Shown here: positions 1 through 61,947 of the stretch, one piece after another
Layout of the letters: the number at the start of each line of letters is the position of its first letter
How positions within the stretch are numbered: position 1 is the first letter of the stretch
DNA from: a virus
Virus record (IMG/VR): IMGVR_UViG_3300033153_001808
Span: 1 to 61,947 of that record
Length of the DNA: 61,947 bases
Reading direction: 5' to 3' (one strand)
Position numbers and translations under genes: made by a program
Notes under the pieces: model-generated
What the model saw: the letters and a program-made list of their open reading frames with translations, nothing else
Told to the model about the DNA's origin: nothing
Database searches by the model: none

Positions 1-176
1 TGATAAAGAACTATCAAAGGCAGACAAAACTTATGTATGAGTGTGATGGCCCGCTCTCGGACTGGGTCAGATCAGACGGGACTTTGAGAGATAAACTATC
101 CCGCGAAATTGCAGACGCAATGCAGACCACCGAAGCAGGTGGTTTGGTGGTTATTACGCAGGAGTGGGAAGTTTAG
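1..176 (+). CDS. Small phage protein, 5' end cut by window edge
   Basis: The frame is open from base 3 to a TAG at 174-176 and reads about 57 residues ending in VVITQEWEV; an internal ATG lies at 33. I do not recognise the family. If the two window ends are joined, the last base (A) plus the first two bases (TG) form an ATG in this same frame, and the frame stays open back to another ATG at 61923. The gene may therefore be whole in a circular molecule. Confidence 0.6.
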   Translation, partial: IKNYQRQTKLMYECDGPLSDWVRSDGTLRDKLSREIADAMQTTEAGGLVVITQEWEV

Positions 177-178
177 GT

Positions 179-394
179 ATGTTAAATATAGCTCAACTAC
201 ATACTGGAGACAAAGTTCATTATCAACCAGAGCATTATAATGATAAAAAGTGGGAGAACGGAATTGTAAAAGAGTTGCGCCACCCTAATGGTGTGTGGGT
301 CGTTTACAACTGTGGTTATGAATGGCACAGGTATAAGGATTACACAGGTGCCAAAACACACTTAAGAGACTTAAAAATAGGTTGGAGATATTAA
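179..394 (+). CDS. Small conserved phage protein, GDKVHY family
   Basis: This 71-residue protein opens with GDKVHYQPEHY and contains NGIVKEL, VWVVYNCG and a terminal tryptophan. I recognise this pattern from small early phage proteins of unknown function with a predicted SH3-like beta-barrel. An in-frame GTG exists at 164, but the ATG at 179 has GGGAAG seven bases upstream and is preferred. It overlaps nothing and is followed by a 44-base gap carrying a dyad element. Confidence 0.75.
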   Translation: MLNIAQLHTGDKVHYQPEHYNDKKWENGIVKELRHPNGVWVVYNCGYEWHRYKDYTGAKTHLRDLKIGWRY

Positions 395-405
395 ATCATG
401 AACCG

Positions 406-418
406 TTCATTTAATGAA
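406..418 (+). promoter_or_regulatory. Dispersed dyad element, copy 1
   Basis: TTCATTTAATGAA is a 13-base dyad with 6-base arms around a central T. It lies between a stop codon and the ribosome binding site of the next gene. The same 13-mer occurs at 9769, and on the minus strand at 31378 and 53238, always in the sense of transcription. It could be an operator, a phage promoter part or an RNA signal; the sequence does not decide. Confidence 0.55.
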
Positions 419-438
419 TCGTTGGAGGACAGCATAGA

Positions 439-771
439 ATGGACACAGAAGATCGGTTAGAAGTTAGGAATGAGTTTGACAAAAAGGTAGAGTGGCAGAG
501 ACTCACCGAGCTTGAACATGAAAGGCAAAAGGTCAATGAGAGGATAGCGTGTTTAAGGCAGGAGATTGTGTCTCTGTCCAGAAAGGCAAATAAGTTAGGT
601 GAGGAGTATCATACAGAGCTTTGTAAGGTTAAGCCGAGTGTGGTTGGACCTGCTCCCGGTGAGAGAGAAAAGGCACGAAAGGCAAAGACAAAAGCGGATA
701 TTTTAGTAGGTAAGTTAAAAGGCATAAATCCGGACAAGATGGCTAAGTTGGCTGATTTGTTGGATTTATAA
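439..771 (+). CDS. Coiled-coil small phage protein
   Basis: This 110-residue charged protein has heptad-like spacing through residues 15-60 (ELEHERQKVNERIACLRQEI), which suggests a coiled coil. A basic AREKARKAKTKAD-type stretch and a short C-terminal helix follow. Family unknown. GGAGG lies about ten bases upstream of the ATG. It heads a run of early genes with short gaps, each preceded by AAGGAG. Confidence 0.7.
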   Translation: MDTEDRLEVRNEFDKKVEWQRLTELEHERQKVNERIACLRQEIVSLSRKANKLGEEYHTELCKVKPSVVGPAPGEREKARKAKTKADILVGKLKGINPDKMAKLADLLDL

Positions 772-783
772 AAAGGAGACATT

Positions 784-1134
784 ATGAAAGCGGAACTGAA
801 CATAGAACCATTGTTTAGAGTACGAGACTCTATTCTGGATGAGTTTTCTTTAGGTTTAGACCAAGAAGGAGAGTTCATTATACAACTCAATTCATATTAT
901 CAGTCCGAAATTGTGACCATGTTGAGTTATACACACGGAAACAATAATGTACAGATAAACTTCTCACCATTCCGCAATACAGGGTCACAATATGTGGCTA
1001 CGTTTTCTGTTTTAGATAAAGACCTACCAGAGAAAGAATCCTACAACTGGCACGCACAGAATACCTCACAGTGGCTATATGCCGGTGCGCTGGTGTATGA
1101 TCCAAAGACTAATGAGATTAGTTCGCATCATTAA
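784..1134 (+). CDS. Hypothetical early protein
   Basis: This is a 116-residue soluble protein with no motif that I recognise. The middle (HGNNNVQINFSPFRNTG) looks beta-rich, and no cysteine cluster or membrane segment is present. AAAAGGAGAC sits just upstream of the ATG. The gene lies 12 bases after the previous stop, so it is probably co-transcribed with its neighbours. Confidence 0.7.
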   Translation: MKAELNIEPLFRVRDSILDEFSLGLDQEGEFIIQLNSYYQSEIVTMLSYTHGNNNVQINFSPFRNTGSQYVATFSVLDKDLPEKESYNWHAQNTSQWLYAGALVYDPKTNEISSHH

Positions 1135-1146
1135 AAGGAGACCGTT

Positions 1147-1482
1147 ATGGCTATGGATAGTGTAAGGAACCGCCTGACAGATTCTATTATGACTAAGACG
1201 TACATAAAAAATGAACCAAACATAACAGGTCGTGAGTTCACACGTAGGTTGGTTGATTATATTTTAGATGAGTTTGCTTTAGATTCACAGGAAGCAGATA
1301 AACAAGGAATGACATTGAAGATAGTAGAACAACCTTACACAGACTTAATAGCTTCCGGTTATGAGTGGGAATGTTTAGGCTGTGATAATGTTAATGTAGA
1401 GGATATAGTAAAGAGTTTTGTTGTGTGTACTAAGTGTAATAGAGAGTTCGTGGTTAGGGAACACCATCATTGTAAAGAATAA
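1147..1482 (+). CDS. Small protein with C-terminal zinc ribbon
   Basis: The last 35 of 111 residues carry two CxxC pairs (CLGC and CTKC, about 20 residues apart) followed by a basic tail with HHHC, typical of a zinc ribbon. The N-terminal half is helical and unrecognised. AAAAGGAGACC precedes the ATG. A nucleic-acid or protein-binding role is a family-level guess. Confidence 0.7.
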   Translation: MAMDSVRNRLTDSIMTKTYIKNEPNITGREFTRRLVDYILDEFALDSQEADKQGMTLKIVEQPYTDLIASGYEWECLGCDNVNVEDIVKSFVVCTKCNREFVVREHHHCKE

Positions 1483-1494
1483 GGAGGTTCTAAT

Positions 1495-1599
1495 ATGCTA
1501 ACATCATTCTTTATGGGTTATTCATGTGGGATATTAACTTCAATAGCACTTATGGTGGTTGTAGTGTATTTTCGTATATTTCCGTGGGTGCCGAGATGA
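1495..1599 (+). CDS. Single-span membrane peptide
   Basis: This 34-residue peptide is mostly hydrophobic (GILTSIALMVVVVYFRIF), so one transmembrane helix is likely. TAAGGAGG lies 7 bases upstream of the ATG, which is a strong ribosome binding site. Its stop overlaps the start of another membrane peptide (ATGA). Function unknown. Confidence 0.6.
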   Translation: MLTSFFMGYSCGILTSIALMVVVVYFRIFPWVPR

Positions 1600-1694
1600 A
1601 TAGTATACTGGAGGATAGTGTGTTGTTAGGTGTGCTTGTCTTGATAGGGGTAGTTATATATGTATGGGAGGTTTTTGATGAGAGTACTGTATAA
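1596..1694 (+). CDS. Second single-span membrane peptide
   Basis: This 32-residue peptide contains a hydrophobic core (VLLGVLVLIGVVIYVW). Its ATG overlaps the previous stop as ATGA, which suggests translational coupling. The 3' end overlaps the start of the next gene by 17 bases. The paired tiny membrane peptides may be membrane-modifying early proteins, but nothing shows this directly. Confidence 0.5.
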   Translation: MNSILEDSVLLGVLVLIGVVIYVWEVFDESTV

Positions 1695-1875
1695 GATATT
1701 GTTGGGTACGATCATACTCATACAATCCCCGGATTTTGATACAAAGACACTCATGATCGAGGAAGTGGTAGAAGATGTATACTTTATAATAGGCGAAGAC
1801 AGGAGTGAGACACTTTACATCATGGACACAGATCAAGAAAAGGAGGGCATAAAATGCGACCAAGATATGAAGTAG
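1678..1875 (+). CDS. Small acidic early protein
   Basis: This is a 65-residue protein with a hydrophobic N-terminus (LYKILLGTIILIQ) followed by an acidic tail. The start at 1678 is chosen because GGGAGG lies six bases upstream; a longer in-frame start at 1660 lacks one. The 3' end overlaps the next gene by 22 bases. Function unknown. Confidence 0.6.
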   Translation: MRVLYKILLGTIILIQSPDFDTKTLMIEEVVEDVYFIIGEDRSETLYIMDTDQEKEGIKCDQDMK

Positions 1876-2000
1876 TCTGCTTTATGCGAGTAGATGCAGA
1901 AGAAGCAGAAAGGTATGATACATTAGAGGAAGCACAAGACGTAGTAGAAAGTCTAAAGGCAATGAACCCAGAAGACATATACCAAATAGAGGTGATATAA
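1854..2000 (+). CDS. Small acidic protein
   Basis: This 48-residue protein reads RYEVVCFMRVDAEEAERYDT and then a helix rich in Glu, Asp and Val. AAGGAGGGC lies upstream of the ATG. The stop TAA shares its last base with the next ATG (TAATG), a coupling arrangement seen across this genome. It may be a small alpha/beta modulator; no family is recognised. Confidence 0.6.
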   Translation: MRPRYEVVCFMRVDAEEAERYDTLEEAQDVVESLKAMNPEDIYQIEVI

Positions 2001-2281
2001 TGAAACAATGCAACGAATGTGCGAACCATAACTGCAATATAATCCGTAGTGGTTGGGCCTCAAAAGGCCCGAATTTTCGCTTCACTCACAGACTCTCCAG
2101 AGCAGAACTAATGACATCCTGCAAGAGCCACACAGAACTTCCTATATTCAAGCGGACAATTCTCGAACATTTATTCACTAACCCAACCCAAATAGCTAAA
2201 GCATTTGAACTCATATCAAGTGCAGGGTTGAAGTTTGTAGAAACTAATAGAAAGCCCGGGTTTCGGTTAGAACTCACATAA
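2000..2281 (+). CDS. Cysteine-containing early protein, winged-helix-like tail
   Basis: This 93-residue protein opens with CNECANHNC and has a fourth Cys near residue 41, so it may bind zinc. The C-terminal part (helix, then a beta hairpin ending in GFRLEL) resembles a small winged helix, but this is a weak impression. Its end marks the start of a 170-base gap that folds into large hairpins. Confidence 0.65.
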   Translation: MKQCNECANHNCNIIRSGWASKGPNFRFTHRLSRAELMTSCKSHTELPIFKRTILEHLFTNPTQIAKAFELISSAGLKFVETNRKPGFRLELT

Positions 2282-2311
2282 AACCGAGGCGTTGGGACAT
2301 GACTGATAAAT

Positions 2312-2423
2312 GCTCCACGTAGACTGGGTCGCCTTACCCAATAGTGGAGCGTTGACTTCCCGCCTCCTCTCCTTACCGCAGAGTGCGAGCAAGTACGAGG
2401 ATGCGGTCTTGGAGGTGGGAAGT
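2312..2423 (+). ncRNA. Structured RNA element, two compound hairpins
   Basis: Hairpin 1: GCTCCAC (2312-2318) pairs perfectly with GTGGAGC (2344-2350), and inside it TGGGT (2325-2329) pairs with ACCCA (2336-2340). Hairpin 2: 2355-2367 pairs with 2411-2423 over 13 positions including one G-T. Inside it ACCGCA (2375-2380) pairs with TGCGGT (2402-2407), and GTGC with GTAC around a six-base loop. No reading frame of interest crosses it on the plus strand, and no tRNA features are seen. It could be a free small RNA or a leader controlling the gene at 2453. Confidence 0.7.
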
Positions 2424-2452
2424 TTTCTTACATATAGAAAGGAGACTGAAGT

Positions 2453-2605
2453 ATGAAAATACAACAAGCTAAACTTTGTTTGGATTGTGATGAGTTGTAT
2501 ACAGGAGAAGGGTGTCCTGTGTGTGCGTCACGAGTGTATGTGTATATCAATAAATGGATAACAAATAGGATAAATAGATATGAAGACAGAACTAAAGCCC
2601 TATAA
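2453..2605 (+). CDS. Zinc-ribbon small protein
   Basis: This is a 50-residue protein with CLDC and CPVC pairs 12 residues apart, then a basic amphipathic tail with two tryptophan/tyrosine-rich turns. Phages often carry this arrangement in single-copy early genes of unknown function. AAAGGAGACT lies nine bases before the ATG. It overlaps the next gene by 26 bases. The structured element just upstream may control it. Confidence 0.65.
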   Translation: MKIQQAKLCLDCDELYTGEGCPVCASRVYVYINKWITNRINRYEDRTKAL

Positions 2606-2999
2606 TCATGAGTTATACTCCCCGCACTCCTGGCCGCCTAAGGTGGGACAGATCATAATACTCCTTGACGACCCTCGTGGGTATGTAGGAGTTCTTTTAA
2701 GCATCACAGGAGACAGGAGTGAGGTCAAACTCCTTGATGCTCAGGATGAGGTCTTGGATGTGGAACTGTCGGCTTTGCTCCCGACTGGTAAAACTCCACG
2801 AGACCTCATCCTTCAATATGAACCAACGGCTCTTAGTCTATCACAGAATCTTGCAATCGAGCGGAGTATACCGGATTTTACTCGATTGAGGAAATCTACC
2901 AAAAAAGGAGGTCCAAAGAAGAAGAAAGTGTTGACAGAAGCTAATAAGATGTTTTTGGCTAAACTTATTAAGGAGGCACTTGCAAAGAAGGGAGGTTGA
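2580..2999 (+). CDS. Hypothetical early protein with beta-barrel-like N-terminus
   Basis: The N-terminal 80 of 139 residues (VGQIIILLDDPRG, then alternating strands) look like a small SH3-like or KOW-like barrel. The C-terminal 50 are lysine-rich (KKGGPKKKK), which suggests nucleic-acid binding. Family unknown. The stop TGA overlaps the next ATG. Confidence 0.65.
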   Translation: MKTELKPYNHELYSPHSWPPKVGQIIILLDDPRGYVGVLLSITGDRSEVKLLDAQDEVLDVELSALLPTGKTPRDLILQYEPTALSLSQNLAIERSIPDFTRLRKSTKKGGPKKKKVLTEANKMFLAKLIKEALAKKGG

Positions 3000-3184
3000 T
3001 GATGGCGGTAACTATACTCGGATACCATATAAACATCATAAGAAGAAAAAGAGTTTATCAACCTATAAAATGTAAGCAGTTATGGAGAGACCAGAAGCCA
3101 AGCAAGCCAATGACTATTAGACTAACAAGGCAAAAAATGCGGAGAATAGCACAGCAGATGGGCTATACCTTACAAGAGGTGTGA
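2999..3184 (+). CDS. Small basic protein
   Basis: This protein of about 61 residues is strongly basic (RRKRVYQPIKCKQLWR). It ends with a helix, RLTRQKMRRIAQQMGYTLQEV, which could be the recognition half of a helix-turn-helix. TGATG couples it to the previous gene; an ATG three bases downstream is an equally possible start. Function unknown. Confidence 0.55.
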   Translation: MMAVTILGYHINIIRRKRVYQPIKCKQLWRDQKPSKPMTIRLTRQKMRRIAQQMGYTLQEV

Positions 3185-3196
3185 GGGAAGTGTGTT

Positions 3197-3304
3197 ATGA
3201 CAAGAAAACAGGCTAAAAAGATCACGGATATGACATTACAAGAAAGACAAAAGATCATAGAAGATTACCTAATGAGGAGACTAAGGAAGGAGGATAAAAA
3301 ATGA
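3197..3304 (+). CDS. Small helical peptide
   Basis: This 35-residue peptide is highly charged and predicted to be all helical (TLQERQKIIEDYLMRRLRK). A GA-rich stretch (GAGGGAAG) precedes the ATG. Its stop overlaps the next start as ATGA. No family is recognised. Confidence 0.5.
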   Translation: MTRKQAKKITDMTLQERQKIIEDYLMRRLRKEDKK

Positions 3305-3510
3305 AAGCAGAAATAGGAGCTGACTTACATGCACTACAACATGGTGATGGTATCTGGGTATACACCTGTGATCGTGAACTAAAGGCCACAGACTTAGCAT
3401 CACAATTCTCAGGTACCGGTGATAAAATATACTTACTTAGAGAAGAAATGACAGAACTATTGGGTTTCATGCTACGTATCGAGCTAAACAGAACAGGAGA
3501 CAAAGAATGA
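3301..3510 (+). CDS. Hypothetical small protein
   Basis: This 69-residue protein contains GDGIWVYTCDRELKATDLA, which resembles a small single-domain beta-alpha protein. GGAGGA precedes the start, and ATGA junctions couple it to the genes on both sides. The position just upstream of a nuclease gene suggests joint expression, not a proven joint role. Confidence 0.6.
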   Translation: MKAEIGADLHALQHGDGIWVYTCDRELKATDLASQFSGTGDKIYLLREEMTELLGFMLRIELNRTGDKE

Positions 3511-4397
3511 AAGCAACTAAGTCTGTACTACAGGACTTGAGAGCAGACGGGATCAAGGTATATGATAATAGTATGATCCAGTCTGCTATTTCTTGTCCAC
3601 GCTCGTACTACTACCGCCACATAAAAGGTCTTGTGCCAATAACCACAGACCAGATACCATATGGTCTATGGTTCGGGCAGATAGGCCACGGTGCACAAGA
3701 AATATGGTGGAAAGAGAAAGACGACACAGAGGCAATTCGGTACTTTGTGGATAAGTTCGAACAATATGCAGAGCCACCTAAGTTCTCGCATAAGACAGGC
3801 AAGGAGTTGGGAGCGACTTATACAGTACTGTATGGTTGTAGTCTACTAAGTGCTTATTTCAACAAATACCGCTTAGACACCAGAGAGGTTATTGAGTTAG
3901 AACTCCCGCTTGCCGAGCAGATCTCGGTGGACATATTCATGTGTGGCCGGATAGACAAGATCGTGAAGGGGCCATCTGGGCTTGTGTTTTGTGATTACAA
4001 ATTCACGAAATACATGAACGAGTATCAGGTGAATCCAAGTCCACAATTCATGAACTATAAATATCTTGTGGAAAAGCTCACAGGTGAGCACGTGTCAGGA
4101 GAGTTAGATATACTCGGTGTATCAAAGACTAAAGACGTAGACGAACTTCTCCGCAGAGAGCCATTTGACTACACACAATACCAGATGGACTGTTGGCAAG
4201 ACTCGGTTATAAACTGGGTGGAGCAGATAGAGTCTTACAAGAAAGATGGTTTCTATCCACAGACCTGGAGATGTAAGCCGTTCTTTAGGGATTGTGAGTA
4301 TTTGCCTTTGTGTACCTTGCCTACACCGGATAGTCATGATAAATTATTGGGGAGTATGTACAAAGAGGAGAGATGGGACCCGTTTATGTTGGTATAA
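3507..4397 (+). CDS. PD-(D/E)XK nuclease, Cas4/RecB-like with Fe-S cysteines
   Basis: This 296-residue nuclease acts on DNA ends or single strands by family analogy. A conserved D150 is followed by D163-Y-K165, and Q180 lies in the next helix; together these form the PD-(D/E)XK active site. Four cysteines are placed as in Cas4/AddB iron-sulphur nucleases: C30 (ISCPRSYYYRH) near the start and C256, C263, C269 near the end. The length fits phage exonucleases of this type. Downstream lie a Sak4-like annealing ATPase and an SSB-like protein, so I infer a role in phage recombination and replication. ATGA couples it to the preceding gene. Confidence 0.85.
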   Translation: MKATKSVLQDLRADGIKVYDNSMIQSAISCPRSYYYRHIKGLVPITTDQIPYGLWFGQIGHGAQEIWWKEKDDTEAIRYFVDKFEQYAEPPKFSHKTGKELGATYTVLYGCSLLSAYFNKYRLDTREVIELELPLAEQISVDIFMCGRIDKIVKGPSGLVFCDYKFTKYMNEYQVNPSPQFMNYKYLVEKLTGEHVSGELDILGVSKTKDVDELLRREPFDYTQYQMDCWQDSVINWVEQIESYKKDGFYPQTWRCKPFFRDCEYLPLCTLPTPDSHDKLLGSMYKEERWDPFMLV

Positions 4398-4411
4398 AAA
4401 GGAGTTTTATT

Positions 4412-4573
4412 ATGGAAGAAAGTACTTATATGGTTGCGTGTATTATTCTTGAGGCTAAAGCATTATGTGAAAAATTTATATTAAAGGTAGAAACAGGTAG
4501 AGCAAGAAGTGTGGAAACTTATAGGGAGTGTAAACACTTACTGGACAGTATAAACAAGAGCATGAAGCAGTAA
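4412..4573 (+). CDS. Small helical protein
   Basis: This is a 53-residue protein that is probably one long helix pair (ILEAKALCEKFILKVETG). AAAAGGAG precedes the ATG at 4412; a longer upstream reading is possible but lacks a binding site. Function unknown. Confidence 0.6.
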   Translation: MEESTYMVACIILEAKALCEKFILKVETGRARSVETYRECKHLLDSINKSMKQ

Positions 4574-4593
4574 CCAAAAAGGAGGACAAAAGG

Positions 4594-4839
4594 ATGAGAC
4601 TAATGAGCTATAGAATCGAGACAGAAGAAGGTTGGTTGGAAATCAGTGAAATAAAAGGTAAGACATTGGTGGAATTAGCCATAAAGAATACCGAGGGAGA
4701 TAACTCTTTCTGTACATTAAACAGAGAAGGTTTCAATGAACTAACACGTTTGAGTTATGACATATTCTTGGAAGACCCGCCGGAAGACCCTCCAGAAGAC
4801 CCTGCACACTTCGAGAAACTATTCACAGAGGAGGACTAA
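4594..4839 (+). CDS. Small acidic protein
   Basis: This 81-residue protein has a beta-rich first half and a repeated acidic tail (three copies of D-P-P-E or a close variant). AAAAGGAGGAC precedes the ATG. The stop TAA overlaps the next ATG. Acidic phage proteins of this size may act as DNA mimics, but no family is recognised. Confidence 0.6.
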   Translation: MRLMSYRIETEEGWLEISEIKGKTLVELAIKNTEGDNSFCTLNREGFNELTRLSYDIFLEDPPEDPPEDPAHFEKLFTEED

Positions 4840-4994
4840 TGAAACCACCTACAGGCTTCAAAGCTGATAATGGTCAACAGTTCTCCATAAAGATCAGGAA
4901 GACAAACATTCGCTCTTACTGGATTGAACTAATAGGCACACATAGAGTGATTAAGGTCAAAAAAAGGAGTAAGAAACTAATGTGGGAGAATTAA
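4839..4994 (+). CDS. Small basic protein
   Basis: This 51-residue protein has a likely three-stranded sheet (QFSIKIRK, YWIELIG, HRVIKVKK) and a basic tail. TAATG couples it to the previous acidic gene, and GGAGG lies just upstream. The following gene starts one base after its stop. Function unknown. Confidence 0.6.
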   Translation: MKPPTGFKADNGQQFSIKIRKTNIRSYWIELIGTHRVIKVKKRSKKLMWEN

Positions 4995-4995
4995 G

Positions 4996-5475
4996 ATGAC
5001 ACTTCAAAGGATTAGTAGAGTAGGTACCACAAGAAGTAGGACCAGACGCTCACACGGCAGAATGGTAGCAAGTCTACGCTACATGCCTAATGGGGTTATG
5101 TTGGAGCTTGAGGCACCTTATAATAAGGACTTTACGGACACACTCAAGAAATCTGTGCCGAGTAAGAAACGTGCTTGGAACGCAGACGATAAGTCGTGGT
5201 TTATTGTAAAGGATCAGTTTGATAAACTGTCTCATCTACTGGATCAGTACTTTGATGAGACTATCTTACTAGACTTCCCGGCTCAAGAAGTCTCGGCGAG
5301 TTCGTTTGCAAAGTTGTATCTATTAGAGGGTGCTCCGTTGGAAGTCGTGAGAGCGGTCTACAAAGCACTTGCAGTGAAGTACCATCCAGACAAAGGTGGG
5401 GATCAAGGGATTATGACTACAATTAATGTAGCCTATAATGAGATTTTGGGTGAGTTGAAAAACGGAGAGGAGTAA
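4996..5475 (+). CDS. J-domain protein with N-terminal HARP-like domain
   Basis: The C-terminal part of this 159-residue protein is a J-domain core: a helix with VYKALAVKYHPDKGGD, the diagnostic H130-P131-D132 loop, and a final helix ending AYNEI. J-domains call Hsp70/DnaK ATPase activity. Residues 38-86 (APYNKDF, then WNADDKSWFIV) resemble the HARP-type DNA-annealing module of SMARCAL1-like proteins. I infer a factor that couples host DnaK to a DNA structure during replication. It has no zinc finger or C-terminal substrate domain, so it is not a full DnaJ. Confidence 0.8.
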   Translation: MTLQRISRVGTTRSRTRRSHGRMVASLRYMPNGVMLELEAPYNKDFTDTLKKSVPSKKRAWNADDKSWFIVKDQFDKLSHLLDQYFDETILLDFPAQEVSASSFAKLYLLEGAPLEVVRAVYKALAVKYHPDKGGDQGIMTTINVAYNEILGELKNGEE

Positions 5476-5477
5476 AA

Positions 5478-5687
5478 ATGCGTATAACAAAGGCAGTACT
5501 AGAACAAAGAAACTCAAAGCTCTTAGCAGACAACCAGGCTTTATTTAACCGGAATAAAATACTAAGAGAACAACTGGAGTTCTATCGTAAACATTCAGCA
5601 CCAGGAATACATGCAAGTATGACAATAGCACTTGAACGTGTGACAGATGCTGTTGCTCATGTTGTGGGTGACTTAAAAAGGAGGTGA
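5478..5687 (+). CDS. Short coiled-coil protein
   Basis: This is a 69-residue protein with a clear leucine/asparagine heptad stretch (SKLLADNQALFNRNKILREQL), then a hydrophobic C-terminal helix. GGAGAGGAG overlaps the end of the J-domain gene and serves as binding site. Probably a small oligomer; function unknown. Confidence 0.65.
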   Translation: MRITKAVLEQRNSKLLADNQALFNRNKILREQLEFYRKHSAPGIHASMTIALERVTDAVAHVVGDLKRR

Positions 5688-5691
5688 AAGT

Positions 5692-6303
5692 ATGACAGAA
5701 CTACAGAACACGAACACAGGAGTACAATCAGTCGCTAGACAGAAACTCAACAAGAAAGAATCAATAACTTTGAAGAGCTTGAATCCAATCGTTCAGCAGA
5801 ACAAAGACACAATCTTACTGGCGGATATTTCCGGTAGTATGAATGGAGAGAAGATGCGGGGACTTAAAGATGCACTCTCTACAGTATGGAAGCCGGGAAT
5901 ACAAGGGATTGCCTTTAATCATGAACTGTTTGAGCTTGTGGAACAGGATATACAATTCTTGGGTGCATCAGGTACTACGGCTATGTTAGAAGCATTACAG
6001 GAAGCATGGTCAAGAAATCCCTCACATATGATCTTGCTCACAGACGGTCAGCCAAGCAATGGAACCAAAGAAATCCTACAAGAGGTTAGTCATCATACAG
6101 ACATTCCTATAGACACAGTAGGTATAGGCGAGTATGGTGGGTTTGGCTACGATGCAGACTTCTTGCGAGAGGTTGCACGAATGACTGGTGGGAGGTTTAC
6201 AGACGTAGGAGAGCCTATGAAGTTGACAGAGACTTTGCAGTTTTTGTTGGCTTATAAACCAGATGGACTGGAGGCTCCGAAAGAAGGGGTTATACAACTT
6301 TGA
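5692..6303 (+). CDS. von Willebrand factor A domain protein
   Basis: This 203-residue protein is almost entirely one VWA domain. The metal-binding MIDAS is complete: D45-I-S47-G-S49, T95/T96 in GTTAM, and D118 in LLTDGQPS. VWA domains bind protein partners through a Mg ion and are often found with AAA ATPases or chaperones. The neighbouring J-domain gene suggests a protein-remodelling function, which is inference. AGGAGGTG precedes the ATG. No signal peptide, so it is cytoplasmic. Confidence 0.85.
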   Translation: MTELQNTNTGVQSVARQKLNKKESITLKSLNPIVQQNKDTILLADISGSMNGEKMRGLKDALSTVWKPGIQGIAFNHELFELVEQDIQFLGASGTTAMLEALQEAWSRNPSHMILLTDGQPSNGTKEILQEVSHHTDIPIDTVGIGEYGGFGYDADFLREVARMTGGRFTDVGEPMKLTETLQFLLAYKPDGLEAPKEGVIQL

Positions 6304-6317
6304 AAGGAGGTAGGAAG

Positions 6318-6824
6318 ATGAAAACAAAACACAAGAACATGTTAGGAACACTATTGGCTTGTATGTTGTTTCTACCCACATCAGGTCAGGCCAAAGCAAC
6401 ACCACATATAGGAACAAGTACTATACAGACAAACGAGACCGTTACTCTTGAATTAACTAAGCCAGAGTTTTACTTTGGGGATTCTTTTATATACTACTCA
6501 AAAAACTCAAGTATTGCTGCATGTAGACAATTAACAGCGCCAGAAAGTGAGTATGTTGAGCTACAAGTAACAGGAATAGCACCAGGCACAGTTTATATTG
6601 TCGCAGCTTCAACAGAAAACGGAGAGTCTGAAACATATCATAGGGTTATAGTAGGCAATAAAGCTCCAGAATATAGAATGGTCCCATGTTATATGTACTA
6701 CAATGCCAGATTTGTGAACCATTACTACACCACAGATAAGAGCTTAGAAGACGATCTTGCAATATGGGGTTATAAATACATAGGTATTGCATACTATGTA
6801 TACCAAAGGGTTGAAAATGAATAG
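6318..6824 (+). CDS. Exported protein with Ig-like and DUF5648-like domains
   Basis: The start at 6318 has AAAGGAGG seven bases upstream. The first 25 of 168 residues form a signal peptide (basic start, then LGTLLACMLFLPTSGQAKA). Residues 30-115 look like a bacterial Ig-like fold, with strands around VELQVTGIAPGTVYIVAAS. The end carries NHYYTTDKSLEDDL followed by YIGIAYYVY, the pattern of DUF5648, a domain seen in secreted bacterial proteins. It is probably sent to the periplasm or outside, which is unusual for an early phage gene. Its role is unknown. Confidence 0.65.
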   Translation: MKTKHKNMLGTLLACMLFLPTSGQAKATPHIGTSTIQTNETVTLELTKPEFYFGDSFIYYSKNSSIAACRQLTAPESEYVELQVTGIAPGTVYIVAASTENGESETYHRVIVGNKAPEYRMVPCYMYYNARFVNHYYTTDKSLEDDLAIWGYKYIGIAYYVYQRVENE

Positions 6825-7038
6825 ACAATTTTTGATAGACAAGATTAATAAGTTAATCCACAAAGAGTGGATCTCGGAAGGTGATCTGATGAGTATATAT
6901 GCTATACTTGTCGCCCTTCCGATCAGTGAGGGCACAGTATCTTATATGTTAGCAGACTTAGCACAGCAAATAGACGAGACTTTTAGACAACTATACATAC
7001 AAAAGGAGGACACAAAAAATGCAAATCAAACTTCCTAA
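6817..7038 (+). CDS. Small helical protein
   Basis: This 73-residue, mostly helical protein (INKLIHKEWISEGDLMSIYAI) has its ATG at 6817, with AAAGGG upstream inside the previous gene. It overlaps the following ATPase gene by 20 bases, which suggests coupling. No family is recognised. Confidence 0.6.
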   Translation: MNRQFLIDKINKLIHKEWISEGDLMSIYAILVALPISEGTVSYMLADLAQQIDETFRQLYIQKEDTKNANQTS

Positions 7039-7777
7039 TCCAGAGCCATTACATCTCTTTAAACCAGAATCATACAATGTCCTATGCTACGGACCATCTG
7101 GTTCAGGCAAGACAGAATTTGCGGCCACATGGCCAACCCCAATCTTGTACATTGATACCGATCGTGGGATGACAACTGTAAAAGCCTCACCACGGATCAA
7201 AAACAAAGACAATATATACCGTGTGGCAATCTTGGATTATCCTGATGGCGTGCAAACCAACCAACCTTTAGGGTTTCTTACAATTAAACAAGTCTTGAAA
7301 GACATCCAAAGCACAGGCATGTATGGTGAGATTAAACCAGCTACAGTAGTTCTTGATACCCTGACAACTACGGCCAACTTCACGATGGCACATGTCCTAC
7401 ACGTGAACCGTCATGCAGGTCAACAACCTACCTTGCCGGATTGGGGTAAGCAGTTACGGGAACTCAAAGAGATTATAACTATTGGAGTAGGGTTTAAGTG
7501 TAATTTTATAGTTCTTGCACATGAACAGTATTTGAAAGATGAGTTGTCAGGAAGGACTTGGTGTGTTCCATTGATTACCGGGAAGTTAGCACAGGAAATT
7601 GGACTATACTTCGATGAAGTCTACCATGCAGAAGTAAAAACAGTAGGTGGGAACAGTAAATATATACTAGCCACTAAAGCAAGTGGTCTTATTACTGCAA
7701 AGTCCCGGCTTGATTTGCCGAATCCGATTGACACCCATTTTAATAGTATAAAAGGTGTGATTGAGAAGTTTCAATAG
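7019..7777 (+). CDS. Sak4-like RecA-fold ATPase (AAA_24 type)
   Basis: This is a 252-residue single-domain P-loop ATPase. The Walker A is GPSGSGKT at 25-32, with a Walker B aspartate at D113 in TVVLDTL. The overall pattern (YIDTDRG after the P-loop, LAHEQ strand, LVTGK-like sensor region) matches Sak4-type phage single-strand annealing ATPases, which act with an SSB in recombination-dependent replication. The SSB-like gene two positions downstream and the Cas4-like nuclease upstream fit this. AAAAGGAGGAC precedes the ATG. Confidence 0.8.
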   Translation: MQIKLPNPEPLHLFKPESYNVLCYGPSGSGKTEFAATWPTPILYIDTDRGMTTVKASPRIKNKDNIYRVAILDYPDGVQTNQPLGFLTIKQVLKDIQSTGMYGEIKPATVVLDTLTTTANFTMAHVLHVNRHAGQQPTLPDWGKQLRELKEIITIGVGFKCNFIVLAHEQYLKDELSGRTWCVPLITGKLAQEIGLYFDEVYHAEVKTVGGNSKYILATKASGLITAKSRLDLPNPIDTHFNSIKGVIEKFQ

Positions 7778-7826
7778 AACTGAGCATAAGGGGGTGTAGT
7801 AGAGAACTACAAAAAGCCGGGAGGGA

Positions 7827-8090
7827 ATGATGTCAGAATGGTATGAAAGCATGACTAAGAAGGAACTATACGATAAATGGATAACCTGGGAGAAACACGC
7901 AAAAGTCCACAGTGCAGCAGAGGATTATTATAAAATAGAGTTGGCTAAAGCTCATGAATTACTAGGTAGGGTTATTCATCAGACCAGTGAGCGATGGGAT
8001 AGTGTCAATTTAACACGATTTTATCCTACCGATAATTTGCATCACCGGCGTCAGGTTAATAATCCAACAGGATTGAAAGGAGGTGACTAA
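7827..8090 (+). CDS. Small helical protein
   Basis: This 87-residue protein is rich in Trp, Tyr and Lys (WYESMTKKELYDKWITWEKH), probably all helical in its first half. GGGAGGGA precedes the start, and a second ATG lies three bases in. A six-base-pair hairpin (TGTAGT with ACTACA) sits just upstream at 7795-7811. It lies between the annealing ATPase and the SSB-like gene. Function unknown. Confidence 0.6.
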   Translation: MMSEWYESMTKKELYDKWITWEKHAKVHSAAEDYYKIELAKAHELLGRVIHQTSERWDSVNLTRFYPTDNLHHRRQVNNPTGLKGGD

Positions 8091-8137
8091 ATGCAAGACA
8101 CAGAAACCATAAACACTCAAACAGGAGGACATTAACC

Positions 8138-8572
8138 ATGCCCACAATCGAACTTGGAGTAGATTTTAGTGATGTACAAAATGAGGACACATTTGAACCG
8201 CTTCCGAACGGAACTTATGACTTTATAACCACCAGTGCGGAACCTAAAAACTCCGCCGCTGGAAGACCTATGATTAAATGGGTCTTTACAGTCAATCATG
8301 AAGGAAAAGACTATAAACTCTTTTACAACACTGTCCTACCGTGGGAGGTAGATGGTGAGTGGGTTGTCAGTGGAGTAGGGATGCTCGTGAGTGTATGTAA
8401 AGCTCTTGGGGTTCCGTGGTCAGGCAAGAGTCTGAACTTGGAGGACTATCTTGGACTTGGAGGAGTTTGTCAGGTCGTACAGAAACCCAAACAGGTCAAG
8501 CAGTTAGACGGGAGCTATGCTGACAACACAACTGGCGAGGTCGTTAATGATATTAGTAAGTTTATTTACTAG
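8138..8572 (+). CDS. SSB-like protein, DUF669 family
   Basis: The 144 residues follow the DUF669 pattern: a start with VDFSDV, PLPNGTYDF, then AGRPMIKWVFTV, a long loop and a KALGVPW segment. DUF669 members are predicted OB-fold single-stranded DNA binding proteins paired with Sak4/RecA-like ATPases in phages. It lies one gene downstream of such an ATPase. The acidic C-terminal tip typical of bacterial SSB is not present. Confidence 0.75.
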   Translation: MPTIELGVDFSDVQNEDTFEPLPNGTYDFITTSAEPKNSAAGRPMIKWVFTVNHEGKDYKLFYNTVLPWEVDGEWVVSGVGMLVSVCKALGVPWSGKSLNLEDYLGLGGVCQVVQKPKQVKQLDGSYADNTTGEVVNDISKFIY

Positions 8573-8624
8573 ATCACTGGAAACCAGATAACACAACACA
8601 CCAATCATACAGGAGATAGAAGTT

Positions 8625-8900
8625 ATGGATACAGTAAGCGTAGAAGTTAAATCTAAGGGCCAGGTTTTAGGGTCATTCGACTATGAAGCACCGGTGGATT
8701 TGTCCGAGGCCATTGATGTTGATGGTGAGGAAAAGATCTTTAAACTCTATGCACAACAGCGGAAGATCGCATTTCTTAATGCAAAGCGCAGGGAGTTGAC
8801 CGGTGGTGGTCTGCCCAAGGCGTTGGTACAGGCACTCAAGGACGCAGATCCTGATGTGTTGAAGAAGATCGCCGCAGAAATGGGGTTGGATCTGGAGTAG
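8625..8900 (+). CDS. Hypothetical protein after SSB
   Basis: This 91-residue protein has a beta-rich first third (VEVKSKGQVLGSFDYEAP) and then helices with LKKIAAEMGLDLE. I do not recognise it. GGAGAT lies upstream of the ATG. Its stop is followed within ten bases by the first stem of a large structured RNA region. Confidence 0.65.
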   Translation: MDTVSVEVKSKGQVLGSFDYEAPVDLSEAIDVDGEEKIFKLYAQQRKIAFLNAKRRELTGGGLPKALVQALKDADPDVLKKIAAEMGLDLE

Positions 8901-8908
8901 GTAGATAT

Positions 8909-9259
8909 GTGATAAAGTCCATGCCTTTGGGATTGCGGGGAGTTTGAAAAAAACCTCTGAGGAAGGTATCACGCAACCGCAACTTTGACTTTATCACTTT
9001 AACTTTGTGGGGATGCTTTGTATCGTGAGGTATAGAGGAGAAGTGGTGTGGTAGACTACATCTTTGATCACATCCCCACAATAAATCTTGTGCAATTAAC
9101 TGGCTGAGGGTCTACAAGATCTTAGGATGGTTAAATAAGCCGTAGATGTGAGGTAAGGGGACCATTGTAGGCTAGTTAGTTGCACATCTTAATTGTGGCA
9201 GTGTCCCGAACTATCGGATCTAATGTCTTTTGGGGGCGAAAGTATCCGAGCTGCCACAA
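8909..9259 (+). ncRNA. Large structured RNA region, four consecutive long-stem domains
   Basis: The 384-base gap has no credible plus-strand gene but contains four successive long complementary arms. They are 8909-8919 with 8987-8997 (11 perfect pairs), 9005-9015 with 9071-9081 (11 perfect), 9089-9101 with 9174-9186 (13, one G-T), and 9193-9201 with 9251-9259 (9 perfect). Nested pairs include TTGCGG/CCGCAA (8933, 8977), GTCTAC/GTAGAT (9110, 9142) and TCGGAT/ATCCGA (9214, 9244). Each domain is 67-98 bases. No T-loop or anticodon arm is seen, so these are not tRNAs. I do not match it to a known RNA family. It could be a stable ncRNA or a long leader for the gene at 9285. Confidence 0.75.
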
Positions 9260-9284
9260 CAACAACTAACAGGAGGACTTAAAG

Positions 9285-9491
9285 ATGCCTTTATTTGAAG
9301 TAGCTATATTAGAAGAACCAACAAAGAAAGATCGTGAGGAAGAAGGAATTATAGAGAAACTAGTCTTTGGTCCCACAGCAGTAGTGGCCAGGGACTCACA
9401 ATCTGCCGGAATTAGTGCGGTCTTAGACTGTGCCGCAGAGATTCAGGTTGACCGTAGCCGGATGCAGGTATTAGTACGCCCTTTCGGTTAA
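9285..9491 (+). CDS. Small conserved phage protein with -1 frameshift site at 3' end
   Basis: This 68-residue protein starts MPLFEVAILEEPTKKD and ends MQVLVRPFG, a pattern I recognise as a small phage protein of unknown function. It has two parts: a beta strand start and an alpha/beta middle with AVVARDSQSAGISAVL. AACAGGAGGAC precedes the ATG. Two codons before the stop lies the heptamer C-CCT-TTC, a canonical -1 slippery sequence in the correct frame, and the -1 frame then stays open for 82 codons. The gene thus probably makes a short form and a long form. Confidence 0.75.
   Translation: MPLFEVAILEEPTKKDREEEGIIEKLVFGPTAVVARDSQSAGISAVLDCAAEIQVDRSRMQVLVRPFG
9479..9485 (+). promoter_or_regulatory. 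Putative -1 ribosomal frameshift slippery heptamer
   Basis: CCCTTTC fits X-XXY-YYZ exactly: zero-frame codons are CGC, CCT, TTC, and slipping back one base re-pairs CCC and TTT. The zero-frame stop (TAA, 9489-9491) follows within two codons, and the -1 frame is open to 9731. I see no obvious strong hairpin directly after it. Confidence 0.6.
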
Positions 9492-9733
9492 AGGAACTAT
9501 CCGATAAGAATAGTGGAACATCAGGTGCAAGTGGGTTAAGTGGTGCGAGTGGTAGTAGTGGATCACAAGGTATTCAGGAGTGGTCTTCTGAGGTTGATTT
9601 CGACAGACAACAAGAACACGAGAGTGCCTCAAACCTATACTACCAACACACTCCAAACACATCAGGGGTGATGACAGTATTAAGTGATCAACCAGTCACA
9701 ACTTACTCAGCAAGTAGTTTAGGTGTTGACTAA
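9485..9733 (+). CDS. Frameshift extension with Gly-Xaa-Yaa repeats
   Basis: This 82-codon open frame has no usable start codon or ribosome binding site and joins the previous gene in the -1 frame. It reads RLKELSDKNS, then six Gly-Xaa-Yaa triplets (GTSGASGLSGASGSSG), then an acidic/polar domain with VDFDRQQEHESASN and VTTYSASSLGVD. The triplets are the same kind as in the large repeat fibre at 31395-34571. The fused long form would be about 149 residues. A sequencing error that split one gene is the alternative. Confidence 0.6.
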   Translation, partial: RLKELSDKNSGTSGASGLSGASGSSGSQGIQEWSSEVDFDRQQEHESASNLYYQHTPNTSGVMTVLSDQPVTTYSASSLGVD

Positions 9734-9737
9734 TAAA

Positions 9738-9767
9738 GGTATGGTGTATAGAAATGTACACCATACC
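9738..9767 (+). terminator. Strong hairpin after frameshift gene
   Basis: GGTATGGTGTA (9738-9748) pairs perfectly with TACACCATACC (9757-9767) around an eight-base loop. No run of T follows, so it is not a classic intrinsic terminator. It sits between the frameshift stop and the second dyad element and may end, process or protect the upstream RNA. Confidence 0.5.
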
Positions 9768-9768
9768 A

Positions 9769-9781
9769 TTCATTTAATGAA
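9769..9781 (+). promoter_or_regulatory. Dispersed dyad element, copy 2
   Basis: TTCATTTAATGAA is identical to copy 1 and lies right after a strong hairpin and 17 bases before the ATG at 9799. The gap is short, so the site is placed between the end of one RNA unit and the start of the next gene. Confidence 0.55.
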
Positions 9782-9798
9782 CCGAAGGAGACTACATC

Positions 9799-10152
9799 AT
9801 GTTAGGTATTCTAGGACTATATATCTTATTGACCGGGATTCCGACCACACTCAACCACGAGATCAAGGTGACAGTAACTGCATACTCACCGGATGAACAC
9901 CAGACAGACTCTACACCTCTGCTTACAGCATCACAGAAAAGAGTATCTACTAAGTATGTAGCCCTGAGTAGGGATCTGGAGAGTGAGTATGGATTAAATT
10001 TCGGGGATTCTGTTATCTTGAACGGAGTAGAGTATGAGTTCCAAGACAGGATGAATAAGAAGTGGACTAAGAGAGTAGATAGGTTCTTTTGGAGTCGTGC
10101 AGAAGCACTACAGTTTGGTAAACAAGACGGAGTATTGGAGGTAGTAAGATGA
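9799..10152 (+). CDS. 3D-domain protein with N-terminal hydrophobic segment
   Basis: The first 18 of 117 residues are hydrophobic (LGILGLYILLTGIPTTL) and may be a signal or anchor. The rest follows the 3D domain (double-psi barrel) seen in MltA-type lytic transglycosylases and Sps/YocH proteins: VTAYSPDEHQTDSTP, then FGDSVILNG, FQDRM, and RVDRFFWSRAEALQFG. The conserved aspartates are present. It may cleave peptidoglycan and help lysis or entry; no other obvious endolysin was found in the window. GAAGGAGAC precedes the ATG. Confidence 0.7.
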   Translation: MLGILGLYILLTGIPTTLNHEIKVTVTAYSPDEHQTDSTPLLTASQKRVSTKYVALSRDLESEYGLNFGDSVILNGVEYEFQDRMNKKWTKRVDRFFWSRAEALQFGKQDGVLEVVR

Positions 10153-10313
10153 AAGATATTTTTAGTACTACAAAACTAACATCGGACCAGAAGTTGAGAT
10201 TAATGACACAGGCAATTAATTATGTACATATTCGACTTGGGTATAATGAAAAGCCAGTGTTGTCTGAGGTGTATAAAGAAATGTTTGAACTTATTACGGA
10301 GGACAATAAGTGA
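10149..10313 (+). CDS. Small helical protein
   Basis: This 54-residue protein, probably three helices (SDQKLRLMTQAINYVHIRL), lies between the 3D-domain gene and the ParB-methyltransferase. ATGA and GTGA overlaps join it to both, so the three are co-translated. Function unknown. Confidence 0.6.
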   Translation: MKDIFSTTKLTSDQKLRLMTQAINYVHIRLGYNEKPVLSEVYKEMFELITEDNK

Positions 10314-11560
10314 AACTCCCCATAGCAGACATAAACATAGAACACCGCATAAGAACATTTTTCGATCCAAAGAAACTAGACGAACTAGCAGAATCCATGC
10401 GGACGGTAGGTCTTATAGAACCTGTGGTAGTAGACGAAGACCATAATTTATTGGCAGGTGAGCGTAGGATAAAAGCAGCCCGGTCTTTGGGGTGGACAGA
10501 GATAACTACGGTCTATCTCAAGGACTTGAACCAGTGGCAGAAGAAGATAGTTGAACTGGAGGAGAATCTAAGGAGAGAAGAACTCACCTATGTAGAGGAA
10601 GTCAACGCAAAGGAGAGGATACATGAACTATACCAAGAAAAATACGGAAAGACAGCTCCAACAGGAGGAAGAAAGGGTGGTTGGAAAGTTAAAGATACTG
10701 CTGAACACCTTGGAATCAGCGCGGGAGCAGTTAGTCAAGACCTCCAACTTGCAAGAGCAATTAAACAAGATCCTGAACTTGGTAAACAAAAGACCAAAAT
10801 AGCCGCCAGGAGTATGATGCAAAGGAAGCAGACTATTAAGGCCCGACAACTCATGGTGGTGTTGAGTGCGGTTAAGAAACCTAAACAGGAACAGAAGTCT
10901 TTATTTCCCGCGCCTGTGGATTCCATACAACTCCTACATGGAAAAGCAGAGGTCATAATACCAACCTTAGCAGACAACTCCATAGACTGCCTAATAACAG
11001 ACCCGCCTTGGCAAGTAGAGTATGACAAAGAATTTGGGTCAGATCCACAAGCTGGTCTTGTCTTGACACAGAAAGTCCTGGCACTTCTATACCCTAAGCT
11101 AAAATCCGGGTCTCTATGTTGGATGTTCTGTGCTACCAAACACCTCATGAAGGGTACTATATATGAACTTGTCATGTCATGTGGGTATAGAATATTCGAA
11201 CAGGTTCTTATCTGGTACAAGCCTCATGTAGCACATAGCTCACATCCATATAGGGAGTTGAAGAATGACTATGAACCGGCACTATTCTTCTCAAAGGACG
11301 AACCTCGTGACTTAATAAAACCTATGTTCGCAGTTCAGGAAGCTAAGTTGATTGGGCAGAAGCTACATCCCGCACAGAAACCTACAGAAGTACTACAGAC
11401 TTTGATCTATAATTCTACTGTAGAAGGGGAGACTGTATGCGATCCATTTATGGGAAGTGGGAGTGTGTGTCAAGCGGCAAAAAAGACGGGCCGTAAAGCT
11501 ATAGGTATTGAGAAGGAACAGGAGTGGTATGATCTTGCGGTTGGAACTGTTGGAGTATAG
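10310..11560 (+). CDS. ParB-like domain fused to DNA methyltransferase
   Basis: The 416 residues form two parts. Residues 3-185 are ParB-N-like, with LAGERRIKAA at 48-57, followed by a KorB-type helix-turn-helix around 125-150 (DTAEHLGISAGAVSQDL). Residues 205-416 are an N6-adenine/N4-cytosine methyltransferase of the beta order: catalytic DPPW at 231-234 comes before the SAM-binding CDPFMGSGS at 377-385. This fusion is widespread in phages and prophages, where it is taken to protect phage DNA or direct methylation. Translation starts at GTG (10310) with GGAGG upstream. Confidence 0.88.
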   Translation: MKLPIADINIEHRIRTFFDPKKLDELAESMRTVGLIEPVVVDEDHNLLAGERRIKAARSLGWTEITTVYLKDLNQWQKKIVELEENLRREELTYVEEVNAKERIHELYQEKYGKTAPTGGRKGGWKVKDTAEHLGISAGAVSQDLQLARAIKQDPELGKQKTKIAARSMMQRKQTIKARQLMVVLSAVKKPKQEQKSLFPAPVDSIQLLHGKAEVIIPTLADNSIDCLITDPPWQVEYDKEFGSDPQAGLVLTQKVLALLYPKLKSGSLCWMFCATKHLMKGTIYELVMSCGYRIFEQVLIWYKPHVAHSSHPYRELKNDYEPALFFSKDEPRDLIKPMFAVQEAKLIGQKLHPAQKPTEVLQTLIYNSTVEGETVCDPFMGSGSVCQAAKKTGRKAIGIEKEQEWYDLAVGTVGV

Positions 11561-11568
11561 GGGGGGAG

Positions 11569-11790
11569 ATGGTAAAATGTAAAAAATGCGGGACCTATTA
11601 TAAAGTGAGTTGCCATGTCTGTTATCCTGACCCACCAACAGTTGAGACAGAGGATATATTGGCCCTAATATACAGTAGGTCTGACATTCATGGTCGAACT
11701 GTTATCGCAACACTATGTGACGAAATATTTGATCGGTCTGGTGCATTATTGGGGCGTATCCGTGAACTGTCCCAGGAGGTGATCGAATGA
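11569..11790 (+). CDS. Small zinc-ribbon protein
   Basis: This 73-residue protein starts with CKKC and then CHVC twelve residues on, a compact zinc ribbon. A helical acidic tail follows (RIRELSQEVIE). A run of G with GAG precedes the ATG. ATGA couples it to the next gene. Function unknown. Confidence 0.6.
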   Translation: MVKCKKCGTYYKVSCHVCYPDPPTVETEDILALIYSRSDIHGRTVIATLCDEIFDRSGALLGRIRELSQEVIE

Positions 11791-12008
11791 AACGCATAAT
11801 AAGAACGCTAATATGGGACATAGAAGAATGCTGTGGTTGCCCTGAAATGAAGGAAAATTATTGTGTTATAGCTGAAAATGAATGTCCTTATGAGGGGTTG
11901 CCTGAATGGTGTCCATTAGAAGATGCCCCGGATATCGAGGCACCCTGTGGCGAAGACAAGAACTGCTCATCATGCCCTAAACACGGGAAGTGCGAATGGG
12001 TGAAATGA
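11787..12008 (+). CDS. Cysteine-rich small protein
   Basis: This 73-residue protein has twelve cysteines, with CCGC near the start and CSSCPKHGKC near the end, so at least two metal sites are likely. It is strongly acidic. GGAGG overlaps the previous gene's end. Its stop TGA overlaps the ATG of the lipoprotein gene. No family is recognised. Confidence 0.6.
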   Translation: MKRIIRTLIWDIEECCGCPEMKENYCVIAENECPYEGLPEWCPLEDAPDIEAPCGEDKNCSSCPKHGKCEWVK

Positions 12009-12361
12009 AAAAATCGGCACTCTTACTCCTACTCCCTTTCCTGTGTGCATGTTCCACCGCACACAAATGGACCAAAACAGATAAGATACTAGAAACCTCT
12101 TATCTTGTCTTGCATACAGTAGATTGGTTGCAGACCAGAAATGCAGACTGGGATAGGTTTTATGAACGGAATCCTATTCTTGGTAAGAAACCGAGTACAA
12201 GTGAGGTAGATCTATACTTCTTACTGACCGTCCTTTTGCACCCGTTGGTTACACATATTATTCCACAGAAGTATAGACTATACTGGCTCATACCCACCAT
12301 AGGTATGCAAGTTATTGTAGTAGGAAACAATTTCCGTATAGGTATGGGGATTAATTTTTAA
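12005..12361 (+). CDS. Phage lipoprotein
   Basis: The start at 12005 is coupled by ATGA to the previous stop and gives a clean lipoprotein signal: MKKSALLLLLPFLCAC with the lipobox cysteine at about residue 16. The remaining 100 residues have one or two hydrophobic helices and a conserved-looking RNPILGKKPS segment that I recall from phage proteins of this kind. It probably sits in the inner or outer membrane and may take part in superinfection control or lysis. It is not a clear spanin. Confidence 0.65.
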   Translation: MKKSALLLLLPFLCACSTAHKWTKTDKILETSYLVLHTVDWLQTRNADWDRFYERNPILGKKPSTSEVDLYFLLTVLLHPLVTHIIPQKYRLYWLIPTIGMQVIVVGNNFRIGMGINF

Positions 12362-12379
12362 TAACAGGAGGACTAAAGA

Positions 12380-12622
12380 ATGACAACATTACCATGTGAA
12401 GGAACTTATGATGGATATGAAAATAGTTTATATCCAAGAGGCTCCAAGTCCCGGGCTTTGTTGGAGGACGAGTGGGACATGGACGCAGAAATGGATGCAG
12501 CAGAAGCAGCACTTGAATCGTATGCAGACAGACTGCATGATGAGATCCAGTGTGGGGATATTACAGAAGGACAGGCAAAGAGTAGATTTGCGAGAGCAAG
12601 GAAGAAGTCTTGTAGGAGGTAG
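12380..12622 (+). CDS. Small acidic helical protein
   Basis: This 80-residue protein has a highly acidic centre (DEWDMDAEMDAAEAALESYADRL) and a basic end (RARKKSCRR), so it looks like an amphipathic helical pair. CAGGAGGAC precedes the ATG. A 267-base overlapping frame exists but has poor codon and residue balance. Function unknown. Confidence 0.6.
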   Translation: MTTLPCEGTYDGYENSLYPRGSKSRALLEDEWDMDAEMDAAEAALESYADRLHDEIQCGDITEGQAKSRFARARKKSCRR

Positions 12623-12627
12623 AGAAA

Positions 12628-12849
12628 ATGAAAAGGTACATAACACTTTTTCGTCTTGTTGAGACACACGATCCTTATGGCTCTAAACTAACTCTAACTT
12701 ATATAGACGAAGCAGGAAAATTAACCAAACCTCAATACAAACGTATTAAACATAAAACATATCAGAATGTTTGGAGACTCGATGGTAGATCTATTAGGTA
12801 CATGAAGCACGTAAGATTAGTAGAAAATGAGATTCCGTATATTATATAA
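12628..12849 (+). CDS. Hypothetical small basic protein
   Basis: This 73-residue basic protein with several short strands (YITLFRLVETHD, KLTLTYIDEAG) resembles a small SH3-like barrel. TAGGAGGTAG lies eight bases before the ATG. No family recognised. Confidence 0.6.
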   Translation: MKRYITLFRLVETHDPYGSKLTLTYIDEAGKLTKPQYKRIKHKTYQNVWRLDGRSIRYMKHVRLVENEIPYII

Positions 12850-12869
12850 ACCTTAACAGGAGACACAAG

Positions 12870-13073
12870 ATGAAAAAACACATTAGACTAACCATAGACG
12901 AGAAACTATACAAACGTCTCACAACCCTCTGCACCCATCACGGAGAACAGACACATTTAATCCGTGAAGGTATTAAGATGATTGTGAGGTTTAAGGAGAA
13001 CCAGAGAAAGGAGGCTTTGGATTATGTCGACAGACAACTCAACTCAGGAGGCACGACCACAACAATTAGCTGA
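12870..13073 (+). CDS. Ribbon-helix-helix-like DNA-binding protein
   Basis: This 67-residue protein starts IRLTIDEKLYKRLTTLC followed by a helix with HLIREGIKMIVRF, the strand-helix-helix order of Arc/CopG-type repressors. It may bind DNA as a dimer and regulate phage or host genes. AACAGGAGAC precedes the ATG. The last 50 bases overlap the next gene. Confidence 0.6.
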   Translation: MKKHIRLTIDEKLYKRLTTLCTHHGEQTHLIREGIKMIVRFKENQRKEALDYVDRQLNSGGTTTTIS

Positions 13074-13293
13074 CCATCATTGGGAGTTTGTAAGTAAACT
13101 AATTAGTTTATGTCAAGGATACCATGACCATAGTCAGCTATTATTAACTTGGGTTTACAAGGAGGCTTTTTTACATGGGTATAAACATGGATGTGAAGAC
13201 AGTATTAACTCCGCAGGAGTTGGCAGCGTTTTCCGAGCTAGACCAGAAGTGCACTCAAGCCAATCTGGTCCTCCCGAAGGGACTTACCCATAA
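13024..13293 (+). CDS. Small phage protein overlapping polymerase start
   Basis: This 89-residue protein contains EAFLHGYKHGCED, a signature I recognise from short phage proteins (HGYKHG). AAAGGAGG lies ten bases upstream. It overlaps the preceding gene by 50 bases and the polymerase gene by 119 bases; the last 30 residues, inside the overlap, look low-complexity. Function unknown. Confidence 0.55.
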   Translation: MSTDNSTQEARPQQLADHHWEFVSKLISLCQGYHDHSQLLLTWVYKEAFLHGYKHGCEDSINSAGVGSVFRARPEVHSSQSGPPEGTYP

Positions 13294-16200
13294 TGCACTT
13301 TGTATAGTAGGTGAGAGTCTAGGCTCCGAAGAGAACTTGAATGGCGAATACTTCATAGGCAAGGCCGGTAAACTACTAGACAAGCTCCTAAAAGAGGCCG
13401 GGATTATACGTTCAGCCTCACACATCACGAACGTAATCAAGGTCCAGCCACCAGGAAATAAGGTCGAGAGACTTCATGAGATAGGTCTATCTATACAGGA
13501 CTTCATACCTTATCTTAAGGAGGAGTTAGACACCATAAAACCCAAAGCTATACTAGCAGTGGGTCGTCATGCACTAGAGGCTCTCACCTCAGAACACGGT
13601 ATAACTAAATGGCGTGGATCTGTTCTGGAGTGTAGTTTAACTGAAAATCCGGTCAGTGTTCTACCTACCTTACATCCCTCATACCTACAACGTGGAATGA
13701 TGCACCTCTACCCCTATGTGCGTCATGATATGCAAAACTTTGCAAGACTAGGATTCGGAATCTACAAACCAGAAGACCCCTATGAACAGATCATAAACCC
13801 GTCTCTTACACAGTGTCTTGACTTCCTGTCAGACATAGCTAACACTGCAACCGAGACCTGCTTCGATATAGAAACAGTAGCTCACCAAAGAATTACCTGC
13901 ATCGGGTGGACTAATGGACCACACAAAGCAATATGTATACCTTTTAGGCACAATGGTCTCAAGTTAAGATGGGCAGAACACGAACAAATCATGCTATTGG
14001 ATGCCATGAAACAGATCTACCAGAAACCCAGGCTTTTGAAGATAGGCCAGAATATACATTATGATATACACTTCCTCTTACCTCTACTGGGTTTCCCGCG
14101 TGAACCTATATTTGACACACGATACGCTCACACCCTTCTTCATGCAGACGCCAAGCATGATCTAGGGTTTCTGACCTCTGTCTATACCAACATGAACTAC
14201 CACAAAGATGAAGCAAAAGATTGGGCTTCAAAAAAAGTACCCAAAGACGAAACCCTATGGGGTTATAATATAAAAGATGTGATCACGACCCACCGTGTCG
14301 CACAGGCTATTACTAAAGACCTCAAAGAAGCTAATCAGTATGACTTCTTCACAGGCTTCATGATGCCGTTTAGACGTGTTATATTCGACATGGAAGCACA
14401 TGGTATAAACGTGGACATGGATCTGATGAAAGAACTCCGGGACTATATACAAGAAGACGAGCTTCCTATTGCGTTGGATATAATCCACAAAATGACCGGT
14501 CGTGAGATGAATCCAAACTCCTCTAAACAGGTCGGAGAGTATCTAGCAGAAGAACTTCATCTACCTATACCACGAACCGCAAAGGGTAACTATACTGTAA
14601 AAGAAGAAATCTTAGAGGCTCTAGTTGCCCGGCATCCAAAGCATAGACAACTACTAAAGCAGATCTTGTGTGCGCGGGTCCTCAAGGCCAAAGACCTAGG
14701 AACCTATCTGACCGCTGTGGTGTCTAAGGACAACCACATGAAGTGTTCCTATGGTATGACTATTACAGGTCGTCTGACATCATCTACTAACCAAATAGAC
14801 GAAGGCACTAACTTACAGAACATACCTAAACATCTACGGCAGATCTTCATACCAGAACCAGATCAGGTCTTTGTAGATGCAGACCTATCACAAGCAGAAG
14901 CAAGAGTCATGGCGTGGCTTATGAAGTCAGACAAACTAAAAGAAGTATTCCACAGTGGACACAAGATCCACAAAATAGTAGGAGGATGGATATATGACAA
15001 AGACCCAGAGGATCTTACACCTACAGAGTATCTTATTGCGAAAAAAACAGTGCATGGTTGTGTAGATGAGAAAACCCAAGTCTTAACCTTAACTGGATGG
15101 AAGTATATCAATGAACCCTTCTTAGGTCAGATAGCACAATGGGACCCCAAAACAAAGGAAATTACGTTCGTCTATCCACACAATCTAGAGCCAATACCCT
15201 ATAAGGGTATAATGTACCGTCACACACAAGGATACTTCGATCAAATGGTAACCCCAACTCATCGTATGCCGCATTGGCAGGTACGATATGGTAGAAAGAG
15301 AAAACACGTAGATGGACCAGTGCGAGACATAGAAGCACAGAAGTTTACAAACAGACGTAATTCGTACAAACTACCTCTAGCTGGAGTATATTCTAGTTCC
15401 ACACCTAAACTAAATCCAAATGAAATGAGCTTATTAGTTGCTATTCAAGCAGACTGTTCCGTACGAAGGTCAGGGGAGGTTGAGGCCAACTTTACAAAAG
15501 GCTACAAAATAGCTAGATTAAAATATCTACTGAAACAATTAAGAATAGACTATACTGAGTATCCCTATAAAGATACTGGTTCTAGCTTCTACATACCAAA
15601 ACAATGGAAGGTAGTAGCACTATTAAATTGTTTTGAGAAACATAAAACGTTCAGTTTCGATGCAATATTAAATAACACTCCTAAAGTCTTGGATACATTT
15701 ATAAGAGAATTAGGTTTTTGGGACGGTAGAGTTAACAAAGAACAGGATGGAACAATAAACTCTTGGCAGTATTATACTACAAACGCACAAAACGCAGAAG
15801 TAGCTGCAACAATAGCACACCTAACAAACAAACGTGCTGTTGTGAGTATGCGTGAGAATTGGTGGGAGGAAAAAAGAACCAAAGATCTTTACACTGTGAG
15901 TATTTCATGCTACCCTTTAGGGGATCTAACAGAAATGAAAACAGAGATAATAAAAGACTTTGGTGGTGTTGTTTATTGTCCTACGGTGATGTCTTCTTAT
16001 TTTCTTATACGTCGTAATGGTCATATATCAATAACAGGAAACTCAAATTACCAAATGGGAGAACGTAAATTTGCGACAATTATCGAACGACCAGTTGCGG
16101 ACGCTAGAGAGATCATGCGTAAGTATTCTAAGATCGTACCGGAACTACCTCAGTATCATAAAGACATTCAAAGAGAAATAGAAACGACTAGAAAACTGGT

Positions 16201-16528
16201 AACCATGTATGGCAGGACGAGGATCTTCACAGGTCGGTTAGACGACTCGACCTTTAAAAGTGGCTATGCACAACTACCACAGAGTACAGTAGTAGATACA
16301 ATAAATCTCGGGATTCTTGGTCTATGGTGCATAACTCCTAGAAGTGTGCATTTCATAACCCAGACACATGATAGTATCTTACTCTCTATAGATCCCAATA
16401 AGGTAGAGTATTGGAATAAGTATATAAAAGCCCATCTTGAAACATTGAGAGAGTTGGAGATAAATGGCGATAGTCTTGTAATTCCACTGGATATTGAACC
16501 CCCTAAAGATAACTGGTACGGTGCTTAA
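13175..16528 (+). CDS. Uracil-DNA glycosylase/DNA polymerase A fusion with intein
   Basis: This 1117-codon gene is the replicative polymerase. Residues 35-205 are uracil-DNA-glycosylase-like: GESLGSEENLNGEYFIGKAG, ITNVIKVQPPGN, and LPTLHPSYL. Residues 215-385 are a 3'-5' exonuclease (CFDIETVAH; IGQNIHYD; a late YNIKDVITTHRV). The polymerase follows, with motif A DADLSQAEARVMAWL near 566-580, motif B KKTVHG and then SNYQMG split by a 328-residue intein (629-956), and motif C QTHDSILL near 1061-1068. After splicing it has about 789 residues. No 5'-3' exonuclease domain. AGGAGG lies upstream of ATG 13175; ATG 13187 is an alternative start. Confidence 0.9.
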   Translation: MGINMDVKTVLTPQELAAFSELDQKCTQANLVLPKGLTHNALCIVGESLGSEENLNGEYFIGKAGKLLDKLLKEAGIIRSASHITNVIKVQPPGNKVERLHEIGLSIQDFIPYLKEELDTIKPKAILAVGRHALEALTSEHGITKWRGSVLECSLTENPVSVLPTLHPSYLQRGMMHLYPYVRHDMQNFARLGFGIYKPEDPYEQIINPSLTQCLDFLSDIANTATETCFDIETVAHQRITCIGWTNGPHKAICIPFRHNGLKLRWAEHEQIMLLDAMKQIYQKPRLLKIGQNIHYDIHFLLPLLGFPREPIFDTRYAHTLLHADAKHDLGFLTSVYTNMNYHKDEAKDWASKKVPKDETLWGYNIKDVITTHRVAQAITKDLKEANQYDFFTGFMMPFRRVIFDMEAHGINVDMDLMKELRDYIQEDELPIALDIIHKMTGREMNPNSSKQVGEYLAEELHLPIPRTAKGNYTVKEEILEALVARHPKHRQLLKQILCARVLKAKDLGTYLTAVVSKDNHMKCSYGMTITGRLTSSTNQIDEGTNLQNIPKHLRQIFIPEPDQVFVDADLSQAEARVMAWLMKSDKLKEVFHSGHKIHKIVGGWIYDKDPEDLTPTEYLIAKKTVHGCVDEKTQVLTLTGWKYINEPFLGQIAQWDPKTKEITFVYPHNLEPIPYKGIMYRHTQGYFDQMVTPTHRMPHWQVRYGRKRKHVDGPVRDIEAQKFTNRRNSYKLPLAGVYSSSTPKLNPNEMSLLVAIQADCSVRRSGEVEANFTKGYKIARLKYLLKQLRIDYTEYPYKDTGSSFYIPKQWKVVALLNCFEKHKTFSFDAILNNTPKVLDTFIRELGFWDGRVNKEQDGTINSWQYYTTNAQNAEVAATIAHLTNKRAVVSMRENWWEEKRTKDLYTVSISCYPLGDLTEMKTEIIKDFGGVVYCPTVMSSYFLIRRNGHISITGNSNYQMGERKFATIIERPVADAREIMRKYSKIVPELPQYHKDIQREIETTRKLVTMYGRTRIFTGRLDDSTFKSGYAQLPQSTVVDTINLGILGLWCITPRSVHFITQTHDSILLSIDPNKVEYWNKYIKAHLETLRELEINGDSLVIPLDIEPPKDNWYGA
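15059..16042 (+). mobile_element. Intein in polymerase motif B
   Basis: The 328-residue insert starts with Cys1 (CVDEKTQVLTLTGW, block A), has the block-B TxxH (TPTH), and ends NGHISITGN before a Ser, giving Cys/Asn/Ser splicing chemistry. The penultimate residue is Gly in place of the usual His. The middle carries LLVAIQADCSVR and a second ELGFWDGRV motif, which look like degenerate LAGLIDADG helices of a homing endonuclease. The insertion point is inside the conserved O-helix, between KKTVHG and SNYQMG, a known favoured polymerase-A site. Confidence 0.88.
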
Positions 16529-16839
16529 TGTACAACACAACCTATAAATGCAAGTTCTGCCATGAGACATTCACCGGCCACCAAGGTAGGATTGTGTGTA
16601 GTGGAGAAGACTGTATAACAAAACGCAAGGCAGAACTAAGAAAGAACGCACAGGGTATTAGTAAAAAGGCCCGCAGTAAGGCTAAGATAAAAAAGAAACT
16701 GACCAAAAACACCAAGAAATGCGTCCGCTGTGGGAAACCTAAAGGAATTAATAGGTGGTATTGTTCTAGGTGTTTGAAATATCTAAGCAGACTTTATGGA
16801 GATTTAGAGCTTTATAGTGTTAGTGTTGGTAGACATTAA
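16528..16839 (+). CDS. Double zinc-ribbon protein
   Basis: This 103-residue protein carries two cysteine groups: CKFC with CSGEDC at the start, and CVRCGK with CSRC near the end, separated by a very basic linker (KKARSKAKIKKKLTK). It is likely to bind nucleic acid. Its ATG overlaps the polymerase stop (TAATG), so the two are co-translated and may act together. Confidence 0.65.
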   Translation: MYNTTYKCKFCHETFTGHQGRIVCSGEDCITKRKAELRKNAQGISKKARSKAKIKKKLTKNTKKCVRCGKPKGINRWYCSRCLKYLSRLYGDLELYSVSVGRH

Positions 16840-16851
16840 AAGGAGAGTAAA

Positions 16852-17133
16852 ATGAGCAGATACAACATCCCACAAGATCAAATAGATTCTATGAACATAG
16901 ACACTGTATCTAACCTACTCAACACTATACAGAATGAGATGTGCGAACTTGCTGGATTGGAGTATAATCTATATGCCAGAAGACGGGAGCTAGAAAAGAT
17001 CCTACATCCAGAGCTATTTGTAGACCAGGAACCCAGCCCAGAATCAGAGGTTAAAAAACTCACCTCAAATCAACTAAAGAATTTACTTAAAGTTGCACTA
17101 GAAAGAGGCATAAACCTTAAGGATCTTGTATAG
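16852..17133 (+). CDS. Coiled-coil small protein
   Basis: This 93-residue helical protein has a paired-helix centre (LLNTIQNEMCELAGLEYNLY) and a C-terminal helix. AAAAGGAG precedes the ATG. No family recognised; it lies in the polymerase-helicase cluster. Confidence 0.6.
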   Translation: MSRYNIPQDQIDSMNIDTVSNLLNTIQNEMCELAGLEYNLYARRRELEKILHPELFVDQEPSPESEVKKLTSNQLKNLLKVALERGINLKDLV

Positions 17134-17147
17134 GAGGAGACCAAAGC

Positions 17148-17303
17148 ATGAAAGTCAAAGACCCGAATTTTACTTGTGGAGACTGCAAAAAGGAATGGAC
17201 TTTATGGGGAACAGTAGACATAGAAGAACTCAATAAAGACTACCCGCATTGTCCTTGGTGCGGGAAAGTACTAAATATAATCCAAGAGGAGACTGACTCA
17301 TGA
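17148..17303 (+). CDS. Zinc-ribbon small protein
   Basis: This 51-residue protein has CGDC near the start and CPWCGK near residue 35, a standard rubredoxin-like ribbon. TAGGAGGAGAC precedes the ATG, and its stop overlaps the next ATG (ATGA). Function unknown. Confidence 0.65.
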   Translation: MKVKDPNFTCGDCKKEWTLWGTVDIEELNKDYPHCPWCGKVLNIIQEETDS

Positions 17304-17524
17304 CTATATACACACCAGGCACACAGATCAGAATCCGCAGACCATGTCCAGATTGTGTAGATGGTAAGGTAGAACTTCCTGGCCACGGACAAGACTTTGT
17401 ACCCATAGGCTTTACTGTTAAACTCTACCACAAAGGCTACTGTCCCACCTGTTGGGGCCAGATGTGGATTGAAGATTGGGTATCTATTGAAGACTTAGTT
17501 AGGTGGACACAAGAGTTATTATGA
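17300..17524 (+). CDS. DnaJ-type zinc-finger-like protein
   Basis: This 74-residue protein has CPDCVDG and CPTCWG motifs 33 residues apart, like one half of the cysteine-rich domain of DnaJ, plus a helical end. AAGAGGAGAC lies upstream. ATGA overlaps link it to the genes on both sides. It may bind a zinc ion and a partner protein. Confidence 0.6.
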   Translation: MTIYTPGTQIRIRRPCPDCVDGKVELPGHGQDFVPIGFTVKLYHKGYCPTCWGQMWIEDWVSIEDLVRWTQELL

Positions 17525-18702
17525 CAAGAAAATGCAAATCTAATTGGGTAGATACTTATCTAGAATTTACCCAATACCAAGAAGCCCCGGAAATATATCA
17601 TATCTGGATTGGTCTATCTACACTAGCCTCAACGGTCAAGAGGAATGTATTCCTACCACGCGGGTATTTTAATATCTTTCCGAATCTATACACCGCTATA
17701 GTAGGACCGACAGGAATCACCAAGACAACCGCAGCAGACATAGGTATAGAACTAATCGAAGGCTTGAAAGATATGGAGTTGATGAAAGAGAAACTAACCT
17801 CTTTCTTTGTTCTTGAGCATTTTGACAAGCTGACTAAAGCCAAAGGTGAGTGTTGTATAACTATCTATGCACCTGAGATGAAGAACTTTCTTGGAGATCT
17901 AAACAAAGCAGAGATTGTTGCTATGCTGACATCATTTTTTGGGTGTCCTAATTCTCCTGCTTATAGGACTAAAGGCGGAGGTGTGTATCAGTTCAAAGAC
18001 GTGTGTATTAATCTGCTTGTGTGTTCTACTCCTGAGTGGCTTACTTTAGGCACTACCACCGATGAAATCGCGGGAGGTTTCACAGGTCGTTTCCTGTATG
18101 TATTTGAGGACACCACCACCAGATCCAGTCCGTTTCCAGAAGACCTAATAACCCCAACAATCATGGCATACAAACAAGACCTTATAGATGATCTAAAACA
18201 CATCTCAACCCTAAAAGGTAAGTTCATACTAACCGATCAAGCCAAAGCAGAGTATATTATATGGTACAACAGACGTGGGGATGAGTGTCAAGACGAGCGT
18301 ATGTTAGGGTATTATGCACGTAAGAGAGATGTTGTATTTAAGGTATCTATGCTGGTGTCATTAGCCCAAGATGACTCTTTAGTAATAGACGAGGATATTC
18401 TACGCAAGACATTTAAGCTCCTATCAAACCTTGAGGTGAAAATGGTGCAAGCCTTTGCGGGTGTGGTAGATGACCCCGCCCTAAAATTCAAGGACCTTAT
18501 ACTATCACAAATAGCAGTCACATCAGGACAGACACTAACTAGATCCGAACTACTTAGAAAAAATTGGAATAAAATGGATGGCCAGACACTAGATAGAATA
18601 ATAACTAATCTTGTTGATGCACGGGTTATAAAAAGTCAATCAAAGTATAAAGGGAACCAAGTAGATATAGTCTACACTCTTATAGACTCAGGCATGATCT
18701 AA
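17521..18702 (+). CDS. DUF3987-like P-loop ATPase, probable replicative helicase
   Basis: This is a 393-residue protein. The N-terminal WVDTYLEFTQYQEAP and WIGLSTLAST lead to a P-loop-like GPTGITKTT at 62-70, as in DUF3987/YfjI proteins found beside phage replication genes. The residue before the P-loop lysine is Thr, not Gly, so the Walker A is unusual. Later parts show an acidic strand (ITIYAPEM) and a C-terminal winged helix (LTRSELLRKNWNKM). No other replicative helicase is visible, so it probably takes this role. ATG at 17521 overlaps the previous stop. Confidence 0.7.
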   Translation: MTRKCKSNWVDTYLEFTQYQEAPEIYHIWIGLSTLASTVKRNVFLPRGYFNIFPNLYTAIVGPTGITKTTAADIGIELIEGLKDMELMKEKLTSFFVLEHFDKLTKAKGECCITIYAPEMKNFLGDLNKAEIVAMLTSFFGCPNSPAYRTKGGGVYQFKDVCINLLVCSTPEWLTLGTTTDEIAGGFTGRFLYVFEDTTTRSSPFPEDLITPTIMAYKQDLIDDLKHISTLKGKFILTDQAKAEYIIWYNRRGDECQDERMLGYYARKRDVVFKVSMLVSLAQDDSLVIDEDILRKTFKLLSNLEVKMVQAFAGVVDDPALKFKDLILSQIAVTSGQTLTRSELLRKNWNKMDGQTLDRIITNLVDARVIKSQSKYKGNQVDIVYTLIDSGMI

Positions 18703-18714
18703 GGAGCTTTTATT

Positions 18715-19290
18715 ATGTACAGAGATGAACTAACAGACATAACATTCACTAGATTGACAGTAATATCTTTTTCTCATTATGACAAACGAAATAGACCTTA
18801 CTGGAACTGTTTGTGTTCATGTGGAAATACCCACACAGTTGCTGCAGCCAACCTAAAATCTGGTGCGGTTAAGAGTTGTGGTTGCTATCAAACAGATCAA
18901 GCGAACAAATACAGATACACAAAGCATGGGCATACACCAAAAGGTAAGATTCCAAGTGAGTATAATACCTGGAGAGCAATGAAAATACGATGTTATAACA
19001 TTAAAGCAAAGGACTACCCTAATTATGGTGGGCGCGGCATTATTGTATGTGATAAATGGAAGGATAGTTTTGAGAACTTCTTCAAGGATATGGGTTACAA
19101 ACCAACCACCAAGCACTCAATAGATAGAATAAATAATAATGGAAACTACACACCAAATAATTGTAGGTGGGCTACAAGTACAGAACAAAACAACAACAAA
19201 AATTACATTCGAAATGAAAACTCAATAGAGAACTGGAGGTTATTAGAATTACTTGGAAATAAGTTATTAATTAAAGGAGAACTAGAATGA
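18715..19290 (+). CDS. HNH-like homing endonuclease
   Basis: This 191-residue protein has an N-terminal zinc-finger-like part (CLCSCGNTHTV, then SCGC) and a C-terminal nuclease region (YNTWRAMKIRCYN, YGGRGIIVCDKW, HSIDRINNNGNYTPNNCRW). The last motif is the HNH-type metal site of free-standing phage endonucleases. It follows the helicase gene by a few bases, a common place for such mobile genes. AAGGAG precedes the ATG. Confidence 0.8.
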   Translation: MYRDELTDITFTRLTVISFSHYDKRNRPYWNCLCSCGNTHTVAAANLKSGAVKSCGCYQTDQANKYRYTKHGHTPKGKIPSEYNTWRAMKIRCYNIKAKDYPNYGGRGIIVCDKWKDSFENFFKDMGYKPTTKHSIDRINNNGNYTPNNCRWATSTEQNNNKNYIRNENSIENWRLLELLGNKLLIKGELE

Positions 19291-19658
19291 ACACATCAAT
19301 AGATTGGGAATGGTTGGTAGAGGGCTATAACTCTACATACTCCACGACCTACAAGGACGAGACAGAACTCCTGCTCTCCATAGGTCCTAAGTTCTCACCT
19401 CGCAACCTAGCACTCCAGCTCGGAGTCTCACACACAACAATCTACTACAGACTAGACAAGCACCGCATACCAAGATCCCATACAAGAGGCGGTGCCAACA
19501 ACAAAGGCAGGAAAGAAAGGGAGTTCCTTTCGATCCCACCTGATGATATGTGCCAATTTACAGTCCCGCAAATCGCACTCAAGTTATCCATACACAAAGA
19601 CTATTGCTACCAACTAGTACGAAAACACAAAAGAAGATTCAAAAGCCTCCTATCTTAA
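19287..19658 (+). CDS. Helix-turn-helix DNA-binding protein
   Basis: This 123-residue protein carries two helix-turn-helix segments: NLALQLGVSHTTIYYRLDKH near 46-66 and PQIALKLSIHKDYCYQLVRK near 92-113. It probably binds DNA and may regulate the switch to late genes. ATGA couples it to the HNH gene. It ends against the late operon; the two stop codons overlap tail to tail. Confidence 0.65.
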   Translation: MNTSIDWEWLVEGYNSTYSTTYKDETELLLSIGPKFSPRNLALQLGVSHTTIYYRLDKHRIPRSHTRGGANNKGRKEREFLSIPPDDMCQFTVPQIALKLSIHKDYCYQLVRKHKRRFKSLLS

Positions 19659-22277
19659 CCCTGGTTCTTTTCTGTGTATGAACATCTCCAACTCGCTGTC
19701 TTTATCCTCCATCCGCCGCCTGACATCTGCGGGAACTTTGTTTCTCCACTTCCATTCCTCGATCTGTTCCTCAGTAGGCAAATCCAACCCTTGTTCATGT
19801 GCAATTCGTGCCGCCTCCGGTTCATTCCCCTCAACATACAACTGAAAGATCTTATCCTTCCATTCCCTGTGTGCCATCTTCGCGGATCGCCTGACTGAAT
19901 AATCCAAGAACCCTTTACTAGATGCCGCAGTTTTAGGACCAATAAACTCACTAACCGCTTCCCAGGGTTTTAAGTCCAGTGTCCTCTCCCCCTTCTCAGT
20001 GAACATAGGAACCTTATCACCTGATCTCTCTTGCATACCTTTAATAAATTTCTCCCCCTTAGTCCACATCACAGGAGTAATAGCCTTAACTGCTTCTTTA
20101 AGCCCCTCGCCTTTTTCAAGTCCCTTAGCCCAAGCATACGCAGACGTAGCACTAGGTCCAAGACCAGTAGGTAGTAAACCCCCACCACCAATACCTAATT
20201 TAGTATGCCTAATAGCATCCTTCCATTCACCTTCTTTAACATCACTAAGAACCTTTACCAATTCACCGTAATTCATACCAAAACCAAGAGCGTTTGACAG
20301 ATCAATACCCAAAAACTTCTCAAGTGTCATATTCCCGCCCTCTGCCATAGCCAGGAGTTTGACCAACTTATACACCCCGTTCGGTCCTTCCTTAGCTAGA
20401 TTCATCATGAACTCAACTTGCTTAATAGGATAAGACCAGAACTGAAACGCAAGCCTCCCTACAGGACTAGCCAATGCTCTAGGCATACCTATTTTACCAT
20501 ACCTAAACTGTGTCTTATGTACTATATCTATACCATATTGTATTGCATCTTGTTCCTCAAGTCCCTTACGTTTTGCCTTCAAATACCCAGACAAAAAAGA
20601 ATGTTTCCTGTTTCCTAACTCGACCTTAGTAAACATAAACCCAACTGCCTGTCTGAGTTTCTCCATTCGTTTAGAAACCGCACCTTCCATCAATACAGTA
20701 GGAACCTCCTCGGCAAGTCCAGTTGCAGCAAACATCTCCTTGCCTTTAGGAGTCCAGGCCATCTCATAACCTTTTAACGAGTCCTGAAATCCAACCTCTG
20801 CTATTGTGTTTATTCTCTGTGTGAAGTTAGTAATAGCACTCCTGGGATTCAACCCAAGTGCCCGCATCCACTGGAAACTGGCAATCGAAGCAGACAACTC
20901 AGAAGCCTTCGGTCCAACTCCGGCCCAGTTTTTTATGAACCAACTAGCATAGTCTCGCCAACCAGGATCGACTTTATTGTATAAATCCTTAGCTAACTTA
21001 AGTGCAGGATCACCATAGAACTTCCTAGAAAAGCCAAACAAATATGTCTGATATGCTTTCACTGCATCGAATGAATATCCTTGTGCGCCTTTTCTGGACA
21101 TGAGGAATCTGAACTTAAACTGATCGGGCAGGGAATCATAGGTAATCAATCTCCCGCCTTTTAGGTTGTTTATACTAGTCCTCAAGGTCTGTAACTTCTT
21201 ATTAAGATTAGTAACTTTCTTCTGGTTTGTCGTTACACGTAACTTCTCTTCAATCTTCTTAGCATCAAACTCAAACCTAGCCATCAGTTCATCTCTGTCA
21301 AATATCCTAGGTAAGTAATGCTTGACTTTCCTTCTCAATATAGTATACGCTTCTTTATCACCGGGACTCAGTCTATTCAACCACTCTTGGTGTCGAAGTG
21401 CACGTTTAGCTTTCTCATATGTTTTATACTTCTTCAAGTCCTTGCCAGCTAAACTACCCACCTTCCTACCTGCTAATACAGAAGTCCTTAAACTCTCTAC
21501 ATAGCTATATAACTGTGCACGATTTTTTGTCAAGTCCCGCACTTTTGTCATGGGTTTATACTTCTTGCTCACGATTCTGGACAATTTATTATACGAATCA
21601 GTACTATCAGCAGCAGCTAGACCAAACTTCTTGTACAGATAATCAAACTGTCCTTGCAAGAACTCATACAACTTAAGCTCACCTTTCTTGAGTTGCTCCG
21701 GTGGAAGTTTAGCTTCCAAGGCCCGACCTACTCGGCGGGAACTCTCACTGTCCATCTTAATCTTGCCTTGAGCTATTCGGAACTTACTAACCTGATTAAC
21801 CAAAAACCTATTCTTAGCCTCAGACATTCTACCTAACACAGACACGATCTCACTCAATGACCCACTCTTCTCCAACTTCGCCGCCTCAGCAGGTGAGTGA
21901 AACCATCCCCTCAACCTCTTAAACTTCCCAGGAGCATCCTTTAGTGCGCCACTAGGCAACTCACTTGCAGCCTTAAATCCCTCGCCTGATTCAGTAGTCT
22001 TGGGCATCTGGGCAGTTAGTTTACTAGTAGCTTTGAGTCCTTGAACTGCCTTCTGCATACCCTTTGAGATCTTCGGAGCCACAGACAACCCCGCAAGAGA
22101 CTCCCACATGACCTGTTCTAGTTCTTCCTCACTCAGTGCAGATCGCTTTTTCAACTCATCAATATCCACAGTACGGCCAAGCCTGGCACCGAGGTCTTTG
22201 AGTAGATCGAAGACTCCATAACTTCGGATACGCTTCAAAAGTGCGGGATCTTTAATTACCTTAACTTGTTGGGGCAT
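19650..22277 (-). CDS. Large virion protein, candidate ejection protein
   Basis: This 875-residue protein is the last gene of the late operon. The first 450 residues are charged and helical (lengthy Lys-rich coils). The middle (SIASFQWMRALGLNPRSAIT, then VGRLAFQFWSYPIKQ) has the look of large phage internal proteins with membrane-active helices. A glycine-rich hinge (LGIGGGGLLPTGLG) precedes the tail. I infer an internal or ejected virion protein from size and position; no enzyme motif is visible. The start ATG overlaps the previous gene's stop. Confidence 0.55.
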   Translation of the reverse strand: MPQQVKVIKDPALLKRIRSYGVFDLLKDLGARLGRTVDIDELKKRSALSEEELEQVMWESLAGLSVAPKISKGMQKAVQGLKATSKLTAQMPKTTESGEGFKAASELPSGALKDAPGKFKRLRGWFHSPAEAAKLEKSGSLSEIVSVLGRMSEAKNRFLVNQVSKFRIAQGKIKMDSESSRRVGRALEAKLPPEQLKKGELKLYEFLQGQFDYLYKKFGLAAADSTDSYNKLSRIVSKKYKPMTKVRDLTKNRAQLYSYVESLRTSVLAGRKVGSLAGKDLKKYKTYEKAKRALRHQEWLNRLSPGDKEAYTILRRKVKHYLPRIFDRDELMARFEFDAKKIEEKLRVTTNQKKVTNLNKKLQTLRTSINNLKGGRLITYDSLPDQFKFRFLMSRKGAQGYSFDAVKAYQTYLFGFSRKFYGDPALKLAKDLYNKVDPGWRDYASWFIKNWAGVGPKASELSASIASFQWMRALGLNPRSAITNFTQRINTIAEVGFQDSLKGYEMAWTPKGKEMFAATGLAEEVPTVLMEGAVSKRMEKLRQAVGFMFTKVELGNRKHSFLSGYLKAKRKGLEEQDAIQYGIDIVHKTQFRYGKIGMPRALASPVGRLAFQFWSYPIKQVEFMMNLAKEGPNGVYKLVKLLAMAEGGNMTLEKFLGIDLSNALGFGMNYGELVKVLSDVKEGEWKDAIRHTKLGIGGGGLLPTGLGPSATSAYAWAKGLEKGEGLKEAVKAITPVMWTKGEKFIKGMQERSGDKVPMFTEKGERTLDLKPWEAVSEFIGPKTAASSKGFLDYSVRRSAKMAHREWKDKIFQLYVEGNEPEAARIAHEQGLDLPTEEQIEEWKWRNKVPADVRRRMEDKDSELEMFIHRKEPGLR

Positions 22278-23290
22278 TATGGTAATCTCCTAAATGGTGG
22301 CTGACCTCGCTGTAATAACTCACTTCTTCCTGACACTGGTGGTGCTTGAGTGAAGTTCTGTTCTTCTTTTGTTCCCTTAGAGACTGGGTTGATTCTTTCT
22401 AATAACCAATCAAGAAAACCTTCATCACTATCTGGTTCCGGTTCTGGATATTTTTCTATCAACTCACGTCTAGCTCTAGCTTGGGCTTCTTCAACTAACC
22501 TAGTACGTAACTCAGGACTAACTCCCTTAGCCAACGCTTTTTGTTCTGCTCGTAGACCTTCTGCTTCTATGTAGGCTTGTTTGTATTGTGCTTGTGATTG
22601 TTCAAAGGTTTCATCTCCAATAAACTGCATACTTCTTAGCTTTTTCTTTTTTATGTCCTCTACTAATTTCAACTTAGTCCCAACAATCCGGGCCTGTTCT
22701 GCATCTTCTCTCTGTGTAAAAGAACGATCTCTACTAAAGTCACTATATTTTACCCAACCAGGTCCAGTAGGCGCACCTTCAGTCTTAGGTAAATTCACCC
22801 TCTCATTACCCTTTACCCAGGTCTGTATCCCAACACTCGGAGGTTGAGAAGATACAACCTTTCCGCCTTTATCTGTCCACTTCCCGTTAATATATTCCTG
22901 CACCTGCTTACCAGGAATCTTGCCACCTTTGGGTCCAGTAATCTGTACAGGAAGTGTCCTAACAGCTCCCTCCATTGGAGTCTTTTCTTTTTCACGAGTC
23001 TTGATAAGACTCTGCAAATTCTTAATCTGCATGAATGATTTAATATCCGGACTAGTCTTCCGGCGTCTCAGCATACCTACACTACCTATCCTTAACACCC
23101 CACCATCAGCAGACCCTTCTGGTCCAACAGGTTCCCATTCACCACTCTCCAACAACTTACTATACATGCGCATAGCTTCGGTGTCTTTGTCTGACTTCTG
23201 CTTCTCTATACGCTGACTAGCAGTTTGCATACCACCCAAAAATCCGGCGGCTCCTTCACTACCTAGACTACCAAAAGCTGAAAATGCCAT
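22277..23290 (-). CDS. Virion-associated protein, helical, Gln/Lys-rich
   Basis: This 337-residue protein starts GSEGAAGFLGGMQTASQR and contains long charged helices (AEQARIVGTKLKLVEDIKKKK) and a proline-rich tail. No enzyme motif. It lies between two probable internal proteins and overlaps the following gene by one base, so it probably belongs to the same particle component. GGAGACAAC precedes the ATG. Confidence 0.55.
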   Translation of the reverse strand: MAFSAFGSLGSEGAAGFLGGMQTASQRIEKQKSDKDTEAMRMYSKLLESGEWEPVGPEGSADGGVLRIGSVGMLRRRKTSPDIKSFMQIKNLQSLIKTREKEKTPMEGAVRTLPVQITGPKGGKIPGKQVQEYINGKWTDKGGKVVSSQPPSVGIQTWVKGNERVNLPKTEGAPTGPGWVKYSDFSRDRSFTQREDAEQARIVGTKLKLVEDIKKKKLRSMQFIGDETFEQSQAQYKQAYIEAEGLRAEQKALAKGVSPELRTRLVEEAQARARRELIEKYPEPEPDSDEGFLDWLLERINPVSKGTKEEQNFTQAPPVSGRSELLQRGQPPFRRLP

Positions 23291-23319
23291 GTTGTTGTCT
23301 CCTCTATATATCGTAGGGG

Positions 23320-24066
23320 TTAAAAGGTTTTCAATAAATCTTTCTTCTTAGTAGTCCCCCACTCCGGTGCTGGCTCAGGAGTAGCGCCTGTCTTACTAGT
23401 TAACTGTCCATACTGACTATAAGGCATAGGAGTATCTGCGGCAGTATTAGGATCACTATACCCATACATAGGTTGCTCTTTATCACCCGCTCGAAATGCA
23501 GCGGTGGTAAGATCACCAAGTGTACTTGCAATAGCACCATAGTTCTTAGTCATATTCGCATAATCCTTCTGCGTAGCCCACATCCTAGCATCCTGACTTG
23601 CGCCGTACTTAGCACCCATAGCTTGCTGTGTATATTGATTAGTCAACTTAACATCAAGATCTCTCTTGGCTGTCTGACTCTCTCTTGTTGCCTTGCCTTT
23701 GGCATCTTGGGTCTTAATAGCCAGATCCGCCAGTGCTCTTAACTTAGCCCCACCAGGCGGTATGTTCTCGGCAATCATCTGTTGAGCACTCTTACTCTGT
23801 GAATCTATTAACCTGTTCTGCTCTTGCAAGGCGAAGTCTATCTCACCGAACTGATCCTGAAAGCCCGGCACGTCTAGCTGACTCGCCTTCCCACCACCCA
23901 AGAAATACTCCGTAATCCCCTGTTGCATAGCCACAGTTCCTTGACCCTGTTCCATCATCTGATTCAGTGCCTTGGCTTGACTACTGGCTCCATATACACT
24001 AGCAGCAGTTCCAGCTACTCCTACCACTGTCTGTACTATCTGTTCTGCTCCAAATCCACTGCCCAT
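23320..24066 (-). CDS. Internal virion protein, gp14-like
   Basis: This 248-residue protein has a glycine/alanine-rich hydrophobic N-terminus (IVQTVVGVAGTAASVYGASSQ) followed by helical Gln/Ala-rich parts (QQMIAENIPPGGAKLRALAD). This layout resembles T7 gp14-type ejection proteins that enter the host membrane at DNA entry. AGGAGGTGTAAG precedes the ATG. The call is based on layout and position. Confidence 0.55.
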   Translation of the reverse strand: MGSGFGAEQIVQTVVGVAGTAASVYGASSQAKALNQMMEQGQGTVAMQQGITEYFLGGGKASQLDVPGFQDQFGEIDFALQEQNRLIDSQSKSAQQMIAENIPPGGAKLRALADLAIKTQDAKGKATRESQTAKRDLDVKLTNQYTQQAMGAKYGASQDARMWATQKDYANMTKNYGAIASTLGDLTTAAFRAGDKEQPMYGYSDPNTAADTPMPYSQYGQLTSKTGATPEPAPEWGTTKKKDLLKTF

Positions 24067-24076
24067 CTTACACCTC

Positions 24077-24370
24077 CTACTTATAGTCTCGTCCTAAACT
24101 AGTCTGCACTAAAGCTCCTGCTGTGTCAATAGTAACTCGCCAATATACCGGCGGATCTGCTCCGTCTTTCAAGACCACACCTCTTGATGCACTGGTGTGT
24201 ACTGTATCATATTGTGTAGTTTGTCGAGCATACAATTCCGGTTCTCCTCTGTGTCCTTCTATCTTGTCTAGTCTGTTAGCCAACAACTCAAAGACCCTAT
24301 TACATTCAACCAATAAATCATTAGGATCTGTGCTTCTGATCTTATACGGAACTGAACCAAAATCGGTCAT
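24077..24370 (-). CDS. Small tail-associated protein
   Basis: This 97-residue protein has a helical start (PNDLLVECNRVFELLANRLDKIEG) and a beta-rich end (VYWRVTIDTAGALVQTSLG). Short proteins of this sort often cap fibres or nozzle proteins in podoviruses. Its ATG overlaps the stop of the nozzle-like gene. Function inferred from position only. Confidence 0.55.
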   Translation of the reverse strand: MTDFGSVPYKIRSTDPNDLLVECNRVFELLANRLDKIEGHRGEPELYARQTTQYDTVHTSASRGVVLKDGADPPVYWRVTIDTAGALVQTSLGRDYK

Positions 24371-26136
24371 TACAAAATCTCCAATTCATTAAACACATGA
24401 GTGATAGGACTAGGTGTTCCTGTTGCAAGTATTCTTATATACAAATACCTGCCTTTTAGTTGTGGGCCAAAATCATACCAAGCGTATCTTGTACTTGAAT
24501 CCTGATCCGTGAGAGCTTGGGTGTGTTCTAAAGTCCCGTCCACATAGAAATACAAAGTCCAGTCTCCCTTACAATCAACCCGGAATTTTCTGACCCAACC
24601 AACTGCTTGATTAGAGTCCTTCCCTACCAAAGAATACGCTTTTGTAACCACATCAGGAACAGCTGAGTCGTCTGTATTAGTCGCCGAGCTGAACAGCTCA
24701 TAGATACTATAAGAACTAGCACTACCCAATCCTCCATATAACTTACCCCGCCCACCATCAGAAGTTAAACTCCCGGCCTCTACACTCAACTGCCGCCAAC
24801 TCTGTTCAAACACATCAAAGGCTATGATGTTGTTAGTCACCGTCCCATCAACATCCTTTATAGGTAGCATAAGATAATAAACTCCTAACAAGAAACACCC
24901 TCTAGCTACACTATCTACCGTAGATGTGTCTACTATATCAACCCAGGATTCTGCTGTGAGACCAAAACTCCGGCCTATTGCTTCGCTTATACGTACAGAC
25001 TTCAAGCCATCAAATCTATACACTCCATCATGAGCCAAGAAATAAATCCCATCCGGGCCAGTAGCTACACTCCATCTCGCTACAGTACCTACATGAGATC
25101 TTGTCTGGTGCCACGCAAAGGTATTGGAGTCACTTCCATACATCCCCGCAATCCCGGCGGTCTGTATAAAATACAACTTACCCTCGAATCCTATTATGTT
25201 CTGTATCGAATCATCACTAGTACCTACATCTAGATAGTATGTAGAGGGCCAATTATCAGGTCTCTCACTCCTTGAGAACCACACCCGATTAGGATAATCA
25301 ACCGAGCCAGCTAAAAAGAGTCTATTCAAATGTGCCACTACTACATCACCAGTCGGCGGGACTCCTTGATCTGTGGTTATTTGTGTACTCAAATCTGCAT
25401 CTATTTTTGTATCAAAAAATGTAGTAGCTGTGTTGTCATTAACATTTCCCGCAAGGTATTGGGTTCCGCCATCTACCAGAGTCCTATACACCCGCCTCTT
25501 AGTAACTCGACTATCACTACTCACGCTTATACTCGTCAGTGTAGCCGAGTCATTAGCGGCGGCAGTCGTAGCAATACTAGATATACTAGGATCTGATTCT
25601 GCTCCTGTGTCTTCATCATAAAAAGTATAACTATATACATAATCCCCGGCTGCTAGATCACCTCCACTACCTGCCATAGCAACTATAGGCAAATTAGTAG
25701 GTGCGTCTATACCCCAGGTCTTACTTCCTGTACCATTATCTGACAGCATAATAATTCCATCAGTCAAGAATACATAAGTAGTAGACCCCAAGACAGGTTT
25801 AATAGGTGCATAACTAACATGATCACCGGTCATAGAAGTAGACAGTGTTCTAGTAGACTGGGTGGATGAATTATAACAATACAGATTATCCCCAACAATA
25901 TAGAATATAAGATGTTTACTAACTCCTTCAACATCTACAATATACAAATCCTCAATCATGCTGGCTATAGTCTCACCAGCGAAGTAGGAGTTTTCGACAT
26001 ACAAATTCCGGCACTTCAAGGCTCCCAACCTATCCAGACTCACATCCTTACACATAAACAACGCATCATCTTTCATGAGTTCTTTTCGTGCTCTGTTCTG
26101 CCACCCAACTGCAAAGTTACTTATTATTATTCCCAT
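24370..26136 (-). CDS. Tail nozzle / tubular protein B-like
   Basis: This 588-residue, beta-rich protein has repeated blade-like segments. The key stretch HLNRLFLAGSVDYPNRVWFSR, then GFEGKLYFIQTAGIAG and GIYFLAHDGVYRFDG, matches the propeller found in P22 gp10 / T7 gp12-type nozzle proteins. A C-terminal jelly-roll-like part (GDWTLYFYVDGTLEHTQ) may bind sugar or partners. It would form the lower end of the short tail. It follows the adaptor-like genes. Confidence 0.75.
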   Translation of the reverse strand: MGIIISNFAVGWQNRARKELMKDDALFMCKDVSLDRLGALKCRNLYVENSYFAGETIASMIEDLYIVDVEGVSKHLIFYIVGDNLYCYNSSTQSTRTLSTSMTGDHVSYAPIKPVLGSTTYVFLTDGIIMLSDNGTGSKTWGIDAPTNLPIVAMAGSGGDLAAGDYVYSYTFYDEDTGAESDPSISSIATTAAANDSATLTSISVSSDSRVTKRRVYRTLVDGGTQYLAGNVNDNTATTFFDTKIDADLSTQITTDQGVPPTGDVVVAHLNRLFLAGSVDYPNRVWFSRSERPDNWPSTYYLDVGTSDDSIQNIIGFEGKLYFIQTAGIAGMYGSDSNTFAWHQTRSHVGTVARWSVATGPDGIYFLAHDGVYRFDGLKSVRISEAIGRSFGLTAESWVDIVDTSTVDSVARGCFLLGVYYLMLPIKDVDGTVTNNIIAFDVFEQSWRQLSVEAGSLTSDGGRGKLYGGLGSASSYSIYELFSSATNTDDSAVPDVVTKAYSLVGKDSNQAVGWVRKFRVDCKGDWTLYFYVDGTLEHTQALTDQDSSTRYAWYDFGPQLKGRYLYIRILATGTPSPITHVFNELEIL

Positions 26137-27245
26137 CTGGATTCAAAGATCCCCCGTATAGAAGTGCACTCAGCAAAGAATATATTTTTCATCAACTCAG
26201 CCTTTTCTGTATCTTTCCCATCCCCATCTTGACCAAAAGCCAGAGCAAGAACACCATGTTTAAGTACCGGCATTAAGCCATCCGATAACCAAATTTCATG
26301 TTCATAAGCACCTAGATCCCTATGTGATCCTTTATACCATAAAGTCCCGGCTTCTGTGTTGGTGCGACCAAACAAACTAAGCCCAACTGGTCTATTGACC
26401 TTAACCACACTCGTAGGCGTGGTGGATGTACTGTCAGCATAAGCGTCCACAATAATACCATACTCCGCATTAGCCCCGCCTCCTGCTGTAAAGGTCTGGT
26501 AGTCTGCATAGTCAATAACGGCGGCAACTCCTATACCATAATTAGTATAGACTGTCTCTGTCCGCAATACACCAGAATCATCAACCAATAACAACCAATC
26601 ATTAGACCCACCACTTGAATCTATCAAAGCAATGTCTGTAGCACTAGTAGACGCACTAGCAGTAGTAACCAACAAACCAACAGCGGACACAGTCAGATCC
26701 CAGTATGTAGTTGGCCCTGCAAGTACCGGCGCGGTTGCAGCACCACCAGCGTTGGTAGTAATTATCACACCCCTATTTGTTGTCACCGTCCAGAAAGCTC
26801 CACCTACAGATAAGATCAGACCTGCTGTAGGTGCTGCACTTGAGCCTCCATCGTATACACTACTAGGAACCGGTACATATCTAATCACACTCCCTGGGCC
26901 ACTACCTATTAGACTAGCTCCAGTTGGTGTTCCTGTCCCTCCTGCAAGCCAGTCATCGTCTAGAAAGTCCAGTTCATCCAAGCTAACCGAGTCCTTCATC
27001 AGCTGACTAAACTGCACAAAATAACTCTGCTCATAATCTTCTGGTACAGTAGCTTCTCCGGTAGTACCATTGACTAATCTATTTTCTGTCTTGTCAAACA
27101 ACTGTGTCAACTGACAGAACATCTTCAATGCCTGTCTTGTATACCCAAACACTTCAGCTTTAGTCCATACGGGGTTAGTACTATAGTCTTCCTGTAGTAC
27201 ATCTCCTATATCTGTGAGAAAATCATCTACTCTCATTTTGCTCAC
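26127..27245 (-). CDS. Tail adaptor-like protein with inserted beta domain
   Basis: This 372-residue protein starts with helices (VDDFLTDIGDVLQEDYS, YTRQALKMFCQLTQLF, VPEDYEQSYFV) as in phage head-tail adaptors. A Ser/Thr/Gly-rich beta insert lies at about 100-290, followed by a helical end (MPVLKHGVLALAFGQDGDG). The ends of the protein match the adaptor plan and the centre looks acquired. It overlaps the nozzle gene by 10 bases. Confidence 0.6.
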   Translation of the reverse strand: MSKMRVDDFLTDIGDVLQEDYSTNPVWTKAEVFGYTRQALKMFCQLTQLFDKTENRLVNGTTGEATVPEDYEQSYFVQFSQLMKDSVSLDELDFLDDDWLAGGTGTPTGASLIGSGPGSVIRYVPVPSSVYDGGSSAAPTAGLILSVGGAFWTVTTNRGVIITTNAGGAATAPVLAGPTTYWDLTVSAVGLLVTTASASTSATDIALIDSSGGSNDWLLLVDDSGVLRTETVYTNYGIGVAAVIDYADYQTFTAGGGANAEYGIIVDAYADSTSTTPTSVVKVNRPVGLSLFGRTNTEAGTLWYKGSHRDLGAYEHEIWLSDGLMPVLKHGVLALAFGQDGDGKDTEKAELMKNIFFAECTSIRGIFESRWE

Positions 27246-27957
27246 CTTGTGTTCGCTGTGAATCTACCGTTTTTTGTTGTGATCTCCTGATGTCGTCTAC
27301 CATAAACTCCACCGGTCTTGGCTTAAATCCCTGACCAGACGGGAACTTGGATTTAGTTGTCGCAACCAGTTCATTGACACGAGTTACGTACATCTTGTAA
27401 GACTCTGCGGCTTCTTTGGCCCGACCAGGCTCACTTGCAAATCCATGAAAGACACCGTAGTGGAATAATATATCCTGAAAGTTCTCGCTCAACCTAGGTT
27501 CGTCTGTGGCGGTGAGACTAACCGGCACAAAGGCTCCTATGATAGTTAGGTCCACCGACCCACCAGAAGGTATAGGTACTACACCAATCATACACTCTGC
27601 ATGGTCGTACGGAGCGAGGACTATATACTGTGTAGCATCTACTCCAGATATAGTCCCTTCCCATGTAGAACTAAAGAACTCAAGCTCATCTAAACGGACC
27701 GGATTGACTCGTGTTCCCGTAGTTGTATTCGCTACATAAATCGGGGCAATCATTTCTGCACTGGAGTCTACCGGCAGAGCTACAAAATTCCGAGTTTCGC
27801 CTATGCTTACACTACCCCTTCTCTCATCAAATAATGTAAGCACAGCGGTTAGTTTATACCCATCATTTATGGACTCCAAGACAAAAGCATCTGTTCTATA
27901 CACTGCTTTATCAGCCAGTATATATTGTATGTTAGCAACTAAAGTAGAAACAAGCAT
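27223..27957 (-). CDS. Tail adaptor-like protein
   Basis: This 244-residue protein (start ATG 27957 with TAGGAG upstream) has LVANIQYILADKAVYRTDAF and a helix-rich end (LFHYGVFHGFASEPGRAKEA). The plan is that of small adaptor or gateway proteins that bind under the portal. Three genes with this general plan lie within 4 kb. A longer start at 28014 would run into the previous gene and is not preferred. Confidence 0.6.
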   Translation of the reverse strand: MLVSTLVANIQYILADKAVYRTDAFVLESINDGYKLTAVLTLFDERRGSVSIGETRNFVALPVDSSAEMIAPIYVANTTTGTRVNPVRLDELEFFSSTWEGTISGVDATQYIVLAPYDHAECMIGVVPIPSGGSVDLTIIGAFVPVSLTATDEPRLSENFQDILFHYGVFHGFASEPGRAKEAAESYKMYVTRVNELVATTKSKFPSGQGFKPRPVEFMVDDIRRSQQKTVDSQRTQGEQNESR

Positions 27958-27965
27958 ATCAACTC

Positions 27966-28880
27966 CTAACCAGAACCAACTCCACCTGCAGTGAGGTAAT
28001 AATAAGTAGTACAACCCGCTAGCGAAACATAGTTAGTTATTAAACCACCCTTTGTTATACCCACAACTGTGAATGAGCTACAATTACTCGCCTTAAAAGT
28101 AGCGGCACCAAGACCGTCCATGTGTATATTACTAAAGTTCATGTTAGTACTATAATATGCACCACCTACAAGACTAACAGCACAAGCAGTACCACCTACT
28201 CCAACTATATTTAGGTCACTAACCACTAAATCGCCAAAGGCATCACCAGTACAGTACACACCGGCTATTGTTACCCATCCTCTAAGCCCAGAAATAATTA
28301 TACCAGTAGGATTATCATTAGCTTCACTAGCAACACTAGTGTCTATATGAACAAGACTACTTAAACTACTACTATTAGTACTGTTTAGATTATTTATATA
28401 CATCCAACCACTATATATACCTACACGTATTCCAGTTGTGATGTTAGCTCCAAAATGCAAGCCAGTAAAATTACCATAAGAACCTCCGCCATTAGTACCT
28501 GAATAATTACCGTCAGCTAAATATATAGCAGTAGCTCCAGATGAAGCAGTAAACCAAATATCCTGAACACCATTTCCATACCAAGCTCCAGTAGTAAAAT
28601 GCAGAATAGGATTTCCGCTTGTGCCGTTAACGACAGTTGAACCTATCCCTGAACCACGTATGTGTATGTTTACATTAGTTATATAAATTGTACTACTAAT
28701 TGTCCAGGTGCCGGAACTTAAATAAACTACTCCACCTCCAGCAGCAGCAGTAATTGCGGCAGTTACGGCAGCTTGAGTTCCATGTGTACCATAATCATCT
28801 GCATTGTAGTATATACTTACATCGGTTAAGGCAGCACCACTTGCACTTTTTCCTTCTAGTAAAGGATCACCTATTGCCAT
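27966..28880 (-). CDS. Pectate-lyase-like beta-helix tailspike
   Basis: This 304-residue protein starts with a short Gly/Ser-rich region and then the tailspike signature YYNADDYGTHGTQAAVTAAI, GGGVVYLSSGTWTIS, and IHIRGSGIGSTVV. It continues as right-handed beta-helix rungs. Such proteins bind and often cleave host surface sugars. It lacks a visible C-terminal trimerisation domain. AGAGG precedes the start. Its N-terminal MAxGDPL is shared with the gene at 29195, so the two may attach in the same way. Confidence 0.75.
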   Translation of the reverse strand: MAIGDPLLEGKSASGAALTDVSIYYNADDYGTHGTQAAVTAAITAAAGGGVVYLSSGTWTISSTIYITNVNIHIRGSGIGSTVVNGTSGNPILHFTTGAWYGNGVQDIWFTASSGATAIYLADGNYSGTNGGGSYGNFTGLHFGANITTGIRVGIYSGWMYINNLNSTNSSSLSSLVHIDTSVASEANDNPTGIIISGLRGWVTIAGVYCTGDAFGDLVVSDLNIVGVGGTACAVSLVGGAYYSTNMNFSNIHMDGLGAATFKASNCSSFTVVGITKGGLITNYVSLAGCTTYYYLTAGGVGSG

Positions 28881-28888
28881 AACAACCT

Positions 28889-29176
28889 CTATTTGACCTT
28901 AGCCAATTCATCAAAGAACTCTATGAGTTCCACCACTCCACCAGTCCACTGACAATTATCAAGAGCCTTGTACAGGAAAACAAACTCAGTGTCTTCTAAT
29001 TCTAATGTATCAACTGCTGCTTTAATCTTACTACTGATCTTTAAAGTAAGGGTTATGTTATCTAGTCCTTTCAAACCTTCCTCATAAGCACTAAGTGCAA
29101 CACCCATTAGTTCTTGTGATGTAACTGGCTCGTCTCGTCCTGTGGTCTTCATTGATACTAGTTTTAATGTTTTCAT
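28889..29176 (-). CDS. Small helical protein in tail cluster
   Basis: This 95-residue protein is mainly helical (TSQELMGVALSAYEEGLKGLD; FVFLYKALDNCQW) and acidic. It could be a chaperone for neighbouring fibre proteins. GGAGGACG precedes the ATG. No family recognised. Confidence 0.55.
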   Translation of the reverse strand: MKTLKLVSMKTTGRDEPVTSQELMGVALSAYEEGLKGLDNITLTLKISSKIKAAVDTLELEDTEFVFLYKALDNCQWTGGVVELIEFFDELAKVK

Positions 29177-29194
29177 TTCGTCCTCCTGGGACGG

Positions 29195-30454
29195 TTAGTT
29201 CAATATATTTGCATCTTCTAGTCTGTCTTCTAGTTCTTTAAGTCTTTCATGAAGCTGTATTATATAAAGAGCTTGTTCTTCTGATTTTATGATTAACTCC
29301 TGTGCGGCTTTTCCAAGACTCATCTTGTCTTGATTTCTATTTACAGTCATACCAGGAAGTTGAGTATTAGCGGCTATGTAATTACTCATCTCATTTATTG
29401 ACATCAAGTCATAATCATCCTCAAACACAAAATCAGTACAAGTCACTATACCACAACTTGATACAATCTGTCCTTTCACAGTCAAATCACAAGAACCGTC
29501 AGCAGCTATCGCTATATCCATCATTTCATTAGTACCAGTACCAAAATTATTTGCACATCTAAACCAATATAGTCGACTTCCAACTAGATAATTCAATACA
29601 CAACGACTTCCAGACGAACTGTTTGTATCTTCTATATAAACACCAGGAGTAGCGGCATGACCTACTCTAAACTGCCCAGCTGTTGAAATCTGTACATTAT
29701 TAGCTCCACTATAATACCCACGTGAAGTTATATTACCCACCATGTCTATAGCAAAAGCAGAGTGCCCACTGGTATCAGTTAAGTTATTCCTGTCCTCAAT
29801 AGTAAAAGCCTTTCTAGTAGTATGTGTCAATGAATCAAAAGGAAAAACTCTAATCCCCTCAGAATCAGCATCAGTACCTACACCGGCAGCTATAGCTATA
29901 CCACCACCATGAGTTGCGTTCCAGTTAGTTGCAAGCAATCCAGTTTGAGCACCATGTACGTCACATTCAATAGCAACACCATGATTTCTGGCTATAGGAG
30001 TGTTTGAAAGTGTTGTACCAGTTATAGTTCTTAACGCCGATGGAACCTCACTACTATACACAGGATCGTATTTCTGAAAGGTTGCCGCGTTTCCATAACC
30101 CCATTCGGACGAGACTATTCCAGAAGAGTCTCCGCCGTTATCAACATCACTGTAGTGGAAGATTATTATTCCAGAGCTTATTTGTTTAGTATAAGGAGGC
30201 ACATCAGGGTCAACATTATAAGTGACGACCGAATTAACATTCTCAATCCATAAAGAAGTCTTCACACAATTAGTAAGTTTATTAAGAATAAAGGCTGTAT
30301 GAGAATAAAAACCCGAGTAAGATGGACTAAAAGAACCATTAGCATAACCTCCACCACTACTAGGTTCAATGATTATGTAACTAGGATTATGAGCAGTAGC
30401 ATCAATAGCCAACTCAGCATCTTTATTAATTATTAAAGGATCACCAGTTGCCAT
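29195..30454 (-). CDS. Tail fibre protein with C-terminal coiled coil
   Basis: This 419-residue protein starts MATGDPLIINKDAELAID, then a long Ser/Asn-rich beta region, a GYYSGANNVQISTAGQFRVG receptor-like repeat, and a helical C-terminus (SLGKAAQELIIKSEEQALYI, then a heptad coiled coil). The final part resembles the S74-type intramolecular chaperone region, although the catalytic Ser-Lys pair was not clearly found. TAATG couples it to the preceding gene. Confidence 0.65.
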   Translation of the reverse strand: MATGDPLIINKDAELAIDATAHNPSYIIIEPSSGGGYANGSFSPSYSGFYSHTAFILNKLTNCVKTSLWIENVNSVVTYNVDPDVPPYTKQISSGIIIFHYSDVDNGGDSSGIVSSEWGYGNAATFQKYDPVYSSEVPSALRTITGTTLSNTPIARNHGVAIECDVHGAQTGLLATNWNATHGGGIAIAAGVGTDADSEGIRVFPFDSLTHTTRKAFTIEDRNNLTDTSGHSAFAIDMVGNITSRGYYSGANNVQISTAGQFRVGHAATPGVYIEDTNSSSGSRCVLNYLVGSRLYWFRCANNFGTGTNEMMDIAIAADGSCDLTVKGQIVSSCGIVTCTDFVFEDDYDLMSINEMSNYIAANTQLPGMTVNRNQDKMSLGKAAQELIIKSEEQALYIIQLHERLKELEDRLEDANILN

Positions 30455-31356
30455 TACCACACCTCCGTATCATGGTCTATATTAAACACATTACTATCCC
30501 AAGGACCTCTAGTTTCTAACCAAGGTCTTATTCGTCTAGGCAAGGAACTCGTACTAAGGTCTTCGATAATCATCTGTCTCATTAAGCCCTGGAACTCTGT
30601 CTGTGCATCCCTGGCCATCCCAATAAATGCGGGATTTTGCGTGACACCAAATGCTTGTCTATAGCAGTCCCACAAAGCTCCTGCTTCCAGAATCTCAGAT
30701 CTAAACACCGGCTCATCTGTATCAGCACTCAGATCACTAACCTTCTTCTTATAAAACACAGTAATTGCATAATCAGTATCCCCGGCGGGCCAGATCTCAA
30801 GACTTATGATCCCCAAAGCACTACTTTTACTAAACACACTCCAATAAAGTGGAGGTCCAGTAGACTCTCTCTCAGGATCTACAGTATTAAAATACTCTTT
30901 GGGTCTCTGTCCCATCTCTGTCTGGTACACAACCATCCGCACTTCGGCCACATCTCCAACCGCCGGACTGTATACCTGTGGCCAATGACTAAAATCCTGG
31001 GCAGTAGCATCATCTTCTGCATAGGAAGTCTCTAGTGTGAGCTGAGTAGTACTGTCCACAGAACTTATTACATAAGGCTGTGACTCACTTCCTATCCTGA
31101 ACAGATGCGCCGCAATTCCACTCCAGCTCGTACTAGTTCCAGTCACCGTGGTAGATCCCTGAGTCACAGCACAGCTCTCACTGCTTGTATTACTCACCTG
31201 CTCTTCAATTCTAATAACTGTTGAGTCATTCAAGAAAGCCCAGTCTTCTACACCTAAGATCTGTTGATACCTCACATTGATCCGCTGCTTTATGACCGGG
31301 ATACTAAGCATAGGTACAAATTGCCGGATATTTAAAGCCATTAACCTGAAGTTCAT
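30454..31356 (-). CDS. Adaptor-like virion protein with Ig-like insert
   Basis: This 300-residue protein has helical ends (VIKQRINVRYQQILGVEDW; EILEAGALWDCYRQAFG) and a beta-rich middle (AVTQGSTTVTGTSTSWSG). This is the same helix-beta-helix plan as the adaptor-like genes further on. GGAGAAG precedes the ATG. A dyad element lies directly upstream. Confidence 0.6.
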   Translation of the reverse strand: MNFRLMALNIRQFVPMLSIPVIKQRINVRYQQILGVEDWAFLNDSTVIRIEEQVSNTSSESCAVTQGSTTVTGTSTSWSGIAAHLFRIGSESQPYVISSVDSTTQLTLETSYAEDDATAQDFSHWPQVYSPAVGDVAEVRMVVYQTEMGQRPKEYFNTVDPERESTGPPLYWSVFSKSSALGIISLEIWPAGDTDYAITVFYKKKVSDLSADTDEPVFRSEILEAGALWDCYRQAFGVTQNPAFIGMARDAQTEFQGLMRQMIIEDLSTSSLPRRIRPWLETRGPWDSNVFNIDHDTEVW

Positions 31357-31377
31357 AATTCTTCTCCACTACATCCA

Positions 31378-31390
31378 TTCATTAAATGAA
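31378..31390 (-). promoter_or_regulatory. Dispersed dyad element, copy 3
   Basis: On the minus strand this reads TTCATTTAATGAA, identical to copies 1 and 2. It sits in the 38-base gap after the stop of the repeat fibre and before the ribosome binding site of the adaptor-like gene. Confidence 0.55.
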
Positions 31391-31394
31391 TCGT

Positions 31395-34300
31395 TTACAC
31401 ATTGTCAGCCCTACTTAGTTCTACCCAACCTCCACTAATACCCATTAACATAACAGTATCATAAGCACTATTAAAGGTAAAATTAGCCTGACACTGTATA
31501 TTACCCCCATCAGTCATGGTAAGACTAGACGTAGACCGTATGACCAAGAGATGTCCATCAGGCCCAGTTGATCCGTCTATAGTAGCACTATTAAAATTAG
31601 TACTCCCAGTTAGTAATATATTATGAGCATTACCTGTAATCACAAGTGTTCCAGCACTAGCTACACTACTTACCGCACCAAATTCTCCACCACCTCCAAC
31701 AGGGCTTGTTCCACTTGTACCCGCAGTACCACTTGTTCCATCTCCGCTTGTACCGCTTGTTCCGCCACCGCTAGTTCCACTCGTACCAACACCACTTGTC
31801 CCTGCCGTCCCACTTGTTCCTGCACTACCACTCGTTCCTGAACTCCCACTTGTACCGCTACTTCCACTCGTACCAGACGAACCGCTCGTTCCACTAGTAC
31901 CGGAAGTTCCACTCGAACCCGAAGTAATTCCAGAAGCACTTGTTCCGCTAGTACCCGAACTCCCGCTGGTTCCGCTTGTACCACTCGTTCCAGACGAGCC
32001 TGAACTTCCAGAAGTTCCACTTGTTCCACTACTACCTGATGTAATACCAGCAGCACTTGTGCCACTTGTACCTGAACTTCCGCTAGTCCCGCTTGTACCA
32101 CTAATTCCACTACTCCCACTTGTCCCAGATGTACCAGAAGTTCCCTGTATACCACCACCACTTGCAATCGCATAGTAACCAGCAACCGCACTCGGAAATG
32201 TCAACACAACATCATTAACCCCAGTAAATTCTATATTACTAGGTATAATAGTATTATAAGAACTATCTGTTACCTCTACTACAACAGGCTGGTAGCCTAG
32301 ATTATGATTTATATTCCAAGTAGTTGCTGAACCATTAGTACCGTAGAACGCCCCGGCAATAGCCTGTGTACCAGAAGTACCAGCAGTACCACTCGTGCCA
32401 GAACTACCACTTGTTCCAGCAGTACCAGAAGTCCCGCTACTACCAGAAGTACCACTACTTCCTGATGTACCTGATGTACCACTGCTACCAGAAGTAATAC
32501 CAGAAGCACTTGTTCCAGAGGTCCCACTACTTCCACTAGTTCCACTCATACCACTTGTACCTGAACTCCCGCTTGTGCCTGATGTTCCACTTGATCCAGA
32601 ACTTCCTGATGTACCACTCGTACCGCTAGATCCCGATGTACCGCTAGTTCCACTAGATCCACTAGTACCAGATCCACTCGTACCAGACGTCCCTGATCCA
32701 CTCGTACCACTTGAACCAGCCGTTCCGCTTGTTCCAGAACTCCCACTAGTACCAGACGTACCGCTACTTCCTGCTGTACCAGACGTTCCACTAGAACCGG
32801 AGGTCCCACTAGATCCGCTAGTACCTGAGGTCCCCGAACTTCCACTACTACCAGAAGTTCCACTCGATCCACTAGAACCAGAGGTAACACCAACACCACT
32901 CGTTCCTGAGGTTCCGCTAGTACCACTGGTGCCTCCACCACTTGCCATAGCATAATAGCCACTAACAGCACTTGGAAAGGTTAGAGTAACTGTATCTATA
33001 TCGTCAAAACTTATATTACTAGGTATAATAGTATTATAACTATCGTCAGTTACTTCCACCACAACAGGTTTATAACCTAGACTATGAACTATTGTCCAGC
33101 TAGTACTTGCAGCTCCTTGAGTTCCATAAAATCCTCCAGCCACCGCTTGGGTTCCACTTGTTCCGGCGGTTCCACTTGTACCAGAACTACCAGAAGTACC
33201 ACTAGAGCCAGACGTACCAGAAGTCCCACTAGAACCTGATGTACCACTACTACCACTTGTTCCAGAAGTACCAGATGAACCGCTAGAACCAGAAGTACCA
33301 CTCGTTCCACTGCTTCCAGATGTACCGCTTGTACCGGAACTTCCACTCGTACCGCTAGTCCCACTAGAACCAGAACTCCCACTTGAACCAGAGGTCCCAC
33401 TAGTACCTGAACTACCACTTGTCCCACTGGTACCTGAACTCCCTGATGTTCCACTACTTCCAGAAGTACCTGAGGTCCCACTTGATCCAGAAGTCCCTGA
33501 GGAACCGCTTGTACCACTTGAGCCAGATGTTCCACTAGAACCAGAGGTTCCGCTTGTGCCACTACTACCAGACGTGATTCCGGTGGCTGATGTACCAGAG
33601 GTTCCAGAACTTCCACTTGTTCCTGAGGTTCCAGCTGTTCCTGAGGTTCCACTAGATCCACTTGTTCCTGCTGTACCACTGGTTCCACTACTACCAGATG
33701 TACCAGATGTTCCACTACTCCCAGACGTACCGCTGGTTCCACTCGAACCAGACGTTCCGCTACTCCCAGATGTACCAGAAGTACCTGAACTGCCTGACGT
33801 ACCTGAAGTACCGCTAGATCCGGCAGTTCCTGATGTACCACTAGATCCGGCTGTGCCTGAGGTACCAGAACTCCCACTCGTACCACTTGATCCACTAGTC
33901 CCGCTTGATCCGCTGGTGCCACTAGTTCCACTCGATCCTGATGTACCAGACGAACCAGAAGAGCCAGAACTTACACCAACACCAGAGGTACCAGACGTTC
34001 CTGATGTACCAGAACTTCCAGAAGTCCCTGATGTACCCGATGTACCACTAGTTCCACTAGTTCCTGATGATCCTGACGAGCCACTAGAACCAGAACTTAC
34101 ACCCGAGCCAGAGGTACCAGATGTACCAGCTGTACCGGAAGTACCACTAGATCCACTACTCCCACTTGACCCACTAGTACCTGCTGTTCCAGACGAACCA
34201 CTTGTTCCTGATGTACCTGAACTACCGGATGTTCCACTTGTACCACTAGTGCCTATAGCACTTGTACCAGATGTCCCACTAGTACCACCCGTACCAGAAG

Positions 34301-34571
34301 TGACACCGACCCCACTAGTACCACTTGTACCTGATGTTCCACCAGTACCAGAAGTCGATACCACACTATCAGCATACGCCTTAATAGCTCCTTCTGTAAC
34401 CAAGCTAGTATTACTAGTACCTAAACTAGTGCTAGAAGAAATCTCACTAATGGCAACAGAAGTAGCATCATCTTCAAATGTACCCCCATCCAATATAACC
34501 TTTCCACCAGCAGAATAGGTATGTTCAGCGGTTATAGTGGCATCAATAGTAGTCGTTAATGTCGTAGGCAT
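31395..34571 (-). CDS. Giant Gly-Thr-Ser repeat fibre (collagen-like)
   Basis: The 1058 residues have an N-terminal 77-residue head (ends TEGAIKAYADSVVSTSG) and then three blocks of Gly-Xaa-Yaa triplets, about 390, 190 and 155 residues. Xaa is Thr, Ser or Ala and Yaa is nearly always Ser. The blocks are separated by two copies of a 65-residue beta domain (LGYKPVVVEVTDDSYNTIIP in the first, LGYQPVVVEVTDSSYNTIIP in the second). A C-terminal 95-residue beta domain (GHLLVIRSTSSLTMTDGG) may bind the receptor or cap the trimer. There is no Pro in the triplets, unlike normal collagen. About two thirds of the residues in the blocks are Ser or Thr, ideal for O-glycosylation. The glycosyltransferase megagene ends 12 bases upstream. 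Confidence 0.88.
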   Translation of the reverse strand: MPTTLTTTIDATITAEHTYSAGGKVILDGGTFEDDATSVAISEISSSTSLGTSNTSLVTEGAIKAYADSVVSTSGTGGTSGTSGTSGVGVTSGTGGTSGTSGTSAIGTSGTSGTSGSSGTSGTSGSSGTAGTSGSSGSSGSSGTSGTAGTSGTSGSGVSSGSSGSSGSSGTSGTSGTSGTSGTSGSSGTSGTSGTSGVGVSSGSSGSSGTSGSSGTSGTSGSSGTSGSSGTSGSSGTSGTAGSSGTSGTAGSSGTSGTSGSSGTSGTSGSSGTSGSSGTSGTSGSSGTSGTSGSSGTSGTAGTSGSSGTSGTAGTSGTSGSSGTSGTSATGITSGSSGTSGTSGSSGTSGSSGTSGSSGTSGSSGTSGTSGSSGTSGSSGTSGTSGSSGTSGTSGSSGSSGSSGTSGTSGSSGTSGTSGSSGTSGTSGSSGSSGTSGTSGSSGTSGSSGTSGTSGSSGTSGSSGTSGTAGTSGTQAVAGGFYGTQGAASTSWTIVHSLGYKPVVVEVTDDSYNTIIPSNISFDDIDTVTLTFPSAVSGYYAMASGGGTSGTSGTSGTSGVGVTSGSSGSSGTSGSSGSSGTSGTSGSSGTSGSSGTSGTAGSSGTSGTSGSSGTSGTAGSSGTSGSGTSGTSGSGTSGSSGTSGTSGSSGTSGTSGSSGSSGTSGTSGSSGTSGMSGTSGSSGTSGTSASGITSGSSGTSGTSGSSGTSGSSGTSGTAGTSGSSGTSGTAGTSGTQAIAGAFYGTNGSATTWNINHNLGYQPVVVEVTDSSYNTIIPSNIEFTGVNDVVLTFPSAVAGYYAIASGGGIQGTSGTSGTSGSSGISGTSGTSGSSGTSGTSAAGITSGSSGTSGTSGSSGSSGTSGTSGTSGSSGTSGTSASGITSGSSGTSGTSGTSGSSGTSGSSGTSGSSGTSGSAGTSGTAGTSGVGTSGTSGGGTSGTSGDGTSGTAGTSGTSPVGGGGEFGAVSSVASAGTLVITGNAHNILLTGSTNFNSATIDGSTGPDGHLLVIRSTSSLTMTDGGNIQCQANFTFNSAYDTVMLMGISGGWVELSRADNV
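31690..34350 (-). repeat. Nine-base coding repeats of the fibre gene
   Basis: The stretch encodes hundreds of GTS/GSS/GAS triplets, interrupted at about 32938-33165 and 32155-32365 by the two globular domains. Synonymous codons vary from triplet to triplet, so the protein repeat is kept while the DNA has drifted. This suggests selection on the protein and an old expansion, and not a recent slip. Confidence 0.8.
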
Positions 34572-34583
34572 TTTGTTACCCCG

Positions 34584-37500
34584 TTAAACTATGTTTGTAA
34601 GAATCTCACCAACAGCCTTTATTACAGTCTCAGGTTTGATGTTTTTACTGCACTCAAAATCCTTATTCTTAGGACACCAAGCCCAATTATCACGAGCAAA
34701 TGTCACACTACTATCATTAAAACACCCATGACAAACATCTTTGTTTATAATCCTATGATTACCAGATTGAAATTCACAAAACGGTTCACTGAAACCAGAG
34801 ACCATAACGACTGGCGTGTTGACCGCCCAACTTAACCAACTAAGACCAGAACCTACACCTAAAAACATTTTTGCTTTGGCTAACACATCTGCTACTTGAG
34901 TAATAGGTGAAGTATGTATTGGTGTGACATTCTTTAACTCTGTTCCTTCTTTGCCTATGGTTAAAACCTCTAAACCCTGCGAGGTTATATAATCAACCAC
35001 CTCTTGCCATCCACCTACATAGTTCCAATACTTAGCTTGCATAGTAGAATGTTCCGACAAGCATACATAATCTTTAGGTAATTTATGTTGATACTCACTC
35101 ATGGAAATTTTAGGTTTTAGTTCTTTATACTCCAATCCTAACATATCTGTGCCTACTTGCTGTAAAGGCACCGAGTTCCACGGATGTTTATTCTTATCAC
35201 TATCTCCATCAAAGACACCAACACCAAAAGACGCATATATATTAGGGGCAACGTCGCCAACCTTGGTGAAGTCTATATTAGGATACACAGATTCAAACAA
35301 CTCATTCCACCAAGTAGCTGTTACAATACTACATTTATGTTCTTTTGCAAATGCTTCAAGATAAGGAAACCAAGCAATAGTATCACCTAAAGACTTACTA
35401 TCCATCCAAATTAAGACACGTTGTCCTATTGGATCGAATCTATGTGAAACTAATGTTTTATCAGTCTTGGTGTCTGTTACTCTAACTAGCCAATTACTGC
35501 AATACTTCCGACCAGGTCTAGCCCATTCACCACTACCTAAGATAGTACCATACATAGACCTACCAATATCTGAGTCAACAAAGTCAACCTTGTATTGACC
35601 ACCATTTGGACCTTGAACTTCACAATACGGACCATCTACAAAATGTACAGTTACATCTACATTATCGCTTCTACATAAATACAACATCTGTATGTGGTCA
35701 TTATCACCAAGGTATAATGTATAAGCAGAAAATCCGGCATTTGTTAGTCTGGTCAATAACTCAGTTCTCAATTCTGCTTTGAAGTCAAACAACATATTAT
35801 GATATTCTATACATATTTTTTGTACCTTAGCAAGATTATCGTCTGACAAACCAGCAAATAAATCCAACTCCGAACCTTCTATATCTACCTTTAAGTAATT
35901 AATCACATCCAGACCAAGCTCTCCAATCATGTGATCTAATGTGACTAGTTCTATTTGAACTGACTCACCTGTTTTAGTGTTATTTATATTATTATCTTTT
36001 ACACTATGTCCGCCCTCACAAGAGTGGATAAAAAGCTCTGAAATTCCGGCTTTGTTGGATATACCCAACTCTGATTTCCATGACTCCACATTCTTCTCCA
36101 AAGCACTATAATTATCTGGCTCTGGTTCAAAAGAATATACCTCACTAGCACCCATTTCTTTTGCGTATCGTGCAAATACACCTATATTACCACCACAATC
36201 TACTACAACATCCCCAGGTTCTATTTTACATCTACCATGTTCGTATGTCTTATCAACAAAGATCTCATGATATACACCACTAAAAGTATCAATTCCATCG
36301 ACAGATATATCAACAGGCTCAGTAGAATTTGGCAAATAATACTTAGTTCTTTCTAACTCAACCTTTTCAGTAGGCACTAAATACCTCTCGTACATTTCCT
36401 TTAATACCTTAGGATCATGTTGACAGTGCATTAACCACACACCAGACTTTTCTGGAATGTGTATATGTTCTGATAACCCACCTGCCAACACTGGCATGTA
36501 TTCACTGTAACTTTCTTGCCACTCTGCTGTGAAGAACTTATCAAAATACTTAGGCCAATATATGTCATAGATATGAACTCCTAATTGTTCTGTGGCTTCA
36601 TACTTCCATAGCATTAAGTTCATAAAAATCTCATCACCTAAAGGGCCGGACTTTTCTACCAACTCCTCAGGGGTAAGTTCATCTTTCCACTTCAGTACAT
36701 CTAACATGAATTGCTTACAGTTCTTATCAAACAAGAACATACAAGCCTGTACCCAAGGAGACATAGACCTCTCAGAGATTCCGAATTTTGTCTTTAGTTC
36801 CTCAAACCCAGGTGCTGGTATACCATTAGTTTGTACAACTACATGGTCATAGATATGCGAGGCAAAAAGCGGGTAATTATTTAACCTACCTACAGAGTCC
36901 CATATCCTGTCTATGCTTTCCGTACAAAAACTATCCCCATCTATCCAAGCATAATGACTACCTTCCACATTCTCTATTGCGTCTAGACCACATAATAATT
37001 TACAAAAATAAGAATCAACTGCTCGACCATCAGGCAGGGTAGCTTTTGAGGTAAAATCAATACGTCTTTTCTGCATACGTGGTAAGTCAAAAGGTATATC
37101 ACAACCAAAACCATAAACCACGATCTGTGCAGTAGAAAATTTCAACAGACTACTAACACAAGTTTCAATCAAAGGCATATAATTTGAATCACCACCAAGA
37201 ACAAATACAGGCTTCAAGGACTTTGCAATAGTAAAACCACCTACAATATCCTCGCAGACGTAGTCCTTTGTTAACATATGAAAGAAGCCAATTTCTGTAT
37301 TGTCAACCAGAGTTAGCTTTCCATCAAGCCATGTTGCGTTATCTTGTGTCTTCTCGTGTTGGAAGTTCTGTCCATTTAGTATTATCTCAAGTTTTACATC
37401 CTCTTCAATAAGTTTATCACTCCACATACTTTCATCAAAGTTAGTGTACTTGTCTGTCTCATCAAGCATGGATTGAAAACCAGGGGTGGAAGCATATAAC

Positions 37501-40500
37501 TCCCGCATCTTGGGTGTGTTATGTACTAGAGTACAAGGCCCGGCAACTCTATAATGCAGTCCGTCTTTGGTTGAACCACCAAAAGTAATCACATCGTAGT
37601 CTTGTTCCATATACTTATTAAAGAATCCATCCAACTTACCCCAAATAACATCAAGATCACAGAAACCCCAATAATCATAATCTTTGAGATACCCATCATA
37701 AATATGTCCATATAAAGGTTTATAATCACACAACTTATACGACACACCTATACGCACTTTATGGTCTATTGTACGACTAGCAAGTTGTTCAAATGATAAT
37801 TTAGTCTGGTCTATAAAACTAACATTCTCTGGATACTCATGTGGAGCCTGTTGATCACTAAATATCAACCAATCAAACTCTGGATTCTCAGCACAAGAAC
37901 ATAAGAACATATAAAACCAATCAGGAAAGGGTCCAAGCCAAGTAACCACAAATGCTGCTTTTTGTTGATTGTTTAAATCATCAACTAATTCGTCCAACAA
38001 TTCCCCGCCATTTCCGTTGCCATGCCACACCAAGGTCTGCTTGTTTACTTCATCTTTGGTTGTATTACCCAGTGTTTGAAACATCTCACAATCTACATCT
38101 CTGATAATCTTATGACCATTAGCCATAAAATATTTAGTCAACAACCACTGATCGTTTCTACCATATAAGCCACCCTCTGTACCTAGTAAAGCCTCTGGTA
38201 GTTTGGTATACTTATCTACCATCGTATTTAGTGCATTATAAATAACACCAGCCGGACCCATATAAGTGCCGGAATTTACATACCTAAACTTCTCCTCTCC
38301 AGGTGGGTAGTTCTCAGCTAGACTCCTATCTGGATACAGATTCTTTTCAGCACCTACAACAATATACGACTCTGGTACTGCTTTCGTGTACACAGACGTG
38401 TTTTTATCTGCTTGTCTGTGATAAGCCTGTATTAACTCAGTCTCATTTCCTAGTAAGTAACTATCAAAACCATCCAAGAATAGTACCAACTGCTTCTTAG
38501 GCAGAGTTGAAACATAATCCCTCATGTGGATGAACTTGGTTATAAAATCTCCCCACTCTACTCCAGCACCCAAGACCTCAAGCTCCATACCTTGTGCTGT
38601 GACAGACTCAACCAACCTATCAAGCCCGGAGTTTGTATGATTAGCGAATGTAACAACCTTTAATAACTTAGCTCCACTATCAGACTCTCTACTAAACGTA
38701 GCCTGTGAAGCAAAATCAAACAAAGGCAAGTCAAACATACGCCTAAAGCAGACCTTATTATTATGAGAAACCGTCAACACTTCACCCTTTTGATACTTAT
38801 TCTGTAGTTCTTCTAATCCAACACTACCAGGCTCAACACTCAACTCTAACCTCTCACCAGAATATTCAACCACACAGTCAAGCCTCTTAGCCCCACGATT
38901 ATCTATACCTATAACCATAGCACCAACATAATTAGCACCTATTGAATAAGTCACATCTACCATAGTATCTACTTCCCGTGCAGACTCAGAACCACCAAAA
39001 GCTCTCCAACGGTCTATAGCTAACCAATCTTTAGGTCTAGTAGTATTAACCTCCACTGCGTCGTATTTTCTAAATGCCTCTAGTAATGTATACTCTAACT
39101 GAGTAGCAACTAATCTACCAACATAATACTCCTCTGGAGTTTTGTACTCACTAAAAACCTCAAGACCTTTTTTGACTGAAAAAGAGAAAACTCCACTCTC
39201 CATTTCTTCATAAGGTACATGATGATTATTTGGTTTGATATAACATAAATCATTTCCAACCACCGGAGCTATGAGTGTATTCAACCACACATCATTATCT
39301 ATGTCCACGTCATATTCTATATAATGAACATAGTCCTTTGATTTCATTATATCTGTATTCAATGCGTTACGTATATTAGTCCATATAGCATAATCATATA
39401 ACCAAGGAGCCTCTGTGTCTACTCTTAAACCCCCCGATTGAATCCATAATCTTGCATCTAGACTAATTTTATAGTAATCTTCTTTATACATAAGTGGATT
39501 ATGAGAATCAAACACATAATAATCCACATACTGCTGTAACCTACTAGGTATTGGTTTATGTGATACTAACATAACATCAAAGCCTAGAGACTTTGCCTTG
39601 ACTACACGTTCATGAAGTAAATCTTCTTGGGCATCAGATACACACCAAGCACCTATAACAACAATATGTTTCTCAGCTAAACTGACTGCCCAACTAGAGT
39701 CTGAATAATGTTTGAGTTTATACTCACCTAAGGTATTGTCAACCGCTGGCCTGACTCCATCTGCGCCGGGATTTACGTTTCTATGAAAATAGTCATGCCC
39801 ACACATAATACCCTTAGGTTTTAGTTTAGGCATCCACGCTAGTATGTCAGCACACACAGCATCATAATCATGTGCAGCGTCCACATAAACTAAGTCCAAC
39901 GAACTGTCTTCAAACCTCTGTGCAGCAGGAACTGATTGACTTCTGATCTTCTCTACGTTTCCAGCTCTATACTGCATCTGCTCAAACCTAGCTTGTGCCA
40001 TCAAGATATTAGTTATGTCTCCATAACAATCCTGCCATTCGTCAACTCCATAAACCTTCTTAGCTCTAGAGGCAAAGACTTCTGTACTAACTCCACCAAA
40101 ACAACCTAATTCTACCATTACGGTGTCTTTAGTAATATAATCATCCGCAAGTTCAAATAGTCCTGCTGTAGTATTCCACGGAACCATCTCTGTTTCAACA
40201 CCACGCCACTTTATTCTAGATTGAGTACGTAGTCTAGTTTCTTTTTCTGTAGTACTCTCGTCAAAATCCCCGAATTTTTTAATCACACTAAAAGACTTCT
40301 CGGCGGCAGATTCCCACGAGAACCTATCTCTCACTTCACACGAAGCGGCAAGAGCTTCTTGTATACGATTTATATCTATCGGATCACGGACTTGATTATA
40401 CAAACTTCGCATTATTTCTCTCAGATGATTGAAGTCTGGCTCTGCCCACATACCAGGAAACTGACTTCCTACCGGATAGGTCTCCTGTGGTGGTTTCATC

Positions 40501-41351
40501 TCTTTAATACGCACTTTATGCACACCCAACAAATCTCCGGCGTATTCTAGTTGTCCACCAAAATCCGAACATATACTTGGTAATCCACACGCTACTGCTT
40601 CTATAAGGGGTAGATTCCAACCCTCGGCACGAGAACAACTCACAAACACATCACTATATTTTAGATAATCTGCATAAGTATTACGTGGAGGGAAATGTAA
40701 AATTTCCAACTTAGGACTCATCAAGCCATGATGTTCTAAGCGTTCTTCTGTAGTCTCAAACCCATCTATAGAGAAACTATTATCTACAGAAATAGCCATA
40801 CCTACATTGGTGTCGCGTTCAAACTCAACCAAAAAAGCCTGGATAATCTCCGTAGTGCTTTTCCTATATTCCCACCTACCAAAAAGCAGAAACCTAAAAT
40901 CATCTGTTCTGCCATTCATAGGTTGGAATAACTCTCCATCAACACCTTCTGGTATAACCTTGACCCGATCTTCTGGGTATCCTTGGTCTATACTACATTG
41001 TCTCTGCCACTCACTAGGAACCCATAATTGGTCATACTCTAACAACCTAGCAAAGAACTCATCTGGTTGACGTGTACTTTCCCATACATTGTAAGCTATT
41101 TTTGGGCTTGGTATATCCTCATAAAAAACCGGGTGACCAGTTACCTCCAAGACAATATGTAAAACATTTGAACCAATTATCCTATTAATCATTTCCTGTT
41201 GTTCATCAGACAACTCAGTCGTATCATCAACTGTTGTACTCACGATACCTACAGGAACAAACTTATTGAGAGCAGTAAAAAACTCTCGCGCATGGTTGGC
41301 ATATCCTGTATGCCCCATGAAACTTGTATGTCCTAACACTAAATCGTACAT
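34584..41351 (-). CDS. Eight-module glycosyltransferase/methyltransferase megaprotein
   Basis: The 2255 residues are an assembly line. (1) 1-365: GT4-type transferase (AYNVWESTRQPDEFF, IPEGVDGELF, FVSCSRAEGWNLPLIEAVAC). (2) 380-555: SAM methyltransferase (VELGCFGG 413-420; YVDAAHDYDA). (3) 560-790: transferase-like region with EYDVDID at 679-685. (4) 895-1110: PLOD-type glycosyltransferase (LFLDGFDS 957-964; YVNSGTYMGP). (5) 1130-1375: DUF6625-like (GFCDLDVIWG). (6) 1378-1655: GT-A-like (YAWIDGDSF). (7) 1680-1895: FkbM methyltransferase (VVDCGGNIGVF, FEPEP, LKVDIEGSE). (8) 1898-2255: TibC/Aah-type O-heptosyltransferase (FVDGPY, WARPGRKY, SLGDTIAWFPY; iron-finger cysteines 2207, 2210, 2226, 2234). 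GGAGG precedes the ATG. It lies 12 bases before the Ser/Thr-rich fibre, its likely substrate (inference). Confidence 0.88.
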   Translation of the reverse strand: MYDLVLGHTSFMGHTGYANHAREFFTALNKFVPVGIVSTTVDDTTELSDEQQEMINRIIGSNVLHIVLEVTGHPVFYEDIPSPKIAYNVWESTRQPDEFFARLLEYDQLWVPSEWQRQCSIDQGYPEDRVKVIPEGVDGELFQPMNGRTDDFRFLLFGRWEYRKSTTEIIQAFLVEFERDTNVGMAISVDNSFSIDGFETTEERLEHHGLMSPKLEILHFPPRNTYADYLKYSDVFVSCSRAEGWNLPLIEAVACGLPSICSDFGGQLEYAGDLLGVHKVRIKEMKPPQETYPVGSQFPGMWAEPDFNHLREIMRSLYNQVRDPIDINRIQEALAASCEVRDRFSWESAAEKSFSVIKKFGDFDESTTEKETRLRTQSRIKWRGVETEMVPWNTTAGLFELADDYITKDTVMVELGCFGGVSTEVFASRAKKVYGVDEWQDCYGDITNILMAQARFEQMQYRAGNVEKIRSQSVPAAQRFEDSSLDLVYVDAAHDYDAVCADILAWMPKLKPKGIMCGHDYFHRNVNPGADGVRPAVDNTLGEYKLKHYSDSSWAVSLAEKHIVVIGAWCVSDAQEDLLHERVVKAKSLGFDVMLVSHKPIPSRLQQYVDYYVFDSHNPLMYKEDYYKISLDARLWIQSGGLRVDTEAPWLYDYAIWTNIRNALNTDIMKSKDYVHYIEYDVDIDNDVWLNTLIAPVVGNDLCYIKPNNHHVPYEEMESGVFSFSVKKGLEVFSEYKTPEEYYVGRLVATQLEYTLLEAFRKYDAVEVNTTRPKDWLAIDRWRAFGGSESAREVDTMVDVTYSIGANYVGAMVIGIDNRGAKRLDCVVEYSGERLELSVEPGSVGLEELQNKYQKGEVLTVSHNNKVCFRRMFDLPLFDFASQATFSRESDSGAKLLKVVTFANHTNSGLDRLVESVTAQGMELEVLGAGVEWGDFITKFIHMRDYVSTLPKKQLVLFLDGFDSYLLGNETELIQAYHRQADKNTSVYTKAVPESYIVVGAEKNLYPDRSLAENYPPGEEKFRYVNSGTYMGPAGVIYNALNTMVDKYTKLPEALLGTEGGLYGRNDQWLLTKYFMANGHKIIRDVDCEMFQTLGNTTKDEVNKQTLVWHGNGNGGELLDELVDDLNNQQKAAFVVTWLGPFPDWFYMFLCSCAENPEFDWLIFSDQQAPHEYPENVSFIDQTKLSFEQLASRTIDHKVRIGVSYKLCDYKPLYGHIYDGYLKDYDYWGFCDLDVIWGKLDGFFNKYMEQDYDVITFGGSTKDGLHYRVAGPCTLVHNTPKMRELYASTPGFQSMLDETDKYTNFDESMWSDKLIEEDVKLEIILNGQNFQHEKTQDNATWLDGKLTLVDNTEIGFFHMLTKDYVCEDIVGGFTIAKSLKPVFVLGGDSNYMPLIETCVSSLLKFSTAQIVVYGFGCDIPFDLPRMQKRRIDFTSKATLPDGRAVDSYFCKLLCGLDAIENVEGSHYAWIDGDSFCTESIDRIWDSVGRLNNYPLFASHIYDHVVVQTNGIPAPGFEELKTKFGISERSMSPWVQACMFLFDKNCKQFMLDVLKWKDELTPEELVEKSGPLGDEIFMNLMLWKYEATEQLGVHIYDIYWPKYFDKFFTAEWQESYSEYMPVLAGGLSEHIHIPEKSGVWLMHCQHDPKVLKEMYERYLVPTEKVELERTKYYLPNSTEPVDISVDGIDTFSGVYHEIFVDKTYEHGRCKIEPGDVVVDCGGNIGVFARYAKEMGASEVYSFEPEPDNYSALEKNVESWKSELGISNKAGISELFIHSCEGGHSVKDNNINNTKTGESVQIELVTLDHMIGELGLDVINYLKVDIEGSELDLFAGLSDDNLAKVQKICIEYHNMLFDFKAELRTELLTRLTNAGFSAYTLYLGDNDHIQMLYLCRSDNVDVTVHFVDGPYCEVQGPNGGQYKVDFVDSDIGRSMYGTILGSGEWARPGRKYCSNWLVRVTDTKTDKTLVSHRFDPIGQRVLIWMDSKSLGDTIAWFPYLEAFAKEHKCSIVTATWWNELFESVYPNIDFTKVGDVAPNIYASFGVGVFDGDSDKNKHPWNSVPLQQVGTDMLGLEYKELKPKISMSEYQHKLPKDYVCLSEHSTMQAKYWNYVGGWQEVVDYITSQGLEVLTIGKEGTELKNVTPIHTSPITQVADVLAKAKMFLGVGSGLSWLSWAVNTPVVMVSGFSEPFCEFQSGNHRIINKDVCHGCFNDSSVTFARDNWAWCPKNKDFECSKNIKPETVIKAVGEILTNIV

Positions 41352-41415
41352 AGTGGTCCTCCTAGAACTTTGGTTAATAATTTAAACAACTCAATATCCT
41401 CACACTACATCACTA

Positions 41416-41568
41416 TTACTTAGGTTCATAACTAAACAACTTATCACACAAATCAAGCACGAAATCATCCCATTCAGACTCAGGATCGTCAATAGCTTTC
41501 TTTAACAGTTCACGTAATACAGTCTTGTACAGCACACATACCATGTTGTAAATTAATGTAATTTTCAT
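41416..41568 (-). CDS. Small phage protein, DDPxSEWDD type
   Basis: This 50-residue helical protein contains RELLKKAIDDPESEWDDFVL, a signature I recognise from short phage proteins often found near holin-like genes. AGGAGGGTTGAGA precedes the ATG. Its start overlaps the stop of a still smaller frame upstream (ATGA). Function unknown. The 64 bases between its stop and the megagene hold nothing I can name. Confidence 0.65.
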   Translation of the reverse strand: MKITLIYNMVCVLYKTVLRELLKKAIDDPESEWDDFVLDLCDKLFSYEPK

Positions 41569-41636
41569 TTCTCAACCCTCCTCTGTTTAAGTTTTAACCC
41601 ATGCACAGGACAGTAGGGCACACTCCGATACCCCAT
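41565..41636 (-). CDS. Tiny possible gene
   Basis: This 23-residue frame (MGYRSVPYCPVHGLKLKQRR and three more residues) has a CxxH pair and a basic end and overlaps the next ATG as ATGA. Its ribosome binding site is poorly spaced, so translation is uncertain. Confidence 0.35.
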   Translation of the reverse strand: MGYRSVPYCPVHGLKLKQRRVEK

Positions 41637-41645
41637 TCCCGGCTT

Positions 41646-41768
41646 TCATCCACACTCATAAATCCACTCATATTTCTCACGCTTTTTTTGTTGACGTCTG
41701 ATCCACCAATCACGTATGGCTATTAAGTCAAGGCTAAATGAGTACTCTAAAGGTCTACGGTTCCACAT
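41646..41768 (-). CDS. Small Trp-rich basic protein
   Basis: This 40-residue frame (MWNRRPLEYS, then IAIRDWWIRRQQKKR) starts inside the last codons of the response-regulator gene and is composed like a real gene. It may associate with membranes or nucleic acids through its amphipathic WWIRRQQKKR part. No family is recognised. Confidence 0.5.
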   Translation of the reverse strand: MWNRRPLEYSFSLDLIAIRDWWIRRQQKKREKYEWIYECG

Positions 41769-42126
41769 CGAAAGACTCCTTAACCACACGAAGTAGTTCA
41801 GTCGTAGCTACTGGCTTGGCTATTACCGCCGAGAATCCGTTCTGCAACCCATAATCCGGTTTAAACATCTCGAAATTTCCACTCACACAAATCACCTGAG
41901 TTTTAGGCTCAAGGGTTATTAACTGTTTGCATATTTCGTTTCCTGGTAGTGAATGTAATCCCAAATTAAGATCCATAATCACAACCCTTGGCTGATGTTC
42001 AAAAAACAAGTCAAACGCATTTATGTCATCTCTTGCTGTTAAAACCTCATATCCAGCTTTTTCAAGTATTGCTTTATACAGTTCCCGCAAATTCTCCTGA
42101 TCTTCAACTACTAATACTTGTTCCAT
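41755..42126 (-). CDS. Stand-alone response-regulator receiver (CheY-like)
   Basis: The 123 residues form one receiver domain with every catalytic residue: acidic pair E8-D9, phosphoacceptor D52 (VVIMDLNL), S82 (VICVSGN) and K104 (VIAKP). No output domain follows. The start at 42126 overlaps the previous stop as TAATG, with GGAG upstream; a longer frame to 42189 is not needed. In phages such a domain could accept phosphate from, or compete with, a host kinase. It sits among lysis-region genes. No partner kinase is visible. Confidence 0.85.
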   Translation of the reverse strand: MEQVLVVEDQENLRELYKAILEKAGYEVLTARDDINAFDLFFEHQPRVVIMDLNLGLHSLPGNEICKQLITLEPKTQVICVSGNFEMFKPDYGLQNGFSAVIAKPVATTELLRVVKESFDVEP

Positions 42127-42335
42127 TACTCTACACTCCTGGCAAGCCAGACTAAAATAGCCACGCACACTCCACCGATTGCCCCCCATGCTCCAGACTT
42201 GACTTTCAGACTAACTATGTCCTTCCCAATCTTTATCACTTCTTTATTTAGATTATCGTAGCAGTCATTCAGCCTTTCCAATTCTTTTAAGACAAACTTA
42301 GACCAACTCTCCCAATCATCATTATTACCTGTCAT
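42126..42335 (-). CDS. Holin-like or haemolysin XhlA-type membrane protein
   Basis: This 69-residue protein has an acidic and helical N-terminus (DDWESWSKFVLKELERLNDC), a coiled part, and one C-terminal membrane helix (AWGAIGGVCVAILVWLA). The layout is that of XhlA-type holin partners. The ATG at 42335 has AAGGGG seven bases upstream and is preferred over a GTG at 42341. Lies next to the cupin gene and the receiver gene. Confidence 0.6.
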   Translation of the reverse strand: MTGNNDDWESWSKFVLKELERLNDCYDNLNKEVIKIGKDIVSLKVKSGAWGAIGGVCVAILVWLARSVE

Positions 42336-42337
42336 AA

Positions 42338-42742
42338 TCACACCCCTTTAGGGGCTTGGGGCCAGCCCGTAGTTTGAGGGATTGTAATAGCAAGAAGCCA
42401 ACAGTCACCTTCTGGAATTAATACTTCATGCTCAACACCCGGATCTATTTCTAAACAGTCACCCACATTGAGGATATGGACCTGCTCGGCAACGGTTACT
42501 TCCATTATACCTTTGTAGACAAGAAACATCTCTGTCTCATCATGAGCATGGAGAGGTGACATAGACCCCGCAGACATGAAGACTTTGGCACAACTTATGG
42601 CAGGCTCGTTTAGTAGACCGAAACTCAGTGATGTACCTTTAATCATAGTATTCTGACGAATACTTGGAGAATACGTTTCCTTAGAAGAAAACGATAATTT
42701 CTCAGTTAAGTTCCTTAATTCCGGCATAAACGAGTTTGCCAT
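42338..42742 (-). CDS. Cupin-fold protein
   Basis: This 134-residue protein contains the full cupin motif 1 (G59, H65-A-H67, E71, G78 in GSMSPLHAHDETEMFLVYKG) and motif 2 with P-G and H105. The four metal ligands, three His and one Glu, are all present, so an enzyme or sugar-binding role is possible. In a late phage cluster with glycosyltransferases it could act on nucleotide sugars, but this is speculative. GGAG lies before ATG 42742; ATG 42754 (TAATG) is an alternative. Confidence 0.75.
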   Translation of the reverse strand: MANSFMPELRNLTEKLSFSSKETYSPSIRQNTMIKGTSLSFGLLNEPAISCAKVFMSAGSMSPLHAHDETEMFLVYKGIMEVTVAEQVHILNVGDCLEIDPGVEHEVLIPEGDCWLLAITIPQTTGWPQAPKGV

Positions 42743-42753
42743 AGCACACTCCA

Positions 42754-43251
42754 TTAGTCTTCCCATCCTTGACGTAGAATAACATCCCGGACTTCTTTAC
42801 AGAGTTTTTTAAAGGTTGCTTTGGAGTCTGTAAGATCGGTCCAGTTTGCGTCTATGTAGTCACCTATCTGCTGCTCCGTCTTGTTGTAGAAGACAGAATC
42901 CTTCATGTCATTTTCTGCTGTGACACGTTTGATTGACCATGAAGCTGTGAACGGGACTTTGTCTATAACACCAGAGGGATTAGTATGCCCGTCTGCTATC
43001 CATTGAGTGAACTTTTCAAGGTCCGTGTCACCTACGCTATCTTGATAGATGGCTCCTGGGTATTCTCTTTTTCTGATAAGCAATAAGTAATCATTTAATT
43101 TGTCATCAAGGTAATTCTGTAAATTTTGACCTTCAAGAACAGGTGTATTGCTGTGCCACAAATAAACCTCTGGAGTATCGTCAGTAAGAGTAAAGAACAC
43201 CACTTGTCTCTCATTGTCTATATTTCTTATCCCGTTTGCTTGTATATTCAT
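42754..43251 (-). CDS. Hypothetical late protein
   Basis: This 165-residue protein has alternating strands at its start (VVFFTLTDDTPEVYLW) and helices towards the end (FKKLCKEVRDVILRQGWED). No motif is recognised. Start ATG 43251 has AAAGGAG upstream. It stands between the CBM-like fibre and the cupin. Function unknown. Confidence 0.65.
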   Translation of the reverse strand: MNIQANGIRNIDNERQVVFFTLTDDTPEVYLWHSNTPVLEGQNLQNYLDDKLNDYLLLIRKREYPGAIYQDSVGDTDLEKFTQWIADGHTNPSGVIDKVPFTASWSIKRVTAENDMKDSVFYNKTEQQIGDYIDANWTDLTDSKATFKKLCKEVRDVILRQGWED

Positions 43252-43262
43252 TTTATTCTCCT

Positions 43263-44711
43263 TTATGAGGCCACTTGGACAGCCATCCAATAGAACTGGA
43301 TTATATCAAAAGTTTCACTGCCAGTTGCTCTAATTTTGTACGCGATATCGCCAGCCGAGTTACAGGAAACTGATCCTTGATTTGCTGCACGAGCATCATT
43401 CACTAATCCAGCAGAGGATATATAGCCTGCTGCAATCATAGTAGTTGCTGGAGATAGTTCAAGCCTGCTCTCATATGCATGACCAGCAGATCCAGAATCA
43501 TTAATTTGACCGTAAAATGCAACAGACACGGCTCCTTTCGGAATTTTTCCCTCAGTGGTAGCCTCAAGATTGATTACTGTTGCAGTAATATCACTATATC
43601 CAGAAGCATTGGCTATAGTTAAATCTGAAATGTTAGTCTCACACCACACAATCTCACCAGGAGGCTGAACATAATTACCTTCTCCTATTGAAGATCCAAA
43701 CACTAACATTGGTTGGGATATATAGGCGGTATCCGTGGTGTCAGCAACAATAGCCACGCTGAACTCGGTTGTGGTTGCTGATATGGTTGCCGTGACCTCA
43801 AGCCATGTCCATGTCCCGTTTGCACCATACGAGCTTGCATCAGAACTCTGGTCATAGTCTGTGGTATCACTATCAATAATTTGCAGGAATATACTACTTG
43901 CTGCCCCTGCTTTGACCCATGCCCCGAATGTAACTGTCCGACCTGCGTATTTCTGGTAGTGATTAGCCTGAGTCCTAACCACAGACAAAGGCCAGATAAG
44001 GAAATCATCAGCAGCACCAGGGGTCATTTTTAAAGCATAAAAGCTACCATCCTTTGTCACCGTCCCGCCATCATTATGTTGTCTCCATATATCCAAGGTA
44101 GTATCTTTATGCCACCCATCAGGTCCAGTTGCAGCAGCACTTACAATGCCTGGGGTGACTTCATGGAGTTGGACTTTATCTATTGCCCATTCTGCGGCTC
44201 CGCCCACAGCAATAAAACGAACAAAACCTCCAGCACCAGCACCAGCAGATTCAAAAACAACAGAATATGTTGTATCTGTTGCAGTCAAATTTATATCATA
44301 AGCAGTTCCAGAACCATCCCCATCTTTAATAAAAACCCGCAATGTTCCACCAGTTCTGGTGAAACTTGCCGTAAATTCGTAAAGTTTACCAGCCACAGTC
44401 GTAAATGTATTAGTGTCGCAACCTTCTCCATCAGCACTGACATCAAGGTGCATATACCCACCACCATCACTAATCTCACCAGCATCAGCGTCTTTGTTTG
44501 ACCACCCAACAGGTAAATCAGGATCACCGCCTTGCCAGCTTCCCATATTACCATTATCAATTAGATCAGTGGCATCCTCAACCGTACTATCTCCAACAGC
44601 ATCCCCCGCAGTAGTATACAAATCCTCACTATTACTCCACACTCCGAATCCTGAATTAGTGAGCAAATTAACTTGATTCTCCGCTTGTCCAAACAAAAAA
44701 GGCCCGGCCAT
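43263..44711 (-). CDS. Fibre-like protein with carbohydrate-binding-like domains
   Basis: This 482-residue protein starts NLLTNSGFGVWSN, followed by two jelly-roll-like parts (KLYEFTASFTRTGGTLRVFI; HYQKYAGRTVTFGAWVKAG) and a C-terminal beta domain. These patterns are common in phage receptor-binding fibres. The ends of the two jelly-rolls both show the WLEVT-type strand. It probably contacts host glycans. AGGAGGTT precedes the start. Confidence 0.65.
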   Translation of the reverse strand: MAGPFLFGQAENQVNLLTNSGFGVWSNSEDLYTTAGDAVGDSTVEDATDLIDNGNMGSWQGGDPDLPVGWSNKDADAGEISDGGGYMHLDVSADGEGCDTNTFTTVAGKLYEFTASFTRTGGTLRVFIKDGDGSGTAYDINLTATDTTYSVVFESAGAGAGGFVRFIAVGGAAEWAIDKVQLHEVTPGIVSAAATGPDGWHKDTTLDIWRQHNDGGTVTKDGSFYALKMTPGAADDFLIWPLSVVRTQANHYQKYAGRTVTFGAWVKAGAASSIFLQIIDSDTTDYDQSSDASSYGANGTWTWLEVTATISATTTEFSVAIVADTTDTAYISQPMLVFGSSIGEGNYVQPPGEIVWCETNISDLTIANASGYSDITATVINLEATTEGKIPKGAVSVAFYGQINDSGSAGHAYESRLELSPATTMIAAGYISSAGLVNDARAANQGSVSCNSAGDIAYKIRATGSETFDIIQFYWMAVQVAS

Positions 44712-44725
44712 TTTTCAACCTCCTA

Positions 44726-45109
44726 TTATGTAGTAGTCCATGTTCCCACAGCACCAGGAGCAATAGCCCACGCTGATGTAGTCACACTAACTAAAGTTAT
44801 ACTTGCATAAGTCTCACTTGCATTGGTGTTTTGTATCTGCCCACCAGCACTGGAGTTAGCAATAGTCTCACCAGCAGCAGCATCAATAACCAAATTATCA
44901 TCAGTCAGTTTAACAAACGTATACTCAAGACCCAAATCACTAGCCCCAGTAATAGTAGGTAAGTTAAACTGCACACTGGCAGTCGAGCCACTGTTCGTAA
45001 AGACCTGCCCGGACATATCAGAAGTTAGTGTATACGGTGAACTACCCTCTGTCACCGCATTTACAGTCTTCTTGACATAACCTTTATGTAAAAATCCATA
45101 GGTATCCAC
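44726..45109 (-). CDS. Decoration-like protein, paralog B
   Basis: The GTG at 45109 is chosen because TAGGAGG lies seven bases upstream; an ATG at 45136 lies in the previous gene. The product has 127 residues and ends in ANSSAGG, N-A-S-E and a final WTTT, all matched in the neighbouring gene at 45121. The two are tandem copies. It may decorate the head or form a fibre cap. Confidence 0.6.
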   Translation of the reverse strand: MDTYGFLHKGYVKKTVNAVTEGSSPYTLTSDMSGQVFTNSGSTASVQFNLPTITGASDLGLEYTFVKLTDDNLVIDAAAGETIANSSAGGQIQNTNASETYASITLVSVTTSAWAIAPGAVGTWTTT

Positions 45110-45120
45110 TTCAACACCTC

Positions 45121-45489
45121 CTAAGTAGTAGTCCATGCTCCATGCGCACCTCTAACTGTCCAAGTCACAGTCGCATGAATATACTCCAAATTAACAACAG
45201 CATACAACTCTGCGGTATTATTATACAAAGTCCCTCCCGCACTACTGTTGGCTATTAAATCACTATCCGCTGCATCAATGATAACCTTGCCCGCTCCGAG
45301 TTTAGAGAATGAGATTCTGCTTCCGTCGTCAGCTGTGCCCACACTCGGCATGGTAAATGTCTTTGCAGATGCCGCGTTCATACGTAAGGTCTTACCAAAG
45401 TCTGCGGTAGTGACTGTATAATTATCTGTTTTTGTACTAACAACAGCTCTAGCTAATGTTTTGTCTTGTCCATTTACATAAATAGTCAT
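45121..45489 (-). CDS. Decoration-like protein, paralog A
   Basis: This 122-residue, beta-rich protein (TLRMNAASAKTFTMPSVG; VIIDAADSDLIANSSAGG; last WTTT) shares a middle IxNSSAGG and a WTTT end with the gene just downstream. The alternation of small residues suggests a fibre or capsid-decoration protein. GGAGTTTG precedes the ATG. Confidence 0.6.
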   Translation of the reverse strand: MTIYVNGQDKTLARAVVSTKTDNYTVTTADFGKTLRMNAASAKTFTMPSVGTADDGSRISFSKLGAGKVIIDAADSDLIANSSAGGTLYNNTAELYAVVNLEYIHATVTWTVRGAHGAWTTT

Positions 45490-45501
45490 ATCAAACTCCT
45501 T

Positions 45502-46722
45502 CTAAGCTGCTGACACAAATCCATCATCTGAAATAGGATTCCACAAACAATGAAAATGGATCTGACCATCTTTATTACCTGCACCATCATCGCTGTAGAA
45601 CTGAATCGTGGTCGTGCCTGTATTGTCAGCTACGAGAATAGTTGACACTCTAGGCTCTTTGAAGTTAGTGTTCTCTATCACCACCGGAGCCGCCGAACTT
45701 CCTACAGTCAAAGCATCTCCAGCGGTTGCGGTTTTACCAATAAATGAGTTAATAGGTAGACTGTTACAAGCAGTAGCGGTCGTGAGGTCAGCGTTCGTTG
45801 GGCCATCTGTTCCGTGAACTCTAAATAAACAATTTCCCAACTCTCCATTAAGAGCAGACTCCACATGACCTCTTATTCCATGTATCTCAACAGTTCCAAC
45901 TAGGGTAAATAAATCAAATGCTTGAGTAGCATCAACAAATGTAACTGATTTTAAAACCTCATCATTATAACTAAAATTAGTCCATACATTAATATCATCC
46001 GCATCAATCCAACGTCCATCATTTGCACCACTTGAGCAATTTAATATAGTCCATTCTGATGAACCTGTGACTATGTGGTAACCAGCAGTTTGGTGTCCTG
46101 CCGATGTACATGTGTCTAAGACTCCAGTATCAACAGTACCACTTATTTTATATCCAGTGGTTGTAGTATTTCCAACAGTCTTACATCTATAAGCTCGTGT
46201 TTGTGCACCCTGTATGTCAAAAGAAATACCACCAGCAGCTTGATATGCCCCGGCACATTCATTTAAAATAGTTCCAGTTCCAGTGATTTGATAACCAGAA
46301 GTTCCACCTACTACTTTACCATTCTCTAGGTAACATTCAGCACCACTAACTAAGACTCCTACTGCCGCTGAGTCTGGAGTTACTTTAAACCTCCCTTTAA
46401 CAGCACACGAAGCACCAGAAATAGTTAATGCAGTACCAGAAACAGGATCAATTAAGACACCAATCTCACACCACATTTCCGTGCCATCAAGATTGAGGGT
46501 TAGTCCTGTCTCTGTATAAGTGCCGGCCTTGATATTAAGTGCATCACCGGCAGACATAGCACTAAGGCCTTCTTTTATTGTCTCAAAGGCTTCATGTGGG
46601 TCTTGACCACTATTACTATTCGACCCACCAACTTTGTCGACGTACCAGATCTCACCACCGAACTTTGGGATATGTCCGGCTGACTCAACCTCTTGGAGTT
46701 GTCCATTAATTGATATAGGCAT
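45502..46722 (-). CDS. Beta-helix tail or fibre protein
   Basis: This 406-residue protein has an N-terminal collar (GGEIWYVDKVGGSNSNSGQD; AFETIKEGLSAMSAGDALNI) and then regular beta-helix rungs rich in Gly, Thr and Cys (ALTISGASCAVKGRF; NECAGAYQAAGGIS). This is the layout of parallel beta-helix spikes. AGCCTAGGGGGAG lies upstream. It likely binds host surface polymers. Confidence 0.65.
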   Translation of the reverse strand: MPISINGQLQEVESAGHIPKFGGEIWYVDKVGGSNSNSGQDPHEAFETIKEGLSAMSAGDALNIKAGTYTETGLTLNLDGTEMWCEIGVLIDPVSGTALTISGASCAVKGRFKVTPDSAAVGVLVSGAECYLENGKVVGGTSGYQITGTGTILNECAGAYQAAGGISFDIQGAQTRAYRCKTVGNTTTTGYKISGTVDTGVLDTCTSAGHQTAGYHIVTGSSEWTILNCSSGANDGRWIDADDINVWTNFSYNDEVLKSVTFVDATQAFDLFTLVGTVEIHGIRGHVESALNGELGNCLFRVHGTDGPTNADLTTATACNSLPINSFIGKTATAGDALTVGSSAAPVVIENTNFKEPRVSTILVADNTGTTTIQFYSDDGAGNKDGQIHFHCLWNPISDDGFVSAA

Positions 46723-46734
46723 ATCAGACTCCCC

Positions 46735-48138
46735 CTAGGCTAAGGTTCCACCAGCAACAACAGATCTATAATGCACGAAGACATTACAAGTAGTTGTAGC
46801 GTCTGCGGCACCACCAGCTATAGTTAACTGAATCTTAGTAGCTACTGTGATGGCTATACTACCAGTCCAGGCTATCTGAGCTTCTGCCGTTAGGTTTGCT
46901 ATCACACCATCTGATGAAGATATAATAACCGATGGAGTTACATCATCTGTTTGAATACTTATTGATGTAATAGCAGCATCATCAGAAACATCCACATTAG
47001 GTAACTGAAAGGTTAGTTTTTCTAACACAACAACCTGACTAGTTCCTGTGAGTAGATCATAACTTGCTGCTGCTTGGTTGAGGTCTATAGTTGTAGACAC
47101 CATCTGCATCCTACCTACAGAGGTAGTGGCTAAACCAAGAGAATCTATTACATCACGAATAGCCTCTAAACTATCTGTCGTGTTATCATATGTATACGAG
47201 CCGTCTTTGTGGAGTGTATCCTGTAAACTATTTGCTGTGGGAGGCTCTGGAACAGCCGCAGATATGTCTGTAATAATTGCATCCAGATCTGTATGTGCTA
47301 GATCCAAACTAGCCTTCACAGAATCATCCTGTGCAGCACCACCATCTCCTGACATCCCACCGAGCTTATCCGATAACATTTCTAGTGAGTCAGTAGTATT
47401 ATTATACGACGTTGCAACAGGATTCGCGTTTTTACTCAACATATAAGCCGTGATACTTTCTTGTACCACACTATCAGGATATGGGTTAGTCCCGCCATCA
47501 GCGGCGGCAACTAAGTGGTCCAATCCATCTGCTTCTAGTGCATCTGTTGCTTCTGCTTCTATACTTGCAAGTGCAGTCGAGTTCCACGTAACAGTACTAT
47601 CAGATTTCGGAATTTTTGCAACTTCAGCCTCAAGATCCGCAAATTCCGTGACAACATTACTCCAAACCATATCAGGAACATAAGCTGTGTCACCAGCTAT
47701 TGTTGCAGTGATTCCTGTCACAGTCAACTTATACATATCCCCTTCTGCCCACTCTGCGGCTAGAAACTGATATGAACAATAAACACTTCCATTAGCCTTA
47801 GCAAAGGTTGGTTGTGTCTGTGTTCCTGTAGCAAATGCTCCACCACCTGTACTCTTTTGCATCACATTAGTGATACTAGTAATATCTATATTCGCAGATG
47901 CAACCGCACCAGAATCCACATCATAAATACCTATATTAAACATCAAATATGCGTTCTCTTCTACCGCACCACCTTCACTTTGCGTAACTCTTAACTGTCC
48001 AGCAGCTCCACCTACCGCTACTTGAATAAACTCCAATCTCTCAAGAACCGATCCGTCTGCGTCAGAGGCGACAGCACTAGTTGAGACTTGATTATCCGCA
48101 TTATTTTTTCCTATATATCGTCCACTATCCCAAGACAT
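46735..48138 (-). CDS. Fibre-like late protein
   Basis: This 467-residue, beta-rich protein contains a pair of repeated helical linkers (YNNTTDSLEMLSDKLGG and YDNTTDSLEAIRDVIDSLG) and an end domain of strands (LEKLTFQLPNVDVSDDAAIT). It is acidic and rich in Ala, Thr and Ser. It is probably a fibre or baseplate-like component. Its N-terminal SWDSGRYIGKNN has no known match for me. Confidence 0.6.
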   Translation of the reverse strand: MSWDSGRYIGKNNADNQVSTSAVASDADGSVLERLEFIQVAVGGAAGQLRVTQSEGGAVEENAYLMFNIGIYDVDSGAVASANIDITSITNVMQKSTGGGAFATGTQTQPTFAKANGSVYCSYQFLAAEWAEGDMYKLTVTGITATIAGDTAYVPDMVWSNVVTEFADLEAEVAKIPKSDSTVTWNSTALASIEAEATDALEADGLDHLVAAADGGTNPYPDSVVQESITAYMLSKNANPVATSYNNTTDSLEMLSDKLGGMSGDGGAAQDDSVKASLDLAHTDLDAIITDISAAVPEPPTANSLQDTLHKDGSYTYDNTTDSLEAIRDVIDSLGLATTSVGRMQMVSTTIDLNQAAASYDLLTGTSQVVVLEKLTFQLPNVDVSDDAAITSISIQTDDVTPSVIISSSDGVIANLTAEAQIAWTGSIAITVATKIQLTIAGGAADATTTCNVFVHYRSVVAGGTLA

Positions 48139-48153
48139 ACTAAGTCACCCCCC

Positions 48154-48513
48154 TTAATCTATAGCAATCCACATAGTAATTACTGCGGTATTAGTTCCAT
48201 CTTCAGTTAACGTAATCTTCATAAACCTAGCAACTTCTGGCTCAAAGCTCACAATATCCGACTGCGTTCCAGCAGCTATTGCACTCACTATATCAACAGC
48301 AGTACTAGGAGTAAGGAATGTTCCCTTATAGTCATCAGATAGTTCGTACTCTACCTTAACAACGCCACTTCCGGTCTTGGTGTAATGACAACCAAAAAAC
48401 CCATTTTGTACCTTACTTCCAAGATCAAGAATCGTGCTCGTAGCAGTTCCACTGGTTGTGAGTGCTTCGGCAGAAAACACCTTCCGCACATATATATCCT
48501 TGTATTCCGACAT
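48154..48513 (-). CDS. Small structural protein
   Basis: This 119-residue, beta-rich protein (YVRKVFSAEALTTSG; VKVEYELSDDYKGTF; ARFMKITLTEDGTNTAVI) resembles small jelly-roll-like phage structural proteins. TAAGGAATAAG precedes the ATG. A long hairpin lies just upstream, between it and the next-earlier gene. Confidence 0.6.
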   Translation of the reverse strand: MSEYKDIYVRKVFSAEALTTSGTATSTILDLGSKVQNGFFGCHYTKTGSGVVKVEYELSDDYKGTFLTPSTAVDIVSAIAAGTQSDIVSFEPEVARFMKITLTEDGTNTAVITMWIAID

Positions 48514-48532
48514 GATCTTATTCCTTAGTAGA

Positions 48533-48603
48533 AACTGACATTATGTAAGGCATAAACCGCTTGGGAGGAGGACATCCCCAAAAAAGCCTACATAATGCCA
48601 GTT
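48533..48603 (-). other. Long two-tier hairpin between structural genes
   Basis: Bases 48533-48551 pair with 48586-48603 over about 17 positions (a single bulge and one G-T), and a second hairpin (TTGGG with CCCAA, 48561-48581) sits inside. It spans 71 bases in a 113-base gap. No long run of T follows on the transcribed strand. It may attenuate or process the late mRNA at the boundary between head and fibre genes. Confidence 0.55.
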
Positions 48604-48626
48604 TGTTAACACTAATCCCCCACTTT

Positions 48627-48878
48627 CTAGGAACCTACTGCACTCACTACAGCCGTTAAGCCATTTCCAAGTGCGGTTCCAAAGGTCACCGTGGAGCCAG
48701 AATACGACATCAATTCATCCGTAGATGTAGACGTGCCCTTCTGGTGCCACGCACCGTCTATCTCATTCATAGGTAGGGTATATGTAGTCCCTCCACCAAC
48801 ATCACCGGTGAGTTCATATACTACAAACAACTTATCCCCTAGGTATGTAATGAGTTTTTTAGTCCCTGTAATAGCCAT
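48627..48878 (-). CDS. Decoration-like protein, copy 3 of a tandem family
   Basis: This 83-residue protein starts MAITGTKKLITYLGDKLFVVY and has the same plan as the two genes before it: a strand with GDK, a hydrophobic strand, A-W-H/F-Q, then an acidic Ser/Thr strand pair. It is the most diverged copy; the last residues are VVSAVGS. AGGAGGTAATG precedes the start. A small beta protein, likely on the capsid. Confidence 0.65.
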   Translation of the reverse strand: MAITGTKKLITYLGDKLFVVYELTGDVGGGTTYTLPMNEIDGAWHQKGTSTSTDELMSYSGSTVTFGTALGNGLTAVVSAVGS

Positions 48879-48889
48879 CTCATTACCTC

Positions 48890-49144
48890 CTAATAACCTA
48901 CAAAAAAGACATCAACATATTCAGCTGATCCCGGTGCTTCATTAAAAGTCACAGTCGCACCAGACCAGGTCATACGCTCACTCGTTGCTGAGTCATCCAC
49001 TCGTTGAAACCACGCACTTTCGATTGCCTTGACAGGTGCTGTCCAAGTAACTCCGGCAGCATCACCCAGTATTCTATAGCAACCAAAAATCTTGTCGCCA
49101 GCGATTGTAAGGAACTGTTTGCTGGCACTAGGTACATCAGCCAT
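48890..49144 (-). CDS. Decoration-like protein, copy 2 of a tandem family
   Basis: This 84-residue protein has AGDKIFGCYRILGDA, AIESAWFQRVDDSATSE and a final VDVFFVGY. About half of the positions match copy 1 (AGDKVFGCYRLKGDG, AIEGAWFQRITDTATSE). AGGAGGTGTC precedes the ATG. Confidence 0.7.
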   Translation of the reverse strand: MADVPSASKQFLTIAGDKIFGCYRILGDAAGVTWTAPVKAIESAWFQRVDDSATSERMTWSGATVTFNEAPGSAEYVDVFFVGY

Positions 49145-49155
49145 TAGACACCTCC

Positions 49156-49404
49156 TTATGTACCGACGTAGAATACATCAGTGTATAGGTTATTATCCAC
49201 AGCTTCATCCATTGAAATCACCGCACCAGAGAAAGTCATCAACTCACTCGTCGCAGTATCAGTTATACGTTGAAACCACGCACCCTCTATTGCATCAAGG
49301 GGTGCTGTCCAGTCCTTAGTGGACCCATCACCCTTTAACCGATAACATCCAAAGACCTTGTCACCAGCTATAGTCTGAAAGCGTTTTGCTTCTGTAATAG
49401 CCAT
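49156..49404 (-). CDS. Decoration-like protein, copy 1 of a tandem family
   Basis: This 82-residue protein (MAITEAKRFQTIAGDKVFGC) ends TDVFYVGT. It shares its core with the next two genes, so the three arose by tandem duplication. AGGAGGCG precedes the ATG. Their place after the capsid gene suggests capsid decoration or pentamer/hexamer cementing; this is inference. Confidence 0.7.
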   Translation of the reverse strand: MAITEAKRFQTIAGDKVFGCYRLKGDGSTKDWTAPLDAIEGAWFQRITDTATSELMTFSGAVISMDEAVDNNLYTDVFYVGT

Positions 49405-49420
49405 CTTAACGCCTCCTTTT

Positions 49421-50164
49421 CTACGGTGTAATCTGTAGATAGACTGGTTGAAATTCTTCGTCGGTTCCTTTGTACAACTGAACTCCTATAATGTTGTATG
49501 TGAAACCAACTTGTACGGTTATCGCACCTGCTGTTCCTGATGCGGTCATTAAACCGCCTGCTGCATCCTCTGTGCCTGACATTAACACAGCCGCCGGACC
49601 CCAGGTCTGGCACCAGAAATAGTTATTCAAAGTCACCGCTGTAGGAGCTACACCTACACTATACTTCTCTTCTGTGGTTGTATGTATATCTAGATCATAA
49701 TACATGTTATTCATAATAGCCAGCTCAGATGAACCGGTTAAAGCCACATGCAGTGGATCATAAAGAACCAAGTCAGTTGATGTTGACAAGGTTGTATTGG
49801 CCGTAGCCTTTTTGATCCTGTAAGAATAACCAGCACCCGCCGCTTCGTGGATAAAGATATAACCTTCTTCCGAGTTATCTTGAGCTGCTGCTGTTACCAG
49901 TGTAAACTCAGTTGAGTTTATAGTAACCGCTGCAGAAGGACTAACACCTTCCTCTGCAACTGCCGCCGTTGCAGGCTGTAATACCACTCCTGCAGCTAAG
50001 TTAACCCCACCTGCGTAGGCATAGTGAAAGACCCTGTCTCCCACACGCACCCTCGTACCAAGCGGAGCTTTAGCGGTTGAGGAAATCTCATAGATACCCT
50101 GTGATGGCCTTATCGGCCCATCCTCTGTATGGTATCCTAAGTGTTGATTCACACTAATAGTCAT
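49421..50164 (-). CDS. Head decoration-like protein, second of a duplicated pair
   Basis: This 247-residue protein shares GTRVRVGDRVFHYAYAGG, EAAGAGYSYRIKKATAN and YYFWCQTWGP-type blocks with the gene at 50180. The central Ser/Thr/Gly-rich strands and acidic loops look like a surface-exposed virion protein. AGGAGATTG precedes the ATG. Placed after the capsid gene. Confidence 0.7.
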   Translation of the reverse strand: MTISVNQHLGYHTEDGPIRPSQGIYEISSTAKAPLGTRVRVGDRVFHYAYAGGVNLAAGVVLQPATAAVAEEGVSPSAAVTINSTEFTLVTAAAQDNSEEGYIFIHEAAGAGYSYRIKKATANTTLSTSTDLVLYDPLHVALTGSSELAIMNNMYYDLDIHTTTEEKYSVGVAPTAVTLNNYFWCQTWGPAAVLMSGTEDAAGGLMTASGTAGAITVQVGFTYNIIGVQLYKGTDEEFQPVYLQITP

Positions 50165-50179
50165 ATCAATCTCCTTTCT

Positions 50180-50914
50180 CTACGGGGCTATCCGCAGATA
50201 CATGGGTTGATATTGGTCAGCGGTACCAACATAAAGGTTAAACCCAACAATGTTGCTTGTATAGGCAGATTGAGTATCCACCTGGCCATTGGTTCCACCT
50301 GGAATCATAATACTTCCAGCCGCAATGGTAGTGTCCTGCCATGTCGCACAAGGTCCCCATGTTTGACACCAGAACCAGTAATTCGCTGTCACGGCAGTAG
50401 GCGCAACGCCTGGGATGTATTTAGTAATAGTTGTCTGGATATCCAAATCATAATAAAAGTTATTCATCAAGGCAACTTCGGATGAAGTAGTCAAGGCAAC
50501 ATGGATCTCATCGTACAGTACAATATCTGTACTAGTAGATGTATCCGCATTAGCCGTGGCTTTCTTAATCCTATATGAATACCCCTCACCAGCTTCTTCG
50601 TGGGTGAACATATAACCTTCTGCCAAGTCTGTCTGTGCAGCAGAGGTAGCAATAGTAAACTCAGTCTCACCGGCAGCAACAGTAGCAGAAGGACTCTTAC
50701 CTTCCTCTTCGACCAGAGTTGCACATTCAAGTAAATTTCCGGCAACTAAAGCCGTTCCACCTGCATAGGCATATCTAAAAACTCTATCACCTACACGAAC
50801 ACGAGTACCAACCGGGCCTTTCTGTGTGGCAGAGATTTCATAAAGACCTTGTGCGATCTTAATGTCTCCATCACCAGAATGATAACCCCATTCAGTATTT
50901 GCACTTGCAGTCAT
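50180..50914 (-). CDS. Head decoration-like protein, first of a duplicated pair
   Basis: This 244-residue protein has GTRVRVGDRVFRYAYAGG, EEAGEGYSYRIKKATAN and FWCQTWGPCATW, each closely matched in the next gene. The pair differ most in outer loops. It follows the capsid gene by 69 bases holding a hairpin. AAAGGAGAAC precedes the ATG. Confidence 0.7.
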   Translation of the reverse strand: MTASANTEWGYHSGDGDIKIAQGLYEISATQKGPVGTRVRVGDRVFRYAYAGGTALVAGNLLECATLVEEEGKSPSATVAAGETEFTIATSAAQTDLAEGYMFTHEEAGEGYSYRIKKATANADTSTSTDIVLYDEIHVALTTSSEVALMNNFYYDLDIQTTITKYIPGVAPTAVTANYWFWCQTWGPCATWQDTTIAAGSIMIPGGTNGQVDTQSAYTSNIVGFNLYVGTADQYQPMYLRIAP

Positions 50915-50945
50915 TTTGTTCTCCTTTAGCTTTGGGCTAGCTCAA

Positions 50946-50967
50946 GAGGTGGGTTGGCTCCCACCTC
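50946..50967 (-). terminator. Hairpin after the capsid gene
   Basis: GAGGTGGG (50946-50953) pairs perfectly with CCCACCTC (50960-50967) around six bases, 16 bases after the capsid stop. It has no T-run. Such sites after capsid genes often stabilise capsid mRNA or partly stop transcription. Confidence 0.55.
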
Positions 50968-50983
50968 AGGAGTTAGATTAATG

Positions 50984-51907
50984 TTAACTTACGTTAGAGA
51001 TGTAACCATTCCAACGAGGTGCACTACAGGCCAATAATCCGGCCCAAAGAGCTTGTCTAATCCAAGCATCCTGATTCAAAGGCACCTTTTTGTCGGTCCA
51101 ACTAAAGTTACGTTTCTTATGTACGACCATCTTCCAGAAATCTGTGTTCAGAACATAAATATATCCTGAGTTACAGTAGCTATCCACTACAATAGTGGCG
51201 TTATTGAATTTAATCCCACTAAAGCCAATATTCGCCAGGCCGGGACTATTATCAAGATTTCCCCGCTGTTGTGGTTGCACACGCAACCAGATTTTGTCAT
51301 AGATGTCCTGTGTGGTGATAATCAAATCCGGCTGAATTGCACCATCTGAACAGTCACCATACATACTCTGGAGCATGTCCATGTCAAAGGCTCCACCGGT
51401 TGTGTTCACATTACCCTGCCACCAGGAATAAGTTCCCTTTACGATTTCACCATACGTACCGCTTGTTGCGATAGCAGTGGTGAGTGGAATAATAGCTTTA
51501 GCACCCTGTGAAGCATAAAGTGCCTGACTAAAAGCCCTGCTGAAAGTCTTGGCCGCATTTTCCATTTTGGTTGCCACGATAGACAGAATTTTCTCATCTC
51601 CCTCAACCTTCAGAAGAGTAGTACCATCTATAGTAACATCTACGTATAACTGTTTCCAGTCAAATTTGGCCAGGGTTGTAGTCTCGACAGTATCTATGTT
51701 AAATGTATCAAGACCAGAATACCATCCATTCGGAAGATCCCCATATAAGACCGGAATATCTACCTGCTTACCTGAATCAAACACTACCTTACTTTTACTC
51801 ATCAACTGAGCCATGAGTGGAGTGGAGTAGTAGAACTGATCCATTAAAGTAGGTATATATTTATCCCGAACATGGGCATCAAGTTCGCTATAAGTTAATG
51901 CCGCCAT
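50984..51907 (-). CDS. Major capsid protein
   Basis: This 307-residue protein has a helical start (YSELDAHVRDKYIPTLMDQF), then YSTPLMAQLMSKSKVVFDSG and beta strands with PVLYGDLPNGWYSG. Its centre has a long helix (KMENAAKTFSRAFSQALYAS), and IQPDLIITTQDIYDKIW lies in the second half. The plan is that of the HK97-fold capsids (A and P domains). It directly follows a scaffold gene, lies in the head cluster, and has a normal length. AAGGAGATTG precedes the ATG. Confidence 0.88.
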   Translation of the reverse strand: MAALTYSELDAHVRDKYIPTLMDQFYYSTPLMAQLMSKSKVVFDSGKQVDIPVLYGDLPNGWYSGLDTFNIDTVETTTLAKFDWKQLYVDVTIDGTTLLKVEGDEKILSIVATKMENAAKTFSRAFSQALYASQGAKAIIPLTTAIATSGTYGEIVKGTYSWWQGNVNTTGGAFDMDMLQSMYGDCSDGAIQPDLIITTQDIYDKIWLRVQPQQRGNLDNSPGLANIGFSGIKFNNATIVVDSYCNSGYIYVLNTDFWKMVVHKKRNFSWTDKKVPLNQDAWIRQALWAGLLACSAPRWNGYISNVS

Positions 51908-51919
51908 AGCTCAATCTCC

Positions 51920-52708
51920 TTACATACCTTGTGCTGCTCTATCATTAAGAATAGACTGAGTCGCTTCTTCAAAACTCTTAGGTGTGTCCTTACCGGGCTT
52001 TACAAGTATTTGCTGTCCGGTTCCACGTATACCTTGAGTTCTTTGTTTGGTCAACTCTTCCTCGACTCTTTCTTTGACTTGTGCTTCTATAAGCTCGTCT
52101 TGATGAAGGTCTTTATAGGCTTTAGTGAGATCCATCTGTCCGGCTTTTAGGGCATAGTCTAGAAGTTCTTGTTTATCGAGGTCTTTATGCTGACCAGCAA
52201 GGTCGTTCAGTTGAGCATGATAACTAAACATTCTTGAAGTCTGGTCAGTAGTGTCTTTTACTGTAGTTTGAAGTTTTTCTACTAAGGTTGTTAGTCCGTC
52301 GATCTTAGTATCCCGATCAGCCAGTTGTTCGCTAAGGTATTTCTGCACACCTTCCGAGCCTGGTTCGTCGAGGTAGTTAGGAGTTTTTGGGTCTGTTGCA
52401 GGATCAGGATCTGTTTTAGGGTCTGCTTTAGGATCTGGGTTTTCTTCCAGACCTGCATACCAATCCCGCCACTGTTTAACCTCCTGCTCAACCGCACCGT
52501 ATTCTTTGAGCTTGTCTTCAAAGCCGGTTTCTTTATCCTCGAACTCTTTTCGTCTGCCAGACAGGTCTTGGGTCTTTCTAGTATAATCTGCCTGCATACC
52601 TTTGTAGATTTGCTTCAATTCCGGGGCTAAGGTTTCTGGGTCTATCGCTGAGAACAGATCTTTAAGGTTTTCTGTCTCATCGTTTTTGGTTCCGTCTAGT
52701 TCTGCCAT
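51920..52708 (-). CDS. Capsid scaffolding protein
   Basis: This 262-residue protein is highly charged and helical, with an acidic start (DETENLKDLFSAIDPETLAP), long coiled segments (YTRKTQDLSGRRKEFEDKET), a Pro/Asp-rich hinge (NPDPKADPKTDPDP), and a helical C-terminus that usually binds the capsid protein. The position one gene upstream of the capsid and the composition are typical of scaffolds. GGAGGAACTG precedes the start. Confidence 0.85.
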   Translation of the reverse strand: MAELDGTKNDETENLKDLFSAIDPETLAPELKQIYKGMQADYTRKTQDLSGRRKEFEDKETGFEDKLKEYGAVEQEVKQWRDWYAGLEENPDPKADPKTDPDPATDPKTPNYLDEPGSEGVQKYLSEQLADRDTKIDGLTTLVEKLQTTVKDTTDQTSRMFSYHAQLNDLAGQHKDLDKQELLDYALKAGQMDLTKAYKDLHQDELIEAQVKERVEEELTKQRTQGIRGTGQQILVKPGKDTPKSFEEATQSILNDRAAQGM

Positions 52709-52780
52709 CGCTCAGTTCCTCCGTTATTCATGTAGATACTCTCATGAGCCTACAAGAATCAACTGACAGGGGTTAATAAT

Positions 52781-53215
52781 CTAAGCCATCGGTGGTCCAC
52801 CAACTGGGGGTCCGGATTGCGGACCTTGTCCACTAACCGCCGACGCTTGTGCTCTACCTTTGGTCATCTGTGCTTGTTTAAGTGCTAGTTTACCTTCTTC
52901 TCCGAAGCCGTAGTGCTCAGAGATCTGCAAAAATCCGTCCTGTAAGAACTTATCTATGATATGACTCACAGAAGGATCAGTCTGTGCTGCCTGACGAAAC
53001 ATCTGTGCGCCTTGCATAAGCATCTGGACGGCCTGTTGTTCTTGAGGTGTATCTACTCCTGGTCCACCGAGCTGTTGCCCACCCCCCTGCTGACCACCTA
53101 GCTCACCACCGATTTCTGGTGTAGGTGGACCTTCCATACCTCCTTGAGGCATACTTGCAAGTTCACCCATTGAGTCTGTCTGTTGTTGTATGTCGTCAAA
53201 TGGCATATCGTTCAA
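52781..53215 (-). CDS. Gln/Gly-rich virion protein
   Basis: This 144-residue protein starts with PFDDIQQQTDSMG and has a long Gly/Gln/Pro-rich segment (GGQQGGGQQLGGPG) and one helical core (MLMQGAQMFRQAAQTDPS). It may be a linker inside or under the capsid. AAAGGAGGTTGAAC precedes the ATG. No family recognised. Confidence 0.6.
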   Translation of the reverse strand: MNDMPFDDIQQQTDSMGELASMPQGGMEGPPTPEIGGELGGQQGGGQQLGGPGVDTPQEQQAVQMLMQGAQMFRQAAQTDPSVSHIIDKFLQDGFLQISEHYGFGEEGKLALKQAQMTKGRAQASAVSGQGPQSGPPVGGPPMA

Positions 53216-53237
53216 CCTCCTTTCATTATGCTAACCG

Positions 53238-53250
53238 TTCATTAAATGAA
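53238..53250 (-). promoter_or_regulatory. Dispersed dyad element, copy 4
   Basis: On the minus strand this reads TTCATTTAATGAA, as in the other three copies. Longer arms (AACC and GGTT) flank it, giving a dyad of about 23 bases. It lies between the stop of a small zinc-ribbon gene and the binding site of the Gln-rich gene. Confidence 0.55.
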
Positions 53251-53255
53251 TGGTT

Positions 53256-53399
53256 CTAATACTCCCATTTAAGTGCTTGCCGCATTTCTTCATAGTTCTC
53301 CCACTTAATGTATAGGTGTCCACACCTAGGACATTGTGTTGGTCCTGGTTTATTCTCATAACTATACTGACACCCTAAACACCTAAATTTAGCTTTCAT
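53256..53399 (-). CDS. Zinc-ribbon small protein
   Basis: This 47-residue protein has CLGC at 7-10 and CPRCG at 23-27, then a helical end (YEEMRQALKWEY). The stop of the previous gene overlaps its ATG (TGATG). Small ribbons of this kind are frequent beside phage head genes. Function unknown. Confidence 0.75.
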   Translation of the reverse strand: MKAKFRCLGCQYSYENKPGPTQCPRCGHLYIKWENYEEMRQALKWEY

Positions 53400-54172
53400 C
53401 AGTGCCTTGCGGCTCCTATAGTTGGTGATGTTCCTATAAAACGTTCTTGTGCTGTACGGGGCTTTTGAAAGTACTCATTGAAGGTTTGTCCTCCGAGTGC
53501 ACGAGTTGATGCTGCCTGAGAGGATTTTTGCATTGACTCTAAAGCCTTTGCACGTGAGTTCATCTCATCTGCCCGGCGTTCACGCTGGTTTCTTGCGTCT
53601 ATTGCTGCTGGAGTCTCTTCAAATCTTTTAGCCTCTGTTGCATCTGCATGGATGTTGGTTGTAGGGGGTGCAATAGGTGCTGGGTAGTCTGGTGCATCTG
53701 GCGCAAGTGCTAGGGATGCTATAGTACCACCTACTTTAATTGCCGGGTTTATGAGGGACGCGTAGTTGAATCCTCCAGTAGCACTAGTAGGAGTCACAGC
53801 TGAGGTTGCGCCTGTCTCTAGAAAGGCACTGGCAATATCAGTAACACCACTTCCAACAGCGCCACCAAAAGAACCACCCAAACCGGCCGCAGCACTTGCA
53901 GCAGGAGTGGCCATTAAATAACCTGTGGGTAGACCATAACCTAGCTCTGTCCCAAGTGCACTTGCAGCCATACTACTTGCCGTACTTCCAGTTCCGCCAG
54001 CAACACTACCACCTACAGCCCCACCGATTGCACCACCTGCTGCACCACCGGCGGCTCCCAAGACACCACCCATCAACCCAGATGCTGCTGAACTACCACC
54101 TTCTGTATAGTGTCCTTGTATGGCTCCGCTAATTACACCTACTGCCATTCCTATAAATATACCAGCACCCAT
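53399..54172 (-). CDS. Gly/Ala-rich membrane-active virion protein
   Basis: The 257 residues carry many Gly/Ala helices (GAAGGAAGGAIGGAVGGSVA; AASAAAGLGGSFGGAVGSG) able to insert in membranes, followed by a charged helical tail (RNQRERRADEMNSRAKALES). It resembles small internal or DNA-injection proteins carried in the head. TGATG couples it to the downstream zinc-ribbon gene. Confidence 0.6.
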   Translation of the reverse strand: MGAGIFIGMAVGVISGAIQGHYTEGGSSAASGLMGGVLGAAGGAAGGAIGGAVGGSVAGGTGSTASSMAASALGTELGYGLPTGYLMATPAASAAAGLGGSFGGAVGSGVTDIASAFLETGATSAVTPTSATGGFNYASLINPAIKVGGTIASLALAPDAPDYPAPIAPPTTNIHADATEAKRFEETPAAIDARNQRERRADEMNSRAKALESMQKSSQAASTRALGGQTFNEYFQKPRTAQERFIGTSPTIGAARH

Positions 54173-54173
54173 T

Positions 54174-54581
54174 CTATGTCTCCTCTTGAGTTAGATCGTA
54201 TTCGTATACACTGTAGATCTTTTTCAGTTTGGTTAGTCTCGTGTATGTTTCCTCTGGTATATGGGTTGATGCAAGTATACGTTTATAACCTACTGCACGA
54301 CAGGTCTGAAAAAATAGCTCTCTAAAGGCTACTACATTGTTCTTGAGATGTAGGATGTGGACAAAACAACTTCCGTCCTGTAGTGGATTATATACCAGAA
54401 TCCCGGCAAATTCGCCATCTACAGTGCCTTTAGACATAGAGTACTGGCCAGCAAGACACTGTTGCAGAATAAGCGCGGGATCTCCACTATCACACAGATC
54501 TGTATCCTGTATGTGTGGCCAGTAAGAAATCATCTCATCTTTGTCTGTTACAGGAACTATCTCAATCTTAGGCTTGTCCAC
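54174..54581 (-). CDS. GNAT-like small protein
   Basis: This 135-residue protein follows the GNAT fold in outline (VPVTDKDEMISYWPHI; strand MSKGTVDGEFAGILVYN; helix AFRELFFQTCRAVGYKR). Phage proteins of this type lie next to portal or internal-protein genes, as with T7 gp13. Acetyltransferase activity is unproven; the acetyl-CoA loop is not clear. GTG start at 54581 follows the portal TAA directly, with GGGGAG upstream. Confidence 0.6.
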   Translation of the reverse strand: MDKPKIEIVPVTDKDEMISYWPHIQDTDLCDSGDPALILQQCLAGQYSMSKGTVDGEFAGILVYNPLQDGSCFVHILHLKNNVVAFRELFFQTCRAVGYKRILASTHIPEETYTRLTKLKKIYSVYEYDLTQEET

Positions 54582-56357
54582 TTATTGTGTTCTCCCCGCT
54601 GGACTAGCGTTTTTTTGTGTAGGAAACTGTGTTCCTCCTGCTCCTGCTGGTGGACCTACTTCTGGCACTTCTTCTGCCTCTCGTTTCTGACTCATCCTAG
54701 CCAAGACAGACCTTCTATGAGGATACTCTATATCTTCCAGAAGTGCGGGATCATCTATAACCTGCATCTCTCGTAACTTCATGGACTCGATTCTCTTTTG
54801 TACTTTTGCAAGTCCAAGACTTGATCCTGGTTCTATTTTGAATCCAACCTTTGTCCAAGCATCATCTTTGCGTTTTGATATAGGTTTTAAGAGTTCGCTA
54901 GTTATTGCTTGCATCGCAGCACTATCTATTCTGGTAGTTTCCTGTAAGACCTCCATGATCTTGTCTGGTTTGTAGAACTGAAAGATTCGAGAGATTAGTT
55001 TTCTACCAACTCGCTCTTGCATAGATTCAACTGCCCTCGCACGTAGGCGTATGAGTGCCTGGGCCATTAACTGCAAAGACTCTATACCTACACCAGAGCT
55101 GACTTGACCTGTTGCGTTTCCTCTCATGACGTCTATCATGCCGGTTATTTTTTCAGAAGCACCTACGAGACCTTGTACAGTCTCACCTACATATGAGGGT
55201 AAAGGAACTCCAGGCTCTCGGCGCAGTTCCCGCCCAGGACGTTTCTTTACATAAGTTCCCGGTGCACTATTTAACCTTGCCCACTCTTCTTTGGTGAGTG
55301 CATCTTGATCTCCAACCCAGATTGCATTACTCATCAGGGCTATGTTTTCCATGACTGTAGCGGTTATCTTGTTTATCAGTTCTTGGGGATTTTTCAATAA
55401 CTCAACATCACCCCAACCCCAAGCTGTGGAGAAATCTGTATGCCATGCAAGTAGATCAACCGGAAATTGACCATCGTTGTAGGGGTTGTCTCCGTCGTCT
55501 GCTATGAGGTCTCCGATCATGATGACTTTTCTGGCTCCGTTCTTAAATCTTAACTTCCCGTCCGTCTTTGATCTGTCTCTGAGCCAGAACTCCCGCACAT
55601 AAATCCGGGGAATTTCAGAACCTTGTTGTGCTTCTGGTCTTGTTTGCAGGATCTTAGACTTGATGGTACCAAAGAATCCCTTACTCTGTTCTCCCTGGAA
55701 GCGCACAAGACCTACGTCTGATTTAAATAGATCAGCTCTTTTGGGGTACATATCCTGGGCTTTACTTAATGGCCACACATCTTCTAGTATAACATACTCA
55801 CCTTCACATAAAAGGTAAGACTTCCTCACCAGAGGATCAAAGTATACTGCTCGTGGATCATAACTAGGTACTCCTATGTCTCCACGCCCACCGTCTCCGT
55901 CTGCATCGAATAAGGTTCCTATAGAGCCTGTCCCAAAGACCTGAGCATTTTCGACTACATCAACCATAGCTTGACTGAATGAACTGCCTTCAAAGATCAC
56001 GCTTATTAGAATATTTAAAATATCCGCAGTATCCTGTAAGGTATCACTCCTGGGCTGAACATCCGGGATTGGTTTGGTATCTGTCAAGAGAGCTGTCTTA
56101 CGTTCTATGTTCTCTATGAGATAATTTATAACCGCACTCACCTTATAAGCAGGTCTACGTGCAGGCCACTGAGCACCACGCAGGAACTGTGTATAAAGGT
56201 CCCAATTTCGGGAGACTTTAGCCTTTGATTGTGAGGCTTCTGTATAGAGATTAAGAAGTTTAATCCTGAACTCAGTCTCAGCAATACGTTCAGCTTCTTT
56301 GGTTAAGATCTGGAGTTTAGCAAAGTCTTCTATTTTTGTAGCTTCTGGTGTGGTCAT
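54582..56357 (-). CDS. Portal protein
   Basis: This 591-residue protein has helical stem regions and a beta-rich wing, as in P22-type portals. The N-terminus (SRNWDLYTQFLRGAQWPARR) with YLIENIERKTALLTDTKPIP is the usual portal start. The DPRAVYFDPLVRKSY strand, HTDFSTAWGWGDVELLKNPQ, and the C-terminal coil (VQKRIESMKLREMQVID) complete the pattern. It forms the dodecameric DNA gate. Length agrees with podovirus portals without a fused domain. Confidence 0.88.
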   Translation of the reverse strand: MTTPEATKIEDFAKLQILTKEAERIAETEFRIKLLNLYTEASQSKAKVSRNWDLYTQFLRGAQWPARRPAYKVSAVINYLIENIERKTALLTDTKPIPDVQPRSDTLQDTADILNILISVIFEGSSFSQAMVDVVENAQVFGTGSIGTLFDADGDGGRGDIGVPSYDPRAVYFDPLVRKSYLLCEGEYVILEDVWPLSKAQDMYPKRADLFKSDVGLVRFQGEQSKGFFGTIKSKILQTRPEAQQGSEIPRIYVREFWLRDRSKTDGKLRFKNGARKVIMIGDLIADDGDNPYNDGQFPVDLLAWHTDFSTAWGWGDVELLKNPQELINKITATVMENIALMSNAIWVGDQDALTKEEWARLNSAPGTYVKKRPGRELRREPGVPLPSYVGETVQGLVGASEKITGMIDVMRGNATGQVSSGVGIESLQLMAQALIRLRARAVESMQERVGRKLISRIFQFYKPDKIMEVLQETTRIDSAAMQAITSELLKPISKRKDDAWTKVGFKIEPGSSLGLAKVQKRIESMKLREMQVIDDPALLEDIEYPHRRSVLARMSQKREAEEVPEVGPPAGAGGTQFPTQKNASPAGRTQ

Positions 56358-56366
56358 AAGTAAATC

Positions 56367-57533
56367 CTATAATTCGTTTTGGTAGTAGCCAACAACATCT
56401 ATGGTTATGTTTCCATTTGAAGAACATGTTAACCAAGTAGATTGACTAGTATTTAATAATACTTCTATCGAATAATACGCATCATTACCTGTAGCTGCAA
56501 CAAAGTAGTCTGCGTCTAAAACAGCCGCACCCGGACTAAAGGCAAACTCCTGATCTGCGGTTGTGGCTTCTACTTTTAATCGAGCACGAGTAGAATAAAT
56601 CGGGACTGAACTGGCTAGATCAAGTTCTGTCGCAGCAGTCGGAGCAGCGGCAGCTGCATACTCTTCTACAAAAGCAGTAGTGAAAGCATACATATCATTA
56701 CTGTATACTTTAAAAGCAGTGATCTGACTAGAACCATTTGTTAGTACACATCCTATACATCTATCATTTCCGTTATACCAACCATTAGCTGCGTGTGAGT
56801 AGGCTGGAGCAGTCTTGTCGTTCAAGAACTCACTTGCTGTCAGTAGGGTAGTTCCAGCAGTTACTACTGCACTATCGTCTATATATAGGTAGTGTATGTT
56901 AGAAGCGTCAAGATCATCACTTGCCGCATTTGACCCTCCTGAGCCACACACAAAACTGATCTGACTTGCAGTATATACCGCCTGTCTTGAAGTCCCTTTA
57001 TGATCCCACATACCTCCACTTATAGTAAGAGTAGTCGTGTTAGAATACCCAAGAGTAAAGCCCCTCTTGTATCCAGCATACGCAACCACTCCTGCTACAC
57101 TAGCGGCCAGTTCTGCCAACACAGCTTCTACATCATTACCAGTAAAATACCCTGCTGCATCCTGGACTCCACTCATACTGGCACCATAACCAGCGGTTGT
57201 CTGACTCAACTCCCCTACACCTGCAAGTTGGCCTGTTAAATCCGGGAAGGTGAATAGTCTAGTTCCGGTTAGGCCAACAGCAGACAATATAGCTGGATTA
57301 CTACCAGATCGGACATAGAAATTTGCTTCTGTAGTTCCAGTATCCGTATTCTGTGTATGAATATAGTCGTCTATAACACCACCAAGAGCATTAGATGGGA
57401 TTGACTTAGAATCTATATAATTTATACTAGTAGACCCACCAGTATGTGTCTGACGAGTAAAGGTAGTATCAGAATCACCCCAACTCACATCCTGTTCACC
57501 TATAAGATCCTTAATTATTTGTAATACTGTCAT
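56367..57533 (-). CDS. Fibre-like protein next to the portal
   Basis: This 388-residue protein is beta-rich with alternating Ser/Thr/Gly segments (TLTISGGMWDHKGTSRQAVY; NIHYLYIDDSAVVTAG) and a C-terminal domain ending VVGYYQNEL. It resembles a head fibre or whisker protein. The ATG overlaps the previous stop (ATGA). No enzyme motif. Confidence 0.6.
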   Translation of the reverse strand: MTVLQIIKDLIGEQDVSWGDSDTTFTRQTHTGGSTSINYIDSKSIPSNALGGVIDDYIHTQNTDTGTTEANFYVRSGSNPAILSAVGLTGTRLFTFPDLTGQLAGVGELSQTTAGYGASMSGVQDAAGYFTGNDVEAVLAELAASVAGVVAYAGYKRGFTLGYSNTTTLTISGGMWDHKGTSRQAVYTASQISFVCGSGGSNAASDDLDASNIHYLYIDDSAVVTAGTTLLTASEFLNDKTAPAYSHAANGWYNGNDRCIGCVLTNGSSQITAFKVYSNDMYAFTTAFVEEYAAAAAPTAATELDLASSVPIYSTRARLKVEATTADQEFAFSPGAAVLDADYFVAATGNDAYYSIEVLLNTSQSTWLTCSSNGNITIDVVGYYQNEL

Positions 57534-57820
57534 CTTCCCACCTCTTGTTTGTGCTCCGCTATCATGTCCTGAATTTCGTCATCCGTACTAGCACCCTGTT
57601 CTTGTGCCCACTCTATCTCGTCAGGAGTTATGTTGTCTGGATAACCCATATCTGGTGACTGTTTTCTCTGGCCTAGGTCTGTTATAATACCAAACTTTCC
57701 GGTCTTGAAGATCTTAGTCTCTGGTCCACTAAGCCGCTTCCATAAGAGGATCAGGACTATTCCAGTCAGAAGGTTTATTAGTGTCAAGATGCTTAGTAAG
57801 ATCAGTACGTAAAGGCTCAT
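57530..57820 (-). CDS. Membrane-anchored small protein
   Basis: This 96-residue protein starts with one membrane helix (YVLILLSILTLINLLTGIVL) and continues as a charged, acidic tail (DEIEWAQEQGASTDDEIQ). It overlaps the previous gene by 92 bases in another frame. The overlap covers the whole membrane segment, so the long overlap is not removable by a later start. Function unknown. Confidence 0.55.
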   Translation of the reverse strand: MSLYVLILLSILTLINLLTGIVLILLWKRLSGPETKIFKTGKFGIITDLGQRKQSPDMGYPDNITPDEIEWAQEQGASTDDEIQDMIAEHKQEVGR

Positions 57821-58262
57821 TATCTTGTGGCTCCTCTATAGGGGTTTTCTCTATGTGTGGTTCCGGTCCTGTAGCTGCAAATCCGCACTCATTAGAGCAA
57901 TACGGTTGGCCTATATGAACTGGTTTAAACATCTTGTTGCAATGTTTGCACTTCAGTTCCTTGGTCTTCAGCCCATCCTTCCATGCGGGATCTAACCTAA
58001 ATTCACTCAACCTACCTTCAAGATGAACTGCCAATAAAATACCGTCTAAATACTGCCACAAAGGAATCTGGAACTGTTTGGATAAACTGTGCACTAGTTC
58101 TCCTGCATGGTCTGGTATCTGGCCTAAAAGTAATTCTGCTGCTTTATCCAACTCCTTAACCTTTACCTCAGAGACCTTAACCTTCGCCACACTGGGCTGG
58201 ATCTTCTTCTGTGCTTCTGTCTGTGGCTTGGACTTCTTTGCTACTGGTGTTGAGTCTGCCAT
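57729..58262 (-). CDS. Zinc-finger protein with Lys/Pro-rich start
   Basis: This 177-residue protein (start ATG 58262 with AGGAGGAC upstream) has a basic disordered beginning, a helical centre (QIPLWQYLDGILLAVHLEG), a CKHC to CSNEC zinc site at about residues 104-123, and an acidic Pro-rich tail. It lies between TerL and the portal, so it may act in packaging. No family recognised. Confidence 0.6.
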   Translation of the reverse strand: MADSTPVAKKSKPQTEAQKKIQPSVAKVKVSEVKVKELDKAAELLLGQIPDHAGELVHSLSKQFQIPLWQYLDGILLAVHLEGRLSEFRLDPAWKDGLKTKELKCKHCNKMFKPVHIGQPYCSNECGFAATGPEPHIEKTPIEEPQDNEPLRTDLTKHLDTNKPSDWNSPDPLMEAA

Positions 58263-58291
58263 GTTGTGTCCTCCTGTCATGTATTTATAAC

Positions 58292-58804
58292 CTATGAAGA
58301 TAAATTAAGTCGTGCAAATTCACCAAAGTGTTTTAGTGCGGCTTTATCGTATGCTTGTGCTGCATCTATTTCGTCATCAAAATAACCTAAAAAGATCTGT
58401 CTATAATCGTGTGTAATTTTAGAGTACCACCTCTTACGCTGCTTATTCCAGTATACTCCTTTATGTACAGAAGCCCCACCACGACTTACACTATTGGCCG
58501 CATTTTGGGATTTAGTGCACACACGTAGATTTCCTCGTGTATTATCTAAAGTATCAAAATTCTTGTGGTCAATTAACACATCCATATTTTTATCTAACAC
58601 TCCCATAATAAATCTAGGCATACGTACTGTGCGTTTTTCACTTGGAATGTAACCCAAAACGCGTACCTCACCGCTAATACTAGTACACACACCACGCCAA
58701 CGATAATCCATTACACGATCAAAGTCTTCTGGACTAACTTTTGCAGTTAGGTAAGAATACTGTCCACCTAAAGGTACTTCTTTATACGCTAATAATTCAA
58801 CCAT
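58292..58804 (-). CDS. HNH/AP2 homing endonuclease next to TerL
   Basis: This 170-residue protein has an HNH site (DHKNFDTLDNTRGNLRVC, with DH and NLR), a KGVYWNKQRKRW AP2 DNA-binding part and a GYFDDEIDAAQAYDKAALKH helix. This is the standard HNH-AP2 plan of free-standing phage endonucleases. Its start lies inside the end of TerL (16-base overlap). It is similar to the gene at 61288. Confidence 0.85.
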   Translation of the reverse strand: MVELLAYKEVPLGGQYSYLTAKVSPEDFDRVMDYRWRGVCTSISGEVRVLGYIPSEKRTVRMPRFIMGVLDKNMDVLIDHKNFDTLDNTRGNLRVCTKSQNAANSVSRGGASVHKGVYWNKQRKRWYSKITHDYRQIFLGYFDDEIDAAQAYDKAALKHFGEFARLNLSS

Positions 58805-60552
58805 GATTGCTCATAATCCCCAGTGCTGCCATAAGCCAAAATACTTGCAAACTCAGAATCTATAGTCAAACGGTTTTTACTATCTTCTGTGACTAGTGTA
58901 CTCATAGGAGGTGCTTCGGCCTGAAAAACACTACTTTCGATAGGCTCTTCATTTATAACTTGGTGCATGATAAACAACCCTATCAACCCTGACATCACCC
59001 TATCATCAAACCCATTACCACTAGCTGCTGCACTACCCTGCTCATCACGCACGAAGGTCATGCACTCTCTTACGAAATCACTTGAGTGGACTAAAATAGT
59101 CATATCAGAAATACAATGAGTGCCAAAGGCAATTAACAACTTCTTAGACCTCATTGTTGTTTCCCAGCCTATCTTGTTCATCAACTGATTTCTATACCGA
59201 TCGAAGTGTTCTTGTTGATACAAATTCCAATAATGATGCTGTAGTTCTTGTTGTGTAGCAAGTCCGTGCGCATTGATTTCTACTCCAACCAATGCCTCAT
59301 TATACAATACAGCCACTTTATGTATAACATGGGCAAAATTATATGGGTCCAAATGACCGTGCCACTCTGCTACCTGTTCAGCCACATATGGATTGGGTAA
59401 TTTTCGCCACACCTCAATACAAGAGTAATCCCCACCCATTCCACCATCCGCTACATCTGCTCCGATAACATAGATCCCCCCAGATTTCGGGCCTTTCCAA
59501 AGTTTTAGTGGACCGTCTTCATTGGCCACTAATCCTTTATCAGTTATGTCGCCACGAAATTCAGGCTCGGTGCACTTAATCGACATAAGACGTAGTTTAT
59601 GACGGTCGAAGATGGGGACCCCCGAAACGAGAAACGCCTCATCCGCCGTTGCGGGATACTCCTGCCGGAATAACTCTACATCACCTTTTAAATCAGCTAT
59701 TGTAAGTCTTCTCCAATATAGCTGTTCTAAGGTTAGATTATAGATGCGCCTGAGTTCGTTTTCTTCGTCATTGAGATGCTCCTTAAAAGAGTCTCTATCT
59801 TTTCTGGTGTTGAACTCGCGACTATAAGACTGTAGGTCAAACCAAGCAAGGAAAAACGGTTTGAAGTTTGACACTCCCTCAACTGCACGAAGCCATTCTC
59901 CGTGGAAGAAGTTGCCTACTCCTTTTGCTGTTGATTCATAGACTATTAATGATTGGTTGTTTTTAGGAATGGTAGGGACTAGAGCTGGAATTACGTCTTC
60001 TGGAAAGGCCCAGGAACCGAGTTCACTACAATGGAGGTTATGTATTGTTGTTCCACGAGCCACGTTCTTTTTTCCGGCTGTGTAGACCTCTACAGCAGAT
60101 CGAAGCCCGGGATTTGCATATCTTGTCTTCGCATCTGGATTCTCAAACACTAACTCCTTCTTACTACTATACCTAGTCATAGGTCTCATAGACCTAGGCA
60201 AGCAGTCATAAAAGAGCCGGCACATTCCAAAGATACTAGTTCCCGATTCTTTCTCGTGTGCTATAACTACATTCTTACTATTCTCGTTCATGTGCGCGGC
60301 CCAAAACATCCGGCCCTCGGAATAGGTGCTTATACCCTCCTGTCTTGCTTTCAAGACAATAACCCGCTGCAACTGATTCCTTGTCCTAAGATCCTCCAAT
60401 ATACTATGCAACTGCATCTGAGGGTCCCACAATTTCAACGGAACAAGCTGCGAGTCTTTGTCCTTGATCCGTAAGAGATTATGTGCGTAGTAGGTAAAAT
60501 CATCCACACACTTCTGCATATTCAATTGTCTTGGCCTACCGGGTTGTGTCAT
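58789..60552 (-). CDS. Terminase large subunit
   Basis: This 587-residue protein has an ATPase part with the deviant Walker A KARQEGIST at 68-76 and a Walker B region near ATIHNLHCSE-like residues, then an RNase H-fold nuclease with IGADVADG (catalytic Asp), VGVEINAHG and GFDDRV. The two-part plan and length match TerL, which cuts and pumps phage DNA into the head. It follows TerS by 15 bases. AGGAAG precedes the ATG. Confidence 0.92.
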   Translation of the reverse strand: MTQPGRPRQLNMQKCVDDFTYYAHNLLRIKDKDSQLVPLKLWDPQMQLHSILEDLRTRNQLQRVIVLKARQEGISTYSEGRMFWAAHMNENSKNVVIAHEKESGTSIFGMCRLFYDCLPRSMRPMTRYSSKKELVFENPDAKTRYANPGLRSAVEVYTAGKKNVARGTTIHNLHCSELGSWAFPEDVIPALVPTIPKNNQSLIVYESTAKGVGNFFHGEWLRAVEGVSNFKPFFLAWFDLQSYSREFNTRKDRDSFKEHLNDEENELRRIYNLTLEQLYWRRLTIADLKGDVELFRQEYPATADEAFLVSGVPIFDRHKLRLMSIKCTEPEFRGDITDKGLVANEDGPLKLWKGPKSGGIYVIGADVADGGMGGDYSCIEVWRKLPNPYVAEQVAEWHGHLDPYNFAHVIHKVAVLYNEALVGVEINAHGLATQQELQHHYWNLYQQEHFDRYRNQLMNKIGWETTMRSKKLLIAFGTHCISDMTILVHSSDFVRECMTFVRDEQGSAAASGNGFDDRVMSGLIGLFIMHQVINEEPIESSVFQAEAPPMSTLVTEDSKNRLTIDSEFASILAYGSTGDYEQSWLNY

Positions 60553-60567
60553 CTAGATCTTCCTGGT

Positions 60568-61107
60568 CTATACATTTGCTGATTGAAGTTTGTCCACAAA
60601 AGATTGCAACTCTGGCTCCGCTTCGCTCGCCATGTTGAGGTCTTCCTGAAGTTCCCTTTCAGCCTTTCCCAAGTCAGCAGCGTCCGAATCAGAACTGTCA
60701 GAGGATCTATCAAGTCCCATAGACTTTTTGGTGACCCGAAGCATCTGCTCAAACACAATTTCTTCACCGTCTTGTCCTCCTGCTTGTACACCTTCCGACT
60801 GAGCCACACGATCCAGAACCGCAAGCCCGGCATCTAGTTTGGTCTTATGAGGAGTAAGCGGACTGTCTACCATCCGGACTATTTCCTTCGCTACATCCTC
60901 AGCTGCGTTACCGAATACACTAACTGCCTTCTGATACTTATCCGCTTCGATTTTTCGGTACTTTTCTACCTGTCGCTGAAACACCGGATTAGCTTTCAAG
61001 ACACTTAACCGACTACCAGAAATCTGGATCTCTTTCATGATCTCACGGTTAGGTTGTCCTAGTGCTAGTCTTTTAGCTATTTCCATATGAAATGGTGATA
61101 TTCTCAT
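60568..61107 (-). CDS. Terminase small subunit-like protein
   Basis: This 179-residue protein has an N-terminal helix-turn-helix (MEIAKRLALGQPNREIMKEI), a long helical centre (AAEDVAKEIVRMVDSPLTPH) that would form the ring, and an acidic Ser/Asp-rich tail (LDRSSDSSDSDAADLG). The gene lies directly before TerL. It would recognise the packaging site. ATGA overlaps the previous stop. Confidence 0.82.
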   Translation of the reverse strand: MRISPFHMEIAKRLALGQPNREIMKEIQISGSRLSVLKANPVFQRQVEKYRKIEADKYQKAVSVFGNAAEDVAKEIVRMVDSPLTPHKTKLDAGLAVLDRVAQSEGVQAGGQDGEEIVFEQMLRVTKKSMGLDRSSDSSDSDAADLGKAERELQEDLNMASEAEPELQSFVDKLQSANV

Positions 61108-61271
61108 GGTGTGTCCTCCTTCTCCACCAGTTTTAACTCAACCTTAGGTAATTCATACCTGATTTCATACCCTCCACATTTTGGATTCACACACATCAAC
61201 TCATACCCTAAGTTTACTTGCATAACAAACCCACACCTACATAAAATAGTGCCTCCTATTCGTGCTTCCAT
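61104..61271 (-). CDS. Zinc-ribbon small protein before terminase
   Basis: This 55-residue protein has CRC at 11-13 and CVNPKC at 27-32, then an alternating charged strand (YEIRYELPKVELKLVEK). TGGGAGGACAC precedes the ATG. Its stop overlaps the TerS start. Probably metal-binding; function unknown. Confidence 0.7.
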   Translation of the reverse strand: MEARIGGTILCRCGFVMQVNLGYELMCVNPKCGGYEIRYELPKVELKLVEKEDTP

Positions 61272-61287
61272 AGTGTCCTCCCAGACA

Positions 61288-61788
61288 TTAAAAATTTAAT
61301 TGTGCAAACTCTTTATGTAAATGTCGTGCAGCCTCATCAAAAGCCTTAGCTGCCATTTCTTCATCATCAAACAAACCTAAATGTATAGACTTTCCTTCAT
61401 GTTTTATATTGACTACCCAACACTTACTTACCTTATTCCAACAAACTCCTTTATATTTAGATGCTGAGTTACCAATACTCCACTTATGCCTATTACAGTT
61501 ATTCTGTTGTTGTGTACATAAACGTAAGTTCTCTCGTCTATTATCTAATGTGTCTCCGTTTATGTGGTCTACTACTCTTATATCGTCTTTACCCACACAC
61601 AAAACAAAACGACTCAATTTTAATTTAGTTCCTTTAAGATAAGTTGTTGGCACAATACAATAACTTGAACGATATGTTACTCTATTTCCAATCCACTTAA
61701 AGATACGTACATAACCAAAAACATCGTCATCAACTAGTGCTACTTTGCCTTCACCATACTTACCTTGTAACCTAAGTTCTTGACTCAT
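61288..61788 (-). CDS. HNH/AP2 homing endonuclease, first late gene
   Basis: This 166-residue protein has an N-terminal strand part (KVALVDDDVFGYVRIF), an HNH site (VVDHINGDTLDNRRENLRLC), a YKGVCWNKVSKCW AP2 part and LGLFDDEEMAAKAFDEAARH. It shares this plan and many residues with the gene at 58292. GGAGGTAG precedes the ATG. It stands directly downstream of the late promoter and its structured leader. Confidence 0.85.
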   Translation of the reverse strand: MSQELRLQGKYGEGKVALVDDDVFGYVRIFKWIGNRVTYRSSYCIVPTTYLKGTKLKLSRFVLCVGKDDIRVVDHINGDTLDNRRENLRLCTQQQNNCNRHKWSIGNSASKYKGVCWNKVSKCWVVNIKHEGKSIHLGLFDDEEMAAKAFDEAARHLHKEFAQLNF

Positions 61789-61822
61789 CTTTCTACCTCC
61801 ACTCAGTAGTTCCCTTTAGTTA

Positions 61823-61876
61823 TAGCGACAGGCTTGGAGGGAAACCCAGGCTTTTCGAGAGCTACTCTAGTCGCTA
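61823..61876 (-). promoter_or_regulatory. Structured late-operon leader
   Basis: TAGCGAC (61823-61829) pairs perfectly with GTCGCTA (61870-61876). Inside are a small AGAG/CTCT hairpin and a GGG/CCC hairpin, so a three-way junction is possible. It lies in the roughly 105-base leader between promoter and first late gene. A small regulatory fold is possible; I do not recognise a riboswitch class. Confidence 0.4.
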
Positions 61877-61900
61877 CGGAGTACTGTTCTTGAAGTCCCT

Positions 61901-61929
61901 ATTATAACAGGCCCAATAGAGAATGTCCA
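61901..61929 (-). promoter_or_regulatory. Sigma70-type late promoter
   Basis: On the minus strand TGGACA (61924-61929) and TATAAT (61901-61906) are separated by exactly 17 bases. The -10 is perfect and the -35 has one or two mismatches to consensus. It would start the late transcript at about 61894 and read the packaging, head and tail genes. It implies use of the host RNA polymerase. Confidence 0.75.
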
Positions 61930-61947
61930 GCCTTTTCTTTAAAGGAA

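Follow-up and report, generated by a model that had tools for sequence, protein, structure and literature searches.

A conserved slippery site and a -1 frame tail point to programmed ribosomal frameshifting in a small phage gene family

The viral record IMGVR_UViG_3300033153_001808 of IMG/VR contains a small gene of 68 codons, which starts with an ATG at 9285 and ends ...GTA TTA GTA CGC CCT TTC GGT TAA (Table 1; the window is the whole stretch analysed, positions 1 to 61,947 of that record). The CCCTTTC heptamer at its 3' end lies in X_XXY_YYZ phase, and the single codon GGT separates it from the 0-frame stop. The -1 frame is open from the CCC of the heptamer to a TAA at 9731–9733, that is, for 84 codons with Pro-Phe and 82 after them. 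The closest -1 frame stop on the 5' side is 24 nt from the heptamer, with no ATG, GTG or TTG in between. The original prediction of a programmed -1 frameshift at this place was correct as to the perfect heptamer, its phase and its position near the stop, and as to the length of the open frame. It also gave the -1 frame no start codon of its own, which is right until the last quarter of the tail, where GTG and ATG stand at codons 63 and 64. The -1 frame product reads PFRLKELSDKNSGTSGASGLSGASGSSGSQG...VTTYSASSLGVD, and the predicted long form would have about 149 residues, with ...LVRPFRLKELSDK as the junction peptide.

Table 1. Features of the frameshift gene in the window
Feature	Position	Strand	Basis
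Shine-Dalgarno sequence AGGAGG of the short gene	9271..9276	+	sequence
0-frame gene, 68 aa, short form, ends ...VLVRPF	9285..9491	+	sequence, relatives
Shine-Dalgarno-like AGGT, 9 nt 5' of the slip site (putative stimulator)	9466..9469	+	analogy with dnaX
Slippery heptamer C_CCT_TTC	9479..9485	+	sequence, conservation in relatives, synonymous-codon constraint
-1 frame extension, 82 residues past the slip (coordinates include the stop codon)	9479..9733	+	sequence, relatives
0-frame stop TAA	9489..9491	+	sequence
Collagen-like Gly-X-Y run GTSGASGLSGASGSSGSQGIQ within the tail	9515..9577	+	weak, sub-threshold Pfam collagen match
Conserved C-terminal motif of the tail, VTTYSASSLGVD	9695..9730	+	tail alignment, motif profile

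The coincidence of these features was originally given a low chance. An 82-codon open frame indeed arises in only 0.35% of composition shuffles of that stretch, but the same strand of the window holds 199 X_XXY_YYZ heptamers, and the window evidence by itself is therefore suggestive and not decisive. The support goes past chance because relatives conserve the arrangement.

IMG/VR scans that used the 68-aa protein and its profile as queries yielded 55–65 relatives, with 65 loci in all. Nearly all of these loci (all but a few) end in Arg-Pro-Phe encoded as CGC CCT TTY, usually with the 0-frame stop one codon further on and an open -1 frame. The 735-kb uncultured phage LR756501.1, at first a weak match, has a gene that ends GTG CGC CCT TTT TAA and carries a long collagen-like -1 extension. 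A second subfamily was gathered from the LR756501.1 relative and one DNA-pattern match; its profile aligns to that of subfamily I with an hhalign probability of 98.5 and 27% identity across 64 columns. Subfamily II keeps CCT TTY, with the stop immediately after it and a -1 tail, although two seeds (L101 and L114) came from a DNA pattern that contains the heptamer; its other members came from protein patterns outside the heptamer. In the DNA-pattern search, which is not based on homology, a long -1 tail was present in the three homologous matches and absent in most unrelated RPF-stop matches.

The comparative set comprises 85 distinct homologues of both subfamilies from IMG/VR and huge phages, in independent assemblies. 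Nine loci without a recognisable site (L064, L066, L119–L122, L050, L056 and L033) were left out of the counts over 85 genes; in L064, L066, L050 and L056 the slip site is lost. Tblastn searches of INPHARED with four different members found no isolate-phage relative, the only convincing match being the 735-kb uncultured phage (LR756501/LR756503); Pseudomonas phage Lana was rejected as a relative (E=4). Two scans of bacterial and archaeal genomes likewise found no subfamily I relatives. The distant relative L055 (474–900) has the slip site and a -1 frame of only 26 codons, and its 0 frame stays open for about 60 codons past its TGA. The relative L133 (5001–5204), on a contig with an isolate-style number in its IMG/VR name, has the site A_CCT_TTT, and its -1 frame seems to be part of a downstream gene with its own ATG.

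Constraint on the site is seen at the level of single codons. The Fisher tests treat sequences sharing descent as independent. By these tests, 50 of 51 subfamily I genes have CCT for the site proline, whereas only 9 of the 148 prolines in the rest of those genes are encoded in this way (p~2e-36). Beyond the 0-frame stop, 83 of the 85 genes keep the -1 frame open for 40 codons or more, compared with 29% for the +1 frame and 24% for the 0 frame (p about 1e-22). CGC encodes the site arginine in 49 of the 51 subfamily I genes, and arginine elsewhere in 69 of 125 cases. Eight genes have a base other than C before CCT, so that only TTTT is left for the Phe tRNA to slip on; all eight use TTT rather than TTC, as against 41 of the other 77 (p=0.018 under the same assumption of independence). 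The X_XXY_YYZ heptamer expected for tandem slippage is found in phase near the 0-frame stop and is conserved codon by codon. No -1 frame start codon occurs between the last 5' stop and the heptamer in 78 of the 85 genes.

The tails are under selection as protein. In close pairs of tails dN is below dS in six of six, with dN/dS of about 0.24–0.63, which is the protein-level selection on a downstream -1 frame lacking its own start that is looked for in a -1 frameshift gene. The tails align at their C-terminus on Y....G....(Y/F).A..L, and share a motif of approximately Y-S/N-A-A/S-x-L. Of 32 subfamily II tails, 7 reach more than 5 bits with the motif profile built on subfamily I, as against an average of 0.4 and a maximum of 3 for shuffles. 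When the profile was run against six-frame ORFs of the loci, no other protein was found to carry the motif.

A sequencing error or a decayed gene, in which one former frame has lost or gained a base, could be invoked for any single assembled contig, and an uninterrupted frame in relatives had been named as the sign of it. The junction nevertheless falls at the same codons in 85 distinct genes from independent assemblies, with motifs conserved on both sides of it, and in the relatives the frames are still split, with the codons of the slip site and the -1 tail retained; we regard the chance of such an artefact as negligible. The sole relative in a single frame is L033, which has lost the RPF, the stop and the linker together with the slip site, and in which the domain and the tail motif are read through to ...EVLAATAPRGASTFSATDLMKGA in one frame; no second copy of the gene was found in its record. 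Judged from its sequence, L033 is a natural in-frame fusion, as a real fusion product predicts, and modelling suggests that its motif forms a strand and a short helix beside the domain (pLDDT about 55–72).

Under translational coupling, a ribosome that terminates at the 0-frame stop would begin anew in the -1 frame, and two separate proteins would result. In about a third of the genes the first six -1 codons do include a start, often as GTGA or ATGA overlapping the stop. The earliest start in the window's tail, however, is as late as codon 63, the first start lies past codon 15 in 35 of the 85 genes, and three of the 85 have none. Moreover, reinitiation leaves the fixed CCT codon, the CGC bias and the TTT compensation unexplained, and L033 has the motif and the domain joined in one frame. 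Coupling is thus very improbable.

Elements that could stimulate slippage are found on both sides of the site. In subfamily I, pairing with the anti-Shine-Dalgarno sequence peaks at -6.6 kcal/mol for an 8-mer ending 8–9 nt before the heptamer, compared with about -0.4 to -3.3 kcal/mol further upstream. This peak exceeds synonymous resampling (p=6e-7), and the codon at the peak is GAG rather than GAA in a ratio of 24:1, as against 136:189 elsewhere. In subfamily II its signal is weak (p=0.21). A Shine-Dalgarno spacing of 9–14 nt is given for -1 stimulation in the review of Atkins et al. (PMC5009743), and the AGGT of the window is within that range. On the 3' side, the 55 nt starting 4 nt past the heptamer have a mean folding z of -1.33 compared with -0.20 in a control stretch of the same gene (84 genes, p=8e-6); a stem-loop lies just downstream in many relatives, several of which have long hairpins. 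This enrichment of structure is family-wide and does not extend to the window, where no strong stem-loop was seen just 3' of the heptamer (z of +1.4 over 55 nt and +0.7 over 135 nt) and Rfam gave no match over 8800–10000. For E. coli, the heptamer itself (C_CC.U_UU.C) has been listed as one of those that frameshift at a high level, and H_HH.U_UU.Y as one of the efficient motifs (PMC4066793).

Programmed -1 ribosomal frameshifting is the most probable mode of expression of the gene, at a probability of about 0.92. What the comparison shows is conservation, of the codons at the slip site and the element upstream of them as well as of the open -1 frame and its tail motif; about 80 uncultivated and distantly related phages keep the slip signal. 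The conservation of the heptamer and the -1 frame in related phages, proposed at the outset as a check, was looked for and found, and the slip codons, split frames and -1 tails of the relatives strongly support the frameshift reading. Most ribosomes would read 68 codons and stop at TAA, which would give the short form, and some would move back by one letter shortly before it and append a second part, the independently conserved tail, which would give the long form. Slips would be made more frequent by the AGGT that lies 9 nt upstream and, in numerous relatives, by the downstream stem-loop. Slippage itself and its level we infer from the sequences.

The 68-aa domain has no match in Pfam or PHROGs. 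Its AlphaFold2 model (pLDDT 89.5) has a strand-helix-strand-helix-strand arrangement, and no match at E <= 0.001 was obtained in fold searches of the PDB and BFVD. The best VIA-align Z, 7.6, is to ribosomal protein eL20-like domains and is within the range of unrelated models; eL20, PurS and PaaB, the nearest solved folds, were rejected as fold relatives, the similarity being at chance level. In the searchable literature, which included a minority of the subscription papers and preprints, no description of the family was found under the motif, the heptamer or the protein end.

In the window the gene adjoins Sak4, SSB and a ParB-methyltransferase, the last of which (10310–11557) is a ParB-like domain fused to a DNA methyltransferase, and the portal, terminase and tail-fibre genes are far away on the other strand. 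The relatives differ in their neighbours (RecT, antiterminator Q, terminase, portal, GroEL, helicase, sliding clamp), and the comparison showed no shared neighbour pointing to function. An ORF of at least 450 aa lies within 600 nt 3' of the gene in 8 of 71 copies; those identified are TerL, portal or other proteins and no tape measure. As the neighbours are replication, recombination or packaging genes, a tail-assembly chaperone can be discounted as the product, and so can a coat protein. A lambda-type chaperone is ruled out by the absence of a position between the major tail protein and tape-measure genes, and a frameshifted coat protein by a base protein of 68 aa that has no structural match in PHROGs or Pfam. 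An Ig-like extension was also rejected, the tail's only Pfam match being sub-threshold collagen.

In T7, T3, A2 and A118/A500, a -1 frameshift near the gene end yields a minor product that keeps the N-terminus and is extended at the C-terminus (PMC5009743). A minor extended form with a shared N-terminus is likewise predicted for the window gene, as for 10A/10B of T7/T3 and the coat extensions of A2/A118. Unlike in those phages, the base protein is an undescribed 68-aa domain encoded outside the structural operon, and the extension is a linker with a short motif, in a tail without a Pfam domain above the cut-off. The lambda G/GT system (PMC5009743) is similar in having a short form and a rare -1 extended form kept across distant phages despite sequence divergence, but the present gene is not 5' of a tape-measure gene, has replication, recombination or packaging neighbours, and uses a different slip sequence. 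The layout of E. coli dnaX (PMC5009743) is also similar, with an internal Shine-Dalgarno sequence 9–14 nt upstream, an X_XXY_YYZ heptamer and a downstream stem-loop. In contrast to the present gene, frameshifting in dnaX gives the shorter product, and the window lacks the strong stem-loop.

As to the function, the early guess of a minor virion or regulatory variant is a hypothesis only, as is that of a minor accessory or surface variant; the gene sits outside the morphogenesis operon. If frameshifting occurs, both forms may be early intracellular regulators or nucleic-acid-binding proteins, with a tail that recruits a partner, and not virion parts; this is plausible at somewhat less than even odds. 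The genes adjoining that of the window are in line with it, as are RecT, Q, helicase, sliding clamp and GroEL near the relatives' genes and a predicted fold nearest to eL20/PurS-like small alpha-beta domains, although that match is no better than chance would give. The copies in L003, L016 and L015, directly 5' of terminase or portal genes, speak against it, as do three tails with collagen-like repeats (window, L061 and L067). Such repeats are typical of phage surface proteins, and the three tails give a hint, and only that, of a displayed or fibrous part; kinship of the tail with the window's own collagen-like tail fibre was rejected, as the two show no similarity. More tentatively, and by analogy with T7/T3 10A/10B or lambda G/GT, the short domain of this unrelated protein might be the bulk protein, of which a few long copies would carry the linker and a docking or display tip.

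The mechanism is of a known kind, and the gene family appears to be undescribed within the libraries searched. Dependence on programmed frameshifting is known from few classes of phage gene, and the present family adds an unannotated one. It is somewhat more probable than not that, after the tail chaperones and the extensions of coat or tail-tube proteins, the family represents a third class of programmed frameshift that is widespread in phages: a small domain in many dissimilar uncultivated phages, including the 735-kb one, with a flexible -1 tail whose fixed C-terminal motif is kept regardless of the neighbours. Given the strong comparative support for frameshifting, ordinary gene callers will report a product shorter than the real one. 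The existence of two forms of the protein, the conserved tail motif and the in-frame version in L033 make the function directly testable, and the fixed codon usage is a simple signature for finding the family.

Other features of the window were noted as well. The non-coding stretch 5' of the gene (8900–9290) is predicted to fold very strongly as RNA (-134.5 kcal/mol, z -5.1), with several long stem-loops and no Rfam match. Directly after the tail stop, at 9738–9767, is a perfect 11-bp inverted repeat, GGTATGGTGTA/TACACCATACC, without a T run, which adjoins one copy of a 13-bp element. This element, TTCATTTAATGAA, occurs in four exact copies (at 406, 9769, 31378 and 53238), each shortly 5' of a gene start and pointing in the direction of transcription, and it looks like an operator or leader element. 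At 34587–41351 a protein of 2255 aa is encoded, in which glycosyltransferase, methyltransferase and 2OG-Fe(II) oxygenase families are matched in one chain.

What the first reader, a model, noticed from the sequence alone, without database searches (positions are those of the whole stretch)
31395..41351. Proposed self-glycosylation system: megaenzyme and its Ser/Thr repeat fibre
The enzyme gene stops 12 bases before a fibre gene with hundreds of Gly-Xaa-Ser triplets. The C-terminal enzyme module belongs to the TibC/Aah family, which adds heptose to Ser-rich repeats of bacterial autotransporters. Enzyme type, substrate composition and gene order all agree. I infer that the phage decorates its own fibre with a multi-sugar, methylated glycan, perhaps to hide from receptors or antibodies, or to stabilise the fibre.
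Basis: inference. Interest (0 to 1): 0.92.

Follow-up and report, generated by a model that had tools for sequence, protein, structure and literature searches.

The report
Phage enzyme likely glycosylates its fibre
A phage carries, directly in front of a serine-packed collagen-like fibre gene, a giant enzyme whose last part belongs to a family that attaches sugars to serine repeats; related enzymes sit next to this same kind of repeat protein in many other phages and in some bacteria, so the phage probably sugar-coats its own fibre, which has not yet been shown by experiment.

Summary
A 2,255-aa enzyme (34584-41351, minus strand) ends 12 bases before a 1,058-aa Gly-X-Ser fibre (31395-34571). 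Its C-terminal module passes the curated TibC/Aah cut-off and keeps TibC's catalytic Asp and four iron-finger Cys. Further modules include at least three glycosyltransferases and two methyltransferases. The pairing is not chance. A Ser/Thr-rich collagen-like ORF lies within 10 kb of 46/80 viral TibC-like genes, against 0/120 random viral stretches. In reverse, 31/100 viral records with such a fibre carry TibC, against 0/100 random records and 0/50 with Lys/Pro-type collagen fibres. In one bacterial order, enzymes of the phage-type clade sit beside small Gly-Thr-Ser-repeat proteins (9/10), while canonical enzymes sit beside AIDA-type target repeats (4/5). Best reading: the TibC-like module O-glycosylates fibre serines; the other modules extend and methylate the glycan. 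Shown: homology, intact residues, linkage. Inferred: activity, substrate, donor sugar (perhaps not heptose; no heptose-synthesis genes found), presence in the virion, role. A known kind (protein O-heptosyltransferase), but apparently an undescribed phage clade with a different target repeat, here in an unusual eight-module fusion.

The parts
34584..41351 (-). 2255-aa multi-module glycosylation enzyme
   Evidence: Open reading frame; a GGAGG sequence lies upstream of the ATG; Pfam, NCBIfam, PHROG hits
40227..41351 (-). Module 1, aa 1-375: GT4/GT-B glycosyltransferase
   Evidence: PF00534 1.9e-11; phrog_2170 glycosyltransferase 1.4e-24
39789..40115 (-). Module 2, aa 413-521: Methyltransf_24
   Evidence: PF13578 1.8e-18
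38727..39635 (-). Module 3 (X1), aa 573-875: undescribed module found in 41/80 viral TibC loci; possible divergent GT-A core plus low-confidence beta-rich tail
   Evidence: Profile hits in 41/80 TibC loci, 5/119 fibre loci, 0/120 random; model pLDDT 69, best PDB match a GT-A-fold protein at only E 1.6e-3
38052..38666 (-). Module 4, aa 896-1100: PLOD-type (collagen) glycosyltransferase domain
   Evidence: PF25342 GT_PLOD 3.3e-20; PDB R699 4.8e-6, human LH3 GT 0.0034
37338..37952 (-). Module 5, aa 1134-1338: DUF6625 (with DLD motif; GT-like by inference)
   Evidence: PF20330 5.5e-48; DLD at 1232
36282..37226 (-). Module 6 (X2), aa 1376-1690: GT-A-fold glycosyltransferase with invariant DxD (D1471, D1473)
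   Evidence: No Pfam hit; invariant DxD and His in 12 aligned sequences; AlphaFold model pLDDT 77; Foldseek to blood-group GTB 6.8e-9 and glycogenin
35727..36200 (-). Module 7, aa 1718-1875: FkbM methyltransferase
   Evidence: PF05050 6.2e-18, TIGR01444 6.9e-24
34605..35654 (-). Module 8, aa 1900-2249: TibC/Aah-type protein O-glycosyltransferase; D1990 = TibC D110; C2207, C2210, C2226, C2234 = iron finger
   Evidence: TIGR04414 260 bits over cut-off 200; 4rap 1.7e-45; residues
31395..34571 (-). 1058-aa Gly-(Thr/Ser)-Ser collagen-like fibre, proposed substrate
   Evidence: PF01391 2.5e-69; PHROG tail fibre 6.2e-60; repeat statistics
33147..34349 (-). Fibre repeat block 1 (aa 75-475)
32934..33146 (-). 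Non-repeat island 1 in the fibre (aa 476-546), similar to island 2
   Evidence: Sequence; phrog_21918 best stretch aa 484-545
32364..32933 (-). Fibre repeat block 2 (aa 547-736)
32154..32363 (-). Non-repeat island 2 in the fibre (aa 737-806)
   Evidence: Sequence; phrog_28944 best stretch aa 746-800
31785..32153 (-). Fibre repeat block 3 (aa 807-929)
30454..31356 (-). Next gene downstream: tail/SU10-adaptor-like protein, placing the pair inside the virion module
   Evidence: PF24175 7.7e-7; PHROG tail fibre 8.5e-7

Best explanation
The two genes are an enzyme-substrate pair. In the infected cell the TibC-like module transfers a sugar from a nucleotide donor, possibly ADP-heptose made by the host, to serines at the Y position of the Gly-(Thr/Ser)-Ser repeats of the neighbouring fibre. 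The other glycosyltransferase modules (GT4, PLOD-type, X2, probably DUF6625 and perhaps X1) extend this to a short glycan, and the two methyltransferase modules methylate it. The result is a densely glycosylated fibre on the virion. Shown here: homology, intact catalytic and iron-binding residues, repeat composition, and strong non-random linkage of this enzyme clade to this repeat class in phages and bacteria. Inferred: activity, site, donor, glycan length, presence in the virion, and role.
For: The module passes the curated TibC/Aah cut-off, with D110 and four iron-finger Cys conserved. In TibC, D110A is inactive and Ser, not Thr, is the modified residue (PMC4358343); here Y is Ser in 196/219 and never Thr. 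Linkage: ST-rich collagen-like ORF in 46/80 TibC loci vs 0/120 random stretches (p about 1e-23) and 3/59 terminase-anchored loci; 37 of 60 clusters at 90% identity. Reverse: TIGR04414 in 31/100 fibre records vs 0/100 random and 0/50 GPK-collagen records; 22/39 vs 0/13 for records of 50 kb or more; 11/14 vs 0/5 for 100 kb or more. Cellular counterpart: 9/10 enzymes of the ~300-bit group adjacent to a GTS-repeat protein, 0/5 canonical ones; 4/5 canonical ones adjacent to AIDA-type TIGR04415 repeat proteins. Tree: phage and GTS-linked cellular enzymes group together (SH-aLRT 98 with one Chloroflexi row), canonical outside.
Against: No activity, mass-spectrometry or virion data. The fibre lacks the known target repeat TIGR04415. 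The beta-hairpin thumb that TibC needs for its dodecamer is shortened by about 10 residues and loses Phe265, so assembly must differ. No gmhA and no rfaE-II over cut-off in this record or 49 related ones, so the donor must come from the host or is not ADP-heptose. Most fibre records, many of them fragments, have no TibC. The PLOD-type and DUF6625 modules were seen only in the window among the loci compared, so their targets are guesses.
Confidence: 0.74

Rival explanations
1. The enzyme modifies the host's surface glycans (LPS, O-antigen) to block superinfection; it lies beside the fibre only because host-interaction genes cluster in phage genomes.
For: This is the published reading of glycosyltransferases in the host-recognition clusters of pelagimyophages (PMC7029224). 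GT4, GT9-like and FkbM domains also occur in LPS and exopolysaccharide pathways.
Against: The C-terminal module belongs to the protein O-glycosyltransferase family, not to the LPS heptosyltransferases (LPS heptosyltransferase I model 6.5e-6 vs TIGR04414 3.1e-77). General clustering of host-interaction genes does not predict linkage to Ser-rich and not to Lys/Pro-rich collagen fibres (0/50 records, 0/119 stretches), nor the bacterial chromosomal pairs outside any phage setting.
Confidence: 0.1
2. The TibC-like module glycosylates the fibre, but only with single sugars (heptose or hexose); the other modules act on other targets such as other virion proteins or host glycans.
For: TibC adds heptoses to serines (PMC4358343). 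Stand-alone TibC-like ORFs of about 400 aa are common in the viral loci and on bacterial chromosomes, so the other modules are not needed for the pairing. PLOD and DUF6625 modules are unique to this record among those compared.
Against: Fusion in one chain, and recurrent fusion of X1, X2, FkbM and GT4 modules with TibC in other phages, favours one assembly line.
Confidence: 0.25
3. The enzyme glycosylates other proteins (capsid, tail tube) or modified DNA bases, and the fibre is an unrelated neighbour.
For: Phage-encoded GTs glycosylate capsid and tail tube in mycobacteriophages and hypermodify DNA in other phages (as cited in PMC12619734).
Against: The same linkage statistics; canonical TibC relatives are next to their own Ser-rich repeat substrates.
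Confidence: 0.06
4. Association through phage type only: large aquatic phages happen to carry both genes, with no functional tie.
For: The random control is not matched for habitat or phage type; many TibC loci come from large contigs.
Against: Gene adjacency (12 pairs counted within 50 bp), recurrence in 37/60 clusters at 90% identity, only 3/59 in loci anchored on the Mel-JY01-type terminase, and the bacterial pairs.
Confidence: 0.08

Closest known systems
TibC/AAH bacterial autotransporter heptosyltransferases (BAHT, TIGR04414; PDB 4RAP, 4RB4)
   Same: Fold family, catalytic Asp, four-Cys iron finger, gene adjacent to a Ser-rich repeat protein
   Different: Phage-encoded; separate clade with about half the family score; shortened beta-hairpin thumb; fused to seven other modules; partner is a Gly-X-Ser collagen-like fibre, not a strand-loop-strand beta-helix; donor unknown
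Mycobacteriophage virion glycosylation by phage-encoded glycosyltransferases (Freeman et al. 2023, known here only through PMC12619734)
   Same: Phage encodes GTs that decorate its own virion proteins
   Different: Different target (capsid and tail-tube C-termini, not a collagen-like fibre); no TibC-type enzyme is named there
PLOD/LH3 and Mimivirus R699 collagen glycosyltransferases
   Same: One module here is homologous to their GT domain, and the partner is collagen-like
   Different: LH3 acts on hydroxylysine in Lys-containing collagen; this fibre has 3 Lys in 1058 residues and no hydroxylase domain was found in the enzyme
BclA of Bacillus exosporium (from own knowledge, not tested here)
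   Same: Works like: collagen-like triplets O-glycosylated with a multi-sugar glycan that includes methylated sugars
   Different: Thr in Gly-Pro-Thr triplets, different enzymes, bacterial spore surface

Membership tests
TIGR04414 TibC/AAH protein O-heptosyltransferase | Score above the curated cut-off | tested here: met
   260 vs 200 bits
TIGR04414 TibC/AAH protein O-heptosyltransferase | Catalytic Asp (TibC D110) | tested here: met
   D1990
TIGR04414 TibC/AAH protein O-heptosyltransferase | Four-Cys iron finger (C339, C342, C358, C370) | tested here: met
   C2207, C2210, C2226, C2234; 94 of 101 domains in the compared loci match the motif pattern
TIGR04414 TibC/AAH protein O-heptosyltransferase | Beta-hairpin thumb with Phe265-Val266 for dodecamer assembly | tested here: not met
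   Gaps of 4 and 6 residues at this place; Phe265 absent. Described as highly conserved in BAHTs (PMC4358343), so this counts against a TibC-type ring, not against the fold
TIGR04414 TibC/AAH protein O-heptosyltransferase | Partner with strand-loop-strand target repeats (TIGR04415) | tested here: not met
   No TIGR04415 hit in this fibre or in four related Gly-X-Ser proteins; canonical partners do have it. It works like a BAHT with another target
TIGR04414 TibC/AAH protein O-heptosyltransferase | Uses ADP-D,D-heptose | not testable with these tools
   No heptose-synthesis genes over cut-off in the record
Collagen triple helix (PF01391) | Long uninterrupted Gly-X-Y runs | tested here: met
   219 triplets; PF01391 2.5e-69
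Collagen triple helix (PF01391) | Pro/Hyp-rich X and Y positions | tested here: not met
   No Pro in the triplets; may be a polyglycine-type or glycan-stabilised helix
Phage tail fibre | Similarity to tail-fibre families and place in the structural module | tested here: met
   PHROG hits (partly driven by the repeat) and neighbours
Phage tail fibre | Presence in the virion | not testable with these tools
   Needs proteomics

The most novel reading that the evidence does not exclude
An undescribed, widespread phage-centred clade of TibC-like enzymes glycosylates Gly-(Thr/Ser)-Ser collagen-like proteins, with single-chain assembly lines such as this one building a methylated multi-sugar glycan on phage fibres; some bacteria (methanotroph relatives) carry the same pair on their chromosomes with small secreted proteins as targets.
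Probability: 0.6. Interest if true: 0.87.

Novelty: new variant of a known kind. Interest (0 to 1): 0.8.

Why it matters
Glycosyltransferases near phage fibres have been explained as tools to alter the host surface or to protect DNA. The data here point, for one large clade, to the phage's own fibre, and give a sequence rule (Ser at Y of Gly-X-Y) and simple enzyme-substrate pairs, including small bacterial ones, that make virion glycosylation in aquatic phages directly testable. It also suggests that TibC-type enzymes act on a second, structurally different class of Ser-rich repeat.

Tried and rejected
tblastn of the fibre against phages gave no match, as BLAST's low-complexity filter is on. 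A full-length enzyme scan of viral contigs found one locus; the TibC-module alignment found hundreds. Genes next to fibres in records without TibC show few other GTs (2 GT families, one member each, of 80 neighbours), so I do not claim that every such fibre has a glycosylation enzyme; control neighbours showed none in the listed families. Heptose-synthesis genes: none over cut-off. X1 fold search inconclusive. The idea that the PLOD-type module works as in animal collagen (on hydroxylysine) was dropped: the fibre has almost no Lys.
Full report
Observation. The window is a 61,947-base IMG/VR virus record. On the minus strand, within the structural module (terminase 58789-60552, portal 54582-56357, major head protein 50984-51907, then the present pair, then adaptor- and tail-like genes from 31356 downwards), lies a 2,255-aa ORF (34584-41351) whose stop is 12 bases before the ATG of a 1,058-aa ORF (31395-34571). 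The second protein is 77% Ser, Gly and Thr. It has 219 Gly-X-Y triplets in runs of five or more; X is Thr or Ser in 212, Y is Ser in 196, never Thr and never Pro. Its longest run is 47 triplets; 1,000 shuffles of the same composition reached at most 10.

The enzyme. In order: GT4; Methyltransf_24; an unassigned module X1; a PLOD-type glycosyltransferase; DUF6625; an unassigned module X2; an FkbM methyltransferase; and a TibC/Aah module over its curated cut-off. The last aligns with TibC over 325 residues at 1.7e-45, keeps D110 and Cys339/342/358/370, but has lost about ten residues of the beta-hairpin thumb with Phe265 (residue roles from PMC4358343). In TibC's substrate Ser and not Thr was found modified (same paper), which fits a repeat that offers Ser, never Thr, at Y; this is a fit, not a test. 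X2 has an invariant DxD in 12 aligned sequences and an AlphaFold model (pLDDT 77) matching GT-A enzymes such as blood-group GTB and glycogenin. X1 recurs in 41 of 80 viral TibC loci and resembles the GT-A fold only weakly. The PLOD-type module's nearest solved relatives are R699 (the Mimivirus collagen glycosyltransferase, by my own knowledge of the name) and human LH3; the fibre has almost no Lys, so it cannot act here as LH3 does on hydroxylysine, and may extend a Ser-linked sugar (inference).

Is the pairing real? I took 80 viral loci around TibC-like genes, 119 loci around a Gly-Thr-Ser DNA pattern, 120 random viral stretches from an arbitrary 14-mer, 59 loci around the terminase of a fibre-bearing phage, and 119 loci around a Gly-Pro-Lys collagen pattern. 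A Ser/Thr-rich collagen-like ORF (60% or more Ser/Thr in X and Y) is in 46/80 TibC loci, 0/120 random and 3/59 terminase loci. After clustering TibC domains at 90% identity, 37/60 clusters remain positive. Ten to twelve pairs are within 60 bases. In whole records, TIGR04414 over cut-off is in 17/50 and 14/50 fibre records, 0/50 and 0/50 random ones, and 0/50 Gly-Pro-Lys ones. Among records of 50 kb or more, counted by hand from those tables, it is 22/39 against 0/13, and for 100 kb or more 11/14 against 0/5 (Fisher tests). So the association is strong, specific for Ser/Thr-rich triplets, and becomes stronger in longer records. It is not obligatory. Caveats: the random control is not matched for habitat, the fibre pattern samples only one codon choice (the window itself does not match it), some TibC and fibre loci are the same contig, and related phages are not independent.

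Known phages. Microcystis phage Mel-JY01 has a GT4-MT-TibC fusion at 4750-8430 and, 1.7 kb upstream on the same strand, a Gly-X-Ser fibre ORF (2-3049); GenBank annotates two hypothetical proteins on the opposite strand there. A 735-kb phage (LR756501) has a GT4-TibC fusion and a Gly-Thr-Ser fibre with a further large glycosyltransferase-like gene between them.

Bacteria. In genome contigs, TibC-like genes of Methylomicrobium, Methylobacter, other Methylococcaceae and a Polaromonas MAG lie directly beside a small protein with a signal-peptide-like start and a Gly-Thr-Ser run. A survey of 251 genomes of the order of the Methylomicrobium genome separates two groups: ~650-bit enzymes (5 examined), of which four adjoin large proteins with the known heptosylation-target repeat TIGR04415 and none a Gly-Thr-Ser protein; and ~300-bit enzymes (10 including the five that started the survey), nine of which adjoin a Gly-Thr-Ser protein (p = 0.002). 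One of those four large proteins lies beside a second ~650-bit copy in the same genome. In a tree, all phage enzymes and the Gly-Thr-Ser-linked bacterial ones fall together (SH-aLRT 98, with one Chloroflexi sequence), apart from the canonical ones; the bacterial Gly-Thr-Ser group lies inside the phage group, though the inner order is weak. Thus which Ser-rich repeat stands next to the enzyme follows the enzyme's clade. I regard this as the best evidence that the repeat is the substrate.

Mechanism. Shown: family, residues, predicted fold of X2, linkage. Inferred: the TibC-like module primes Ser at Y; GT modules extend; methyltransferases methylate; the product is a glycosylated fibre. Donor unknown: no gmhA and no rfaE-II over cut-off in 50 records with this enzyme including this one, so ADP-heptose would have to come from the host, and a host without heptose would need another sugar. 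Role (stability of a proline-free collagen-like helix, shielding, receptor binding) is open.

Literature. In the held library I found no paper that links TibC-type enzymes with phages or with Gly-X-Ser fibres; subscription papers are mostly missing. The published view of glycosyltransferases beside phage fibres is modification of the host O-chain (PMC7029224). Virion glycosylation by phage GTs is known from mycobacteriophages (cited in PMC12619734; the original is not held).

Verdict. A well-supported, untested enzyme-substrate pair; a new variant of a known kind of protein glycosylation, in an unusual single-chain form.

Noticed in passing
L532 11202-11912, L533 8899-9777, L534 8924-9901, L536 8838-9800, L531 11130-11444: Bacterial TibC-like genes sit directly beside small secreted-looking proteins with a Gly-Thr-Ser run; a compact test pair independent of phages.
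   Followed up: yes
L003 (PP395634.1) 1-2298: GenBank annotates two minus-strand hypothetical proteins in Microcystis phage Mel-JY01 where a 1016-aa plus-strand Gly-X-Ser fibre frame, reaching the start of the record, lies; probably misannotated.
   Followed up: partly
window 38727-39635: Module X1 has no Pfam hit yet occurs in 41 of 80 viral TibC loci, fused or separate: a candidate new glycosylation-associated domain.
   Followed up: partly
window 41755-42189 and 42338-42766: A stand-alone response-regulator receiver protein and a cupin protein lie just upstream of the enzyme gene; an odd pair inside a structural module.
   Followed up: no
window 5692-6303 and 10310-11560: A VWA-domain protein, and a fusion of a ParB N-terminal domain with a DNA methylase, among the plus-strand genes.
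   Followed up: no
window 32395-32955 and 33556-34518, + strand: Long open Pro-Leu-Val frames antisense to the fibre repeat; by-products of the repeat that gene callers may annotate.
   Followed up: no

Follow-up and report, generated by a model that had tools for sequence, protein, structure and literature searches.

A viral genome fragment from IMG/VR encodes, just upstream of a proline-free, collagen-like tail fibre, a 2255-residue polypeptide that ends in a glycosyltransferase module of the TibC family. The best overall explanation of this arrangement, to which we give about two chances in three, is that the phage O-glycosylates Ser and Thr residues of its own fibre. This reading draws on the family and predicted fold of the module, on the recurrence of tibC beside collagen-like repeats in other phages and, most strongly, on minimal two-gene pairs in bacterial chromosomes. 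The window referred to throughout is the whole stretch that was analysed, i.e. positions 1 to 61,947 (61,947 nucleotides) of record IMGVR_UViG_3300033153_001808. Window features are collected in Table 1.

Table 1. Window features that bear on the proposed glycosylation of the fibre; residue numbers refer to the 2255-aa polypeptide.
Feature	Coordinates	Strand	Basis and remarks
Tail fibre / SU10-adaptor-like protein	30454..31356	-	next gene downstream of collagen-like fibre
Collagen-like (GTS/GSS)n tail-fibre protein, 1058 aa, proposed acceptor	31395..34571	-	PF01391 2.5e-69, tail-fibre PHROGs, repeats
Multidomain glycosyl/methyl-transferase ORF (P0001), 2255 aa	34584..41351	-	
TibC-family O-glycosyltransferase module	34584..35660	-	residues 1898-2255: N-terminal beta domain, GT-B catalytic domain, C4 finger
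C4 iron-finger motif	34650..34733	-	Cys2207/2210/2226/2234, aligned to TibC ligands
Catalytic Asp1990 (= TibC Asp110)	35382..35384	-	alignment
FkbM methyltransferase	35727..36209	-	residues 1715-1875; PF05050 6.2e-18, TIGR01444 6.9e-24
Segment with DGD motif, possibly GT-A	36252..37151	-	residues 1401-1700; relatives in TibC loci
DUF6625 domain, possibly GT-A	37338..37952	-	residues 1134-1338; PF20330 5.5e-48
GT_PLOD domain	38052..38666	-	residues 896-1100; PF25342 3.3e-20
GT-A-like nucleotide-sugar fold	39036..39671	-	residues 561-772; AF2 model, no Pfam match; relatives in TibC loci
Methyltransferase (Methyltransf_24)	39789..40115	-	residues 413-521; PF13578 1.8e-18
GT4 glycosyltransferase	40227..41351	-	residues 1-375 (Pfam match 148-273); PF00534 1.9e-11, phrog_2170 1.4e-24
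Major head protein	50984..51907	-	same strand, late-block context
Portal protein	54582..56357	-	same strand, late-block context

A TibC-type module closes the polypeptide

The module comprises the last 358 codons and the stop codon of the large reading frame, and the plus strand over the same interval is interrupted by stops. Against the NCBIfam model TIGR04414 (hepto_Aah_TibC) it scores 265.1 bits (E 8.9e-79; 264.8 bits in a repeat search), which exceeds the curated cut-off of 200 and makes it by sequence a member of that family, and the TibC entry 4RAP of the PDB matches it with E 1.7e-45. The motif resemblance that first drew attention to the module (SLGDTIAWFPY, FVDGPY and WARPGRKY, all present in these 358 residues on the minus strand) is thus not due to chance. 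A structure predicted by AlphaFold from 41 viral sequences (mean pLDDT 91.5, pTM 0.90) contains the N-terminal beta-barrel (strands 2-74) and GT-B fold that are a feature of bacterial autotransporter heptosyltransferases (BAHT; PMC4358343), and its best match among solved structures is TibC (Z 40.4, rmsd 2.1 Å, 352 residues), the GT9 heptosyltransferases coming next at Z 22 and below. PHROGs holds no family for the module. Sequence and model together leave its assignment to the TibC family almost certain, as the initial annotation had proposed.

The same annotation had described a complete four-cysteine iron finger and had named an alignment with TibC as the test that could refute it. The cysteines are found as described, at residues 2207, 2210, 2226 and 2234 with spacing C-x2-C-x15-C-x7-C, and they align with Cys339/342/358/370 of TibC, described as its iron ligands (PMC4358343); the last spacer (x7 in the module, x11 in TibC) is the sole difference in spacing. 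In TibC, Asp110 is given as the base, Thr226, Lys230 and Trp305 as sugar or phosphate contacts and Arg286 as the adenine contact (PMC4358343). The module keeps Asp110 (D1990), Thr226 (T2103), Lys230 (K2107), Trp305 (an aligned Trp) and F368, while Arg286 is replaced by Val and Pro300 by Gly. A residue survey of domains scoring at least 100 bits retained 101 distinct rows of 113, TibC included, after the L109 fragment, partial and duplicate domains and identical sequences were left out. Across the 73 distinct other phage domains, Asp110, Lys230, Trp305 and all four cysteines are retained without exception, the Thr226 position holds Thr in 43 and Ser in the other 30, and Arg286 is Arg in 33. The finger claim stands, and at the level of predicted fold and aligned catalytic residues the module works like a BAHT. 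Because Arg286 is Val, family membership does not settle its donor specificity; the designation O-heptosyltransferase is likely yet unproven for the module.

The fused chain and the neighbouring fibre gene

The fusion to other transferases that had been suspected is borne out by Pfam, which places GT4, GT_PLOD, DUF6625 and two methyltransferase domains on the same chain; it names no hydroxylase domain in the reading frame and gives no match in segment 1401-1700. Segment 561-830 was modelled with AF2 (270 residues, modest confidence at pLDDT 70.4, poor beyond residue 211 of the model), and the best fold matches of its 561-772 portion, mannosylglycerate synthase and KdsB tied at Z 14.4, do not separate glycosyltransferases from nucleotidyltransferases. 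The reading frame shares its strand with the head and tail genes around it, in a genome that looks podovirus-type from its SU10-adaptor-like protein, DNA polymerase, terminase, portal and major head protein. No tRNA genes were found, and a near-DNA search of the locus against phages gave no match. Elsewhere in the window, a ParB_N domain is fused to an N6/N4 DNA methylase (10310-11560, plus strand), and an 875-aa reading frame (19650-22277, minus strand) has weak matches to DarB-like antirestriction PHROGs.

The fibre gene, which the initial annotation had not connected with the module, begins 12 bp past the stop codon of the enzyme, on the same strand. Its product matches the Gly-X-Y repeat model PF01391 with 229 bits (cut-off 27.2), and its Gly-X-Y runs of at least eight triplets amount to 627 residues, of which 393 are Ser or Thr (264 and 129, respectively) and none is Pro or Lys; a tandem-repeat analysis recovered the same repeats and nothing further. 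A Ser/Thr-type Gly-X-Y reading frame occurs within the analysed flanks, many of them short, in 50 of 85 viral loci (the window and L002-L085). In 11 of the 85, a gap of at most 120 bp separates such a fibre gene from tibC, and nine of these have both on the same strand. The collagen-like reading frames near tibC in L035, L043, L049 and L060 are Ser/Thr-poor (shares 0.24-0.33). In one locus (L002:9043-12884), a pair of overlapping tibC paralogues adjoins a repeat protein of the AYAGTATNAGFATNSS type, non-collagen and rich in Ser, Thr and Asn, possibly another class of acceptor.

Association of tibC with collagen-like repeats

The pairing was quantified in 40 tibC-bearing records. Of these, 36 came from a set of 80 IMG/VR loci, picked for contigs of at least 30 kb with most near-copies left out; the remaining four are the window and three phage records. 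PF01391 matches occur in 37 of the 40 (35 over the cut-off), with no match in LR756504, G010 and G029, and in three of 24 terminase-picked control records (two over the cut-off; 24 of 80 loci, contigs of at least 16 kb). The three matching controls are without tibC. A further control, G046, which has tibC and no collagen match, was omitted from the Fisher test, so that the comparison of tibC records with controls taken as 3/23 gives P = 1.9e-10. Proximity points the same way: in 10 of the 12 records of at least 100 kb that hold both, no more than 7.5 kb separates tibC from the nearest collagen match (10/13 if LR756504, excluded for having no collagen match, is counted in), where uniform placement expects 1.7 of 12 (P about 6e-8), a null that is generous because tail genes cluster anyway, with distance thresholds picked after the data were seen and with the collagen position of LR756501 taken from among the matches listed. 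The reverse comparison, made among the matches listed on contigs of at least 30 kb with a Gly-X-Y run of at least 12 in the examined stretch, finds tibC in 20 of 40 records with Ser/Thr-type repeats and in 1 of 24 with proline-type repeats (Fisher 1e-4). It is suggestive only, because it is confounded by GC content, the median being 0.38 in the former and 0.55 in the latter; restricted to GC below 0.45, the counts become 16/36 and 1/7.

Two-gene pairs in bacterial chromosomes

A bacterial clade of the family offers a simpler arrangement. In all five of its loci, from a Polaromonas MAG (L087), Methylomicrobium (L088), Methylobacter (L089) and two Methylococcaceae MAGs (L090, L092), the distance between tibC and a small GTS-repeat gene is 7-109 bp; in L090 the repeats are interrupted and fall under the run threshold, and the gap was taken from coordinates. 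The GTS-repeat proteins are 102-323 aa long and carry an N-terminal signal-like stretch, so that, judged by eye, they are apparently secreted, and the surrounding genes do not look phage-like on visual inspection. No phage tail module accompanies these pairs, which makes them the strongest argument for GTS repeats as the acceptor, and we regard the GTS-repeat fibre as the probable acceptor in the window too. The methanotroph pairs of tibC and a short GTS-repeat protein would then be a compact two-gene system for testing sugar-stabilised, proline-free collagen in E. coli.

Alternative readings

GT4, GT-A-like and FkbM domains are also found in polysaccharide synthesis. The polypeptide might instead act on the host surface, remodelling LPS/O-antigen or capsule, for instance in superinfection exclusion, its adjacency to the fibre gene being that of a usual host-recognition island; that the Pfam family Glyco_transf_9 takes in LPS heptosyltransferases would fit this main rival. 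Glycosyltransferases adjoining pelagimyophage tail fibres have indeed been interpreted in print as modifiers of the host O-chain (PMC7029224). We nevertheless judge host-surface remodelling improbable for the window, because the LPS heptosyltransferase I model reaches 30.6 bits on the module (cut-off 185) against 265 for TIGR04414, a protein O-glycosyltransferase model, because the reading frame is located between head and tail genes, and because the GTS-repeat pairing recurs in bacterial chromosomes whose neighbouring genes appear, by eye, unrelated to phages.

Somewhat less probable again is that the module glycosylates another virion protein, such as a second tail protein or the capsid, with the collagen-like fibre a mere neighbour. 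The three tibC phages that have no collagen match speak for such a substrate, as do the two tibC copies of L002 beside a non-collagen repeat protein and the beta-helix autotransporters given as the known TibC substrates (PMC4358343). Against it stand the collagen enrichment and proximity in the tibC records and the minimal bacterial pairs, in which the shared neighbour is again a GTS-repeat gene.

A third proposal, from the initial annotation, extrapolated from the TibC dodecamer to a very large ring, here one bearing twelve 2255-aa chains, and this we consider very doubtful: the fold similarity, the finger and the N-terminal domain are in its favour, but the thumb beta-hairpin region is cut from 32 residues in TibC to 22 and lacks the hydrophobic F265-V266 tip, which the dodecamer is described as requiring (tip mutants being inactive dimers), the finger serving back-to-back dimers (PMC4358343). 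With Arg286 and the thumb both altered, we do not call the module a dodecameric autotransporter heptosyltransferase.

A proposed route and its sugar donor

If glycosylation of the fibre is the correct reading, the polypeptide would be made late, together with the fibre, and its TibC unit would add the first sugar, perhaps a heptose from the host ADP-heptose pool, on Ser/Thr of the (Gly-Thr/Ser-Ser/Ala)n repeats. The other glycosyltransferase domains could then lengthen the glycan, and the FkbM and Methyltransf_24 domains could methylate it. Because the Gly-X-Y runs are free of Lys, GT_PLOD more likely extends the glycan here than modifies hydroxylysine. The collagen-like fibre, itself free of proline, would thereby become densely glycosylated, and its sugar may stabilise the rod or alter adsorption through the fibre; a stabilising effect of Thr glycosylation on collagen has been reported (Bann 2000, as cited in PMC3368898).

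Clues to the donor come from other tibC loci. In two (L030:9504-10635 and L085:9436-10567), tibC is followed directly by an HldE domain II-like and then a domain I-like gene, with NCBIfam scores, all under the curated cut-offs, of 97.7 and 100.7 bits for domain II and 119.4 and 109.8 bits for domain I, respectively. These split genes, adenylyltransferase-like and kinase-like, are a possible phage ADP-heptose cassette. The 636-kb phage LR756504 (L193) has a stand-alone tibC. Its GmhA, which passes the cut-off with 307.5 bits (L193:10084-10653), is encoded within 27 kb of that gene, and a class 1 fructose bisphosphatase (L193:32853-33875) within about 3 kb. Across the 40 tibC records, TIGR02199 (HldE-II) matches five, none over the cut-off, and TIGR00441 (gmhA) matches LR756504 alone; neither model finds a donor gene in the window. 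A 'cytidylyltransferase like' neighbour of tibC in Microcystis phage Mel-JY01 was considered as an HldE candidate and set aside, as TIGR02199 has no match in that record. Some of these phages may thus feed an ADP-heptose route, which the window does not do. For the window enzyme, the replacement of Arg286 allows another donor, and we put ADP-heptose at slightly under even odds.

Comparison with known systems

With TibC and Aah (BAHT; TIGR04414; PDB 4RAP, 4RB4) the module has in common the whole-length fold, the N-terminal beta domain, the catalytic and contact residues listed above, the four cysteines and F368. It differs in being the C-terminal unit of a far longer chain, in the substitutions at Arg286 and Pro300, in its shorter thumb and in having a collagen-like fibre, not an autotransporter, as its neighbour. 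That a virus glycosylates its own collagen-like protein, as proposed here, has a counterpart in Mimivirus, whose collagen hydroxylase-glucosyltransferase L230 is described as acting on lysine after hydroxylation (PMC9614988). GT_PLOD is a further likeness between the two; in contrast to L230, the window polypeptide has no hydroxylase named by Pfam, and the Gly-X-Y runs beside it offer no lysine. BclA of Bacillus spores is likewise a glycosylated bacterial collagen-like protein (PMC8968730); its sugars are added by other enzymes, none of which is known to us to have a TibC domain. Glycans have also been reported on capsid and tail-tube proteins of mycobacteriophage virions (cited in PMC12619734), at C-termini, unlike those proposed here on a repeat fibre. 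Among the open-licence PMC papers listed, none dealt with phage TibC or with how phage collagen-like fibres are glycosylated, and none linked the two.

The recurrence of the tibC/collagen-like fibre pairing in many phages and some bacteria points to a widespread and, it appears, undescribed means by which such fibres are coated or stiffened with sugar. Were it confirmed, many phage 'AMG' glycosyltransferases, at present interpreted as modifying the host surface, would gain a function, a structurally well-known enzyme family would gain a new class of substrate, and virus-encoded collagen glycosylation would extend to phages. A bolder and rather unlikely generalization is that TibC-type enzymes include a second, wider branch acting not on autotransporters but on proline-free proteins with collagen-like Gly-(Thr/Ser)-(Ser/Thr) repeats, both in phage tails and on bacterial surfaces, in which Ser/Thr heptosylation would replace (hydroxy)proline as the source of rigidity, the window being a case where the whole glycan line is fused into one chain encoded just before its fibre.

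Distribution of TibC domains

The full signature fused to other transferases had seemed unusual for a phage, an impression that the wider survey overturned. An alignment-query scan of IMG/VR matched at least 599 stretches, at least 581 of them encoding a relative; the alignment query was necessary, as a single-protein query of viral sequences gave only one. The 74 distinct viral reading frames, window included, comprise 38 of at least 600 aa and 31 of at most 450 aa, so TibC domains are frequent in phages, fused (about half) or not, and the window polypeptide is the longest of the 74. Four INPHARED records match, including that of the isolate Mel-JY01, and relatives occur in 213 plasmid records. 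Maximum-likelihood analysis of 101 domains places the window in a large group of mostly phage domains (support 99/97), to which the bacterial clade of Methylococcaceae and Polaromonas also belongs. Separately, a Schwartzia MAG (L103:9719-13539) carries three tandem tibC paralogues.
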